DNA of 42,865 nucleotides from a virus. The DNA is taken from the IMG/VR virus record IMGVR_UViG_3300020182_002225, positions 1 to 42,865 of that record. The stretch is one strand, 5' to 3'. The stretch's first letter is position 1. Every line of letters begins with the position of its first letter. The position numbers and the translations under genes are program-made. Positions 1-42,865 of this stretch are shown piece after piece. The notes beneath the pieces are model-generated. The model saw only the letters and a list, made by a program, of their open reading frames with translations. It was not told where the DNA came from and did no database searches.

Positions 1-196
1 AAACTTTACTAAAATAATTACATAATACTTCTCTGTCAATCTGTTCTGATAATGCATAAATTTCTGTATCTTCAATTTGCGACAGTTCTATGTTGAACAC
101 GCCATTAATTACCTGACAAAATGTATGTGTATCTAGACGCAATCGAGGATTACTTTTTAAAATTCTATCTAATTCAGTTAATATTTTAAAGTTCAT
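1..196 (-). CDS. Unknown phage protein, N-terminal part (truncated by window edge)
   Basis: The minus strand is open from an ATG at 196-194 to the window edge, giving 65 residues starting MNFKILTELDRILKSNPRLR. The ATG follows directly on the TAA of the upstream gene (199-197) with no gap, which is typical of translational coupling in this operon. The visible part is mixed hydrophilic and probably helical, with two cysteines and no recognisable motif, signal peptide or membrane segment. It is the last gene of the accessory operon visible here and continues beyond the window. I do not recognise the family. Confidence 0.6.
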   Translation of the reverse strand, partial: MNFKILTELDRILKSNPRLRLDTHTFCQVINGVFNIELSQIEDTEIYALSEQIDREVLCNYFSKV

Positions 197-739
197 TTAA
201 TTGTTCAAACCATTTATATATGTTGTCACGAATATATCACTATGCTCTACGTGTTGATTCCATTGTAACATATGTTTCTGTGCAAAGTCAAGTATTAATT
301 TATTCTGTTGTTTAATTTCTTTCTTCATGCCGTCAACATCAACATACCATTCATAGTTAGGATAAGTTATATTAAACCCACCTGCTTCTAGCCACCACTT
401 TAAACTCGCATCATTTGGTCTGTATACTAATTGTATATCAGCATGTGGATATTGTTCGATTATCTGATCAAAATAATAGGGCCATTCGTGACTCATTAAT
501 AACTTAATACCTGTACTATTAAACGGTGCTAATAAGTTTTCTATACTAAGATCCACCGGAAACTCCATTCCTGTACCAAAGTAACTCTCACAGTGACCAG
601 AAAAATCATTATGTTTATAAACTCTGTGAGGTGCTCTATCACTAGTGTCATATTTAGGATCTTGTTTTATCTCTCTGGCAATGCCACTCCACCGAGATCC
701 AGGTACACCTGTAAAGAATATTAGTTTTGAATCATTCAT
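197..739 (-). CDS. Small P-loop / sulfotransferase-like protein
   Basis: A 180-residue protein. Seen: after a short beta strand (KLIFF) comes a glycine-rich loop, TGVPGSRWSGIAR at about residues 10-22, placed like the 5'-phosphosulfate-binding loop of sulfotransferases or a degenerate P-loop. It lacks a full Walker A GxxxxGK[ST]. A second strand (DIQLVYRP, about residues 101-108) resembles the strand-plus-Arg that binds 3'-phosphate in sulfotransferases. Several tryptophans and tyrosines follow. Known: short sulfotransferase-like proteins are common in marine T4-like phages. Inferred: a nucleotide- or PAPS-dependent transferase acting in the same pathway as the neighbouring methyltransferase. 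The start overlaps the stop of the upstream gene as ATGA. The alternative is a nucleoside kinase fold. Confidence 0.5.
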   Translation of the reverse strand: MNDSKLIFFTGVPGSRWSGIAREIKQDPKYDTSDRAPHRVYKHNDFSGHCESYFGTGMEFPVDLSIENLLAPFNSTGIKLLMSHEWPYYFDQIIEQYPHADIQLVYRPNDASLKWWLEAGGFNITYPNYEWYVDVDGMKKEIKQQNKLILDFAQKHMLQWNQHVEHSDIFVTTYINGLNN

Positions 740-1347
740 TTAATTATCACTCTAACAACACCAAAAAACGGATCACGATGCACTGTATTATGATATACAA
801 TTTCTACATCTTGATCAATAGTTCTGTTATTTAGTTTAGCAAGATACCAGTATAATTGATCATTTGCTAGATGTGTGTATATTTCTTCTCGGGTGGTTTC
901 TTTTTGTCCATGCCAAAAGTATTCTACATCACCATATTGTTTCCAGGTTTCAATTTTTTTCCATTCATCAATGGGCTGATTTTCATTGAAACTTATCCAC
1001 ATTTTATCACACTTGGATAGTGCACGTTCTAGATTTTCATGTATGTTTCCAAAATGCAAACTGTTCACAGCGATTCCATAATTAAATTTTTGCAAGTCTT
1101 CAAATGCTTTATCATCTATATATGCAAATGTATCTGCTTCCAGTGTTCGATCTACACCATATATATTAGGATAAAATAATTTTAAATTATTTTCACCACA
1201 TCCAATATCTAAGATATTATTATCGCAACTTTCAATGAAGTTATATAAACTTGTATTCATAAAGTATGGCATATAATCACCACGACGGCTAGTATATTGA
1301 AGTTGTCTTATATAAAACTGCCAAGTATCGTCATAATGCTTTATCAT
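736..1347 (-). CDS. SAM-dependent methyltransferase (class I)
   Basis: I place the start at the ATG at 1347, giving 203 residues. The frame is open to an ATG at 1416, but that would run inside the upstream gene, while 1347 lies 16 bases after that gene's stop and has an AAAGAA-rich leader. Seen: motif I NNILDIGCGENNLK (about residues 43-56), then motif II YGVDRT (about 63-68) whose acidic residue would bind the SAM ribose, and a post-II strand FNYGIAVNSLHF. These are hallmarks of Rossmann-type class I methyltransferases, although the protein is short and has no evident substrate domain. It overlaps the next gene by ATGA. Neighbouring glycosyltransferases and sulfotransferase-like genes suggest a small-molecule or glycan substrate, but this is inference. 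Confidence 0.72.
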   Translation of the reverse strand: MIKHYDDTWQFYIRQLQYTSRRGDYMPYFMNTSLYNFIESCDNNILDIGCGENNLKLFYPNIYGVDRTLEADTFAYIDDKAFEDLQKFNYGIAVNSLHFGNIHENLERALSKCDKMWISFNENQPIDEWKKIETWKQYGDVEYFWHGQKETTREEIYTHLANDQLYWYLAKLNNRTIDQDVEIVYHNTVHRDPFFGVVRVIIK

Positions 1348-1363
1348 TGTGTTCTTTCTTTTC

Positions 1364-2455
1364 TTAAAAAATAATACCATCTTCAGATTCAATTGATATA
1401 ATATCCCAATTATCACCCAAATAATGCGTTTCCGACATACGACTCACCGTTTCAATATTATTATTGACAATATTCGTTGGTTGCATACTTTTAATAGTAG
1501 TTAAAAATTCTTGATTTACGACTTTTCCTATCTGGTAGTTATTGAATATGTTTCTGTTTTGTAACTCAAAATGTTCAATCCAATGATTAAATCCAGTACT
1601 ATTATAGAGATAATTATAATTATCATTATAGTCTATTTCAAATGTTCCATCAATTATCATCATATTACTAATATCCCAAGCAGTAGGATCATCAAATTGA
1701 AAATATGCAGTTAGATAATCTTTTCCTAAAATCTTTTTAAGAGCATACACGTTATATTCAGAACCTTGAAATGCAAATTGTGAGAAGTCTGGTTGCACCA
1801 TTTCTTCATAAAATTTCTCATGCCATCCGCCATCTACCGTTTTGCCATCAATATCAAATACTAAACAACCATTGTTTCTATCAAGTTCATTTGCTCTGGA
1901 AGAACGTAGATATGCAGATTCGTAAAAATGTATATATGAATTTATTTTCTCTAACGCATTAAAAAATTCATCATTTTTATCATCCGATAATTGATAAAAA
2001 TCTTCAAGTGTTGGATGATTTAGAATAAAATCAGATATTTCATAATGTGTTACTCCATTTTTCTTCATATCGAAGATATCTTTTTGTAACTTTTTACTTA
2101 AATACGGAGTTTTATATTTCGTAATCATGCTTGTTGTAAATCCACGATGTAAATAATTAGTCGTTTCCCATGACATACCAATGTAAGCATACCCTATCCA
2201 TTTTCTGCCTGAAATTTTTTCTATGGTACGTATTGCTGTATTGATTTGGTCAACGATCATCTTAGCATGTTCAGTATAATTGGGAGAATGGTCACCTTGC
2301 TGTAACAATATTGCATGGTCTCTTGTCCATCTGGCAATATGCCGATTATTAATAAAAGCACGATACCAAGAGTCCACAAATTCATTTTGTAGAAGTTCAA
2401 TTTTAACAGACAAATGATTTTTAAATTTTATGTTAATCCACTTTGGTGTTGTCAT
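1364..2455 (-). CDS. Hypothetical protein, 363 residues
   Basis: Not recognised. The N-terminal half is mainly helical and rich in Trp, His and Tyr, for example WIGYAYIGMSWETTNYLHRG at about residues 86-105. The C-terminal half contains acidic beta-rich stretches (CLVFDIDG, FQFDDPTAWDISNMMIIDG) that look like a small jelly-roll or metal-binding domain. There is no cysteine cluster, signal peptide or membrane helix. Its start overlaps the stop of the B12-type radical SAM gene as ATGA, so the two are probably translationally coupled and may work together. The FDIDG pattern recalls calcium- or haloacid-dehalogenase-type loops, but too little matches to assign either. It could equally be a substrate or accessory protein of the radical SAM enzyme. 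Confidence 0.6.
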   Translation of the reverse strand: MTTPKWINIKFKNHLSVKIELLQNEFVDSWYRAFINNRHIARWTRDHAILLQQGDHSPNYTEHAKMIVDQINTAIRTIEKISGRKWIGYAYIGMSWETTNYLHRGFTTSMITKYKTPYLSKKLQKDIFDMKKNGVTHYEISDFILNHPTLEDFYQLSDDKNDEFFNALEKINSYIHFYESAYLRSSRANELDRNNGCLVFDIDGKTVDGGWHEKFYEEMVQPDFSQFAFQGSEYNVYALKKILGKDYLTAYFQFDDPTAWDISNMMIIDGTFEIDYNDNYNYLYNSTGFNHWIEHFELQNRNIFNNYQIGKVVNQEFLTTIKSMQPTNIVNNNIETVSRMSETHYLGDNWDIISIESEDGIIF

Positions 2456-4494
2456 TTTTTTACGATTCCATTAAAATCATTTATATTACATTCCAATGTA
2501 TATACTTGTGTATCAAAACTCATATCTTGCCGACGCACTTCATCGTTTAATACTCTTGGATCCTCTCTAGTAGTTTCATGTTTAAATCTATGCTCAACTT
2601 TAAAAGTAAGTTGTTCATTTTCATCAACCCGCATATTAATAGTTCCCCAATATGGACTTACAATAAATCCTCCAAACTCGGACAGGTCGTCATCTAAATC
2701 ATGATGCATATTTAATTCAAATGCACCATATGTTTTATATAGAATCCAAGCAAATGGCAAATATTCATTTGCTAAACTTGCACTAAATTGTAATTTCTCA
2801 GTGTCGCCGCTGAAATAGTCAAATGATTGTCCAGTTTCTTGTGGAACATAATCTACAAAATCATCATTGGTTAATTGTTTAAAATCAAAAAATTGTGTTA
2901 GACCAGGTCGATACTGTGCATTTTTTACTGTTCCATCTGCGATATTCACAGCAAGATATAACCAAATCTGCATAAACTTTAATCTAATAAATCTATGTAA
3001 AATAGTATTAGCATAATCTTCTGTATACCAATTACTCATAAATGTATTATCCCATGGTTTGTCTATCCATTGTAATTTATAATCTGCCCAATTAACATTC
3101 AGGTCACTAAATGGCGCATCTCCACATGTCATTCCAGGACTAATTGCAAACATCCATTTTCTTGTGTTATGTAAAACATGTAAACTATGCAGAAATTCGG
3201 CTGGACCTTCAGTAGGAAATCCTACAACCCAGTTAACGTGATTCTTCATACCAACTTTAGCACCATCACGTAGATTATTTTCAATTTCCCAAACTTTTAC
3301 CTTTTTCTTCATATCGTCTAAAACTTTTTCACTGCCACTTTCGACTCCGAAACTTAGACTCATACATCCACTATCAGCAATCTTCTGAAATAGTTCTAAA
3401 TCCATCCGTCCATCACAACGTGCGTAACTATTCCACCTGATATCAAGTTTTTTATCAATAATCATGTTTACGAGATTTTTGAATTCTTTAAATGCACCAT
3501 TCGCAAGACTATCTACAAACCAGAACCGACGAGTACCATATGTATCTATTTGATATTGCATTTCATCAATGACACGATCACTTGTTCTAAATCTATATTT
3601 CCAAAACCAGGTTTCAGCACAGAAACTGCACTTAGCAACACAGCCTCTGCTAGTCTCAATACTTGCTCCTTCCGGATGTTGATATAGATTTAAGTCATAA
3701 TCACTGTAATCTGGAAATGGCAATTGATTTAAATCTAGTTTACTCTGAAAACCACCAAATGTAACCATCTCTTTATTCATTGGAAGTTCTTTATAGTTTT
3801 CTAATAATGTTAATAGTTCTTGTTCACCTTCGCCCGTAACACGATAATCAATAATTCCGGATTTAAAATCAAGTGTTGAATAAATTAGATCCTCAAACCA
3901 ATCATTAAACGCTTCTGGTCCACCTACTACAATCTTAGTTGATGGACTGCGTTCTTTAATTTTTTCAATCATGTACATTGTACTCAACAGGTTGGTCAAG
4001 TATACACTAAATCCAACTATGTCATCGCCTTGTTCAATAATTCTATCAATGCATTCATCTAATTTAGGTTTAATAATTGGAAAAACTTCATCATCATAAA
4101 CAGGGCGCTCCCATGCGAAATAATACCTACTTTCCCAATAATCTTTATCATGATTTTCTTTACAATAATGATAGCACTCAACGTTTAAGTCATAGACATT
4201 GACACGATATCCATAATGTCTAAGTAAACCACTGAGTCTTGCAATATTATATGGAGGAAAAATAATTCCCCATGCTGGTGCAATAATCATGGAAATTCCA
4301 TCATTACTTTCATATGGGTTTACTTCAGTGTAATAATTATATCCTCGTGGGTGTACTTTATTTTGTACTACTGGTATTCTTTCAGTATCACCCAGATGAC
4401 TTTCAGCATGATCTATTCGATCTTGCTCAATAAGTTTTTTAATAACCTCATCACGATCTTCGCTTTCAAAGATTATATCTTTATTTTTAGCCAT
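2452..4494 (-). CDS. B12-binding-type radical SAM protein
   Basis: A 680-residue protein. Seen: residues about 65-230 form a Rossmann-like cobalamin-binding-type domain (PPYNIARLSGLLRHYGY, then a YDLNVE strand, DDIVGFSVYLTN and TKIVVGGPEA). The radical SAM motif follows as SRGCVAKCSFC with C285, C289 and C292 for the 4Fe-4S cluster. Later core strands include LSFGVESGSE, and about 250 residues of C-terminal extension follow. The DxHxxG cobalamin-histidine motif is absent; many members of this class lack it. Known: such proteins methylate unactivated carbons or rearrange rings, as in hopanoid, fosfomycin and P-methyl pathways. The gene is the fifth radical SAM gene in the operon and overlaps the upstream one by 22 bases. 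A GGAG about 10 bases upstream supports the ATG at 4494. The substrate is unknown. Confidence 0.88.
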   Translation of the reverse strand: MAKNKDIIFESEDRDEVIKKLIEQDRIDHAESHLGDTERIPVVQNKVHPRGYNYYTEVNPYESNDGISMIIAPAWGIIFPPYNIARLSGLLRHYGYRVNVYDLNVECYHYCKENHDKDYWESRYYFAWERPVYDDEVFPIIKPKLDECIDRIIEQGDDIVGFSVYLTNLLSTMYMIEKIKERSPSTKIVVGGPEAFNDWFEDLIYSTLDFKSGIIDYRVTGEGEQELLTLLENYKELPMNKEMVTFGGFQSKLDLNQLPFPDYSDYDLNLYQHPEGASIETSRGCVAKCSFCAETWFWKYRFRTSDRVIDEMQYQIDTYGTRRFWFVDSLANGAFKEFKNLVNMIIDKKLDIRWNSYARCDGRMDLELFQKIADSGCMSLSFGVESGSEKVLDDMKKKVKVWEIENNLRDGAKVGMKNHVNWVVGFPTEGPAEFLHSLHVLHNTRKWMFAISPGMTCGDAPFSDLNVNWADYKLQWIDKPWDNTFMSNWYTEDYANTILHRFIRLKFMQIWLYLAVNIADGTVKNAQYRPGLTQFFDFKQLTNDDFVDYVPQETGQSFDYFSGDTEKLQFSASLANEYLPFAWILYKTYGAFELNMHHDLDDDLSEFGGFIVSPYWGTINMRVDENEQLTFKVEHRFKHETTREDPRVLNDEVRRQDMSFDTQVYTLECNINDFNGIVKK

Positions 4495-5717
4495 TGGTCT
4501 CTATACTCCGCTAATTTAGGATGTACCAATCCTATATCTTGATTACGTATCTGATCATATTTAACTGTTCGTTTTGCCCAGTTAAGTCTACGGGCATCTA
4601 GGTCATCAAATTTACTCCGAAGTCTGAATACCGTTGCATCCATTCTGCATTGTGTTTTTCTATACTCAGGTAGGGTTTCAACTCGCTGTTCGATCTGATC
4701 AGCAATTTTCATTCTATCATCGTGTGGAATTATGTCTATGCTCATATCTTCTGGCCAATTCACATGATTAAAAACTAATATATTATTGCTATGTTCTTCA
4801 TGTTCTTTCCAAAAGTCAATAATATTAGGTAAATCAAAAACATTATAGGCTTGAACTGTACTCAATATATTTACTGTGCTTACACTACTAATATTCCTGT
4901 ACATATGATAATTAGTTTCAATAGTATTCCACTCGCTCGGATGACGTATATAATCATTTGTATATCCTATGCCATCAATGCTATATTGAATATCAACACT
5001 ATCAAACTTTTCTAACCAGTTAATTACTTTACCTTTTCCTCTGGTACCATTGGTTGTTATATCTAAATGTAAATGTGTATTACCAGAATCAACGCACCAT
5101 TTAAGAAATTTAATAACACCAGGCATGAATAATGGTTCGCCGCCTGCCAACTTTATGGTTTTTATATGAGGAATAAGTGCTTGTAAACTTTCATACATAG
5201 TTGGATTATTAATCCACTCTTGTAATTCAAACCAACTTTCGCCAGTTACTTCTTCTAATTCTGGATGCTTTTTGTGTTCATCTGCAAACGTACTACTAAC
5301 TGCAACAAAGCACATTCTACATCCTAGATTACAAAATCTACCAGGACGCAAATCTAACCACAATGGTTTTTCTGTTGTATTACCAGTCTCTACTGAAATA
5401 TCCCAATCATGCGTTGGCGCTTTAAAGTAATTATTATGTGCCCATCTATCACTGCCGCCTCCTTTTTCATCTAATGCATAGCACATATGACATGCCTTAA
5501 TTGGTTTTCCATCAATCATATCTTGTCTAATTTTTTGATATGCAGGACTATTCCAAATTTCTTCAAATGTTTTATCAGTTAAATCTTCAAATAAACTTTC
5601 TCTCCAGTCGGCAACACAGCATAATTTTGCAGCGTTATCTGTACTCAAATGCATATGCGTAAATGGCAGCACACAAAAGTGTTTATTATCTTTTACCTGT
5701 TGTTGCCAATTTGACAT
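4473..5717 (-). CDS. Twitch/SPASM-type radical SAM protein
   Basis: A 414-residue protein. Seen: an N-terminal auxiliary-cluster module comes first, with C15 (FCVLPFTHMH), a CC pair at 33-34 and CHMC at 76-79. The radical SAM core follows with RFCNLGCRMC (C129, C133, C136) and a SAM-binding GGEP at 192-195. Known: twitch and SPASM domains hold extra Fe-S clusters in peptide- or carbohydrate-modifying radical SAM enzymes, but usually follow the core; here the module precedes it. The protein shares layout and wording (FC-x-x-P, CC, C-x-x-C-[WY]) with the gene just upstream, with which it overlaps by 32 bases, so the two look like diverged tandem duplicates. It probably acts in the cytoplasm on an unknown substrate. 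Confidence 0.85.
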   Translation of the reverse strand: MSNWQQQVKDNKHFCVLPFTHMHLSTDNAAKLCCVADWRESLFEDLTDKTFEEIWNSPAYQKIRQDMIDGKPIKACHMCYALDEKGGGSDRWAHNNYFKAPTHDWDISVETGNTTEKPLWLDLRPGRFCNLGCRMCFVAVSSTFADEHKKHPELEEVTGESWFELQEWINNPTMYESLQALIPHIKTIKLAGGEPLFMPGVIKFLKWCVDSGNTHLHLDITTNGTRGKGKVINWLEKFDSVDIQYSIDGIGYTNDYIRHPSEWNTIETNYHMYRNISSVSTVNILSTVQAYNVFDLPNIIDFWKEHEEHSNNILVFNHVNWPEDMSIDIIPHDDRMKIADQIEQRVETLPEYRKTQCRMDATVFRLRSKFDDLDARRLNWAKRTVKYDQIRNQDIGLVHPKLAEYRDQWLKIKI

Positions 5718-7365
5718 CTTTTTTCCTCATTTCCTTAGCAGTACAAAACTGAACCATTTTATATATATCTTCCAAACTTTCTTTCCAATTTTCTTTTCTT
5801 ATTTCATCTAATTTCTTTCCTGAAGCGAAAAATGTTTTCCATTGTGATGGGTCATCTTCTACTGAATTCATATGTGTTAATACTGCTTCAAGACGGGTCT
5901 CTGTAAGACTTAACCATGCGTTATCATCCGGCCATTTCTTTCTAATATCAACATAAAATTTACGATAACGATTTGTGATATATGATTTCATTGATTTAGG
6001 AATATTTTGAGTGTTTAAATAATCTGGTCCATATAAGTTATGAACAATGATATTACTATCGATGGTATTCCAGTTTTGTTCACGCATCCACCATTGCATA
6101 TCTAACAAATGTAACACATTCATAATACTGACTGTCATTGTTACGCTTGCTTTAAGATTTGTAAATTCATTATTGTCAATACGTTTCATATTCTTATAAG
6201 CAGTATTCCATTTTCCAGGATATCTGATATACTCAAAATGTTCATATATACCATCAATGCTCATTCCCAAATTAACTTCCTTAAATTTCTTCCACTGTTT
6301 AAATATAGCACCTGGTACACCAGCCATATTAGTATTGTAGTCTAAAATTAAATCTTTGGCATATCCATTATCTATCGTATACTGCAGTAACTCTCTATGT
6401 GTATGATTTATAGTAGGTTCTCCGCCAGTAAAATAAAATCTTTTTATATTTGAAATTTCATTTTTTATATTTGAAACTAAGTCAGTTTTGTCAAACCATT
6501 CAAATGGAGAATCTTTAACAATTGCAGAACCGTTTTCATCTGTTTCAATAGTAACATCTCCTATTCCACGATTAAAAAATGTATTCTTACCTGTAAACTT
6601 CTCCCAATCTTTATACCATAAATTACTATCTGTTGGTCCACAACTACGACATGCTAAGTTACACTTATTACCAAATCTTAGATCCCAATGTTCAATAGGA
6701 AAATCTTCATGATTTATAGAACCATCTTCTGCAGTATTCAAAATTGCATTATCAAAAGTTTGATTAAATGCTTGATTGGTCCAAGTTCGTCTACTACCGA
6801 TACCATTATCTTCCTCATCCCAACATAACTTGCATATCTCCGAACGTTGCCCACTAAGCATTTCTTTTCTTAACTTTTTCCATGCTGTGGAATTTCTATG
6901 TTCCGATATGTTATCAGTTGTCGTAAGCGCAGTGCCGTCATCTTTAAAGACAGTGCCATATGCCTCTTCACCATCAAAGCCTTGATTATTAATCATCTGA
7001 CAACACATTCTGACTGTGCCATTTGCATTTGTACTAACATGATTCCATGGCACTGCACAGAATGACTTTCTTCTTCCATCATCTTTCTTCGCAATCATCA
7101 CTGATCGCATAGCATGTAGTTCATCTACAGTGTAATCAAATTTAACCGATATAGATTTAATCAATTTGTCATCTATATGTGTGGCAATTAATGTTCCTAA
7201 AACAACTGACTTATCTAAATCATGTTCAACAACGCTCTCTAACACATCCTTGGGACACTCTGGATCTTGAACCATATCAATTCTCTGTTCAGATGTTCTA
7301 AATACTGACAAGTCAAATTTATTATCAGTATCAATTTCCTCATATTTTAATCCATCATCATTCAT
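5686..7365 (-). CDS. Twitch/SPASM-type radical SAM protein with N-terminal extension
   Basis: A 559-residue protein. Seen: an N-terminal region of about 100 acidic, helical residues has no recognised motif. It is followed by the auxiliary-cluster module FCAVPWNHVSTNANG (C103), CC at 121-122 and CKLC at 178-181. The radical SAM core has NKCNLACRSC (C235, C239, C242) and TGGEP at 313-317. The cysteine order and spacing match the downstream neighbour, which supports duplication. The extra 100 residues resemble a leader- or substrate-binding element in position only; no RRE fold can be claimed by eye. It overlaps the upstream gene by 8 bases and the downstream one by 32. The reaction is unknown. 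Confidence 0.85.
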   Translation of the reverse strand: MNDDGLKYEEIDTDNKFDLSVFRTSEQRIDMVQDPECPKDVLESVVEHDLDKSVVLGTLIATHIDDKLIKSISVKFDYTVDELHAMRSVMIAKKDDGRRKSFCAVPWNHVSTNANGTVRMCCQMINNQGFDGEEAYGTVFKDDGTALTTTDNISEHRNSTAWKKLRKEMLSGQRSEICKLCWDEEDNGIGSRRTWTNQAFNQTFDNAILNTAEDGSINHEDFPIEHWDLRFGNKCNLACRSCGPTDSNLWYKDWEKFTGKNTFFNRGIGDVTIETDENGSAIVKDSPFEWFDKTDLVSNIKNEISNIKRFYFTGGEPTINHTHRELLQYTIDNGYAKDLILDYNTNMAGVPGAIFKQWKKFKEVNLGMSIDGIYEHFEYIRYPGKWNTAYKNMKRIDNNEFTNLKASVTMTVSIMNVLHLLDMQWWMREQNWNTIDSNIIVHNLYGPDYLNTQNIPKSMKSYITNRYRKFYVDIRKKWPDDNAWLSLTETRLEAVLTHMNSVEDDPSQWKTFFASGKKLDEIRKENWKESLEDIYKMVQFCTAKEMRKKDVKLATTGKR

Positions 7366-8251
7366 TTGGCTGTCCTAATTTATTATTATTTTCTATCCAA
7401 CGATTCGTTATGCCAATCGCTTTATCAGTGTCCAATTTTGGTACTATTTTTTTTATTTTTTGCCAGAATATGGTAGAATCTTTATCTAAGTTATCAGAAT
7501 CAACAACATGTAAATTCTTAAAAGTTCTTACATACTTTGGTAAAAAAGTTATGTATGTATTTATTAAAGATTCTTTATGGTCTTCTTTAAGGACATTTAT
7601 GTCACTGGTGTGCTTCAATCGTATGTTTTTATTTTTAACAATCGATGAGTGATGTGTGTCATATGAAACAGGATTTTTATAATTATTAGATTCTAACAAA
7701 TCATTTAATAGTGCATAAAGTTCATGTCTCCAAACCCAATCAAATTTTTTTGTTTCATCTATCATAAATTGTTGTTGTTTTTCTGACAGTGTAGTAGAAA
7801 TTGTTGAGTTTATAAAATCAACAGTAATAGGACAATCTACTTTTACCGCTAACTTTTTTATCGCTAGATCGGCAAAATAGTCTATTGAATCTTTTTTAGG
7901 AAATGCTAAGTCAATATAAATTATCGTAATATCTGGTAAATATCTTTTATAAAATTCTATAGAATTATTGCTTGGATGGTCTTTTACAATAATTCGTTTT
8001 TTAATAGAAACGAAATCACCCTTGTATCTTGTTTCAATACCATTCTCAAATTTAGTTATATCTTCTACTAAATCCATATATCGTAACGCACATATTGAAT
8101 GATATTGATTCACATTTTTATTTACCCACGTGTATATGTCTTCAAATTGATCACAGCATGTACTAAGTGTATGAGCAATGTGTTCGCCACCAAGACCAGC
8201 AGGATACACTATCAGTATTGGATGCGCATTAATAAAATCATTATGATTCAT
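7358..8251 (-). CDS. P-loop-like / sulfotransferase-like protein
   Basis: A 297-residue protein. Seen: an N-terminal strand and loop PILIVYPAGLGGEHIAHTLS (residues 11-30) resemble the strand-loop-helix that opens sulfotransferase and other P-loop folds, but without the Lys-Ser/Thr of Walker A. A second hydrophobic strand, DITIIYIDLAFP, lies near the middle. Two Trp-rich helices (FDWVWRHELYALLND) and a lysine-rich C-terminal part follow. It sits between two pairs of radical SAM genes and shares one base with the upstream gene (TAATG), so it is co-translated with them. Inferred: a transferase or nucleotide-binding partner. It differs in sequence from the smaller sulfotransferase-like protein at 197-739, though both begin the same way. 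Confidence 0.45.
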   Translation of the reverse strand: MNHNDFINAHPILIVYPAGLGGEHIAHTLSTCCDQFEDIYTWVNKNVNQYHSICALRYMDLVEDITKFENGIETRYKGDFVSIKKRIIVKDHPSNNSIEFYKRYLPDITIIYIDLAFPKKDSIDYFADLAIKKLAVKVDCPITVDFINSTISTTLSEKQQQFMIDETKKFDWVWRHELYALLNDLLESNNYKNPVSYDTHHSSIVKNKNIRLKHTSDINVLKEDHKESLINTYITFLPKYVRTFKNLHVVDSDNLDKDSTIFWQKIKKIVPKLDTDKAIGITNRWIENNNKLGQPNE

Positions 8252-9645
8252 TATTGTTCCTTGAAAAATTCTATTTCATTATCACTGTAATTTACAAGAG
8301 ATTCTGCATCATTGATGTCACGAATAGGCACTAAACTAAGTGAGCCTTTCATTCTTCCATTTGCTCCAGTTGTATTCCATTCTGGAATTTCTGTAATTCT
8401 ATCTTTGAGTTGTTGTGCACGATCAAGAAATCCTGGTGGGGTCATTAGTTTTATTTCTAACCATAAGTCATCATCTATAATATCATGGTGTTTCATTATT
8501 ATTTTACAGTTATCTAAAAATCTATCTTCATTACCGCGATACAAATCCATACTTGCAAAATGTGCACTCATATTAACACTATTTATGTATTGTGTTGCTT
8601 CACTCCAGAATTTTGTACTTCGACTACCATTTGTAGTTACCAATATCCATTGATTTCGGGACTTTAAATATTTTAAAATGTCAATGAATTGTGGATGCAT
8701 GGTAGGTTCACCTCCACCAAAATTCCATCTGATTTGTTCGCCATTACTCCAATTATCTATAATCATATCGATAGTATTAATAACAGATTCAAACGATGGA
8801 AACTTTTCAGTATTACTATGAACTGCCGGCCAACAATAGTCACATGCATAATTACATCGTCTTCCAATGTCCCACAAGATTTGATATGGAATAGGAAAGT
8901 TCATTTCTACTCCAACACTTTCATCTATATTATCAGTGATATAATTCTTACCGCCACGTTTAGTGCCATCATATTGATTATGAGTCACGTCCAGTAACTT
9001 CATATGTTCTACGGTTTTTGCTTTACTTAAAATTACATCCGCACCGCAGCCACAACTCTTAAAAGGACAAACTGTATAATTTTCAGGTATGTCAATACCT
9101 TCACGAATATTGCCTAATAATCCCCAATTTTTTGGTATGTCATCTAATGTACTTTCCCATTTCCATGCACTTGCAGTTGTATCAATATTATCTGTTTGAA
9201 TGTTCTTTCCTAAATTCTTAAAAAAAGTTTCTTCTGCTTCTTTCAACGCATCTTGTAGTTTAATATGTTGTTCGCATGTTTCCCAGCCGTTCTTAGGCAA
9301 CGGCCAGCCACCTATAGTATTTTCATTATACCATTCAATATGCGGATAAGAACCGAATATTCTTTCACGTTCAACCCTCCAGCCTTCTACAGTTGTATCA
9401 TGATGTGCAGTACTATTTCTATGACTACTGGCACAGTTACCATTCCATATATTACCATCGTAATCTATATAAAGTCCACGCACTCCTGCACTACACTGCC
9501 ATCCCTTCCATTTGTTATGTTCTCTTGCAATAGCCTCATCCACACTCATTCTAATAAACTTGCCATTCGTATCATACACACGTAGTTGTTTATTATCTAA
9601 TGGGATCCGAGGATCTGATTTAATAGGCATCTTCCAAAACCTCAT
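8251..9645 (-). CDS. Radical SAM protein with auxiliary-cluster domain placed before the core
   Basis: A 464-residue protein. Seen: an N-terminal auxiliary module has C51 (KGWQCSAG), C71 (DYDGNIWNGNC) and C193-x4-C198-x-C200 (CPFKSCGC), with about 120 residues between its halves. The radical SAM core follows with RRCNYACDYC (C264, C268, C271) and FGGGEP (GGE at 311-313). The module matches the one at the C-terminal end of the neighbouring radical SAM protein, including 19 residues between the first two cysteines, so the domain order is swapped between the two genes. The frame opens at 9645; an ATG at 9630 (MPIKSDPR) has a GAGG 9 bases upstream and may be the true start. It overlaps the upstream gene by 26 bases. 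The substrate is unknown. Confidence 0.85.
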   Translation of the reverse strand: MRFWKMPIKSDPRIPLDNKQLRVYDTNGKFIRMSVDEAIAREHNKWKGWQCSAGVRGLYIDYDGNIWNGNCASSHRNSTAHHDTTVEGWRVERERIFGSYPHIEWYNENTIGGWPLPKNGWETCEQHIKLQDALKEAEETFFKNLGKNIQTDNIDTTASAWKWESTLDDIPKNWGLLGNIREGIDIPENYTVCPFKSCGCGADVILSKAKTVEHMKLLDVTHNQYDGTKRGGKNYITDNIDESVGVEMNFPIPYQILWDIGRRCNYACDYCWPAVHSNTEKFPSFESVINTIDMIIDNWSNGEQIRWNFGGGEPTMHPQFIDILKYLKSRNQWILVTTNGSRSTKFWSEATQYINSVNMSAHFASMDLYRGNEDRFLDNCKIIMKHHDIIDDDLWLEIKLMTPPGFLDRAQQLKDRITEIPEWNTTGANGRMKGSLSLVPIRDINDAESLVNYSDNEIEFFKEQ

Positions 9646-10627
9646 ATCTATTTTTAGGAAGTACTTTTTTACTCATAATGTCAAAGTTACAATGACACAT
9701 ACTTTTTGTACACATTACAGGTTTAGTAGGCCATTTAATAGATTCAGGATATTTCATATTTCCAAGTATTCCGCCAACTCTACACCATCCTATCATAACA
9801 CTGCCATCGAAATCTACAACAATTTGTTCAACACCACTCCAACACAACCAACCTTTCCAGTTATTTGTCTTATCGTTAATAAAACGATGAGCACTACTAT
9901 TTTGTTTCATGTTATTGACATCATCATGCATATCCATACTACCACGATAAATTTTCCATTTCTTATCATGCTGTATTTTATTACCTAATCCCCACCATTG
10001 ATTGTCAATATATTCAATCTGTTCTGGAGTATAATCATATAATGTTTCACCAAAATCAATGATTAGTGGCTGTAATGCAAGTGATATATTTGGAATGTCT
10101 ATTACACTTTCAGCCACCTTTTGACATCTTGGCCATATCTCTGGGTCGTAATGCATCATAACATTTACATGTGTTCTACATTGTTGACTCATTATTTTTA
10201 CAACTTCGATGAAATGCTCTGCATCGCCTTCTTCTGGATGATATGAAAGACATACATGGTCAAATTTTGTTTTATTCTTTTCCCACCAGCGAATCGTTCT
10301 ACTACTATTGCTAATGAATCCTATATCATGACCAATTTCTTTGATGTACTCTGCACATTTAATAAAATCTTTCCAGAGTGTTACTTCTCCACCTGTAAAT
10401 TCAAAATATACAGTTCTAGGATGATAATGAGCAATCGTAGAATCTATGAATTTCTTTACAACATCAAAGTCATTCCATCCAAAACTGCCGTCATTTAGAA
10501 TACTTGGACAATAGGAACATGTGAAATTGCACATATTTCCTAAATTCCAATTAACCACAACCCAGTCTTTGGCTTCATCGTGGTGATGATCAAGTCTATT
10601 ATAAAATTCCTGCGGTCCGAGGGGCAT
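9620..10627 (-). CDS. Radical SAM protein with C-terminal SPASM-like domain
   Basis: A 335-residue protein. Seen: the core comes first, with LGNMCNFTCSYC (C33, C37, C40) and FTGGEV at 77-82. The C-terminal SPASM-like module has C262 (KGWLCWSGV), an IVVDFDG strand, C282 (IGWC) and C306-x4-C311-x-C313 (CTKSMCHC). Known: the C-x-x-G...DG-x-V...C pattern is typical of SPASM proteins such as anaerobic sulfatase maturases and peptide-modifying enzymes, in which extra clusters hold electron-transfer or substrate sites. It starts only 3 bases after a 60-residue coiled-coil gene, which could be a partner or substrate. It is the first radical SAM gene of the operon in transcription order. Confidence 0.87.
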   Translation of the reverse strand: MPLGPQEFYNRLDHHHDEAKDWVVVNWNLGNMCNFTCSYCPSILNDGSFGWNDFDVVKKFIDSTIAHYHPRTVYFEFTGGEVTLWKDFIKCAEYIKEIGHDIGFISNSSRTIRWWEKNKTKFDHVCLSYHPEEGDAEHFIEVVKIMSQQCRTHVNVMMHYDPEIWPRCQKVAESVIDIPNISLALQPLIIDFGETLYDYTPEQIEYIDNQWWGLGNKIQHDKKWKIYRGSMDMHDDVNNMKQNSSAHRFINDKTNNWKGWLCWSGVEQIVVDFDGSVMIGWCRVGGILGNMKYPESIKWPTKPVMCTKSMCHCNFDIMSKKVLPKNRYEVLEDAY

Positions 10628-10630
10628 GTA

Positions 10631-10813
10631 TTAATCCTTGTCTGTCTCAAGTTCATCGAGTCTTGTTTCAAGTCGTTGGACGGATTGTAGTATTTCCCAC
10701 AATTTCCAATCCATTGTTTTAGCAAGTTCTAAAATTTCATTATTGAAATCTGTTGAATTTCTTTCTGCTACAGTTGTATCATTTTCCGGTATTAGTCTAA
10801 TTTTTTTAACCAT
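10631..10813 (-). CDS. Small coiled-coil protein (60 residues)
   Basis: A 60-residue acidic protein starting MVKKIRLIPENDTTVAERN and ending in heptad-like helix with Leu/Ile at regular spacing (EILQSVQRLETRLDELE). AGGAA lies 8-10 bases before the ATG (leader GGACAAATAAAGGAAATTACA). It sits 11 bases after the glycosyltransferase gene and 3 bases before the first radical SAM gene, so it is surely translated as part of the operon. No cysteine is present and there is no obvious leader/core split with GG or GA, so it does not look like a classical thioether peptide precursor. It may be a small adaptor or, more speculatively, the protein that the radical SAM enzymes modify. I do not recognise a family. 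Confidence 0.65.
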   Translation of the reverse strand: MVKKIRLIPENDTTVAERNSTDFNNEILELAKTMDWKLWEILQSVQRLETRLDELETDKD

Positions 10814-10824
10814 TGTAATTTCCT

Positions 10825-11766
10825 TTATTTGTCCCAGCCGGTTGACTTTTCAGTTGCCAAAGGATTATGAACTCTCTTTGGATTATTATAAACACGTTTA
10901 AAGTAGCGTGATAGTTCTGGTGTAGGATCACACATCTCCATACCAAGATTTTCACATAGATAGTCTCCTAATGTTAATGTACGATCATACAGTAAATCTT
11001 CATTCTTTGATAACTCAGAATAAACAGTATCATAAAAAAACGTTTTAAACCAATCATAATTACTGATACTCTCAATGATAAAATCTGAATTGAAATTTAC
11101 ATCATAGCATCCCATCCTAGCACCTAATACTGCCCATAGACCATTTTCAACATCAGATCCAATATTGCACCATGTCAGTAGTCTTTCATAATTTTTAGGC
11201 CATATTCTTCTATTAAACTCACTTGGCGGTACTCTAGTACCTTCATCAAGCGACATTTTTACTCCTTCACGATATCCACTGCGAAACGCTTGAAATGGCG
11301 AGCCACTATTAAATATCATTGAATATGTATTATTCATTTGCTTATAGTCTAGATCCCAACAAAAGTCAAGTTTCTTGGTTTCACTATCTGCGTTCTCATG
11401 TGTGCGCATATCTAATACTAATTGAACTGGCCAGCATTTAATTCCACCATTGCCATAGACCAATCCATTAGTAAGATTTTTAGCTCCCCACGATATTACG
11501 CTGTGACTCAAATCTGTGTTCTCAGGAAAAGATAATGTGATATCAAAAAACTTTTTATCTACAATATTATCACCATCTATCGTAATAAATCTATCAGTTT
11601 TACTAGCACGGGCACATGCCTTATGTGCATTATCAAATCCTTTAACACCATCAATCCTCTGTGCCATTGGAAATTTACTTAGTAGGTCTACATAGTGTTC
11701 TTCTTTGTTCGGTTCATCGTAACTAAGATAGAATATACTTAAATCTTTTATAATAAGCTTTGTCAT
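10825..11766 (-). CDS. Phage glycosyltransferase (GT-A-like)
   Basis: A 313-residue protein. Seen: an N-terminal strand with LSIFYLSYDEPN, then AHKACARASKTDRFITIDGDNIVD with a D-x-D triad (D64-G-D66), which in GT-A enzymes binds the metal and sugar nucleotide. Later Trp-rich segments include ISWGAKNLTNGLVYGNGGIK and WPKNYERLLTWCNIGSDVENG. Known: similar proteins are widespread in T4-like marine phages and are annotated as glycosyltransferases. The target could be phage DNA bases, host surface sugar or a virion protein; nothing in the sequence decides this. It overlaps the upstream unknown gene by ATGA and precedes the 60-residue protein by 11 bases. Confidence 0.72.
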   Translation of the reverse strand: MTKLIIKDLSIFYLSYDEPNKEEHYVDLLSKFPMAQRIDGVKGFDNAHKACARASKTDRFITIDGDNIVDKKFFDITLSFPENTDLSHSVISWGAKNLTNGLVYGNGGIKCWPVQLVLDMRTHENADSETKKLDFCWDLDYKQMNNTYSMIFNSGSPFQAFRSGYREGVKMSLDEGTRVPPSEFNRRIWPKNYERLLTWCNIGSDVENGLWAVLGARMGCYDVNFNSDFIIESISNYDWFKTFFYDTVYSELSKNEDLLYDRTLTLGDYLCENLGMEMCDPTPELSRYFKRVYNNPKRVHNPLATEKSTGWDK

Positions 11767-12383
11767 CTTTGTTCTCTTATATCCTCCATACTGTATGTAG
11801 TAAAAATGTAATCAGCATATATACTTATTTTCTTATATTTATGTTCGTATTTAATTGTCTGTTTTTTACCCGTTAAAATTTTAGAGTAATCTAATTCAAT
11901 TGTGTCAATTAATAATCCTGATTCATTTTTCATTGTTATATAAAATTTATGTGATTTATTGTTTTTAATGATAATATCTTTATCATTATTTTTTTCAACA
12001 AAAAATTCTTCCAGGTTAGATGTTGCCAAGATATCGAATCCATCATCTGTCACATAAATTTTTAAATCTGGTGATGAATGATAATCTATATGGCGAATAT
12101 TATTACTAGCGTTATTTTTTACAATATACTTAGCTGAATCTCTTCTAACAATTACGTAATGCATCTCATCTTTTTTAAAAACCACATTGTACCCATTGAT
12201 AACATAGGTACCATCAAGAAATCTCAACAAATCAGCAGCAGAAAAGTATGCGAAATTATTTTTATTATTTTTATCAACTCTATTTTCAAAGGAAAGAATT
12301 GTACCATCTGAATCAAAGTATACGACTTTAAATGGGTTGTCAGAACTTAGAGTTTTTATACTACGGATCATATACATTCTCAT
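11763..12383 (-). CDS. Hypothetical protein, 206 residues
   Basis: Not recognised. It is Lys-, Asn- and Asp-rich and predominantly beta-strand in character (for example NPFKVVYFDSDGTILSF, MHYVIVRRDSAKYIVKNN, HKFYITMKNESGLLIDTIEL), suggesting a beta-sandwich or repeat-strand domain. FDSDG could be a turn or a calcium-like loop. Its first 23 bases overlap the end of the upstream glycosyltransferase; a later ATG at about 12371 is a possible alternative start. Its position between glycosyltransferases suggests a carbohydrate-related role, which is inference only. Confidence 0.55.
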   Translation of the reverse strand: MRMYMIRSIKTLSSDNPFKVVYFDSDGTILSFENRVDKNNKNNFAYFSAADLLRFLDGTYVINGYNVVFKKDEMHYVIVRRDSAKYIVKNNASNNIRHIDYHSSPDLKIYVTDDGFDILATSNLEEFFVEKNNDKDIIIKNNKSHKFYITMKNESGLLIDTIELDYSKILTGKKQTIKYEHKYKKISIYADYIFTTYSMEDIREQR

Positions 12384-13218
12384 ATTGTTTAATCATATCA
12401 TTTGTCAACCAATCTTTTTCAACATAATGAAACGGCAATGTTTGAATGAAGTTATGTATATTAATTTCCAAATCATCAGATACATTGCTTGTTAATGTAT
12501 CTTGCCAATCAGAGAAAATATTTTTTTCAGGAATGTTTTGAATATAACTTTTCATATGCACAAATGCAGGAAAAGGCAAACTAGATATAAATTTTTCTTT
12601 ACCTAGTATTTTAGCAGCAAGTGCATATGCTACATCCGCACTTACCCAATCTTGGCCTTTGCCTTTTAAGAACTCATTATAGTATAATTCCCAGTTGTTT
12701 ATAATCCTTTCAACTAATCGAAAGAATTCATAAGAAACTTCAGACTTATTAAAGTATGTAAAATTGCTATATACATCAGGTAACTCACAGTCTGTAAATT
12801 TCTTTCTATAAAAATCAGAGATTATTGGTTCATCTCTGAATGTTCTAGGGTTTGTACATAATAACACATCATACTTGCTATCACCTAGCATATCCCACCA
12901 ATGGTCAATCGATTTTGTAAATAATTGATCTGTATCTAATATTATTGTTTCATCAAATGGAGACATGTTAATATACTTCCATTTGTTCTCTATTTTCCAT
13001 GTGCTATTAAGTGCATCGTCATTCCATGGAATATCTACAATGTAATCAAATACATCACAACACTTTTGTTCCAATCTGTCACTTGTTTTTTTATCAACAC
13101 ACAAGCAAATTGCATTTTCACGTTGCGTGGTCTTAATGCTCAGTGCAAGTGCGTATGCCATTCTTAGATAATCATGCTCATCTGTATTTTGGGCTATTAC
13201 AATATATCCTCTACTCAT
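12361..13218 (-). CDS. GT8-like glycosyltransferase (DTD)
   Basis: A 285-residue protein. Seen: the N-terminal IVIAQNTDEHDYLRMAYALA and ENAICLCVDKKT match the UDP-sugar-binding start of GT-A family 8-type enzymes. The metal-binding triad is in FDETIILDTDQLF (D95-T-D97). Later come NFTYFNKSE and LPFPAFVHMK, with a histidine where family members place a second metal ligand. It is paralogous to the next upstream gene (shared IIxFAQNxD-x-x-DY start and DET-x-[IV]-x-[DC]-D centre). The two genes overlap by ATGA. The acceptor and sugar are unknown. Confidence 0.72.
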   Translation of the reverse strand: MSRGYIVIAQNTDEHDYLRMAYALALSIKTTQRENAICLCVDKKTSDRLEQKCCDVFDYIVDIPWNDDALNSTWKIENKWKYINMSPFDETIILDTDQLFTKSIDHWWDMLGDSKYDVLLCTNPRTFRDEPIISDFYRKKFTDCELPDVYSNFTYFNKSEVSYEFFRLVERIINNWELYYNEFLKGKGQDWVSADVAYALAAKILGKEKFISSLPFPAFVHMKSYIQNIPEKNIFSDWQDTLTSNVSDDLEINIHNFIQTLPFHYVEKDWLTNDMIKQYENVYDP

Positions 13219-14078
13219 AATGTAATTCCATTTTCAAAAAACGAATCCAAATGTTTTGTAATGCTTCGTTTATTCATAATGTGAAGATCGGATCGTTGCA
13301 ATCTTACTATATTTCTGACTGTGCGATTTTTAGCAGTTATCATAACAATGTTATCAGGTCCATCGACTCTTAAAATTTGATCGGTATCAAAACTATTAAC
13401 AAGTTTATTGAAGGGAAGATTTGGTACTATAGCATTTACTTCACCATTCAGAATATGCAATGCAATACTGAATGTATGATCATTTCTATATAATGCCACA
13501 TCACATTTATAAAGATTATAATAATACCTATAGTTATTCTTAATATGATTTACCAATTTGAATAGATTCGAAGAGAATTCACATTTTCTAAAGTATATTA
13601 CAGTAGCCCAATACATATCTATGCTAATATCATTAAGTCTGGCAGTATTTGAAGTTTTTGTTTGTGATATATCGGTAAAATCTTTGGTAATCATAAAATC
13701 ATTGCGACTACCCCATACGCCATCTAACTGGTTTGTCATAATAAAATAATCACAATCTATTACCAGTGTTTCATCATATGGAGATAGAGAGTAAACATCA
13801 CCTCGACTTTTATTAATAAACGGTGCACCTTCTACGTTCTTAATAGTATCGCGGTATTTTCGCATGGTACTATCTGTACTTTTTGGTATAACAATAGTTC
13901 TATCAAAATAACAGTCAACCAATTTACGATTTTCATTTAATGATGATTCGTCTGTTATAAGACATATTTCATCAAAGCCAGAAAGATACTTTCTGGCATA
14001 TCCAGCACTTGCACACGATATTTTTACATAATCAACATAATCGTTGTTCTGTGCAAAAATTATTATACCTTTTGTCAT
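13215..14078 (-). CDS. GT8-like glycosyltransferase (DCD)
   Basis: A 287-residue paralogue of the downstream gene. Seen: KGIIIFAQNNDYVDYVKISC at the start, FDEICLITDES, then YDETLVIDCDYFI with D108-C-D110 as the likely metal/nucleotide-sugar site, and NLPFNKLV near the C-terminal third. The DTD to DCD change keeps both aspartates. The histidine seen in the partner after LPF is not obvious here, so the second metal ligand may differ or activity may be lost. The ATG at 14078 follows the TAA of the upstream gene with no gap. The tandem pair suggests either two successive transfers or a hetero-oligomer. Confidence 0.66.
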   Translation of the reverse strand: MTKGIIIFAQNNDYVDYVKISCASAGYARKYLSGFDEICLITDESSLNENRKLVDCYFDRTIVIPKSTDSTMRKYRDTIKNVEGAPFINKSRGDVYSLSPYDETLVIDCDYFIMTNQLDGVWGSRNDFMITKDFTDISQTKTSNTARLNDISIDMYWATVIYFRKCEFSSNLFKLVNHIKNNYRYYYNLYKCDVALYRNDHTFSIALHILNGEVNAIVPNLPFNKLVNSFDTDQILRVDGPDNIVMITAKNRTVRNIVRLQRSDLHIMNKRSITKHLDSFFENGITL

Positions 14079-14426
14079 TTATAAATCTAATGCAATTTCA
14101 ATTTTTGTGGAACTTCTAAGTTGTTCATATTCTTGATAGTAAAAGTTAAGGGAAGAAAAATATCGTTCTGATACTAGTTCTAAGAATTCATTTACATCAG
14201 CAATATTAATAGGTAAATTATTTTTGTCCAATATATTTACATTCATTTTATCAGACTGAACTAAATAATTTAAAAATCCTATTAATTCTTGGGTCACAAC
14301 AAATGTGCCACCATTTTGATAAACATGTAATTCGTTCATTACTTTATCTTGCATAACTTTTCTATTTAAATTAAAATTACGCATTGTATTTTTGTACGAC
14401 AAAATATTTTCTAAATTTTCTTCCAC
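14079..14426 (-). CDS. Hypothetical protein, 115 residues, first gene of the accessory operon
   Basis: Not recognised. It is a soluble, helical, Asn- and Leu-rich protein with no cysteine motif or membrane segment; visible stretches include TFVVTQELIGFLNYLVQSDK and NEFLELVSERYFSSLNFYYQ. It begins about 40 bases downstream of a strong sigma70-type promoter (14466-14494) on the same strand, with a GGAG about 12 bases ahead of the ATG (leader CGTGGAGTAACTAGTGGAA), so it heads the whole operon down to position 1. Confidence 0.65.
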   Translation of the reverse strand: MEENLENILSYKNTMRNFNLNRKVMQDKVMNELHVYQNGGTFVVTQELIGFLNYLVQSDKMNVNILDKNNLPINIADVNEFLELVSERYFSSLNFYYQEYEQLRSSTKIEIALDL

Positions 14427-14465
14427 TAGTTACTCCACGACTAAGACTTACAGTAATATACTATT

Positions 14466-14494
14466 ACTATACTATAAATTTTTTAAAATGTCAA
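14466..14494 (-). promoter_or_regulatory. Sigma70-type promoter of the accessory operon
   Basis: On the minus strand TTGACA (14494-14489) is followed by exactly 17 bases and TATAGT (14471-14466). An overlapping TATAGT gives only 12-base spacing and is ignored. The element lies between the structural gene ending at 14520 and the first accessory gene starting at 14426. The -35 is a perfect match and the -10 differs from TATAAT at one base. No TGATAAATA late element is seen here, so this operon should use host-type holoenzyme rather than gp55. Confidence 0.8.
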
Positions 14495-14519
14495 GAAGTT
14501 TTTATTTTAGTATTACTAA

Positions 14520-15590
14520 TTATGACATAATTATTCCAACAAAGTCAGTTATTATACTATACACTGGCATCTCCGACACCACACCTAAATTTGATGTATC
14601 TGCATCATCCGCACGTTGTTGAGAAATATAAACCGATAAATTGCCTTCAACCCAATCACCATACGTTACTTGGTCGGGATAATAACCACCATAACCACCA
14701 TAGCCACTATATCCTAGATAACCATCTGGATCTCTGTCTGGATCATTTCTCAATAATACATAAAATTCCATACTACCTATTTCTACTGTAGAGAATCTTG
14801 CCCAAACTTCAATTTGATGTTCAGTGACATCATCTAGAGGACTTGGATCGTTTAGCATTACAGTAACTTTTTTATGAAACACTTTTTTGTATGTCGTAGT
14901 CATTTCATTAAATCCTACGCCGGGTACACCTACATTATTTGAAGATTTTGTTGCAATGTGACTAAAGATAATATTACCCACATCGTCCAGTAAAGATGCC
15001 CATGATGAACTTGGTATATAGCCAGTTGGGTAATCACTTAGTTCTGTTTGTATTCTTATTTCACCACCTGCATTGAAATATTGACGCCTTGCGTCTTCAC
15101 TTTTAAATTTTGCACGGAATTCAAATTTCTGTTCATCTAATCTAACTTTCCATGTTTCGTCTGGAGTTGCTTCGAGATTTTGATTTGGATTCAAATAGGT
15201 ATGCATTGCACTAAGAACGTTTTGTTGTGTTGACATTTTTAACAATGTATAATTTAATTTATTCTGTCTAATATTAATAATATCGTCTTTGATAGTATCA
15301 ATAGTATGAATTACAGTGTCTAATTTAGTAAAATCACCATTATATATATTTGCACTAGTTGTTAATTCGGTGCCCTGATGTGCCGCTGCAAATCGTATTG
15401 AATAAAATAATTCCATCCAATTTCTCTTACTTAACTGTTGGCCACGATTAACATGATTAACGAATAACTGAGTTTGCCCATAACCAGAATCGCCTGCCCC
15501 TGTACCAACTATTTCATTGATATCATTTGCCAATAAGTTAAAATCATCTGACGTAAACTGACTTGTTAGAGGGTAACTTTGTGGTGACAT
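14520..15590 (-). CDS. Probable virion structural protein with Gly-Tyr loop
   Basis: A 356-residue protein, not recognised by name. The N-terminal third is helical (FTSDDFNLLANDINEIVG and similar), the centre is beta-rich, and near the C-terminus there is a loop GYLGYSGYGGYGGYYP, a feature seen in phage tail fibre and baseplate appendage proteins. EFRAKFKSEDARRQYFNAGG resembles a conserved segment of marine T4-like structural proteins. It lies 13 bases after another probable virion gene, and together they follow a late-type promoter. No enzyme motif is present. I infer a tail or baseplate location; a head decoration protein is possible. Confidence 0.6.
   Translation of the reverse strand: MSPQSYPLTSQFTSDDFNLLANDINEIVGTGAGDSGYGQTQLFVNHVNRGQQLSKRNWMELFYSIRFAAAHQGTELTTSANIYNGDFTKLDTVIHTIDTIKDDIINIRQNKLNYTLLKMSTQQNVLSAMHTYLNPNQNLEATPDETWKVRLDEQKFEFRAKFKSEDARRQYFNAGGEIRIQTELSDYPTGYIPSSSWASLLDDVGNIIFSHIATKSSNNVGVPGVGFNEMTTTYKKVFHKKVTVMLNDPSPLDDVTEHQIEVWARFSTVEIGSMEFYVLLRNDPDRDPDGYLGYSGYGGYGGYYPDQVTYGDWVEGNLSVYISQQRADDADTSNLGVVSEMPVYSIITDFVGIIMS
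14680..14722. repeat. Short Gly-Tyr-coding repeat within structural gene
   Basis: Triplet-derived copies of ACCACCATA/ACCACTATA on the plus strand encode GYSGYGGYGGYY on the minus strand. It is a short degenerate tandem repeat inside the gene at 14520-15590. Confidence 0.6.
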
Positions 15591-15603
15591 TCGTTACTCC
15601 TTC

Positions 15604-16278
15604 TTAATTTACTTGTATTGTTATTGTGTAATCGATTATAATTGTTCTATTTGCTGATAGTAATACAGGATGAAAAGTAACATGTGTTAACATCATCGTC
15701 TTCGATTCATCCATTGCGCCATCACTAGTCACTCCTGCCATTAGTCCAATTTCATCAATTGTAAATGCATTTACACTATTCGTATCTGGTGAACTGTCTG
15801 TTTCTGGTAAACGTAGACCAGGATCAATTATTTTAACTGATTCTTCATATGCATTGTGGTCCACTTCAACTGAACATACAATTTTTGCAGTATTTTCTGG
15901 AACAGACTCGTTTGTATCCATCATTTCACCAGCATAGTAAACTGTATTAGTAGTTAACTGTTCATATGTCTTTGCATATAAAGTTGAGTTACTTGAAGGT
16001 ATTGGTAACTGGTCATAATTTCCAAAAACCCTGGGTGCTCTATATTCTAATGTAGTAGTAGATTTAGAACCGCCATTTCCGAAAGCCATCCAATTAACTA
16101 TTGGTGATCCACCGTTTGAGTTTATACTTGTTGGTTTGCCTGCTAATGCACTCGCAAGAGCATATGCCATATTACCAGGATGTATTGCATTCTTTTTTTC
16201 TAAAAGTACTTTGCCTGTGTCTTTGTCATATATTTTTACTGTGCCAATAATTTGTGACATGATATTATCATTGAACAT
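15604..16278 (-). CDS. Probable virion structural protein, 224 residues
   Basis: Seen: after MSQIIGTVKIYDKDTGKVLL, a helix IHPGNMAYALASALAGKP is followed by IVNWMAFGNGGS, a pattern that I associate with small virion proteins of marine myoviruses. The rest is beta-rich and ends in NRTIIIDYTITIQVN. No enzyme motif, signal or membrane segment is present. The first ATG (16278) has GAGAG about 7 bases upstream; a second ATG at 16260 lacks a ribosome site. A TGATAAATA late element lies about 35 bases upstream. The exact role (baseplate, fibre attachment or neck) is unknown. Confidence 0.6.
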   Translation of the reverse strand: MFNDNIMSQIIGTVKIYDKDTGKVLLEKKNAIHPGNMAYALASALAGKPTSINSNGGSPIVNWMAFGNGGSKSTTTLEYRAPRVFGNYDQLPIPSSNSTLYAKTYEQLTTNTVYYAGEMMDTNESVPENTAKIVCSVEVDHNAYEESVKIIDPGLRLPETDSSPDTNSVNAFTIDEIGLMAGVTSDGAMDESKTMMLTHVTFHPVLLSANRTIIIDYTITIQVN

Positions 16279-16310
16279 TTATTTCTCTCTTTTTATACCA
16301 GAACTTATTC

Positions 16311-16319
16311 TATTTATCA
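16311..16319 (-). promoter_or_regulatory. Late promoter element (TGATAAATA)
   Basis: Minus-strand TGATAAATA lies in the short gap between the giant baseplate gene (ends 16335) and the structural gene starting at 16278. It differs from the T4 late promoter TATAAATA only at the first base of that 8-mer. The same 9-mer precedes both other structural units of the window. Confidence 0.7.
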
Positions 16320-16334
16320 TTTTTTTAAAACCTA

Positions 16335-19300
16335 CTATATTAGTTGTCTTTCTAGTTGTTCTGCAAGAAATGCAATTTTTTCTATAGCAGACATGATGTA
16401 AATAGTATCTCCAGGTTCTATATTAACTGCTAGCCCAGTGAATAATGATCGCTCATTAATATGTATTGTGGCATCATTTTTTTCACTATAGTGCATAAAT
16501 TCTAACTTACCAGATGAATTTTCAACTGCAATTAAAATTACACTGTTTGCAACCGCAGTCTTAAATTTACTTGCATCGGTTACTGTTATTTGTCTATACC
16601 CATTTTCCAACGATACAGATGCAACCGTATCAGAGTCTATAGTATGCATTAAATGTCCACTACCAAATGTATCATACACTACAAACGTCTTCTTGTCAAG
16701 TGTTGAATTGCCTATACCATCTGTAATATCTGATGAATATTCATCAATTCGTAAAACAGTTGATTCTAATATTTGTGAATCTACCAGTCCAGTGTCAATG
16801 CCACCTTTATCTGCGGTAACGGAGTATGGATTTCTTAATATTTTGCCAGTATCATATTTGCCATCTTTTATATCCAGGAACTCATCGTCTGGTGCTATAC
16901 CACCATCATACGTAGTATAATCATATCTGCTATAATCACCGCCCAGGTCTATTGTTAATTTCATATGATGTAGTGTATCTACATTGGCAAGAATATCTTC
17001 ACTTAATGGATAGATTCTACGAGCATGACGTAACTTAGTATGATACGGCTTTGCTTCCATAATATATTCAATAGTATCAGTATATGTATCATTTTGATAA
17101 ATTGCATATTGTCGTAATGGTTTATTTAATAGTGTCAAATCAATATAACTCGTTTTAAACAGCCATTCCGGATGTTCATTTTCAGTATACAAATAATTTA
17201 ACATATCAAAGAATACATCTTTAATAAACGATGTTTTCCCATAATAATATATCATGTCAATAAACTCATGTAACTGGGTACTGATAACATTGGTATAATA
17301 CTTGGATTCGCCACCATTGCCTGTCTGCCCTGGTATAAGTATATCGTCAAAATTCAAATTCATTGATCCATCTTTTTTATTGACCAATGTAATTTGATCT
17401 AGATTGCCATAAGGAAAATAAAATTCTTCATAGTCTGGATTTTTTATTTTAAACGATCTTATACCACTATTAGCCATACTACGCATATCAATATTTCTCG
17501 TATTTCCTAGATATTGATAACTTGTAATCGTTTCATAGTCTGAGTCTATATACCAATTGGTACTGTTGAAGATATAGTGATCTAACTTGATATAATCTTC
17601 ATAAAATGGAAATTCCGAACTTAGTAGTTTATTATTAAAGAATGTATTAATTATTACTTTAAAATTTTCACGTGCATATTCTACATTCTCAAACAAATTA
17701 TCTGAGATGTTTTCTAATTCATATACACGAACAACATCATTCTTGATTACATCCCTATTGTTATTAATGATTAATTCATCACCGTCAATAGTAAAATCAG
17801 TAATTTCTAAAAATTCATTATTGACAGATACGGATATATCTTCTATATCTAAATCTAATAGAAACTCATCCTTTACTATAGCGCCATTAACATTGATATT
17901 GTTTTCATTGACTCTTACCTGAAATTTATTTGATATTTTGGAGTTTGCAATACTATTTTTAAGTCTCTCTAGATAATCTGCCATAATCGGCTTATCTGAT
18001 TCGCGGGAAATCATTTCCCAATCAGTATGTTTATCTTGTCTATCTACGGTATCTTGATATTCAGTCGTAACTGTAATTGTTTTGTTTGAACGTGCCACTT
18101 TATTATTTAAAACAATAGTATTACTATTAATTGGTATAAATTTATTTTTAATAGAACCAGTTTCAATAATCATTCTTATTTCATCAGTGCTATACTCTTT
18201 GTTATAACGTGGCAAAGTTCCTATACTTGTCCAATAGAAATAAGTTGTGACTTCTTTGTTTTTAGCATCATTCCACTCTTTTTTGGTATTAAACCATGTA
18301 ATACCAGCAGGCAATATTTCATTTTTTACCCACTGTTTAATTTCAACTACTGAGCCATCAACAATTTTACCCCAAAATCTTTTTGTGTAATCTGGAATAA
18401 TATTGCCATTCGCATCACCGTAGTCATTATAACGATAATATCTAGTGCTATTTGTATCCCACCAAATTTCTCCTAGATGTTCATCAAGCCATAATCCACT
18501 ACTCAGAAATTCATCATATTTTGATGGATCGTTCCAACTAATATAGTCTATATCTTTCATTATAGAACCCGGCAATTTTAAATTTAAAGGATCATATAAA
18601 TTATGAATTTTAAATTCAGTATCATCTTCTTTTATTATAACTCTATCAATTAAATCTACATCAACTTCTTTTGCTTTTCTATTTAAGACTTGAAGACTGC
18701 CAACTGTATTTCTTAGAATTACTGCCCAGCCATCATCTCCTGTGTAGTTATCTACCCACAATCTACTAGTGTCATTAAGACCCAAATCTCTATAAAATTC
18801 ATCAAATGATTCTCCGTTATATCCTGGAGTATATCTAACAGATTTCCATCTCATCACTTTAAAGTTTATATTACTAACATTACTATACTCAGTATATAGT
18901 CCAATCTTATCTAATAATAATTGACTTGTTCCTTCAAATGACAAACTAATTTGATCGATAACATTAATAACAATTCTACCATCCGATGTAATAAGAGCCG
19001 ATACTGAATCTGATTGTTCGTTTATCTGAGATATGAATTGTATAGCAGATTGACTTAATACAATGTTAGATATATATTCACCAGAAACAATGCCAACAGC
19101 AGTGAGTGGTGTTCCAAGTACATTTGAAATGTTAATCTTATATTCATTGCCAGATATTAATAATCTATCATCTACGTTACTCGCAGAAAATGTAACCGTT
19201 GTCAATGAAGAATTTATATCTGAAATAATATTTTCTAAAGAGTTTACAGTAATAGATGTAGAATTAAATCCAAGTCTAGCCATTGCACCATCGGTAACTT

Positions 19301-22300
19301 CTGATAATTGCAATGATATTCCACTACTTGTTAATTTTAATTTACCATCAGAAATGCTGGCGGTCACATTGGCAATGTTAAGATCGTTAATCTGTGTCTT
19401 AATACTCTCAGTAGTTGGAGATAAATTTCTATCAAAATCAGAACTATCGAAATTAAATGCAGCAAATTGTTCGCCACTCAATGACATTGTATTTCCAGTA
19501 CGGGATATTTCAAGTTTGTTATTCTGTAATGCAGCAGATATGTTGGCCTGTGTGTTTATTTGTACTGCTAAATTGCCCAACTTTGTTTCAGTATATGGTG
19601 AAGACCCGATTAGTCCTAAAATATCAACCGCGGTAGAACCCTGTATCGTAACTGAAGGTTCAGTAGAGGTTAATACAAGTTTATTATCAATCGAAGTTGC
19701 ATTGACCGCATTTGTTGATGCATTAATAGTATCAATAATATCACTTAATTCAAATGGAATAACAGTGTCATCGGATTGGTCACTTGCAGTGCCGGCGTCA
19801 TCTATTACAGGAGTGAATATTATAGTATCATCATTAATAATTATAGACGTAGGACTTGTGATTTGTGGGTTACTCACTGTTCCAGAAATTACAATATCTT
19901 CTGCTGTATATGCTACAGAGGTGTCACCAGTAACAATTAATTCAGATCCAGATGGTAGCGAATCAGACGTATCAATTCCCGATGTTGCTACAATAGGTCC
20001 CGTATCAATGTTGCTAACTATAAAATTAACATCATCAATTGTAATAGTATCATTTTCTTGTGCAGTAACATTGTTTGTTGCCTGTGCTACTGTTCCAGTA
20101 AATGTGACGATACTATTGCCAGCATTTAATTGATTATCAAATTGATCAAATACACTAATATCAATTTTATCTCCAGGTGTAACAACAGGATTAACTATTG
20201 CAGCATTATCACCTCCTATACGTAACGCTGAAGTTGAACCAGCAGTATCATTGGAATCAAATACAAAACTAGTATTATTAATTACAAGTGTTTCACCGTC
20301 AATTATATTGGGATTAGAATTTAGACTTATTGCTTCTACGCCAGTTGAATCATTGGATGGAACAAAAACACTATTGTCTGTTGTAGTATCAATTTCAACA
20401 GCAATCGGTTCAAAATCAGTATCAAAGACAAGATATTTAAAAACAGTAGTGCCATCTGATGCTTCTATTGTACCATCTTCAATAAGATAATAATATCCAT
20501 TTAATTCTGGATCAATTTCCTCATTGTTAATTCTTAAATAAACTGTATCGGTTACATCTATTTCATTGATTAACACAATGTAAAGTTGTGAATCTTCAGT
20601 TTCACCAACAAATACAATTTGTGCAACTTCGCTTAATCTTCTAACATCCCAATCTCTTAGTGTATCAAATTGTATCCATGCCAAATCACCTTCATAATAA
20701 TTTTCACCAACAGTTGTTTCTAATATTGTAGAGTTTCTTACAACATAATTAACATCTCTGCTATTGACATATCCGGTTGTTTTAATAGGTGTTGTTCTCG
20801 GTGTTGTACGGTACAAAAATGGATTACTGTCATATGTAACAGTGTAAGGATCAGTGAATATAGTTCCAGTCTCAATATCCTTACTAATCGATATATTTCT
20901 GTTTAAGTTTCCATAACTATCAAGTTTTAATGCCCATACTTCATCAGAACCAATATCAGAAAAATTAGAATTATTATTAATAATTTTATTGATACTACCG
21001 GGAGTACCTTTATCTGATATGAATCCTTTATAAAATTCCAATTGTGACTCACGTTCTATCATATGATTTGATAGATAACTTCTAGGAGTAAACCCAATAT
21101 GACTTGCTTTTATCAAATTTATATTTGACAAACTTTGATCCACCATTGTATCTCTATAGAATTTAGTATCAGAAATCATTGTCTCAAAATTGGGGTTCAA
21201 TGTATTGTTCTGAACAATGTAGCCGTCGATTCCTAATGTACCATTCCAGTCATCAGTTCTATTACAATCAATCATCATTCTTAAATTTCTATTATGATTA
21301 ATAGGATCATAAATCACATCACCAAAGTTATCGATACGATCAACAACAAATGCATGTTCTATATCAACAATATCTATTTTCATGCCATAAACTGGTACTA
21401 CCGATTCCCATGTTATAGAATCGCCTTCTGAGAAGAATTTGATTGCTGTACTAGGTATTTGTCTACCACTGCTATCAAGAACTTTGTAGAAATTTTTGTT
21501 ATTTTCTCTTTGAACACTAGCAATGCCATATGGAGCAGAAAAACTGCCAGTAAGTAATATCGGCGTCAAAGTTATAAACTCACCAATTTCATGTTGTTCT
21601 GCCGTCCATTCCAGAAATTTAATCAATAGACTTTCAAAATTTACACTTTCACCGGAATCATTGATATCAGTGAAACTCCACCCAACTGTCGTTAAATAAT
21701 TTTGATATCCAATAAGAAGTTGTGCAACATCATCTACTGAATATAATATATCGCCATAGTTATGGGTTTTCAATTGGTCGATAAATGTATCTTTATATCC
21801 TTTAGCGACAATTCTATTTACCCTGGGCCAACTCTCTAAAATCTTCCAGTATGTATCTTGATCATCATTGAATGATGCACTACTATTATGGTCATATAGT
21901 GAGATATATGGGACACCCTGATATACTACATATGTATCTTGTTTATAGAATGCATTTGCTTGCCAATCATTAATAATTGCTTCATCGCCTTGCGTTTTCC
22001 ATAATTTTTCACCTGATGTTATATCCCAATTCAAAGTAAAGAATTGTGGATTAAAATCATCATATCCATTGATTCTATATCCAAACTTTTTAATCTTAGG
22101 TTGTGCAATAAGTGTCCATGCTGTATAATCAAAATTTATTTCTTTTGTAATTTCTTTAAACGTTGCAGATTCAACTTTTCGAACATAATATCTGTTATCT
22201 GATGGATTATATACTATATCTTCTTGTTGATATGTTGCAGTATCATCTATATTATAAGTAGGATAAGAAACGTCCAATGAAACTTTTTCTAGTACTATAG

Positions 22301-25300
22301 CACTAAAACTTTCAGAACGATTTGGCTCACCAGAGTGAATAAACAAATCATAATTATCTCTTGGAATCTCTGCATATCTTGAATTTGATAATCCACTTTT
22401 TTCACTGTTTAGTTTAAAGTTATTAACAAATCCACCTAACTTAGATCCTAGTTTAAATTCATATCCTTCCTGTTCTTTAAGTATACGATCCGTATCTATA
22501 CTTTCAATTTGATGAAATATATTTACTACGGTATTTAATTCATCAGAATATAAATCTATTATCTCAAAAGGCTTTGCAATCATTGCCATCAAAAATTCAA
22601 TAAACGAGTATTCACTACTACGTCTCCATGCTTGTTCAATAGGAGAACCGTCACCAAATTCCCAATCTTGGTTCATTAATTCAATCTCTTTTAAGGTAGT
22701 TTGCGAATTGAAAAATAAATCATCAATTGTGCGAATATCGCCATTTTCATCTATAGGAATAGGCCAATTTGTAGAATATGTTGATTTTAATTCTTCCCAA
22801 AATTCATACTGAGTGTATCTACCAGAATTCATTTCAAAGCCTTCTGGTGGTATACTATACCCAACTGTTACCCAAGGTTCTATTGTTGGATGGTCTGTGC
22901 CATAAGCATATTGAAAAATACCACGCCAATATCCAGGTGAAGCATCATTACGTGCACGATAATTCCATGTTTTATAATCATCAGCATTATAATCTGTATT
23001 ATATAGATTGTCAATATTATTACGTAACATCCACTTTTTAAAGAATGGATACATAATATATTTTTTTTCATTTAAAGAATACTCAATCGTACTATTTCTG
23101 TACATACCATATTTTGTTTTCTTTATACTTGTACTACTCTCGGTTTGTTCAATTCTATTATATACCAAACTTTCAAACATTAATGTGATGTCATCAGTTC
23201 TGTCACCCCATATTAGGGTTTTTGAACCATCGTGTCCAACCAAGAATGTTTTTTCTTCATCATATTCAGTGTCTGTTATATATCTAGGCTTATACACCGC
23301 ATTTAATCCTAGTTTAGTTGCACTGGGAGGAATAAATGTTTCTTTTAATATTGTATAATATCTAACCTCAATTACATCATCTGCATCGATAGTTCTATCA
23401 AACTCAACTTCAACCTCATTTAACATTTTATAATCAGTTGCTATTTTACCATTTATCAAGATACTAATATTATCATTATAGACAATTTCTGTAGCAACTG
23501 AACTTGGTATAAACTGAGTTTTTGCTCCCGCAACAATCGGATTAACTTTTGCTGTTATATAATGTGTTGGAGTATCGCCAGCATTTATCATCATACTGCC
23601 ATCAAATACACTGATGTTTTGTCTTTTCGCTAGAGCGATTGCACTTACTGCCTGTTCAAGAATATCAGAATCGCTCATTGTTTCACTATCAGCAGTATTC
23701 AATATTTCTTGTACATTGTTGATAAAATTATTCTTATAACTATTATATGCAGTTGCAATATATTCAAGTGCAGTATATGGATTATAGTCATCTCTGGTTA
23801 TTGCAAAGTATGCTTTTTTAATGTCAATAGAATTACGAACCATAATACTACCAAATTTATTGTGGCGAAGTTTATCAGTATTATCACCTATATTACGATA
23901 GTTGTTAACAGCAATTTGATTTCCTGTAAGTCCAATGGAAGTCTCAATTTGTCTTTTAAAATGCTCAAAAACGGTAGAGTATGTAAAGTTTCTATCATTA
24001 TGTGTTTCATTGTCTGGATTATATTCAAGTGCTGGATCAATACGTTGCCATGCGGTATCGCCATCAATAACCACGTTATCTTTTGTTGTAAAATCTACAT
24101 ATACATATCCTGTTACCGGACTATTAAATATAATGAACTTGCCGTCAAAAACTGTATAATTATCAATTTGCTTGATACCTTCTACATAAACGTCAATAGT
24201 CTCATCTGTTTTTGCCTCTTGTAACAACTGCAATATGCTATGTTCTGCTTTTCCGTATTCATGACGCAAATTTCTATAATCAAATTCTGTTATAATATAT
24301 AAGTTATGATGGGTATCATTTATTTTATATGTCACGTTATCTGCTAAGTCAATATTAAATGTAAATTCACTCTGATAATCACCAGGAGTCAATAAAGCCT
24401 GTATAGACAAAAATTTGTCAACGATACTATCTTCGTCTTCAACGTAATGAAAAATTTTACTATCTTCACTTGTATTTAATTCTGAATCATATACTTTAAA
24501 AGTAGGTACTTCCCATTCAACGGCTGCCTGACTACTATCGCTTAATTCAATATTACGATCAAATTCAATTATAGGTCTTTTTGCTTGTATTATATATGAT
24601 TTATTTTCATCATTTATATATTGGCGAATGTCATCATAATGATACCAGGAATTTCTATCACTCCACCAATTTATTGAACTAGTAGTGTCATCATTCTTAT
24701 CAATAGTTATATAATGTGTATCATTACTATTGCCTAAACTAAAGACATTTGCAAGTTCAGTATATATTTCCCAATCTGGAGTGCTTGTTTCTGGATTCTC
24801 ACGATATTCTATTAAGTTAATTATACCCTGTGTCTTATTTGGAAATCGCAATGCATATGGATTAACTTCTATATTCCAACGATCTTGTATTGTATCACGT
24901 AGAATATAATTATTTTCTCCCAAGAGAAGTGTAATTCGTAATTCTGATGTATTTACATATGTATCACCTGCGCTTGGTGTTACAGGTCTTATATCTGACT
25001 GCGTAAATGTCGGAGATGACGTATCACTTGTGCCCAACCTTGCCCAGCCGTCAACTGTCTTTATCCAGTAAACAACTTGATTTTTTGAAATTACAACAGC
25101 ATAATCTCCTATTTCAGCGAAATCATCTTTGGGAGCAACTTTAGCATTAATTAATGGTGCAAGATTATCTGTTCCTGGTTCTCCGTTAAGTATGTATGGT
25201 TTTTGTTTAATCCATTCGCTATAGCCAGAATCATAAACTTTATATTCGTATAGAGCATATTCACTTGTAAAGCCCATATTTACCCAGTAATATAATTCCC

Positions 25301-25679
25301 AATTACAGAATTTATCAATATCAATTGGCAAATTAATCGTATATGTATCAGATTTAAATAATCTTCTATGATCATTAGTTAATGATCCTTTATTATACAT
25401 TGAATTTAGTAAATCATCATAGTATATGTTGTCTCCAATATTAGTATTAGAGAATACAGGTTCTAACCCGTAATTGTCACGCTGAAATAGATGATCAGGA
25501 AATGACACATATGCATCATTGTCGTTATATACTCCTTTTTCTTTTCTTCCTATAAAAGCCTTTGTTTTCGTAACACTGCCAGCAGAAAATGCTCTCTCAA
25601 GGGTACTATCGAAAATAGTCTCTAACTCTTTATTTTGAAGATGTACTGGTAAAAGATTGTATATTTTATTATTTGCCAT
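16335..25679 (-). CDS. Giant baseplate wedge-type structural protein (3114 residues)
   Basis: It starts MANNKIYNLLPVHLQNKELE, and its place directly after gp25 and gp6 is that of T4 gp7, although I see no clear gp7 similarity. Known: marine T4-like phages carry a very large structural protein here, sometimes called gp7-like or VrlC-like. Seen: the N-terminal 400 residues are rich in Tyr/Trp/Asp (FPDHLFQRDNYGLEP, NWELYYWVNMGFTSEYALYE). A beta-rich low-cysteine middle follows. At about residues 1975-2265 lie five tandem repeats like the flagellar-hook IN motif, flanked by further strand-turn segments (for example NDTITIDDVNFIVS). The C-terminal 800 residues include LTLLNKPLRQYAIYQND and MEAKPYHTKLRHARR. 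No enzyme site is seen. It starts 3 bases after gp6 stops. It is one third of a typical baseplate gene cluster by length. Confidence 0.75.
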   Translation of the reverse strand: MANNKIYNLLPVHLQNKELETIFDSTLERAFSAGSVTKTKAFIGRKEKGVYNDNDAYVSFPDHLFQRDNYGLEPVFSNTNIGDNIYYDDLLNSMYNKGSLTNDHRRLFKSDTYTINLPIDIDKFCNWELYYWVNMGFTSEYALYEYKVYDSGYSEWIKQKPYILNGEPGTDNLAPLINAKVAPKDDFAEIGDYAVVISKNQVVYWIKTVDGWARLGTSDTSSPTFTQSDIRPVTPSAGDTYVNTSELRITLLLGENNYILRDTIQDRWNIEVNPYALRFPNKTQGIINLIEYRENPETSTPDWEIYTELANVFSLGNSNDTHYITIDKNDDTTSSINWWSDRNSWYHYDDIRQYINDENKSYIIQAKRPIIEFDRNIELSDSSQAAVEWEVPTFKVYDSELNTSEDSKIFHYVEDEDSIVDKFLSIQALLTPGDYQSEFTFNIDLADNVTYKINDTHHNLYIITEFDYRNLRHEYGKAEHSILQLLQEAKTDETIDVYVEGIKQIDNYTVFDGKFIIFNSPVTGYVYVDFTTKDNVVIDGDTAWQRIDPALEYNPDNETHNDRNFTYSTVFEHFKRQIETSIGLTGNQIAVNNYRNIGDNTDKLRHNKFGSIMVRNSIDIKKAYFAITRDDYNPYTALEYIATAYNSYKNNFINNVQEILNTADSETMSDSDILEQAVSAIALAKRQNISVFDGSMMINAGDTPTHYITAKVNPIVAGAKTQFIPSSVATEIVYNDNISILINGKIATDYKMLNEVEVEFDRTIDADDVIEVRYYTILKETFIPPSATKLGLNAVYKPRYITDTEYDEEKTFLVGHDGSKTLIWGDRTDDITLMFESLVYNRIEQTESSTSIKKTKYGMYRNSTIEYSLNEKKYIMYPFFKKWMLRNNIDNLYNTDYNADDYKTWNYRARNDASPGYWRGIFQYAYGTDHPTIEPWVTVGYSIPPEGFEMNSGRYTQYEFWEELKSTYSTNWPIPIDENGDIRTIDDLFFNSQTTLKEIELMNQDWEFGDGSPIEQAWRRSSEYSFIEFLMAMIAKPFEIIDLYSDELNTVVNIFHQIESIDTDRILKEQEGYEFKLGSKLGGFVNNFKLNSEKSGLSNSRYAEIPRDNYDLFIHSGEPNRSESFSAIVLEKVSLDVSYPTYNIDDTATYQQEDIVYNPSDNRYYVRKVESATFKEITKEINFDYTAWTLIAQPKIKKFGYRINGYDDFNPQFFTLNWDITSGEKLWKTQGDEAIINDWQANAFYKQDTYVVYQGVPYISLYDHNSSASFNDDQDTYWKILESWPRVNRIVAKGYKDTFIDQLKTHNYGDILYSVDDVAQLLIGYQNYLTTVGWSFTDINDSGESVNFESLLIKFLEWTAEQHEIGEFITLTPILLTGSFSAPYGIASVQRENNKNFYKVLDSSGRQIPSTAIKFFSEGDSITWESVVPVYGMKIDIVDIEHAFVVDRIDNFGDVIYDPINHNRNLRMMIDCNRTDDWNGTLGIDGYIVQNNTLNPNFETMISDTKFYRDTMVDQSLSNINLIKASHIGFTPRSYLSNHMIERESQLEFYKGFISDKGTPGSINKIINNNSNFSDIGSDEVWALKLDSYGNLNRNISISKDIETGTIFTDPYTVTYDSNPFLYRTTPRTTPIKTTGYVNSRDVNYVVRNSTILETTVGENYYEGDLAWIQFDTLRDWDVRRLSEVAQIVFVGETEDSQLYIVLINEIDVTDTVYLRINNEEIDPELNGYYYLIEDGTIEASDGTTVFKYLVFDTDFEPIAVEIDTTTDNSVFVPSNDSTGVEAISLNSNPNIIDGETLVINNTSFVFDSNDTAGSTSALRIGGDNAAIVNPVVTPGDKIDISVFDQFDNQLNAGNSIVTFTGTVAQATNNVTAQENDTITIDDVNFIVSNIDTGPIVATSGIDTSDSLPSGSELIVTGDTSVAYTAEDIVISGTVSNPQITSPTSIIINDDTIIFTPVIDDAGTASDQSDDTVIPFELSDIIDTINASTNAVNATSIDNKLVLTSTEPSVTIQGSTAVDILGLIGSSPYTETKLGNLAVQINTQANISAALQNNKLEISRTGNTMSLSGEQFAAFNFDSSDFDRNLSPTTESIKTQINDLNIANVTASISDGKLKLTSSGISLQLSEVTDGAMARLGFNSTSITVNSLENIISDINSSLTTVTFSASNVDDRLLISGNEYKINISNVLGTPLTAVGIVSGEYISNIVLSQSAIQFISQINEQSDSVSALITSDGRIVINVIDQISLSFEGTSQLLLDKIGLYTEYSNVSNINFKVMRWKSVRYTPGYNGESFDEFYRDLGLNDTSRLWVDNYTGDDGWAVILRNTVGSLQVLNRKAKEVDVDLIDRVIIKEDDTEFKIHNLYDPLNLKLPGSIMKDIDYISWNDPSKYDEFLSSGLWLDEHLGEIWWDTNSTRYYRYNDYGDANGNIIPDYTKRFWGKIVDGSVVEIKQWVKNEILPAGITWFNTKKEWNDAKNKEVTTYFYWTSIGTLPRYNKEYSTDEIRMIIETGSIKNKFIPINSNTIVLNNKVARSNKTITVTTEYQDTVDRQDKHTDWEMISRESDKPIMADYLERLKNSIANSKISNKFQVRVNENNINVNGAIVKDEFLLDLDIEDISVSVNNEFLEITDFTIDGDELIINNNRDVIKNDVVRVYELENISDNLFENVEYARENFKVIINTFFNNKLLSSEFPFYEDYIKLDHYIFNSTNWYIDSDYETITSYQYLGNTRNIDMRSMANSGIRSFKIKNPDYEEFYFPYGNLDQITLVNKKDGSMNLNFDDILIPGQTGNGGESKYYTNVISTQLHEFIDMIYYYGKTSFIKDVFFDMLNYLYTENEHPEWLFKTSYIDLTLLNKPLRQYAIYQNDTYTDTIEYIMEAKPYHTKLRHARRIYPLSEDILANVDTLHHMKLTIDLGGDYSRYDYTTYDGGIAPDDEFLDIKDGKYDTGKILRNPYSVTADKGGIDTGLVDSQILESTVLRIDEYSSDITDGIGNSTLDKKTFVVYDTFGSGHLMHTIDSDTVASVSLENGYRQITVTDASKFKTAVANSVILIAVENSSGKLEFMHYSEKNDATIHINERSLFTGLAVNIEPGDTIYIMSAIEKIAFLAEQLERQLI
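18885..19755 (-). repeat. Five IN-type repeats in the giant baseplate protein
   Basis: Five diverged units of about 45-60 residues run in tandem, each of the form 'IxxQIN, variable loop, V-x-A-x-[IL], x-D-[GN]-[KR]-L-x-[LI]-[ST]-[SG], strand, hydrophobic-LG'. Examples are IIDTINASTNAVNATSIDNK, VQINTQANISAALQNNKLEI, TQINDLNIANVTASISDGKL, SDINSSLTTVTFSASNVDDR and SQINEQSDSVSALITSDGRI. The pattern recalls the flagellin/hook IN motif of FliD-type proteins. The repeats are similar in protein only, not at DNA level. Confidence 0.6.
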
Positions 25680-25682
25680 TTT

Positions 25683-28600
25683 TTATTCGCCCAATAATTC
25701 CGCTGCTACTATACTAGAAATAATTTTAACATCTGCGGATGATGTTAAACTCAAGAAAATTTCAGTAGGTTCACTACTAATACTTAGCAAGTTTGAAAAC
25801 TCTCCGGTTTGATATTTTGGTGTTATTATAATACTTGAAACATAATTAGGCAAAGTTCTGTGTACATATGCTGCTAATTCTGAAAAGTAAAATGTTTCTC
25901 CAAAATCCCAGTTGTCAATATCAAAGAATGTATTAACTGCATTTGCAACTGCCGTTTTTATTTCACTATCACTGTATGAAGTTCCTGATTTCTTAACAAC
26001 TTTAAATACCGCTTGGTTCTCTGCTGCAGCAAATGAACCAAATAGATATTTAAACTTAACAGGTATATAACTGATATGATCTGATATACTTGCTTTAGGT
26101 TCAATACCTTGCATAATTTTTTTCAATTCATAGTTCGTTGGTTCCGATGGTATGATATCACTAAAGCCACCATTTATCCATGTATTAACTCTGCGAACAT
26201 AGTCCGAACTAAGAATATATAAATCAATGATATTACTTGTACCAGGATCAATTCTCTTATCAATATCAGCATAATGATCCCATCTAAATGTCATAAATTT
26301 GTCTTCAACATAACTTCTTCCCTTCAGGATTCTATAAGTCACACCATTATATATAATTTTGTCTTTATTATCTGGATCTACTAATTGATATCTATCAGTT
26401 GGCAAAATTTCCCATCCGTTCGCAGTCTTTTCTTGCCATATGCCATCATTTAATGTAACATCGACTCCACTTATGAAAAATCTCAATGAAGCGGTCGGTG
26501 GTATTCTATCATTTTGTGATTCATTATATGCTATAACTGTATCACTGATACGTTCATATAATATATTATTATTTTGGTCTGTGTATGTTTCCAATACAAT
26601 ATGTGAGAAATTTACTACTGATATATCGCCAAGATCATCCGCGGCTTCACTATACACATCTTGATTGGAAAGAACTTCTAGCATACCATGTGGATTTCTA
26701 GTTATATCAGTACTACTTAATTTTACCTTACTATAATCAACATATCCTGCAGGTGTTATATATTTGTCAACTATGTAAGTTTCTGCGTCAGCGTATGATG
26801 AAACTCTATCTGTTTTTATACATCTTACCATTCTAGTGAGTTGAACTTTAAATTCTGATAATGTGGAAGTTCCACCAATATTATTAACGGTAATAGTATT
26901 ATCTGTTCCACCATTTGTAGGATCAACTGTCCAAAATAATATTTTATAAGTATCAATATCAGTTGTTATAATTTCACAGTGTTTTAAATCTATATCAATT
27001 CCATCTGAATCTTGCAATGTAAAGTTATCAGGCGCAACATTCGGTGCAGTAAAATTTATTTCAGCGAATGCATATTGTTTCCAATATATATCCAGATCCG
27101 GACTATCTGGATCTAAGCCATCATTATTTTCATTCTGTATAGAAAAACCAGTTGAACTCATATCATCAAAAATAAATTGATATGTGTTAGAACCATCAAA
27201 CTGTGTAAAGAATTCAGTTTGTACACCAAAATCACTATTAGTCGCATTGTATCTAGTTTTACCAGTAGGCAATTCGGATTCATCTACCCATGCAAAATTA
27301 CCATTATTTGCTGCAATATTAAAATAAGTATCAGATACCTCACCTTTAAATCCATCCAAAACTAATTGAGAATCTGTATATGTTGAACTATATACAGTGG
27401 ATGCGGTATTTGAAGCAGCACTATTTGAAATTGATGCCACCCCAAACGAAACAACTGATGCGCCGGCAGATACAACAGGAGAATTTGGATCTATCGAATT
27501 TATACTGATGTCATCATTGAATGATTCTGTAGATAATTTACTAGATAAATTATCTACTGTATATGCAACTGTGTATGTTGGAGAAATTCCTATAGTTGTA
27601 GATTCATCTGGAGTAATATCATATGATGATCCTCCAGGTGATATCAGTGTATGTAAATTTTCAACCACTTCCAAACAATCATTTGTATCCACAAATGTAT
27701 TTGTAATTACTGCGCCAGGAGTATCTTTCCATTTTATATCGAATGTTGCAGTATCGTCGGTCTCAACAATATTAATAATATCACCTGTTCCTACATGAAT
27801 AGTTTGAGTTTCTTCATACGTGTCTTCTAAATTTTTAGTAGTTGAGTAATATTTCAGAAATAATCGATCACGCTCAGCTAAGTTTGTTTCATTGTTAACA
27901 ACAAATTTATTGTTATTATAATGAAACTTTATTTGTTTTGTACTGTCAAACACGATTTTTTTACCAGTGAAACGTGCTGTATATGCTGCTTCATTTTCTC
28001 TTATACCAGGAACATATGTAAATGTGATAAACACATCTGTACCTTCAACAAGTGGAGGATCAACTAATTCATCATGTAATCTCCATCCCCATACATTTGT
28101 AGTTGTACCTGATTCATACATCAATGTAAATGTCTGAACTGACAAATCTTCTATTTTATTAATTTTTATATTATTAATTTCACTGTCTTCGAGTCTAGTT
28201 CTATATCCTCTAACTATTCTATCAATTTCTCCGCTATTCTCGGGAATTAAATATTCGATGAAATATGAATCCATTGCTGATCCAGCAACACTAGATTCAA
28301 TGTTACTGACAGTTGTCCATGTTTTAGTGTTTTCATTTCCACTGTTTACTAATATATGATCACCAGGATATATATATGTAGTATTATAATTCACAGATGA
28401 TGATACATCAATGATGCTTTTATTTGTACTTCGGGTATTGAAATTAAGATTAGGATCTGTAATAACTGAGTTAGGATTGTACATATTTTCACAATAATAT
28501 AAATTAATTAAACTTGGATGCTTTATAACTTCTGTTATTTTATTTCTAATAAAATTGTCAATCTGATTATTTTCTCTATTAAAACTCAGACTCATTGTTA

Positions 28601-30077
28601 TATTATCATCTTCCAAGAAGATACTACCGTCTGTTCCTATCGCACTTACATTTGAGTGATGGCCGGTTACGTCATCCATTTCAAAGAACCTGGAATTTCC
28701 TGCAAATGTGGTATTAACTGCTTTTGATTTTGCAATAATATTTGAGCCAAGTGTTAGTGGATATATATTATAATCTTGTGCATTTATCATTCTATCTTGT
28801 GAATAATATGCGCGTGGTGCAATTTGTCTCACACTCTCAAATGTCTCAGCCGAAAAGTTTTCGCTAAAGTCTCTGGTAGTTGACATTGTTAAAGTTAAAT
28901 TATATGGTCGGTCATCAGCACCAATATAAGGCACGATGATTGTGACGTTATCTATATCATTTGCATTAACCGAGAAATTTTGATTTTCTACTTGTCTAAA
29001 CCATACTCTATAATTACCATATGCTGCATTACCAAACACACCATCGGGAAAATTAACTTTTATGCTGTTGTCAACATTCGTAGTAATACTAGCAATTTCA
29101 CCTGATCCATTTTTAATAGTATTATATATCGCAGATTCTTTACTTTGATTGTCAATCAACGAAACAGTTGAAAAATATCTTCCATTGCTATCTACTTTCT
29201 GTAACCAAACATCACTATTTGATATATTAATATTATTAATATTTTTTATTACATTTGACAATTTAACATTGTATGTGAAATCTTGGAATTTTAATTCTCC
29301 TGCCTTACTATATACAAAAAATCCAGTTCTGTCACTTGCTGGTCCTAAATTATCGTTGCGATTGACAATTGTAAAATTACTCGATGCCATAGGTTCTGAT
29401 TCTACAATTGAATCATCAATTATTTCTACCTTAGTAGTTTCAAATAAACGGGTTGCACCCGAAACATTTGATGTGAAAGGATATGAGACTGATTTGCCAT
29501 TAGGATTTTCATTGACTTCGTATATATTATTTTCTATACCGAGTATATCAATTTTTGCAATAGGATCTAAAATCTTAGAATTTTTAGATAGTGCAGAATC
29601 CAAAACTGTAATGAATTTTTCATACCAGTCTGTGTCATTTGCATCATTCCAATTAATAGTGGTATTAGAAAGTGAATCTCCAGCATTATCAAATACATCT
29701 TGATTCGTAGTGACGCTTGTAATTTTCATAAAACCACGTGCATTGATCGGTCGTGTTTTTAAGTAGCCAAGATTCTTGGCCATTCTCAGTACAGATTCTT
29801 TACGCTCTGCCGTATCCAAGAAATTTTCTCTTGTATTCATATCAAGTCTGAAAGCCAATGAGTGTCCTAAATATGCAACCAAATCTAAGATTGCAATAAA
29901 TTCTGAACTTGCTATAAAATCATTAAATTTTGAAGGATATGTTGTTTTAACGTAAGAAAGTAATGCTTCTCTAATAGTGTCAAAATCATATGCTTTCAAA
30001 CTAATATTACTGTATGCAGTGTAAACCGCACTCCAACTTTCACTAGCGAATAAGTTATCAACTCTTTCTTGGCCCAT
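25683..30077 (-). CDS. gp6: Baseplate wedge protein gp6, enlarged
   Basis: A 1464-residue protein, against about 660 for T4 gp6. Seen: the N-terminus (FDTIREALLSYVKTTYPSKF, EFIAILDLVAYLGHSLAFRL, ERKESVLRMAKNLGYLKTRP) is the typical start of marine gp6 / baseplate J-like proteins. The C-terminus (KIMQGIEPKASISDHISYIP, then FDIDNWDFGETFYFSELAAY) is the typical gp6 end. Between them lies an additional Ser/Thr/Asp-rich beta segment at about residues 790-1090. Known: gp6 rings join the wedges of the baseplate around the hub. It starts one base after the gp25 stop, with GAGA about 6 bases upstream of ATG, so the pair is translationally coupled. Confidence 0.88.
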   Translation of the reverse strand: MGQERVDNLFASESWSAVYTAYSNISLKAYDFDTIREALLSYVKTTYPSKFNDFIASSEFIAILDLVAYLGHSLAFRLDMNTRENFLDTAERKESVLRMAKNLGYLKTRPINARGFMKITSVTTNQDVFDNAGDSLSNTTINWNDANDTDWYEKFITVLDSALSKNSKILDPIAKIDILGIENNIYEVNENPNGKSVSYPFTSNVSGATRLFETTKVEIIDDSIVESEPMASSNFTIVNRNDNLGPASDRTGFFVYSKAGELKFQDFTYNVKLSNVIKNINNINISNSDVWLQKVDSNGRYFSTVSLIDNQSKESAIYNTIKNGSGEIASITTNVDNSIKVNFPDGVFGNAAYGNYRVWFRQVENQNFSVNANDIDNVTIIVPYIGADDRPYNLTLTMSTTRDFSENFSAETFESVRQIAPRAYYSQDRMINAQDYNIYPLTLGSNIIAKSKAVNTTFAGNSRFFEMDDVTGHHSNVSAIGTDGSIFLEDDNITMSLSFNRENNQIDNFIRNKITEVIKHPSLINLYYCENMYNPNSVITDPNLNFNTRSTNKSIIDVSSSVNYNTTYIYPGDHILVNSGNENTKTWTTVSNIESSVAGSAMDSYFIEYLIPENSGEIDRIVRGYRTRLEDSEINNIKINKIEDLSVQTFTLMYESGTTTNVWGWRLHDELVDPPLVEGTDVFITFTYVPGIRENEAAYTARFTGKKIVFDSTKQIKFHYNNNKFVVNNETNLAERDRLFLKYYSTTKNLEDTYEETQTIHVGTGDIINIVETDDTATFDIKWKDTPGAVITNTFVDTNDCLEVVENLHTLISPGGSSYDITPDESTTIGISPTYTVAYTVDNLSSKLSTESFNDDISINSIDPNSPVVSAGASVVSFGVASISNSAASNTASTVYSSTYTDSQLVLDGFKGEVSDTYFNIAANNGNFAWVDESELPTGKTRYNATNSDFGVQTEFFTQFDGSNTYQFIFDDMSSTGFSIQNENNDGLDPDSPDLDIYWKQYAFAEINFTAPNVAPDNFTLQDSDGIDIDLKHCEIITTDIDTYKILFWTVDPTNGGTDNTITVNNIGGTSTLSEFKVQLTRMVRCIKTDRVSSYADAETYIVDKYITPAGYVDYSKVKLSSTDITRNPHGMLEVLSNQDVYSEAADDLGDISVVNFSHIVLETYTDQNNNILYERISDTVIAYNESQNDRIPPTASLRFFISGVDVTLNDGIWQEKTANGWEILPTDRYQLVDPDNKDKIIYNGVTYRILKGRSYVEDKFMTFRWDHYADIDKRIDPGTSNIIDLYILSSDYVRRVNTWINGGFSDIIPSEPTNYELKKIMQGIEPKASISDHISYIPVKFKYLFGSFAAAENQAVFKVVKKSGTSYSDSEIKTAVANAVNTFFDIDNWDFGETFYFSELAAYVHRTLPNYVSSIIITPKYQTGEFSNLLSISSEPTEIFLSLTSSADVKIISSIVAAELLGE

Positions 30078-30078
30078 G

Positions 30079-30450
30079 TTATTCTCTTTCTAAATTCAAT
30101 GTTAGTTCAACTTTTTCGTTTGTAGGTATTATTGAAACCGATAGTTGAATATCAATAGTATGATTGGTATCTGTTATATTTAAAACTTCAAGACGCACAC
30201 GTGGATCACCATCTATTATATAATTTATATCTTTTCTGATTAAATCTTTCAACTCAGGTGTAAGTGGTTCAAATATTAAATCATGTATTATGCTACCGTA
30301 AGTAGGCATCATTATACGTTCACCTTTGCGTGTCATAAGATTATTCATCAAATCTTCAATAATCAAATCCTTACCGTAAAGATTATGATTTATTGCGTTT
30401 TTGTTCTTGGTACTAAATCCTGAAAATCTAATCTGCATCATGTCTCTCAT
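30079..30450 (-). CDS. gp25: Baseplate wedge protein gp25
   Basis: A 123-residue protein. Seen: IEDLMNNLMTRKGERIMMPT, then YGSIIHDLIFEPLTPELKDL and DPRVRLEVLNI, the core of the GPW/gp25 family, in which the conserved 'G-E-R...P-x-[YF]-G' segment is diagnostic. Known: gp25 is part of the inner baseplate wedge and touches the sheath-initiation region. Three ATGs lie close together (residues 1, 4 and 5); a GAGAG inside the first codons could serve the later ones, so the start is uncertain by a few residues. It follows a TGATAAATA late element by about 22 bases and is coupled to gp6. Confidence 0.9.
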   Translation of the reverse strand: MRDMMQIRFSGFSTKNKNAINHNLYGKDLIIEDLMNNLMTRKGERIMMPTYGSIIHDLIFEPLTPELKDLIRKDINYIIDGDPRVRLEVLNITDTNHTIDIQLSVSIIPTNEKVELTLNLERE

Positions 30451-30471
30451 TCTTAAACTTTTTATTAAGAG

Positions 30472-30480
30472 TATTTATCA
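30472..30480 (-). promoter_or_regulatory. Late promoter element (TGATAAATA)
   Basis: Minus-strand TGATAAATA lies about 22 bases before the gp25 start. The 19 bases from here, TGATAAATACTCTTAATAA, match those before the gp48-like gene except for one base (C for G), though the genes are 10 kb apart. Confidence 0.75.
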
Positions 30481-30512
30481 TCGTATTAACTTCGTACATT
30501 TGAAAATACCAC

Positions 30513-30541
30513 TTGACAATCGTATATTTTTGATGTATTAT
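30513..30541 (+). promoter_or_regulatory. Sigma70-type promoter of the clpP unit
   Basis: TTGACA (30513-30518), 17 bases, then TATTAT (30536-30541) on the plus strand. The predicted start of transcription is near 30548, so the ATG at 30546 would not be in the message; this decides the downstream start at 30564. It diverges from the gp25 late element about 33 bases away. Confidence 0.82.
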
Positions 30542-30563
30542 AGATATGTTGGGAGTAAAAACT

Positions 30564-30767
30564 ATGGATGATGATCCAAAGATAATAAAACTAGAACCTT
30601 TTCAGAAAAGTAATGGAGTATTGTCAATGCAAATGATAACTACAGTAGAAATGTTTCAGTTAGAAATAAATGAACTTCAGAAAAATTTGTATGCTGCATA
30701 TGACCGAATTACCGAACTGAAAGAAGAAATACGAAAACTTGAATCTTCAAAAACAAATAAGGAATAA
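30564..30767 (+). CDS. Small coiled-coil protein ahead of ClpP
   Basis: A 67-residue protein starting MDDDPKIIKLEPFQKSNGVL, preceded by GGGAG at 30551-30555 (8 bases before ATG). The frame also has an ATG at 30546, but this lies at the predicted transcript start and lacks a ribosome site. The C-terminal half is a probable helix or coiled coil (FQLEINELQKNLYAAYDRIT followed by ELKEEIRKLE). It ends 3 bases before clpP, so the two are co-translated. No known family; an adaptor or regulator for ClpP is possible but unsupported. Confidence 0.7.
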   Translation: MDDDPKIIKLEPFQKSNGVLSMQMITTVEMFQLEINELQKNLYAAYDRITELKEEIRKLESSKTNKE

Positions 30768-30770
30768 TTA

Positions 30771-31370
30771 ATGCCAACTCTAGTACCAATGGTTGTAGAC
30801 CAATCTGCTAATGGTGAACGAAGTTATGATATCTTCTCTCGGCTTCTTAAAGAACGTGTTATATTTTTAACTGGTGAAGTCAATGACTACCAAGCAGATT
30901 TACTATGTGCACAATTTCTATTTTTAGAAAGTGAAAATCCAGAAAAAGATATCCATTTTTATATTAACTCTCCGGGTGGCGCAGTAACCGCTGGTATGGC
31001 AATATATGATACTATGCAATTTATTAAGCCAGATGTCAGTACGACTGTAATGGGACAAGCATGTTCTATGGGATCACTATTGGCAACTGCTGGTGCAGCA
31101 GGAAAACGATATATTTTACCAAATGCCAGGCATATGATTCATCAGCCAAGCGGTGGTGCTGGCGGTCAAGCAACTGATATGGAAATTCAAGTTAAAGAAA
31201 TCTTAAAGATGAAAAGGTCACTAACAGAAATTTATGTTAAACATAATAGTGCTAACAAAACACTAGATGATATGCTTGCAGCAATGGAACGTGACAACTT
31301 TATGAATCCAACTGAAGCTCTTAACTTTGGCTTAGTAGATGAAGTTATTACGCATCGTCCTGAACTTTAA
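30771..31370 (+). CDS. clpP: ATP-dependent Clp protease proteolytic subunit
   Basis: A 199-residue protein, close to the length of mature bacterial ClpP. Seen: the catalytic triad in order is Ser99 ([10 protein letters not shown]), His124 ([14 protein letters not shown]) and Asp175 (MERDNFM). [20 protein letters not shown] forms the oxyanion-hole strand. The C-terminal [11 protein letters not shown] is the family signature. The N-terminal loop ([15 protein letters not shown]) that contacts ClpX/ClpA is kept, so it could form mixed or competing tetradecamers with host ATPases. No ATPase gene is nearby. It is read from a sigma70-type promoter with the preceding small gene, apart from the surrounding late genes. 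Known: ClpP occurs in various phages, as a prohead-type or host-proteostasis enzyme. The stop region overlaps the convergent lysozyme-like gene by 4 bases. Confidence 0.95.
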
Positions 31371-32008
31371 CTAAATCCAGGCACATAACTCCACATTTTG
31401 GCAGTTTCAATTCTTAAAGCGGCAAGTCGGTCATCGACTCTGCCGTTTTCTCTTTTTATACTTGTTTGTATTTCATCAGTAATATCATACCATTGTCTGT
31501 TGTTAATGAGTTTAATGATAGGACTATTTTCTATCTCACTTACACCTTCATAATAAAAATAATGAATGAGTGCATCATATTGTGGCTGACCTAATGGTTC
31601 ATGAACAAATTTTTCTAAAACATTACCAATTGCTCTTAATTGTTTCTCAAGTATTAGTTGTGCTGATGCAATTGTTATCTTTGCAGTTTCAATTGAAATA
31701 CGTTGAGAAGCAACAGTTATATAACCATATTTAATCTCAACATCTGGAATTTCATAGTTATAGCCTATAATATTTCTGCCATTTATTGTCAGTGACGGAA
31801 TAGTATCCTTTATAATACTATTTTTACTCAAATTAGAAAAAACCAATTGATTTACTGGAAAGGATATTACATTAGTGTAGGATAGGGTATATGTTGGCAT
31901 TGAATTAACGTCATATCCTGTTCCTAAATATGTACCGTATGGAGTAATAACATGCAATGGCAACTGTATATAATTTAAAAGTGATCCTTTTTTCTTATCA
32001 TAAATCAT
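31367..32008 (-). CDS. Tail protein with lysozyme (GH24)-like C-terminal lobe
   Basis: A 213-residue protein from the ATG at 32008, which has AGGAG 9 bases upstream and follows the gp5 TAA by one base; a longer frame to 32053 would overlap gp5 and lacks support. Seen: the N-terminal half is a beta-rich domain ([20 protein letters not shown]). The C-terminal half, from about residue 130, reads [20 protein letters not shown], then [20 protein letters not shown] and [15 protein letters not shown]. This follows the C-terminal lobe of phage T4-type lysozymes ('QFDALVSFAFNVG...ST-x-L...LN...RRxxE'). The catalytic Glu segment of the N-terminal lobe is not seen, so it is probably not an active lysozyme. 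Known: in T4 the lysozyme domain lies inside gp5; here it follows gp5 as a separate gene. Confidence 0.65.
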
Positions 32009-32009
32009 T

Positions 32010-34322
32010 TTATGCTCTCCTAGTAGGAGGCGAATATTTCCAACCGCCTTCATCTCTTGCCTGTTTCAGCCAACCAGGCGCACTTCTCCAACTATGTGTC
32101 TTGCCCCACATACCCTGATCATTTCTATATGTTGCGATATCAACATGTACGCCAACACCACCCATATATCCCTCTCCTGCACCTACCGCATTTGCTCCAG
32201 CAAGAAAACATTCTCTTGCAAATTTTTTCATAATTCCAGTATCTCTTCGCACTGATAATTTTCCACTTTCTTTGTCAGCCGATGATTTATATAACCAAAC
32301 ATCTGCAGCAAATCCATTATCGTGACCTGTGCCGCCAGTTCTTCTAGTACCTCTACCCTCCTGATCTTGACCACCAGAAAATATAACTAATTCAACCCCT
32401 GTTGCTTTTGCTGCTGTTTCTAGTATAGAAAATAGTTTTGGTTGAATTGGTTTATTTCGTATCTGCCCAGAGAAGTTAGCCGAGTAAGTTACTGTTCCTG
32501 TACCACCAGCCACTTGTTCCTCTATACTTTGATCATTAATTTGTTGTTGTTCGGCTGTAGAATCTGCAGAATTTGCGCCTGCACTATTTAAATTAGGCTT
32601 CGTAGCAGGTATTTGTCCGCCATTTGCACTTCCAGTTGCACCTGAACCCGAACTTGTATTAGCAGGAGCAGGTTTTCTACGCATCATTGGTTCATGCGAT
32701 ACCATAGTTGACATGATACTTTCATCTATTTTAGAACTTTCTAGGTTTTGTATATCATTGTGTGACACTGTACTAAGTCCAGGTGATTTTGCTGCTTGTG
32801 GTCCATTCAAATGTAGAATACCTCCCGTCGAAACATACATATTACTTCCTACTTTTATATGATTACTGCCAGCACTATCATAAAACTGCGAACCTTCACT
32901 TTTTATATGTGTTTGATTTCCACTGTTAACAGCAAAATTATTACCAGATTTTATGTTTATTTTTTCGCCTGATTCTATATTAATATTTTGGTCTGCGCGT
33001 AAGTTGAAATCCTTTTCCGTGCGCATACTTAATGATCCTTGTGCATATATCATTACTTCGCCAGACGGTCCAATTTCTATAAATCCTGACCCCGTACTAT
33101 TAACCATATAGATTAAATCATTTGTTCCATCTAATATAATACTTGCACCTGAACCTGTTTGTAATCTTATTTGATTAGGATGAATAAATCCATCATCATC
33201 AACACTGCCATCATCCATAGTAAGTGCGGTTGAACCGGGAGTTTTAATACCATATACAGTATTAGGTTTTGGGTTATCATAATTTGCATTTCTCAAAGGC
33301 GAAGCAGTTGTTTGTCCTCTAACACTATCGGAATAAATTCCTTGAGCCGCAAGATTTATATTTCTAGGATGATTTTCTGGTATTTGATCAAAAGTTCGGG
33401 TATCAGAATTTACATCATTATTTGCAGAATTTGCCTGATTTCTACCTGTTTTCACTTCGTCTTCCGGTTTTTCACCTCCTGGAATAACGGGTATTTGTCC
33501 TGAACCCTTACTATCACTAGTCGAACTAATACTTGATCTTTTATTTACCTCTGCCGCCACCTGTTCTGCACCTTTACTATTACTAGTCGAACTGGTACTA
33601 GATGGCGATTTTGTTTCTATTCCTGCTATTGGTCCTTGTGCATAGGCAAGATCATTATAGTATGCTTCTGATTTAACAACTTCTTCAGTAACTGGAACAA
33701 CAGAAACTTGATTTGCGCCTTTACTATCACTTGTTGAACTATTGGAAGATAATCCACTGTCATTTTTATCGGTAGCAACATCCCATGTACGTTGATCCAT
33801 ACTAACATTTTCAGGTGCGTTATCATCATATGATATAACATCACGTTGTGCGGCAGTGAGTTCCGTGGGATTAATTTTTCCACTAGGCTTGTCTTTAAAA
33901 ACGCCCTCGCCTTGTCCAGTTCCATCTACTTTTGCTTGTCCCGATGTACCACCTGCTGCAATATCAGGTACTTCTTGTGCCACCGCAAACCAGTATCCTT
34001 CACTTAATTCTCCATTATCAGCAAAGAATACTAGAATCGTAACTCCTATACTTGGAGGTACTGCATGGAATCCATAACTACCAGATGAATTAGAACCGCC
34101 AAATGGAGATGCATATTGAAAAAACACAGGTCTTTCTTTATTTCCACCCAATTTAGGAACATAAGCAGCAATTCTACCTCTGCCTTCCGGATCTGGCTTT
34201 CCTGCAACGGTTATTGCATGGTATATACCGCTTTGAATATTATTCATCACGGGACTTAAATTAGAAAGATTGTCCTTCTTTAAAGCACCTGATAAATCGT
34301 TTTTGTTGTCATCGCTATACAT
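32010..34322 (-). CDS. gp5: Baseplate hub/spike protein gp5 with C-terminal M15-like peptidase domain
   Basis: A 770-residue protein. Seen: residues about 30-118 are the gp5/VgrG OB-fold (GKPDPEGRGRIAAYVPKLGG, SIGVTILVFFADNGELSEGY). Next is a low-complexity linker with three SSTS-x-SKG repeats (about residues 190-275). Residues about 390-530 give beta-helix-type repeats (GEVMIYAQG, NLRADQNINIESGEKINIKS), then a Ser/Gly/Gln linker. The C-terminal domain has GTGHDNGFAADVWLY (H667, D674) and GVGVHVDIA (H726, D728), matching the His-Asp-His zinc ligands of M15-type peptidases. Known: T4 gp5 has a lysozyme domain between OB-fold and helix; this one lacks it. It probably pierces the cell wall on injection. 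The ATG has GAAGAG about 6 bases upstream. Confidence 0.88.
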   Translation of the reverse strand: MYSDDNKNDLSGALKKDNLSNLSPVMNNIQSGIYHAITVAGKPDPEGRGRIAAYVPKLGGNKERPVFFQYASPFGGSNSSGSYGFHAVPPSIGVTILVFFADNGELSEGYWFAVAQEVPDIAAGGTSGQAKVDGTGQGEGVFKDKPSGKINPTELTAAQRDVISYDDNAPENVSMDQRTWDVATDKNDSGLSSNSSTSDSKGANQVSVVPVTEEVVKSEAYYNDLAYAQGPIAGIETKSPSSTSSTSNSKGAEQVAAEVNKRSSISSTSDSKGSGQIPVIPGGEKPEDEVKTGRNQANSANNDVNSDTRTFDQIPENHPRNINLAAQGIYSDSVRGQTTASPLRNANYDNPKPNTVYGIKTPGSTALTMDDGSVDDDGFIHPNQIRLQTGSGASIILDGTNDLIYMVNSTGSGFIEIGPSGEVMIYAQGSLSMRTEKDFNLRADQNINIESGEKINIKSGNNFAVNSGNQTHIKSEGSQFYDSAGSNHIKVGSNMYVSTGGILHLNGPQAAKSPGLSTVSHNDIQNLESSKIDESIMSTMVSHEPMMRRKPAPANTSSGSGATGSANGGQIPATKPNLNSAGANSADSTAEQQQINDQSIEEQVAGGTGTVTYSANFSGQIRNKPIQPKLFSILETAAKATGVELVIFSGGQDQEGRGTRRTGGTGHDNGFAADVWLYKSSADKESGKLSVRRDTGIMKKFARECFLAGANAVGAGEGYMGGVGVHVDIATYRNDQGMWGKTHSWRSAPGWLKQARDEGGWKYSPPTRRA
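33504..33745 (-). repeat. SSTS-x-SKG linker repeats in gp5
   Basis: Three diverged copies of a 25-30 base unit (plus strand CCTTTACTATCACTAGTCGAACT and variants, at about 33504, 33571 and 33717) encode SSISSTSDSKG, SSTSSTSNSKG and LSSNSSTSDSKG in the linker between OB-fold and beta-helix. Confidence 0.75.
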
Positions 34323-34324
34323 TT

Positions 34325-34402
34325 TTACTCTTCGCCTTCAATAATTATAAACGGGTTAATACGAATTCTCATTTTCGTCTTTGTGTTTTTATTTTCTAAC
34401 AT
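34325..34402 (-). CDS. Possible 25-residue peptide ahead of gp5
   Basis: On the minus strand an ATG at 34402 opens 25 codons ending MRIRINPFIIIEGEE, with the TAA two bases before the gp5 ATG. The last codons (GGCGAAGAG) also serve as the gp5 ribosome site, an arrangement seen with coupling peptides. There is a weak upstream site (GTTAGAAAGTAAAATAA). It may only be a leader, and the gap would otherwise be about 137 bases of non-coding DNA. Confidence 0.3.
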   Translation of the reverse strand: MLENKNTKTKMRIRINPFIIIEGEE

Positions 34403-34423
34403 TTATTTTACTTTCTAACATTT
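34393..34423. repeat. 12-base direct repeat in the gap before gp5
   Basis: TTTCTAACATTT occurs at 34393-34404 and again at 34412-34423. On the minus strand each copy carries an ATGTTAGAAA start-like sequence; only the second in transcription order leads to a 25-codon frame, the first stops after 10 codons. Confidence 0.55.
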
Positions 34424-34459
34424 GATGTCATACCTTATATAATAAAGAAATATTACTTA

Positions 34460-37400
34460 TTATTCCGCTTTTATCCAGCGGAATCCATTCCAATCTGATC
34501 CGAATGTTTTATTATAATAATCAATCATAGTTTTTGATGCCGTATTGGTTACGAGATCGCTTTCAATTAAACTTTTTTCAAGCGCAGAGCCTGCATATAT
34601 TTTCTGGTTTCCTACCATACTAAAAAATCTAGAATCTTTATAGACACGGGTGGGAGACTCTGCAAGTGGCTGTGTTGGATCAGTGATTATAAATTCTTTC
34701 CATGTCTCGTAATCAGTCGCACTCTGAGTCCTAGTCCCAATTAAGGGATAACTATCAGCAATTTTTTGTTTTGTGCTTTCTAGAAACTGTCTTGTAAGAA
34801 TAGTTGTTGACGATGTATCTACAACATCTCCTTCTAATACATTTGGCGAAAAGGGTATATTATATACAGATGCAAGATCAGTATTAGTAAATCCGGTAAC
34901 CACAGTAACTGAATCACCATTCGGCGTAACTGCTTTTGTAATTGTCATACCATCACTAGTAAACAGATTCTTCATTACTGCATTTGCAGATTCATACTGT
35001 GCAAGATGTTCCTCTGTAAAATCTTCCACTGGTATGTCAGTAATTGCATTAATAGGTAAAACATAACCAGCCGATGGACTGGTAGGCATAGACTCTGAGT
35101 CTAGATCAACCACAATTGATCCATCTGGATTAACTCTTATTCTTTCAGCAGTAAACTCATTTGGTGAATATGAAAGAGAAGCAACATCATTTTGCGCCCC
35201 ATACCTTGTATCTACTAGAACCTGCGCCTCTGTATCATTCCAACTCCATTCACTGTCACCGCCTGATAATCTGTCATTGTATACTCTAATTGATTTGTCC
35301 AATTCATTATTAATTTTAAGTAGTTTCGCCTCATTCCGAATGGGATCCAATTGTGCAACTTCATCAATTTCATCATATGCATCACTCAAATTATTATAAT
35401 GTCTTTTTTCATCCACTGACAAATCATTGTAACTGCCACCTACTTCTGCAATCATCTGGGTTTGTGCGTCTTGTATTCTCGCTTGCATTATTGCTTCTCT
35501 AGGTGTTTTCATTGGAGTATTGATAATTTTTTCTGCGGTCACGGGCGGATCGGCAGGAAGTGTTGACACAGTGTACGGATTATCTATTTCGTTTAATAGT
35601 TTTACTTGATCAGGAGGAAGCGTATCTAAATATTTTCTTACCTTTATTCCATTACGAGTGTCTGCTACCTCTTTATATCCATCAACTACATCATCTGGTA
35701 AATCCAGAGATTCTAATTGTTCTATATTATAATCAACTACGGGAGGTCTAGGATCAGTATATACTTCAGTAGATTCTATTGGTAATAAGCCTCCTAACAT
35801 TAAATTAGAAGTTTCTATACGAAGTGAAGATGGTATATCGGCATTGGGAGACATATCAACCGTTGGAGTCATTAAAGTTTTAGTTGGTGTTTCGATTAAT
35901 TCATCGACACTTAAAGAATTCATACCTTCAATTGTCTGTATTTCAGTCATAATATTTGAAACGTCAACGTCACTAATATTATTAGGTGGTATTACTTCAG
36001 TTGTATTATCTGCATATACTTTTGTGTTTAAAAATGCCACTAATTCAGGTGAAACTATTTCTCCATTATCTACTTGTTGTTGTAAAAAATCACTTGCATC
36101 TTCTGTGTTTCCATATTTATTTCTTATATCATTCTTAATTTTTTCAACTGCCGTGGCCGCTTCTGGTGATCCAAATGCTGCAGCCATTTCTGCTTCATTC
36201 ATCAGTGCAGCAAGTCTATTCACATCTGATGCATGTGGTGTGGCATATGAGAATATAAAATTATGTGCATCCTTTGCTAAACTTCCATGTATATGTCTGA
36301 AAGAATTTTTGGCAACTGTTCTAGGATCAATAGCACCATCGCGCCCAAGTGCATCAGTTATATCCGAAGGTATTCCTGCAACATCAGCCAAATCCTGAAA
36401 TTCATTGGGTATTGATGCGACTAGATTATTAGCAACACCTGCAAATTCGCCAAGTGTTTCGTCACCAAAGTTTATATTTCTGAAGGCATTTATGGCACTA
36501 CCACCAAATTCACCAAGTGGATCAGAACCGAAGAGTGAATCCCCAAAGGAATTTATACCACTGCCATCAGCACCTGCAAATTCACCAAGTGGATCAGAAC
36601 CGAAGGATGAATCTCCAAAGGGATTTATGCCATTACTGCCGCCGGGTCCATTGCCGGATCCACCAATAACATTATTTCCTCCACCTGTTTCAACACGTTT
36701 AAAATTATCTGGTATAGGCAGGCGTACACAGTTTAATTGTTGAGTGAATTGTCCTTGTGCAAATGTATTAATAACACTCTTTACAGAATACAAAAATATA
36801 TCCAAATTATCAATTTTTATATTATCAAAATCATCTACTCCATCTGCTTTATTAACTACCAACAATAAATAATTTGTTCCGTTGACATTTGTAACGATAG
36901 ATTTATGTGCGTCCGATGTGTTATCCTTGCCAACTATTTGTTTTTTTACATCTTCAGTTATATAAAATTCCATCCAAAAAGGATCACCTTTAATAGTCAT
37001 AGATAGATTTGCCATACTTAAATCACCATTCAATGATTCAAATAATTTACTTCTTGCAAGTTCTATATTTTCCAAGTCAGTAGATTTAAACGTTGATACT
37101 GATTTTTTCCCTCTCATCATTGGTATTATATTATTCATAAAATTAATACTGTTTAATTGCATTGCATCCATTAAGTCGGAAAATTCTGCATCTGTTAATT
37201 TTTTAAAAATATCACCATCTTCTTTTAATTCTTCTGCCAATACAAGTCCTGTAGGATCACCCAATAATTTTGCACGTGTACTTGCATTGTTAGAATTAAA
37301 TCCCGCAAAACGCCCTGCGAGACTTGCTCCAACTTGTTCTGCAATCGTTCTATCGTCCGAACCTATTTTAAGTGTTAAATCACTTATTGATGATGCTGTT

Positions 37401-39871
37401 TCACTTAATTCGTCAGAAATATTATTAATATCGTCTTCTAATTTAGATATTTTTTGTAATAGTGGTTCACCTGTTTCTAAATTTTTGACAAATTCTGTAA
37501 TGTTAATGCCGTGTCGATTTGCAGCAACTTGAATGTCAGCCAGACTCTCTGCCTTGCCCAATTCGTCAAAGAATTTGTCTTTTGATTCTGGATTTGTAGA
37601 TTGTATATCGCCTTCGTTATCTGGATCGTTTAAGTCAGCCATTAATCCAGAAAATTCAGACTTCGCTTGTTCCTGTTTTAATTTTTGTAATTCTTCTTGC
37701 TTCTGTTGTTGTGTAGTACTAAGTTCCGTTTTCTTTTTATTAAAATCATCTAAGGAAGAAACTGTTTTATTAAAGTTTTCTAACTGCTTACTTTCTAATA
37801 TATTATCTAATTGCATTCCAGCCGGTAAAAATTTATTCCAAGAAAATTCATTTCCTGGTGGAGAATAACTTTTAGTAAGTTGCTTATCTAGTGATATAGT
37901 TAAATCTAATATCTGATCATTTAGTCCAGTATAATAATAATTATATAATTTTCTACATCTACCTGTCTGAAAAATTTCATCTAGTATTTTATTTGTAGAT
38001 GATATTTTTGCAGTTTGGTCAGTGACATTTTGAACTACTATCTCTTTATGCATGGATATATTATAAACAGTATGATGTGACATTATATTTGTGATTGGAT
38101 TATGCTTCTTCTGTATTATTTCTGGAGAAATTCTAACAACCTTAGAAAAACCATCAATTGATGCAGTTAACTCTTGTCTTATCTGTACATTCTGAATCAG
38201 AATATCATATATCAGATCAATGATACTTACTCCTATAGGAACTTGTCCTATTTGTTCAGAAACATTAAACTTGGTTTTGCTTTTTTTACTAACATTATTA
38301 CTCGCCGCACTTTTATTAGCAATAGGTCCATTCATTGGAGTACTTGAATACTCATCTTTAAAATCAGATTCGAGTTTTATTTCATAAGTATTAACGAAAT
38401 CTGATTGTTCTGAACTAAAACTAGTAGCAGCCCGGGCAGATGTATTCAATTCATCGTTAAAATTATTAAGTGTTTCCTGTAATGTATCTCCTATTACAAA
38501 ATTAAAGTCTATTTTAGTAGTATTTACTCCATGACTCACAGATGCATAATTCGAAACTGTTCCACTAATAGTGGTTGTAGTACCGGTTTCATCTGTTGTC
38601 GTATTCAAATCAATAAATTTATCAATTCGAAATGGTATAACTTTAACAGTTGGTAATTTTAGTATATTGGTTGGATTATCATAACTGTATCCATTATATG
38701 TAACTTTAATAAAGAAGGTAGCCGTATTAATATTTACATATTCCATCAAATTTGCAGCAGAATTCAATGTATCATTTAAATCACTATCACCAATTTGTGT
38801 TATATCAAATTGTAATCCCTTATCTATTCCTACCATTTTTGCAGCACTACCATAACCAGTTCCTAAATTTTCGACAACTAAGTTATCAATATTAAATTCT
38901 GTTGTTACTGCTGATTGTGCAATTATTAATTTAGGAATTGTTTGTTCTGGCCATTCTCCTCTTATAGTCTTTTCAAACTCTATGTCTTTAAACTGTAAGA
39001 AATTTTGAGCGTCATCTTTTGGAATAATAAAAAATTCTATATTATAAGTATAATTTTCATAGTTGTCTAGTTCATTTTCATAATACATTCCCGCTTGTTC
39101 TGTTTGCTGTAGAACTTCTTTCATATTTCCTAAACTCGAACTTGAGAAATTTGAATTACTATTTGAACCGTTAAATGTGACATCTGATACATCATCACCA
39201 ACTATCGATCCGTCAGTTTCATCATTCGCCACTGTGAATGGAGAATTTGCTTTAGCGGCATCAAATCGTTCTTGTGCATCAGCCCTATCTCTAGAAGATG
39301 CATTAGGATCTGCATTTGCTTCATCTAAATTTTTTCTTGCTCTTTTAAACTCAGTTAATGCTTTTTGTTCTTCAGAGGTTAAAGTTCGTCTTGATTCAGA
39401 ATCTGCAGCGCCGACATCTTTTGGAGGAAACGTTGTTTGGCCCTCACCTTTTGCTAGACTAATTCCTTTTTTAAGTGATGGTCTAAAGTGGTCTAGAGAT
39501 TCATTACCACCTTCATGTTGTATAATTGCACCTACTAATTTTTCAGTAATTGCTGGATTTGCTGATAGATCAATATCTTGATCAGGACTAACTCCCAACT
39601 TTTTGGCAACTGCATTTACATATGCAGTTGTATTATTTTCATTAGGGGGCGCCCACTTATTAATAATTTCACGAACTGATCTTCTATTATAACCATTGTC
39701 AGATCCCGGTCTATTATATTTGTATAGTAATTTTGTCATCGCTCGGACACCCATTTCTGGAGATCCAAAAGTTACAAATGACTGGTCAGTACCCTTAACC
39801 GAACCATTCCAGTTAGAGCCTCCATGTCTAATATTACCAGGATTATTATTTCTTACATTACGCGGTGCCAT
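34460..39871 (-). CDS. Large tail/baseplate protein with N-terminal peptidoglycan-hydrolase-like domain (1803 residues)
   Basis: Seen: residues 1-125 (RNNNPGNIRHGGSNWNGSVK, GSPEMGVRAMTKLLYKY, REIINKWAPPNENNTTAYVN) match the virion lytic-transglycosylase-like domain found in many phage structural proteins ('structural protein P5' type). Residues about 255-560 form a beta-rich domain (YNIEFFIIPKDDAQNFLQFK; GTGYGSAAKM). About 690-735 is a charged coiled coil (KKKTELSTTQQQKQEELQKL). About 1080-1145 holds three GSDPLGEF repeats, and the C-terminal 650 residues are acidic. It lies between gp53 and gp5, so it is inferred to sit in the baseplate hub or to be injected. No clear gp27 or gp26 similarity was recognised. 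Its length and the lysis domain suggest a cell-wall-opening role. Confidence 0.7.
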   Translation of the reverse strand: MAPRNVRNNNPGNIRHGGSNWNGSVKGTDQSFVTFGSPEMGVRAMTKLLYKYNRPGSDNGYNRRSVREIINKWAPPNENNTTAYVNAVAKKLGVSPDQDIDLSANPAITEKLVGAIIQHEGGNESLDHFRPSLKKGISLAKGEGQTTFPPKDVGAADSESRRTLTSEEQKALTEFKRARKNLDEANADPNASSRDRADAQERFDAAKANSPFTVANDETDGSIVGDDVSDVTFNGSNSNSNFSSSSLGNMKEVLQQTEQAGMYYENELDNYENYTYNIEFFIIPKDDAQNFLQFKDIEFEKTIRGEWPEQTIPKLIIAQSAVTTEFNIDNLVVENLGTGYGSAAKMVGIDKGLQFDITQIGDSDLNDTLNSAANLMEYVNINTATFFIKVTYNGYSYDNPTNILKLPTVKVIPFRIDKFIDLNTTTDETGTTTTISGTVSNYASVSHGVNTTKIDFNFVIGDTLQETLNNFNDELNTSARAATSFSSEQSDFVNTYEIKLESDFKDEYSSTPMNGPIANKSAASNNVSKKSKTKFNVSEQIGQVPIGVSIIDLIYDILIQNVQIRQELTASIDGFSKVVRISPEIIQKKHNPITNIMSHHTVYNISMHKEIVVQNVTDQTAKISSTNKILDEIFQTGRCRKLYNYYYTGLNDQILDLTISLDKQLTKSYSPPGNEFSWNKFLPAGMQLDNILESKQLENFNKTVSSLDDFNKKKTELSTTQQQKQEELQKLKQEQAKSEFSGLMADLNDPDNEGDIQSTNPESKDKFFDELGKAESLADIQVAANRHGINITEFVKNLETGEPLLQKISKLEDDINNISDELSETASSISDLTLKIGSDDRTIAEQVGASLAGRFAGFNSNNASTRAKLLGDPTGLVLAEELKEDGDIFKKLTDAEFSDLMDAMQLNSINFMNNIIPMMRGKKSVSTFKSTDLENIELARSKLFESLNGDLSMANLSMTIKGDPFWMEFYITEDVKKQIVGKDNTSDAHKSIVTNVNGTNYLLLVVNKADGVDDFDNIKIDNLDIFLYSVKSVINTFAQGQFTQQLNCVRLPIPDNFKRVETGGGNNVIGGSGNGPGGSNGINPFGDSSFGSDPLGEFAGADGSGINSFGDSLFGSDPLGEFGGSAINAFRNINFGDETLGEFAGVANNLVASIPNEFQDLADVAGIPSDITDALGRDGAIDPRTVAKNSFRHIHGSLAKDAHNFIFSYATPHASDVNRLAALMNEAEMAAAFGSPEAATAVEKIKNDIRNKYGNTEDASDFLQQQVDNGEIVSPELVAFLNTKVYADNTTEVIPPNNISDVDVSNIMTEIQTIEGMNSLSVDELIETPTKTLMTPTVDMSPNADIPSSLRIETSNLMLGGLLPIESTEVYTDPRPPVVDYNIEQLESLDLPDDVVDGYKEVADTRNGIKVRKYLDTLPPDQVKLLNEIDNPYTVSTLPADPPVTAEKIINTPMKTPREAIMQARIQDAQTQMIAEVGGSYNDLSVDEKRHYNNLSDAYDEIDEVAQLDPIRNEAKLLKINNELDKSIRVYNDRLSGGDSEWSWNDTEAQVLVDTRYGAQNDVASLSYSPNEFTAERIRVNPDGSIVVDLDSESMPTSPSAGYVLPINAITDIPVEDFTEEHLAQYESANAVMKNLFTSDGMTITKAVTPNGDSVTVVTGFTNTDLASVYNIPFSPNVLEGDVVDTSSTTILTRQFLESTKQKIADSYPLIGTRTQSATDYETWKEFIITDPTQPLAESPTRVYKDSRFFSMVGNQKIYAGSALEKSLIESDLVTNTASKTMIDYYNKTFGSDWNGFRWIKAE
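36441..36631 (-). repeat. Tandem GSDPLGEF repeats in the large tail protein
   Basis: Three units at spacings of 72 and 63 bases. The two in transcription order first are nearly identical in DNA (plus strand CCAAGTGGATCAGAACCGAA in both) and encode FGSDPLGEF preceded by INPFGDSS or INSFGDSL. The third is diverged (INFGDETLGEF). The units follow a Gly/Asn-rich stretch. Confidence 0.85.
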
Positions 39872-39873
39872 TT

Positions 39874-40164
39874 TTAGCCCATTCTATCTATATTTTTTTT
39901 ACTGGGTATTTTAATTTTTGTACCAGCAGTAAAATCATTAATAGGGTCCTGTATAATATCTGGATTACGTTGTGAAAATATCCACCAATATTTTGCAGTA
40001 CCATAATTCTCATAACTGACTAGGTCGGGTCGTAAATTAAATTTTTGTGGTATAATATATTCCATGTCCAACGGATCTTTGTATATAAATCTAGGTTGCT
40101 GAATATCTAATATTTTATCAAACATCACACGTGTATTTCTCCATGGCGAATTATTACTATACAT
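39874..40164 (-). CDS. gp53: Baseplate wedge protein gp53
   Basis: A 96-residue protein. Seen: PRFIYKDPLDMEYIIPQKFN, RPDLVSYENYGTAKYWWIFS and INDFTAGTKIKIPSKKNI. These are the conserved gp53 core, in which Y-x-x-Y-G-x-x-x-YWW and the final 'aGt-x-i-x-IP' LysM-like strand are distinctive. Known: gp53 joins the wedge near its outer rim and closes the wedge-ring contacts. It overlaps the upstream gp48-like gene by 8 bases; AGGAG lies about 7 bases before the ATG, inside that gene. It stops 2 bases before the next ATG. Confidence 0.93.
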   Translation of the reverse strand: MYSNNSPWRNTRVMFDKILDIQQPRFIYKDPLDMEYIIPQKFNLRPDLVSYENYGTAKYWWIFSQRNPDIIQDPINDFTAGTKIKIPSKKNIDRMG

Positions 40165-40759
40165 ATCCTTCTCCTCTTAAACCACCTGATAAGTATTTTT
40201 CTAATGTAAAATTATCTCTTACGTTTTTAGGTGAATATGTAACTAAAAAATCAATCACAAAAGTTCCACTAACTGGCATTTGTATTACAGTTTCAGGATT
40301 TTGTTCAGTTCTAGTCTCTATATCAATATACGAAACATCCGCATCTAAGTTATATACAAAATTATTTACTAACACAGGAATATTTTGAAAAACTCCATGT
40401 GCATTAAATCTCAGTACAGGAGGTGGCAAGCCACGCTGTTCATCATTTTTTCCAAATCTCATTTTCATAGCACCTCTAAAAAAATCTAACGCACTAAGTA
40501 TAGTTTGTCCTTGTTCAACATTTTCTATTATTATAGGCGCAGTAACATTAATTGTGGCATTTGATCCACTTTGAAAAAACTGTTGCTGAAAATTAGAATG
40601 TGTAGGTGATACTTGTGTGTAATTTGCATTTGACATATTTGTAATAGTAGGGGTATATGGAAAATTGAAACTACTCATACCATCACCTTCGACACTCAAT
40701 CTGCCACTAGGATCCGAAATGTTTACCGGCTGTGAGGTACTATATGGATTATATGCCAT
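40157..40759 (-). CDS. Baseplate tail-tube cap protein, gp48-like
   Basis: A 200-residue protein from the ATG at 40759 (MAYNPYSTSQPVNISDPSGR), which has AGGAG 9 bases upstream and follows a late element by about 27 bases; the frame is open to 40834, but that part lies over the promoter. Seen: TILSALDFFRGAMKMRFGKN, GLPPPVLRFNAHGVFQNIPV and SYIDIETRTEQNPETVIQMP. These fit the marine gp48-type proteins that cap the tail tube at the baseplate. The neighbour gp53 supports this. The family call rests on my memory of the pattern, so gp54 or another hub protein remains possible. Confidence 0.65.
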   Translation of the reverse strand: MAYNPYSTSQPVNISDPSGRLSVEGDGMSSFNFPYTPTITNMSNANYTQVSPTHSNFQQQFFQSGSNATINVTAPIIIENVEQGQTILSALDFFRGAMKMRFGKNDEQRGLPPPVLRFNAHGVFQNIPVLVNNFVYNLDADVSYIDIETRTEQNPETVIQMPVSGTFVIDFLVTYSPKNVRDNFTLEKYLSGGLRGEGYV

Positions 40760-40785
40760 GCTATTGATCTCCTGATTATTAACAG

Positions 40786-40794
40786 TATTTATCA
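40786..40794 (-). promoter_or_regulatory. Late promoter element (TGATAAATA)
   Basis: Minus-strand TGATAAATA lies about 27 bases before the gp48-like ATG at 40759. It is flanked by a 5-base inverted repeat (ACAGT/ACTGT). The 19 bases TGATAAATACTGTTAATAA match those before gp25 at all but one position. Confidence 0.75.
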
Positions 40795-40850
40795 CTGTAT
40801 TAACTACGAATATTTTAAACTTTATACTTGACACGTATTATTTTTTAAGG

Positions 40851-40879
40851 TTGACTTTTATCTTACTTTGTAGTATTAT
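40851..40879 (+). promoter_or_regulatory. Sigma70-type promoter of gp55-gp47
   Basis: TTGACT (40851-40856), 17 bases, TATTAT (40874-40879) on the plus strand, with ribosome site AGGAG at 40894-40898 about 9 bases before the ATG at 40908. It diverges from the late element at 40786-40794, so the late sigma factor itself is made from a host-type promoter. Confidence 0.82.
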
Positions 40880-40907
40880 AATACTAACATTTTAGGAGAT
40901 TAAAATT

Positions 40908-41798
40908 ATGGCTAGACGACAAAATTATTTAAACAACAGGGATATGCTAAAGCAAATTCATATTTCAAAATCAAACTTTTCATGGTTTGAAGATCGAGAA
41001 AGATACAATCAATTTGATATTATCATTGATAATATCGCTGGAGAACTTGATATTAAAAGTGAAATAATATCACGTTTGCCAGAGGCAAGACAATCAAGAG
41101 CAGATCGTATACAAAAAAATAGTTGGACGCTGAATACCGATAAGAAAAAGAAACAAATAGATTTTGTTGTTGATGTTGATAGCTTCAATGAAGAAGAACT
41201 TGTATTCCGTGTTATGACATTTGAACATATTCCAGATGAACCTGGCAGAAAATTAAATCCTAAAACTGTCGCTGATCATAAGGTAAAATTAAATTTTCCA
41301 CCATATAAACATTATGTTGTACGAAATGGCGAAATTGCCGAAGTCGGTATATCACATTATAATAAAGATAAAGAATTTGACTTGACATCTGGAAAGATTA
41401 CTGCTACATTAGCAAATATGTATATTAAACTAGTAGAACGTTACTCACAACGTGGCAACTGGCGTGGATACACATATATTGATGAAATGAGAGGACAAGC
41501 CTTATTACAATTAACGCAAATTGGACTACAGTTTAATGAAGCAAAATCTGATAATCCGTTTGCTTATTATACTGCAGCAGTTAATAATTCATTTACACGT
41601 GTTCTCAATATTGAGAAGAAAAATCAAGGCATTCGAGATGATCTATTAGAAAAATCAGGACAAGCACCGAGTTGGACACGTCAACTTGAACATGAAATGA
41701 AATCACAAGAACGATGGAAAAAAGTAATTAAAACTAATATCACAGACGAACAAATTCCAACTGAAACAATTAAAGAGATTTACGCAGATAATGAGTGA
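40908..41798 (+). CDS. gp55: Late-transcription sigma factor gp55, marine long form
   Basis: A 296-residue protein, against about 185 for T4 gp55. Seen: the N-terminal MARRQNYLNNRDMLKQIHIS is typical of marine gp55. A middle segment (VFRVMTFEHIPDEPGRKLNP, DHKVKLNFPPYKHYVV) is found in marine forms but not in T4. The sigma-like core (ANMYIKLVERYSQRGNWRGY, TYIDEMRGQALLQLTQIGLQ, NPFAYYTAAVNNSFTRVLNI) corresponds to region 2 of sigma factors and would melt TATAAATA-type late promoters. Known: gp55 acts with gp33 and the sliding clamp gp45, neither present here. Its gene overlaps gp47 by 8 bases. Confidence 0.93.
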   Translation: MARRQNYLNNRDMLKQIHISKSNFSWFEDRERYNQFDIIIDNIAGELDIKSEIISRLPEARQSRADRIQKNSWTLNTDKKKKQIDFVVDVDSFNEEELVFRVMTFEHIPDEPGRKLNPKTVADHKVKLNFPPYKHYVVRNGEIAEVGISHYNKDKEFDLTSGKITATLANMYIKLVERYSQRGNWRGYTYIDEMRGQALLQLTQIGLQFNEAKSDNPFAYYTAAVNNSFTRVLNIEKKNQGIRDDLLEKSGQAPSWTRQLEHEMKSQERWKKVIKTNITDEQIPTETIKEIYADNE

Positions 41799-42804
41799 TA
41801 ATCTATTCAAAAAATTGGCATTCTTTACCGATATTCACTTCGGCATGAGAAATAATGCACAACAACATAACAAAGATTGTAGTGACTTTGTTGATTGGTT
41901 TATCAAACAAGCACAAGAGAAAGGATGTGAAACATGCATCTTTGGTGGTGATTGGCATCATAATCGTGCTAGTTTAAATATATCAACAATGAAGTACTCA
42001 ATTGAAAGTTTGCGAAAACTAAATGACGCATTTGATAATGTATACTTCATAAAAGGTAACCATGATTTGTTTTATCGTGAGAGCCGAGAAGTCAGTAGCG
42101 TAGAGTTTGCTAAAGAATTTGAAAATATAACAGTTGTAGATGATACCACAGTAATAGGCGATGTTGCTCTTGTAAGTTGGCTAGTGGGTGACGAGTGGAA
42201 GAAAGTTCCCAGTATTCGTTCAAAATATATGTTTGGTCATTTTGAACTACCTACATTTAAATTAAATGCAATGGTAGAAATGCCAGATCATGGCGGACTA
42301 AAACAAGAAATGTTCTCCCATCAAGATTACGTATTCACTGGTCACTTTCATCAACGACAGGTAAAGAATAATATTATTTACACTGGGAATGCATTTCCAC
42401 ATAACTTTTCTGATGCATGGGATGATGAACGAGGATGGATGTTCTTAGAATGGAATAGTGAGCCTGAATTTTTTACATGGCAAGATGCACCAAAGTATAA
42501 AACTATTAAACTATCACAGTTACTAGATGATCCCGTTAAGTATCTATTACCAAAGTCAACAATTAAGATTTCTTTAGATATAGATATTTCATACGAAGAA
42601 GCAAACTTTATTAAAGATACATTCATTGAAACATACTCATTACGTGATGTAACACTTGTTCCTGTCAAAACAAATGAACACGAAGAAGACATGGGTGCAG
42701 AGATACACTTTGAAACTATTGACCAAATTGTATTGTCACAATTAGCATCGCTTGACGGCAGTTTTAATAAGAATGTTCTGATAGAGATTTACAATGACCT
42801 CTAA
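41791..42804 (+). CDS. gp47: Recombination nuclease subunit gp47 (Mre11-like)
   Basis: A 337-residue protein. Seen: the calcineurin-type phosphoesterase motifs in order are FFTDIHFG (D-x-H), FGGDWHH (GD), FIKGNHDLF (GNHD), MFGHFELP and TGHFHQRQ (GHxH). These are the metal ligands of Mre11/SbcD-type nucleases. Known: gp47 joins ATPase gp46 to process DNA ends for recombination-dependent replication in T4. Gp46 is not in the window but would be expected downstream. It begins 8 bases before the stop of gp55, which ties DNA repair and late-gene control on one message. Confidence 0.94.
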   Translation: MSDNLFKKLAFFTDIHFGMRNNAQQHNKDCSDFVDWFIKQAQEKGCETCIFGGDWHHNRASLNISTMKYSIESLRKLNDAFDNVYFIKGNHDLFYRESREVSSVEFAKEFENITVVDDTTVIGDVALVSWLVGDEWKKVPSIRSKYMFGHFELPTFKLNAMVEMPDHGGLKQEMFSHQDYVFTGHFHQRQVKNNIIYTGNAFPHNFSDAWDDERGWMFLEWNSEPEFFTWQDAPKYKTIKLSQLLDDPVKYLLPKSTIKISLDIDISYEEANFIKDTFIETYSLRDVTLVPVKTNEHEEDMGAEIHFETIDQIVLSQLASLDGSFNKNVLIEIYNDL

Positions 42805-42865
42805 AAAAGTATTAATAACAGGTAATAAAGATTATGGACTTTGTAAAGAAATATGTCATATTTTT
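42794..42865 (+). CDS. Start of a further gene, Rossmann-like N-terminus (truncated)
   Basis: ATG at 42794 opens 24 codons to the window edge, overlapping the end of gp47 by 11 bases in another frame. The peptide MTSKKVLITGNKDYGLCKEI begins like the first strand and glycine turn of short-chain dehydrogenase or epimerase folds (KVLITG). Proteins with this start are found near gp47/gp46 in marine T4-like phages, to my recollection. Too short for a firm call. Confidence 0.45.
   Translation, partial: MTSKKVLITGNKDYGLCKEICHIF

Follow-up and report, generated by a model that had tools for sequence, protein, structure and literature searches.

The 42,865-nt window analysed here (IMG/VR record IMGVR_UViG_3300020182_002225, positions 1 to 42,865) begins with a gene island at 1–14426 that contains 16 ORFs, all on the minus strand. 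In the ORF list these are tightly packed: no gap exceeds 11 bases, and neighbours mostly overlap briefly. The longest overlap is 53 bases (1364–1416), or 17 bases if the gene at 736 starts at the ATG at 1380. This arrangement bears out the co-directional operon of 16 genes described in an earlier sequence-only reading. Membrane proteins are rare, and the almost membrane-free character of the island is counted among the new results. Two presumed structural genes, gp356 and gp224 (14520–16278, minus strand), lie upstream of the island in an order that is the same in the relatives. Beside them is a large gene (16335–25679) whose gp7/VrlC identity is assigned from position and size, Pfam giving no match. 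The island is truncated in the window. Another contig of 120 kb, with 99.8% identity over the common part, extends it by ~20 kb and carries ten radical SAM genes, the five of the window and five more.

The first island gene encodes p115 (14079–14426), a small conserved protein with a GTG start and GGAG upstream. It is followed by the glycosyltransferase-like GT1 (13215–14078; DCD motif) and GT2 (12361–13218; DTD motif). The profiles of both match glycogenin (GT8) with E ~1e-5, while Pfam GT8 gives no match. The next gene, p206 (11763–12383), encodes a predicted beta-rich, beta-sandwich-like protein that has relatives in phages only. It matches three phage proteins without assigned function, and its fold has no significant match in the PDB (Z ≤5.2). 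GT3a (10825–11766) is predicted to adopt a GT-A fold (pLDDT 90.7), with a best Z of 9.7, to a glycosyltransferase, over ~137 residues. Most of the structures that match it best are GT-A enzymes, and the DxD residues D64 and D66 are invariant across 44 sequences. The three DxD proteins seen from the sequence are thus glycosyltransferase-like, GT1 and GT2 by the glycogenin profile and GT3a by its predicted fold. A search for GT2 and GT3a in cultured phages gave no match.

Radical SAM enzymes perform chemistry that is hard to achieve by other means, and the substrates of radical SAM and twitch enzymes include peptides, other small molecules and sugars. We know of no substrate assigned to a phage-borne radical SAM array. 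The window encodes five such proteins, as had been claimed: each has one CX3CX2C motif, and Radical_SAM (PF04055) matches all five in a Pfam scan and a six-frame search of the contig. Two of them, of groups rC (9620–10627) and rC2 (8251–9645), are followed by the N-twitch proteins NTwiB (5686–7365) and NTwiA (4473–5717) and by a B12-binding radical SAM protein (2452–4494) with PF02310 and PF04055 both over cut-off. NTwiB scores under the Pfam Radical_SAM cut-off, yet at 348 bits it is far over the curated cut-off of 170 bits for N_Twi_rSAM (NCBIfam NF033640), which NTwiA also passes (317 bits). This family is named for its architecture and has no assigned function, so membership is silent on the substrate. 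NTwiB has cysteines at C103, C121-C122 and C178/C181 in addition to C235/C239/C242, and the extra N-terminal cysteines are invariant among its relatives. A bacterial origin of NTwiB is disfavoured: among 84,980 genomes of bacteria and archaea, a pattern-based scan, which leaves absence unproven, found only four loci. Three of these are at 56–73% identity, and for at least one of the four the surrounding contig, from a Bdellovibrionales MAG, has genes of a chromosomal kind.

Peptides are often the substrates of Twitch/SPASM-type radical SAM enzymes, so the island might instead make a ribosomal peptide that is modified by radical chemistry and then glycosylated. By profile, the nearest match in the PDB is the peptide enzyme SkfB, and the glycocin S-glycosyltransferases SunS and ThuS are within the structural matches of GT3a. 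On the other hand, a PqqD-like recognition domain is found in 0 of 35 records, and no conserved small precursor has been recognised among ORFs of at least 60 aa. The 60-aa coiled-coil-like ORF at 10631–10813 has no recognisable counterpart in most relatives. We consider a peptide product of this type improbable.

The other transferases called from the sequence fare less well. The probable class I methyltransferase at 736–1416 is identified by a DIGCG motif and by its relationship to a second probable methyltransferase. The latter is cut by the contig end, which leaves its N-terminal part at 1–196; its full form outside the window (87335–88012 of the genome G002) weakly matches Methyltransf_23. 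The two sulfotransferase-like calls are without support. The protein at 197–739 has a P-loop-like start and the protein at 7358–8251 matches no family, and neither has an informative match in Pfam, NCBIfam or PDB sequences. The remaining gene (1364–2455) encodes a protein of 363 aa that is rare among relatives. As a whole, the original description is therefore upheld for the gene run, the radical SAM proteins and the glycosyltransferases, while the methyltransferase call depends on its motif and on a relative whose family match is weak, and the sulfotransferase calls find no support.

The order p115-GT1-GT2-p206-GT3a followed by a radical SAM array is repeated beside tail genes in IMG/VR contigs. 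The order gp356, p115, GT1, GT2, GT3a is kept in 71 of 72 IMG/VR loci (31 of 32 non-redundant), and a radical SAM gene lies at most six genes past the core in 62 of 64 loci (27 of 27 non-redundant). Conservation over so many loci rules out chance. Also, the profiles of NTwiB and of GT1/GT2 find matches in at least hundreds of stretches in IMG/VR, and the idea that the locus is a rare oddity has been rejected. The conserved glycosyltransferase core is new here, and its carriers are large, mostly uncultured aquatic phages of the jumbo T4-like type. The genes are thus neither scattered among phages nor ordered in this way in one assembly only.

Beyond the core, radical SAM and accessory gene content differs among relatives, with 1–25 radical SAM genes per IMG/VR record. 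Since the complement is unequal, the five genes of the window are no fixed set. The expectation of a complete pathway is not borne out either, as the window is truncated and the longer contig carries ten radical SAM genes. This variability, and the fact that the region corresponds to a host-recognition cluster already described as hypervariable (PMC7029224), would suit a loose genomic island of unrelated cargo at a variable locus that forms no single pathway. We regard this as highly unlikely. The core order is almost invariant, and a second module, GT3b-rE-p192-rD-NTwiB, is found repeatedly in many contigs. Moreover, 421 of 428 radical SAM proteins find their best match in a different contig, which indicates that lineages have been retained and not freshly duplicated. 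Recent tandem duplication of a single radical SAM gene has been rejected on the same count. The radical SAM lineages are old and distinct, which is also new here.

A sigma70-type promoter, TTGACA-17-TATAGT (11 of 12 positions), is predicted at 14466–14494 on the minus strand as the start of the island transcript. A box of at least 10/12 is found upstream of p115 in 27 of 68 relatives compared with 2.5 in shuffled sequence; G002, G003 and G004 also have one before the orthologous p115. A recognisable box is present in under half of the relatives. A sigma70 box of the same kind also lies ahead of the gp47-neighbour gene. In contrast to the island, the structural gene at 15604–16278 is preceded by the T4-like late motif GATAAATA (16311–16318, minus strand), and the late motif is found upstream of the structural gene gp224 in 42 of 58 relatives against 3.2 in shuffled sequence. 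The late motif also occurs upstream of GT3a in 22 of 68. This occurrence has been rejected as a promoter, as GATAAATA can encode the Asp-Lys-Tyr that is conserved close to where p206 ends. The island would accordingly appear to have a sigma70-type promoter of its own, one that distant genomes retain, next to tail genes of the late type, a pairing that is new here. With its own early-type promoter, the island is probably expressed, and probably acts, early in infection; late read-through from the same-strand tail genes is possible.

This timing bears on the option, offered at the outset, that a virion protein is the target, with the glycosyltransferases and radical SAM enzymes modifying tail-fibre or baseplate proteins from the adjacent genes. 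The island always lies directly after tail genes on the same strand, and the near absence of membrane proteins fits a cytoplasmic protein acceptor. GT1 and GT2 resemble glycogenin, which glucosylates protein, GT3a is structurally near protein/peptide glycosyltransferases among others, and relatives carry Asp/Asn-hydroxylase-like genes. However, the structural matches of GT3a are general to the GT-A fold, the nucleotide-sugar and sugar-acid genes of the relatives suit either target, and an early-type promoter at the island start is set against late motifs on the structural genes. Virion decoration fits less well, and we think it unlikely.

The islands of relatives encode sugar-type enzymes, namely UDPG_MGDP_dh, NeuB, Epimerase, Aldolase_II, Aminotran_3 and a carbamoyltransferase. 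QueC-like and nitroreductase-like genes are also found, as are SAM-synthetase genes by sequence resemblance. An early-type promoter together with QueC-like, nitroreductase-like, carbamoyltransferase and SAM-synthetase-like genes could point to a soluble small molecule (a modified nucleotide, a sugar nucleotide or a secondary metabolite) directed against rivals or host defence, with the glycosyltransferases acting on that molecule. Secondary-metabolite clusters have been proposed for jumbo cyanophages (PMC7824862), and rC and rC2 show weak viperin-like matches. But these matches are partial, covering ~100 residues, and score 47 bits (9620–10627) and 54 bits (8251–9645) against the cut-off of 180 bits for viperin (pVip, NF038283). 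In addition, no exporter has been recognised, and the invariant core consists of glycosyltransferases. A small-molecule product is therefore doubtful. A defence-system reading has been rejected, the evidence being just the partial viperin-like matches and one weak candidate-defence match.

Several published systems resemble the island. The host recognition cluster (HRC) of pelagimyophages is described in the available text of Zaragoza-Solas 2020 (PMC7029224) as a hypervariable region beside the gp7/VrlC-type tail region that contains glycosyltransferases and radical SAM cassettes. There, GT8 is the commonest glycosyltransferase and a change of the host surface is proposed. The island is likewise variable, combines glycosyltransferase and radical SAM genes and lies beside a gp7/VrlC-type gene. 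For the gp6 and gp47-like genes of the phage of the window, the nearest isolates are jumbo phages of the RaK2/CBB/PA5oct/SCTP-2 type, and the available text of PMC7029224 makes no mention of an early promoter or of a glycosyltransferase core that is conserved. TARA_ERS488813_N000010, a 183-kb T4-like marine genome, carries 12 radical SAM genes (Nishimura 2017, PMC5332604, available text). Since such multi-radical-SAM marine T4-like phages were already published, and up to 25 of these genes occur per record here, the earlier statement that they occur singly in phages is wrong. G002 has a gene for an Fe-S A-type carrier. TARA_ERS488813_N000010 resembles it in combining many radical SAM genes with such a gene; the genome was published under Fe-S metabolism, with no gene order or glycosyltransferase link given in the available text (PMC5332604). 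Jumbo cyanophages have capsular polysaccharide and metabolite clusters, for which host-surface change or metabolite making has been proposed (PMC7824862). Like the island, these clusters combine glycosyltransferase arrays with sugar- and amino-acid-modifying enzymes, while the term "radical SAM" is absent from the text of that review. Finally, the cultured Vibrio phage K566 carries five N-twitch radical SAM genes interleaved with two GT8 genes, and Vibrio phage K567 has places matching this cluster. No p115/GT1/GT2/p206/GT3a core was seen in the 31 kb of K566 that were examined. The K566 cluster is an independent lineage and is new here.

Based on these observations, we propose that the enzymes of the block, at an early stage of infection, probably make or remodel a sugar structure of an uncommon kind. 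We infer both the product and the target of the pathway. The reading we favour, with slightly less than even confidence, is that jumbo T4-like phages express early a cytoplasmic pathway for glycan tailoring, by which the host envelope is altered. A host-surface glycan is preferred because of the K566 radical SAM/GT8 cluster, the sugar enzymes of the relatives, the assignment of the three DxD proteins as glycosyltransferase-like, the ordered core and the early-type promoter, and both the HRC (PMC7029224) and the jumbo cyanophages (PMC7824862) provide precedents. The radical SAM enzymes, together with the nucleotide-sugar dehydrogenase, epimerase, NeuB, aminotransferase and carbamoyltransferase of relatives, would produce or modify either uncommon sugars or an amino-acid/peptide part. 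These units would then be attached by the glycosyltransferases to an acceptor that they can reach from within the cytoplasm, changing the host surface glycan and hindering rival phages. The variable array may give each lineage a different epitope, as expected in a host-recognition region. The initiating membrane transferase of a Wzx/Wzy-type cluster (Bac_transf) is found in 0 of 35 records, and neither a flippase nor a polymerase nor any other initiating membrane transferase has been seen. As membrane proteins are also few, delivery to the surface would need host machinery.

The position of the radical SAM array behind the ordered glycosyltransferase core, together with the early-type promoter, points to host-surface change over virion decoration, and K566 offers a cultured Vibrio phage in which the link between radical SAM and GT8 enzymes is testable. 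A bolder and rather unlikely version is that a widespread group of jumbo phages has an early radical-enzyme glycan pathway unlike any known from bacteria, in which the glycosyltransferase core and swappable radical SAM enzymes, up to two dozen, would brand the host surface against rivals with chemical marks that differ by lineage. With the ordered core and the early-type promoter, genes so far listed as "auxiliary" become a single pathway that can be tested.

Judged by gp25, gp5-like and other baseplate genes, the 42.9-kb virus record is a fragment of a T4-like myovirus genome. Positions 1-14426 are occupied by 16 genes, all on the minus strand. From its upstream end, this island encodes a core comprising a small protein (p115), two glycosyltransferase-like proteins (GT1 and GT2), a beta-rich protein (p206) and a further glycosyltransferase-like protein (GT3a), and continues with a 60-aa ORF, five radical SAM genes (an unassigned gene, 7358-8251, separates the second from the third), a 363-aa unknown, a probable methyltransferase, another unknown, and a second probable methyltransferase gene interrupted by the contig end. 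The radical SAM identity of the five proteins is a firm assignment by sequence. By profile comparison, GT1 and GT2 fit glycogenin; GT3a has a GT-A fold in a confident predicted model and an invariant DxD. The sequence-only reading had also called two sulfotransferase-like proteins (197-739 and 7358-8251), which found no support in Pfam, NCBIfam or PDB sequence comparisons. The only significant structural matches of p206 (11763-12383) are three phage proteins, including BFVD A0A6J7WDS2, none with an assigned function. Elsewhere in the window, extra matches in the contig comparison reveal a 56-base stretch repeated within the gene for an 1803-aa structural protein (36505-36632).

The gene order of the core is conserved. 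In contigs of two distant relatives (G003 and G004), whose NTwiA proteins (N-twitch radical SAM) are ~26% identical, the p115-GT1-GT2-p206-GT3-type order is kept downstream of tail genes and is followed by radical SAM genes. At least 160 loci were gathered with profiles of NTwiB, the second N-twitch protein, and of GT1/GT2. Among the GT-profile matches listed, the presumed structural gene gp356, p115, GT1, GT2 and GT3a are all present in 72 of 80 loci, their order is kept in 71 of these 72, and a radical SAM gene lies at most six genes downstream in 62 of the 64 loci with enough sequence. Since these loci were found with GT genes alone, the search itself did not create their link to radical SAM genes. 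In a non-redundant set the order is kept in 31/32 loci and a radical SAM gene lies within six genes in 27/27; 62/64 is the fairer figure because thinning by radical SAM identity left only loci bearing such genes. Among the loci found with NTwiB, a second module (GT3b-rE-p192-rD-NTwiB) is recurrent. In two Bdellovibrionales MAG contigs (L192 and L193), rD, rE, p192, NTwi and B12-type radical SAM genes have chromosome-like neighbors, a hint that genes were exchanged or that the module has a bacterial form.

The same locus is found in a 56-kb contig (99.97% identity) and in the 120-kb contig G002 (99.8% identity), where the mainly minus-strand island runs on past the window end. There it includes a few plus-strand ORFs, other genes such as that of a TctA-family tricarboxylate transporter (L017 4624-7217; G002 84624-87217), adjoined by a gene whose product resembles a TctC-type binding protein in sequence, and a second block containing five further radical SAM genes, GT3b and genes for a carbamoyltransferase and a nitroreductase-like protein. 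G002 also carries three adjoining fibre-like genes with near-identical N-termini (L014 6495-13490; G002 26495-33490), as if by tail-fibre gene duplication or recombination.

Radical SAM matches range from 1 to 25 per record, with one above the Pfam cut-off in 33 of the 35 records, which were picked for holding the island, so that these counts are no survey of phages. The highest number is in the 77-kb G017 (IMGVR_UViG_3300044701_002822), which may include chimeric or bacterial sequence. In non-redundant loci, 421 of 428 radical SAM proteins are most similar to one encoded on another contig (median 71% identity), and the remaining seven match best within their own contig at ~42% identity; therefore, the array is not a recent amplification, and its genes are old and distinct. 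G002 has an A-type Fe-S carrier gene (10466-10828), and five of the 35 records have such a gene, which agrees with the association of the two gene types already described for marine phages (PMC5332604).

Earlier papers describe 12 radical SAM genes in one T4-like marine genome (PMC5332604), glycan clusters in jumbo cyanophages (PMC7824862) and, in pelagimyophages, both radical SAM cassettes and host recognition clusters rich in GT8 (PMC7029224). Radical SAM and glycosyltransferase genes were also described as enriched in Tasman Sea phage (PMC7150976). The nearest isolates are PA5oct-type jumbo phages for the gp47-like gene, and the jumbo phages Salicola SCTP-2, RaK2, CBB and PA5oct-type for gp6. 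A search of 50,697 phage records gave no match to GT2 or GT3a. The cultured Vibrio phage K566 has five N-twitch radical SAM genes interleaved with two Pfam GT8 genes, and the core was not found in the region read. K566 is a second lineage in which N-twitch radical SAM enzymes are tied to glycosyltransferases. In the open-access main texts consulted, we found no earlier description of the conserved core, the promoter classes or the K566 parallel.

Two promoter classes are seen. TTGACA-17-TATAGT precedes the island start (14494-14466), and the T4-late-promoter-like [GT]ATAAATA occurs in the window solely ahead of three structural genes (at 40793, 30479 and 16318 on the minus strand). Among relatives, 27/68 have a sigma70 box (10/12 or better) upstream of p115 (2.5 expected from shuffling) and 42/58 have the late motif upstream of the presumed structural gene gp224 (3.2 from shuffling). 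The split is imperfect, with the late motif at 8/68 p115 genes and a sigma70-like box at 11/58 gp224 genes. Sigma70 boxes also lie upstream of p115 in G002, G003 and G004, and of the gp47-neighbour gene in G003, G004 and the window, while late motifs in these three contigs are mostly upstream of structural genes. In the second radical SAM block of G002, the box scores 12/12 before NTwiB (70413-71822) and 10/12 before GT3b. By analogy with T4, the sigma70 type would be early and the late motif late; late transcripts may also read through into the island. A ClpP protease gene and a small coiled-coil gene (30546-31370, plus strand), opposite to the baseplate genes around them, are preceded by their own sigma70-type promoter.

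Of the 1697 island proteins with a length of 100 aa or more, 32 have a hydropathy peak above 1.8, several of them soluble radical SAM proteins barely over this value, versus 9 of 46 in a different part of G002. Bac_transf was not found in the 35 records, and the pathway looks cytoplasmic. The scarcity of membrane proteins and the position of the island would fit decoration of the virion by its enzymes, a reading we consider unlikely and one that the early-type promoter does not fit. PqqD was likewise not found in the 35 records; a modified peptide as the product is quite improbable. The islands of relatives add a UDP-sugar dehydrogenase, an epimerase, NeuB, a class II aldolase, an aminotransferase, a QueC-like protein and an Asp/Asn hydroxylase, and also SGNH-like and SAM-synthetase-like proteins, named by sequence resemblance. 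That the product is a soluble metabolite seems doubtful. Based on the early-type promoter, a glycosyltransferase core that hardly varies, partners from sugar metabolism and the position in a host-recognition region, we tentatively favor the proposal that the island encodes an early glycan pathway, which may be directed at the host surface.
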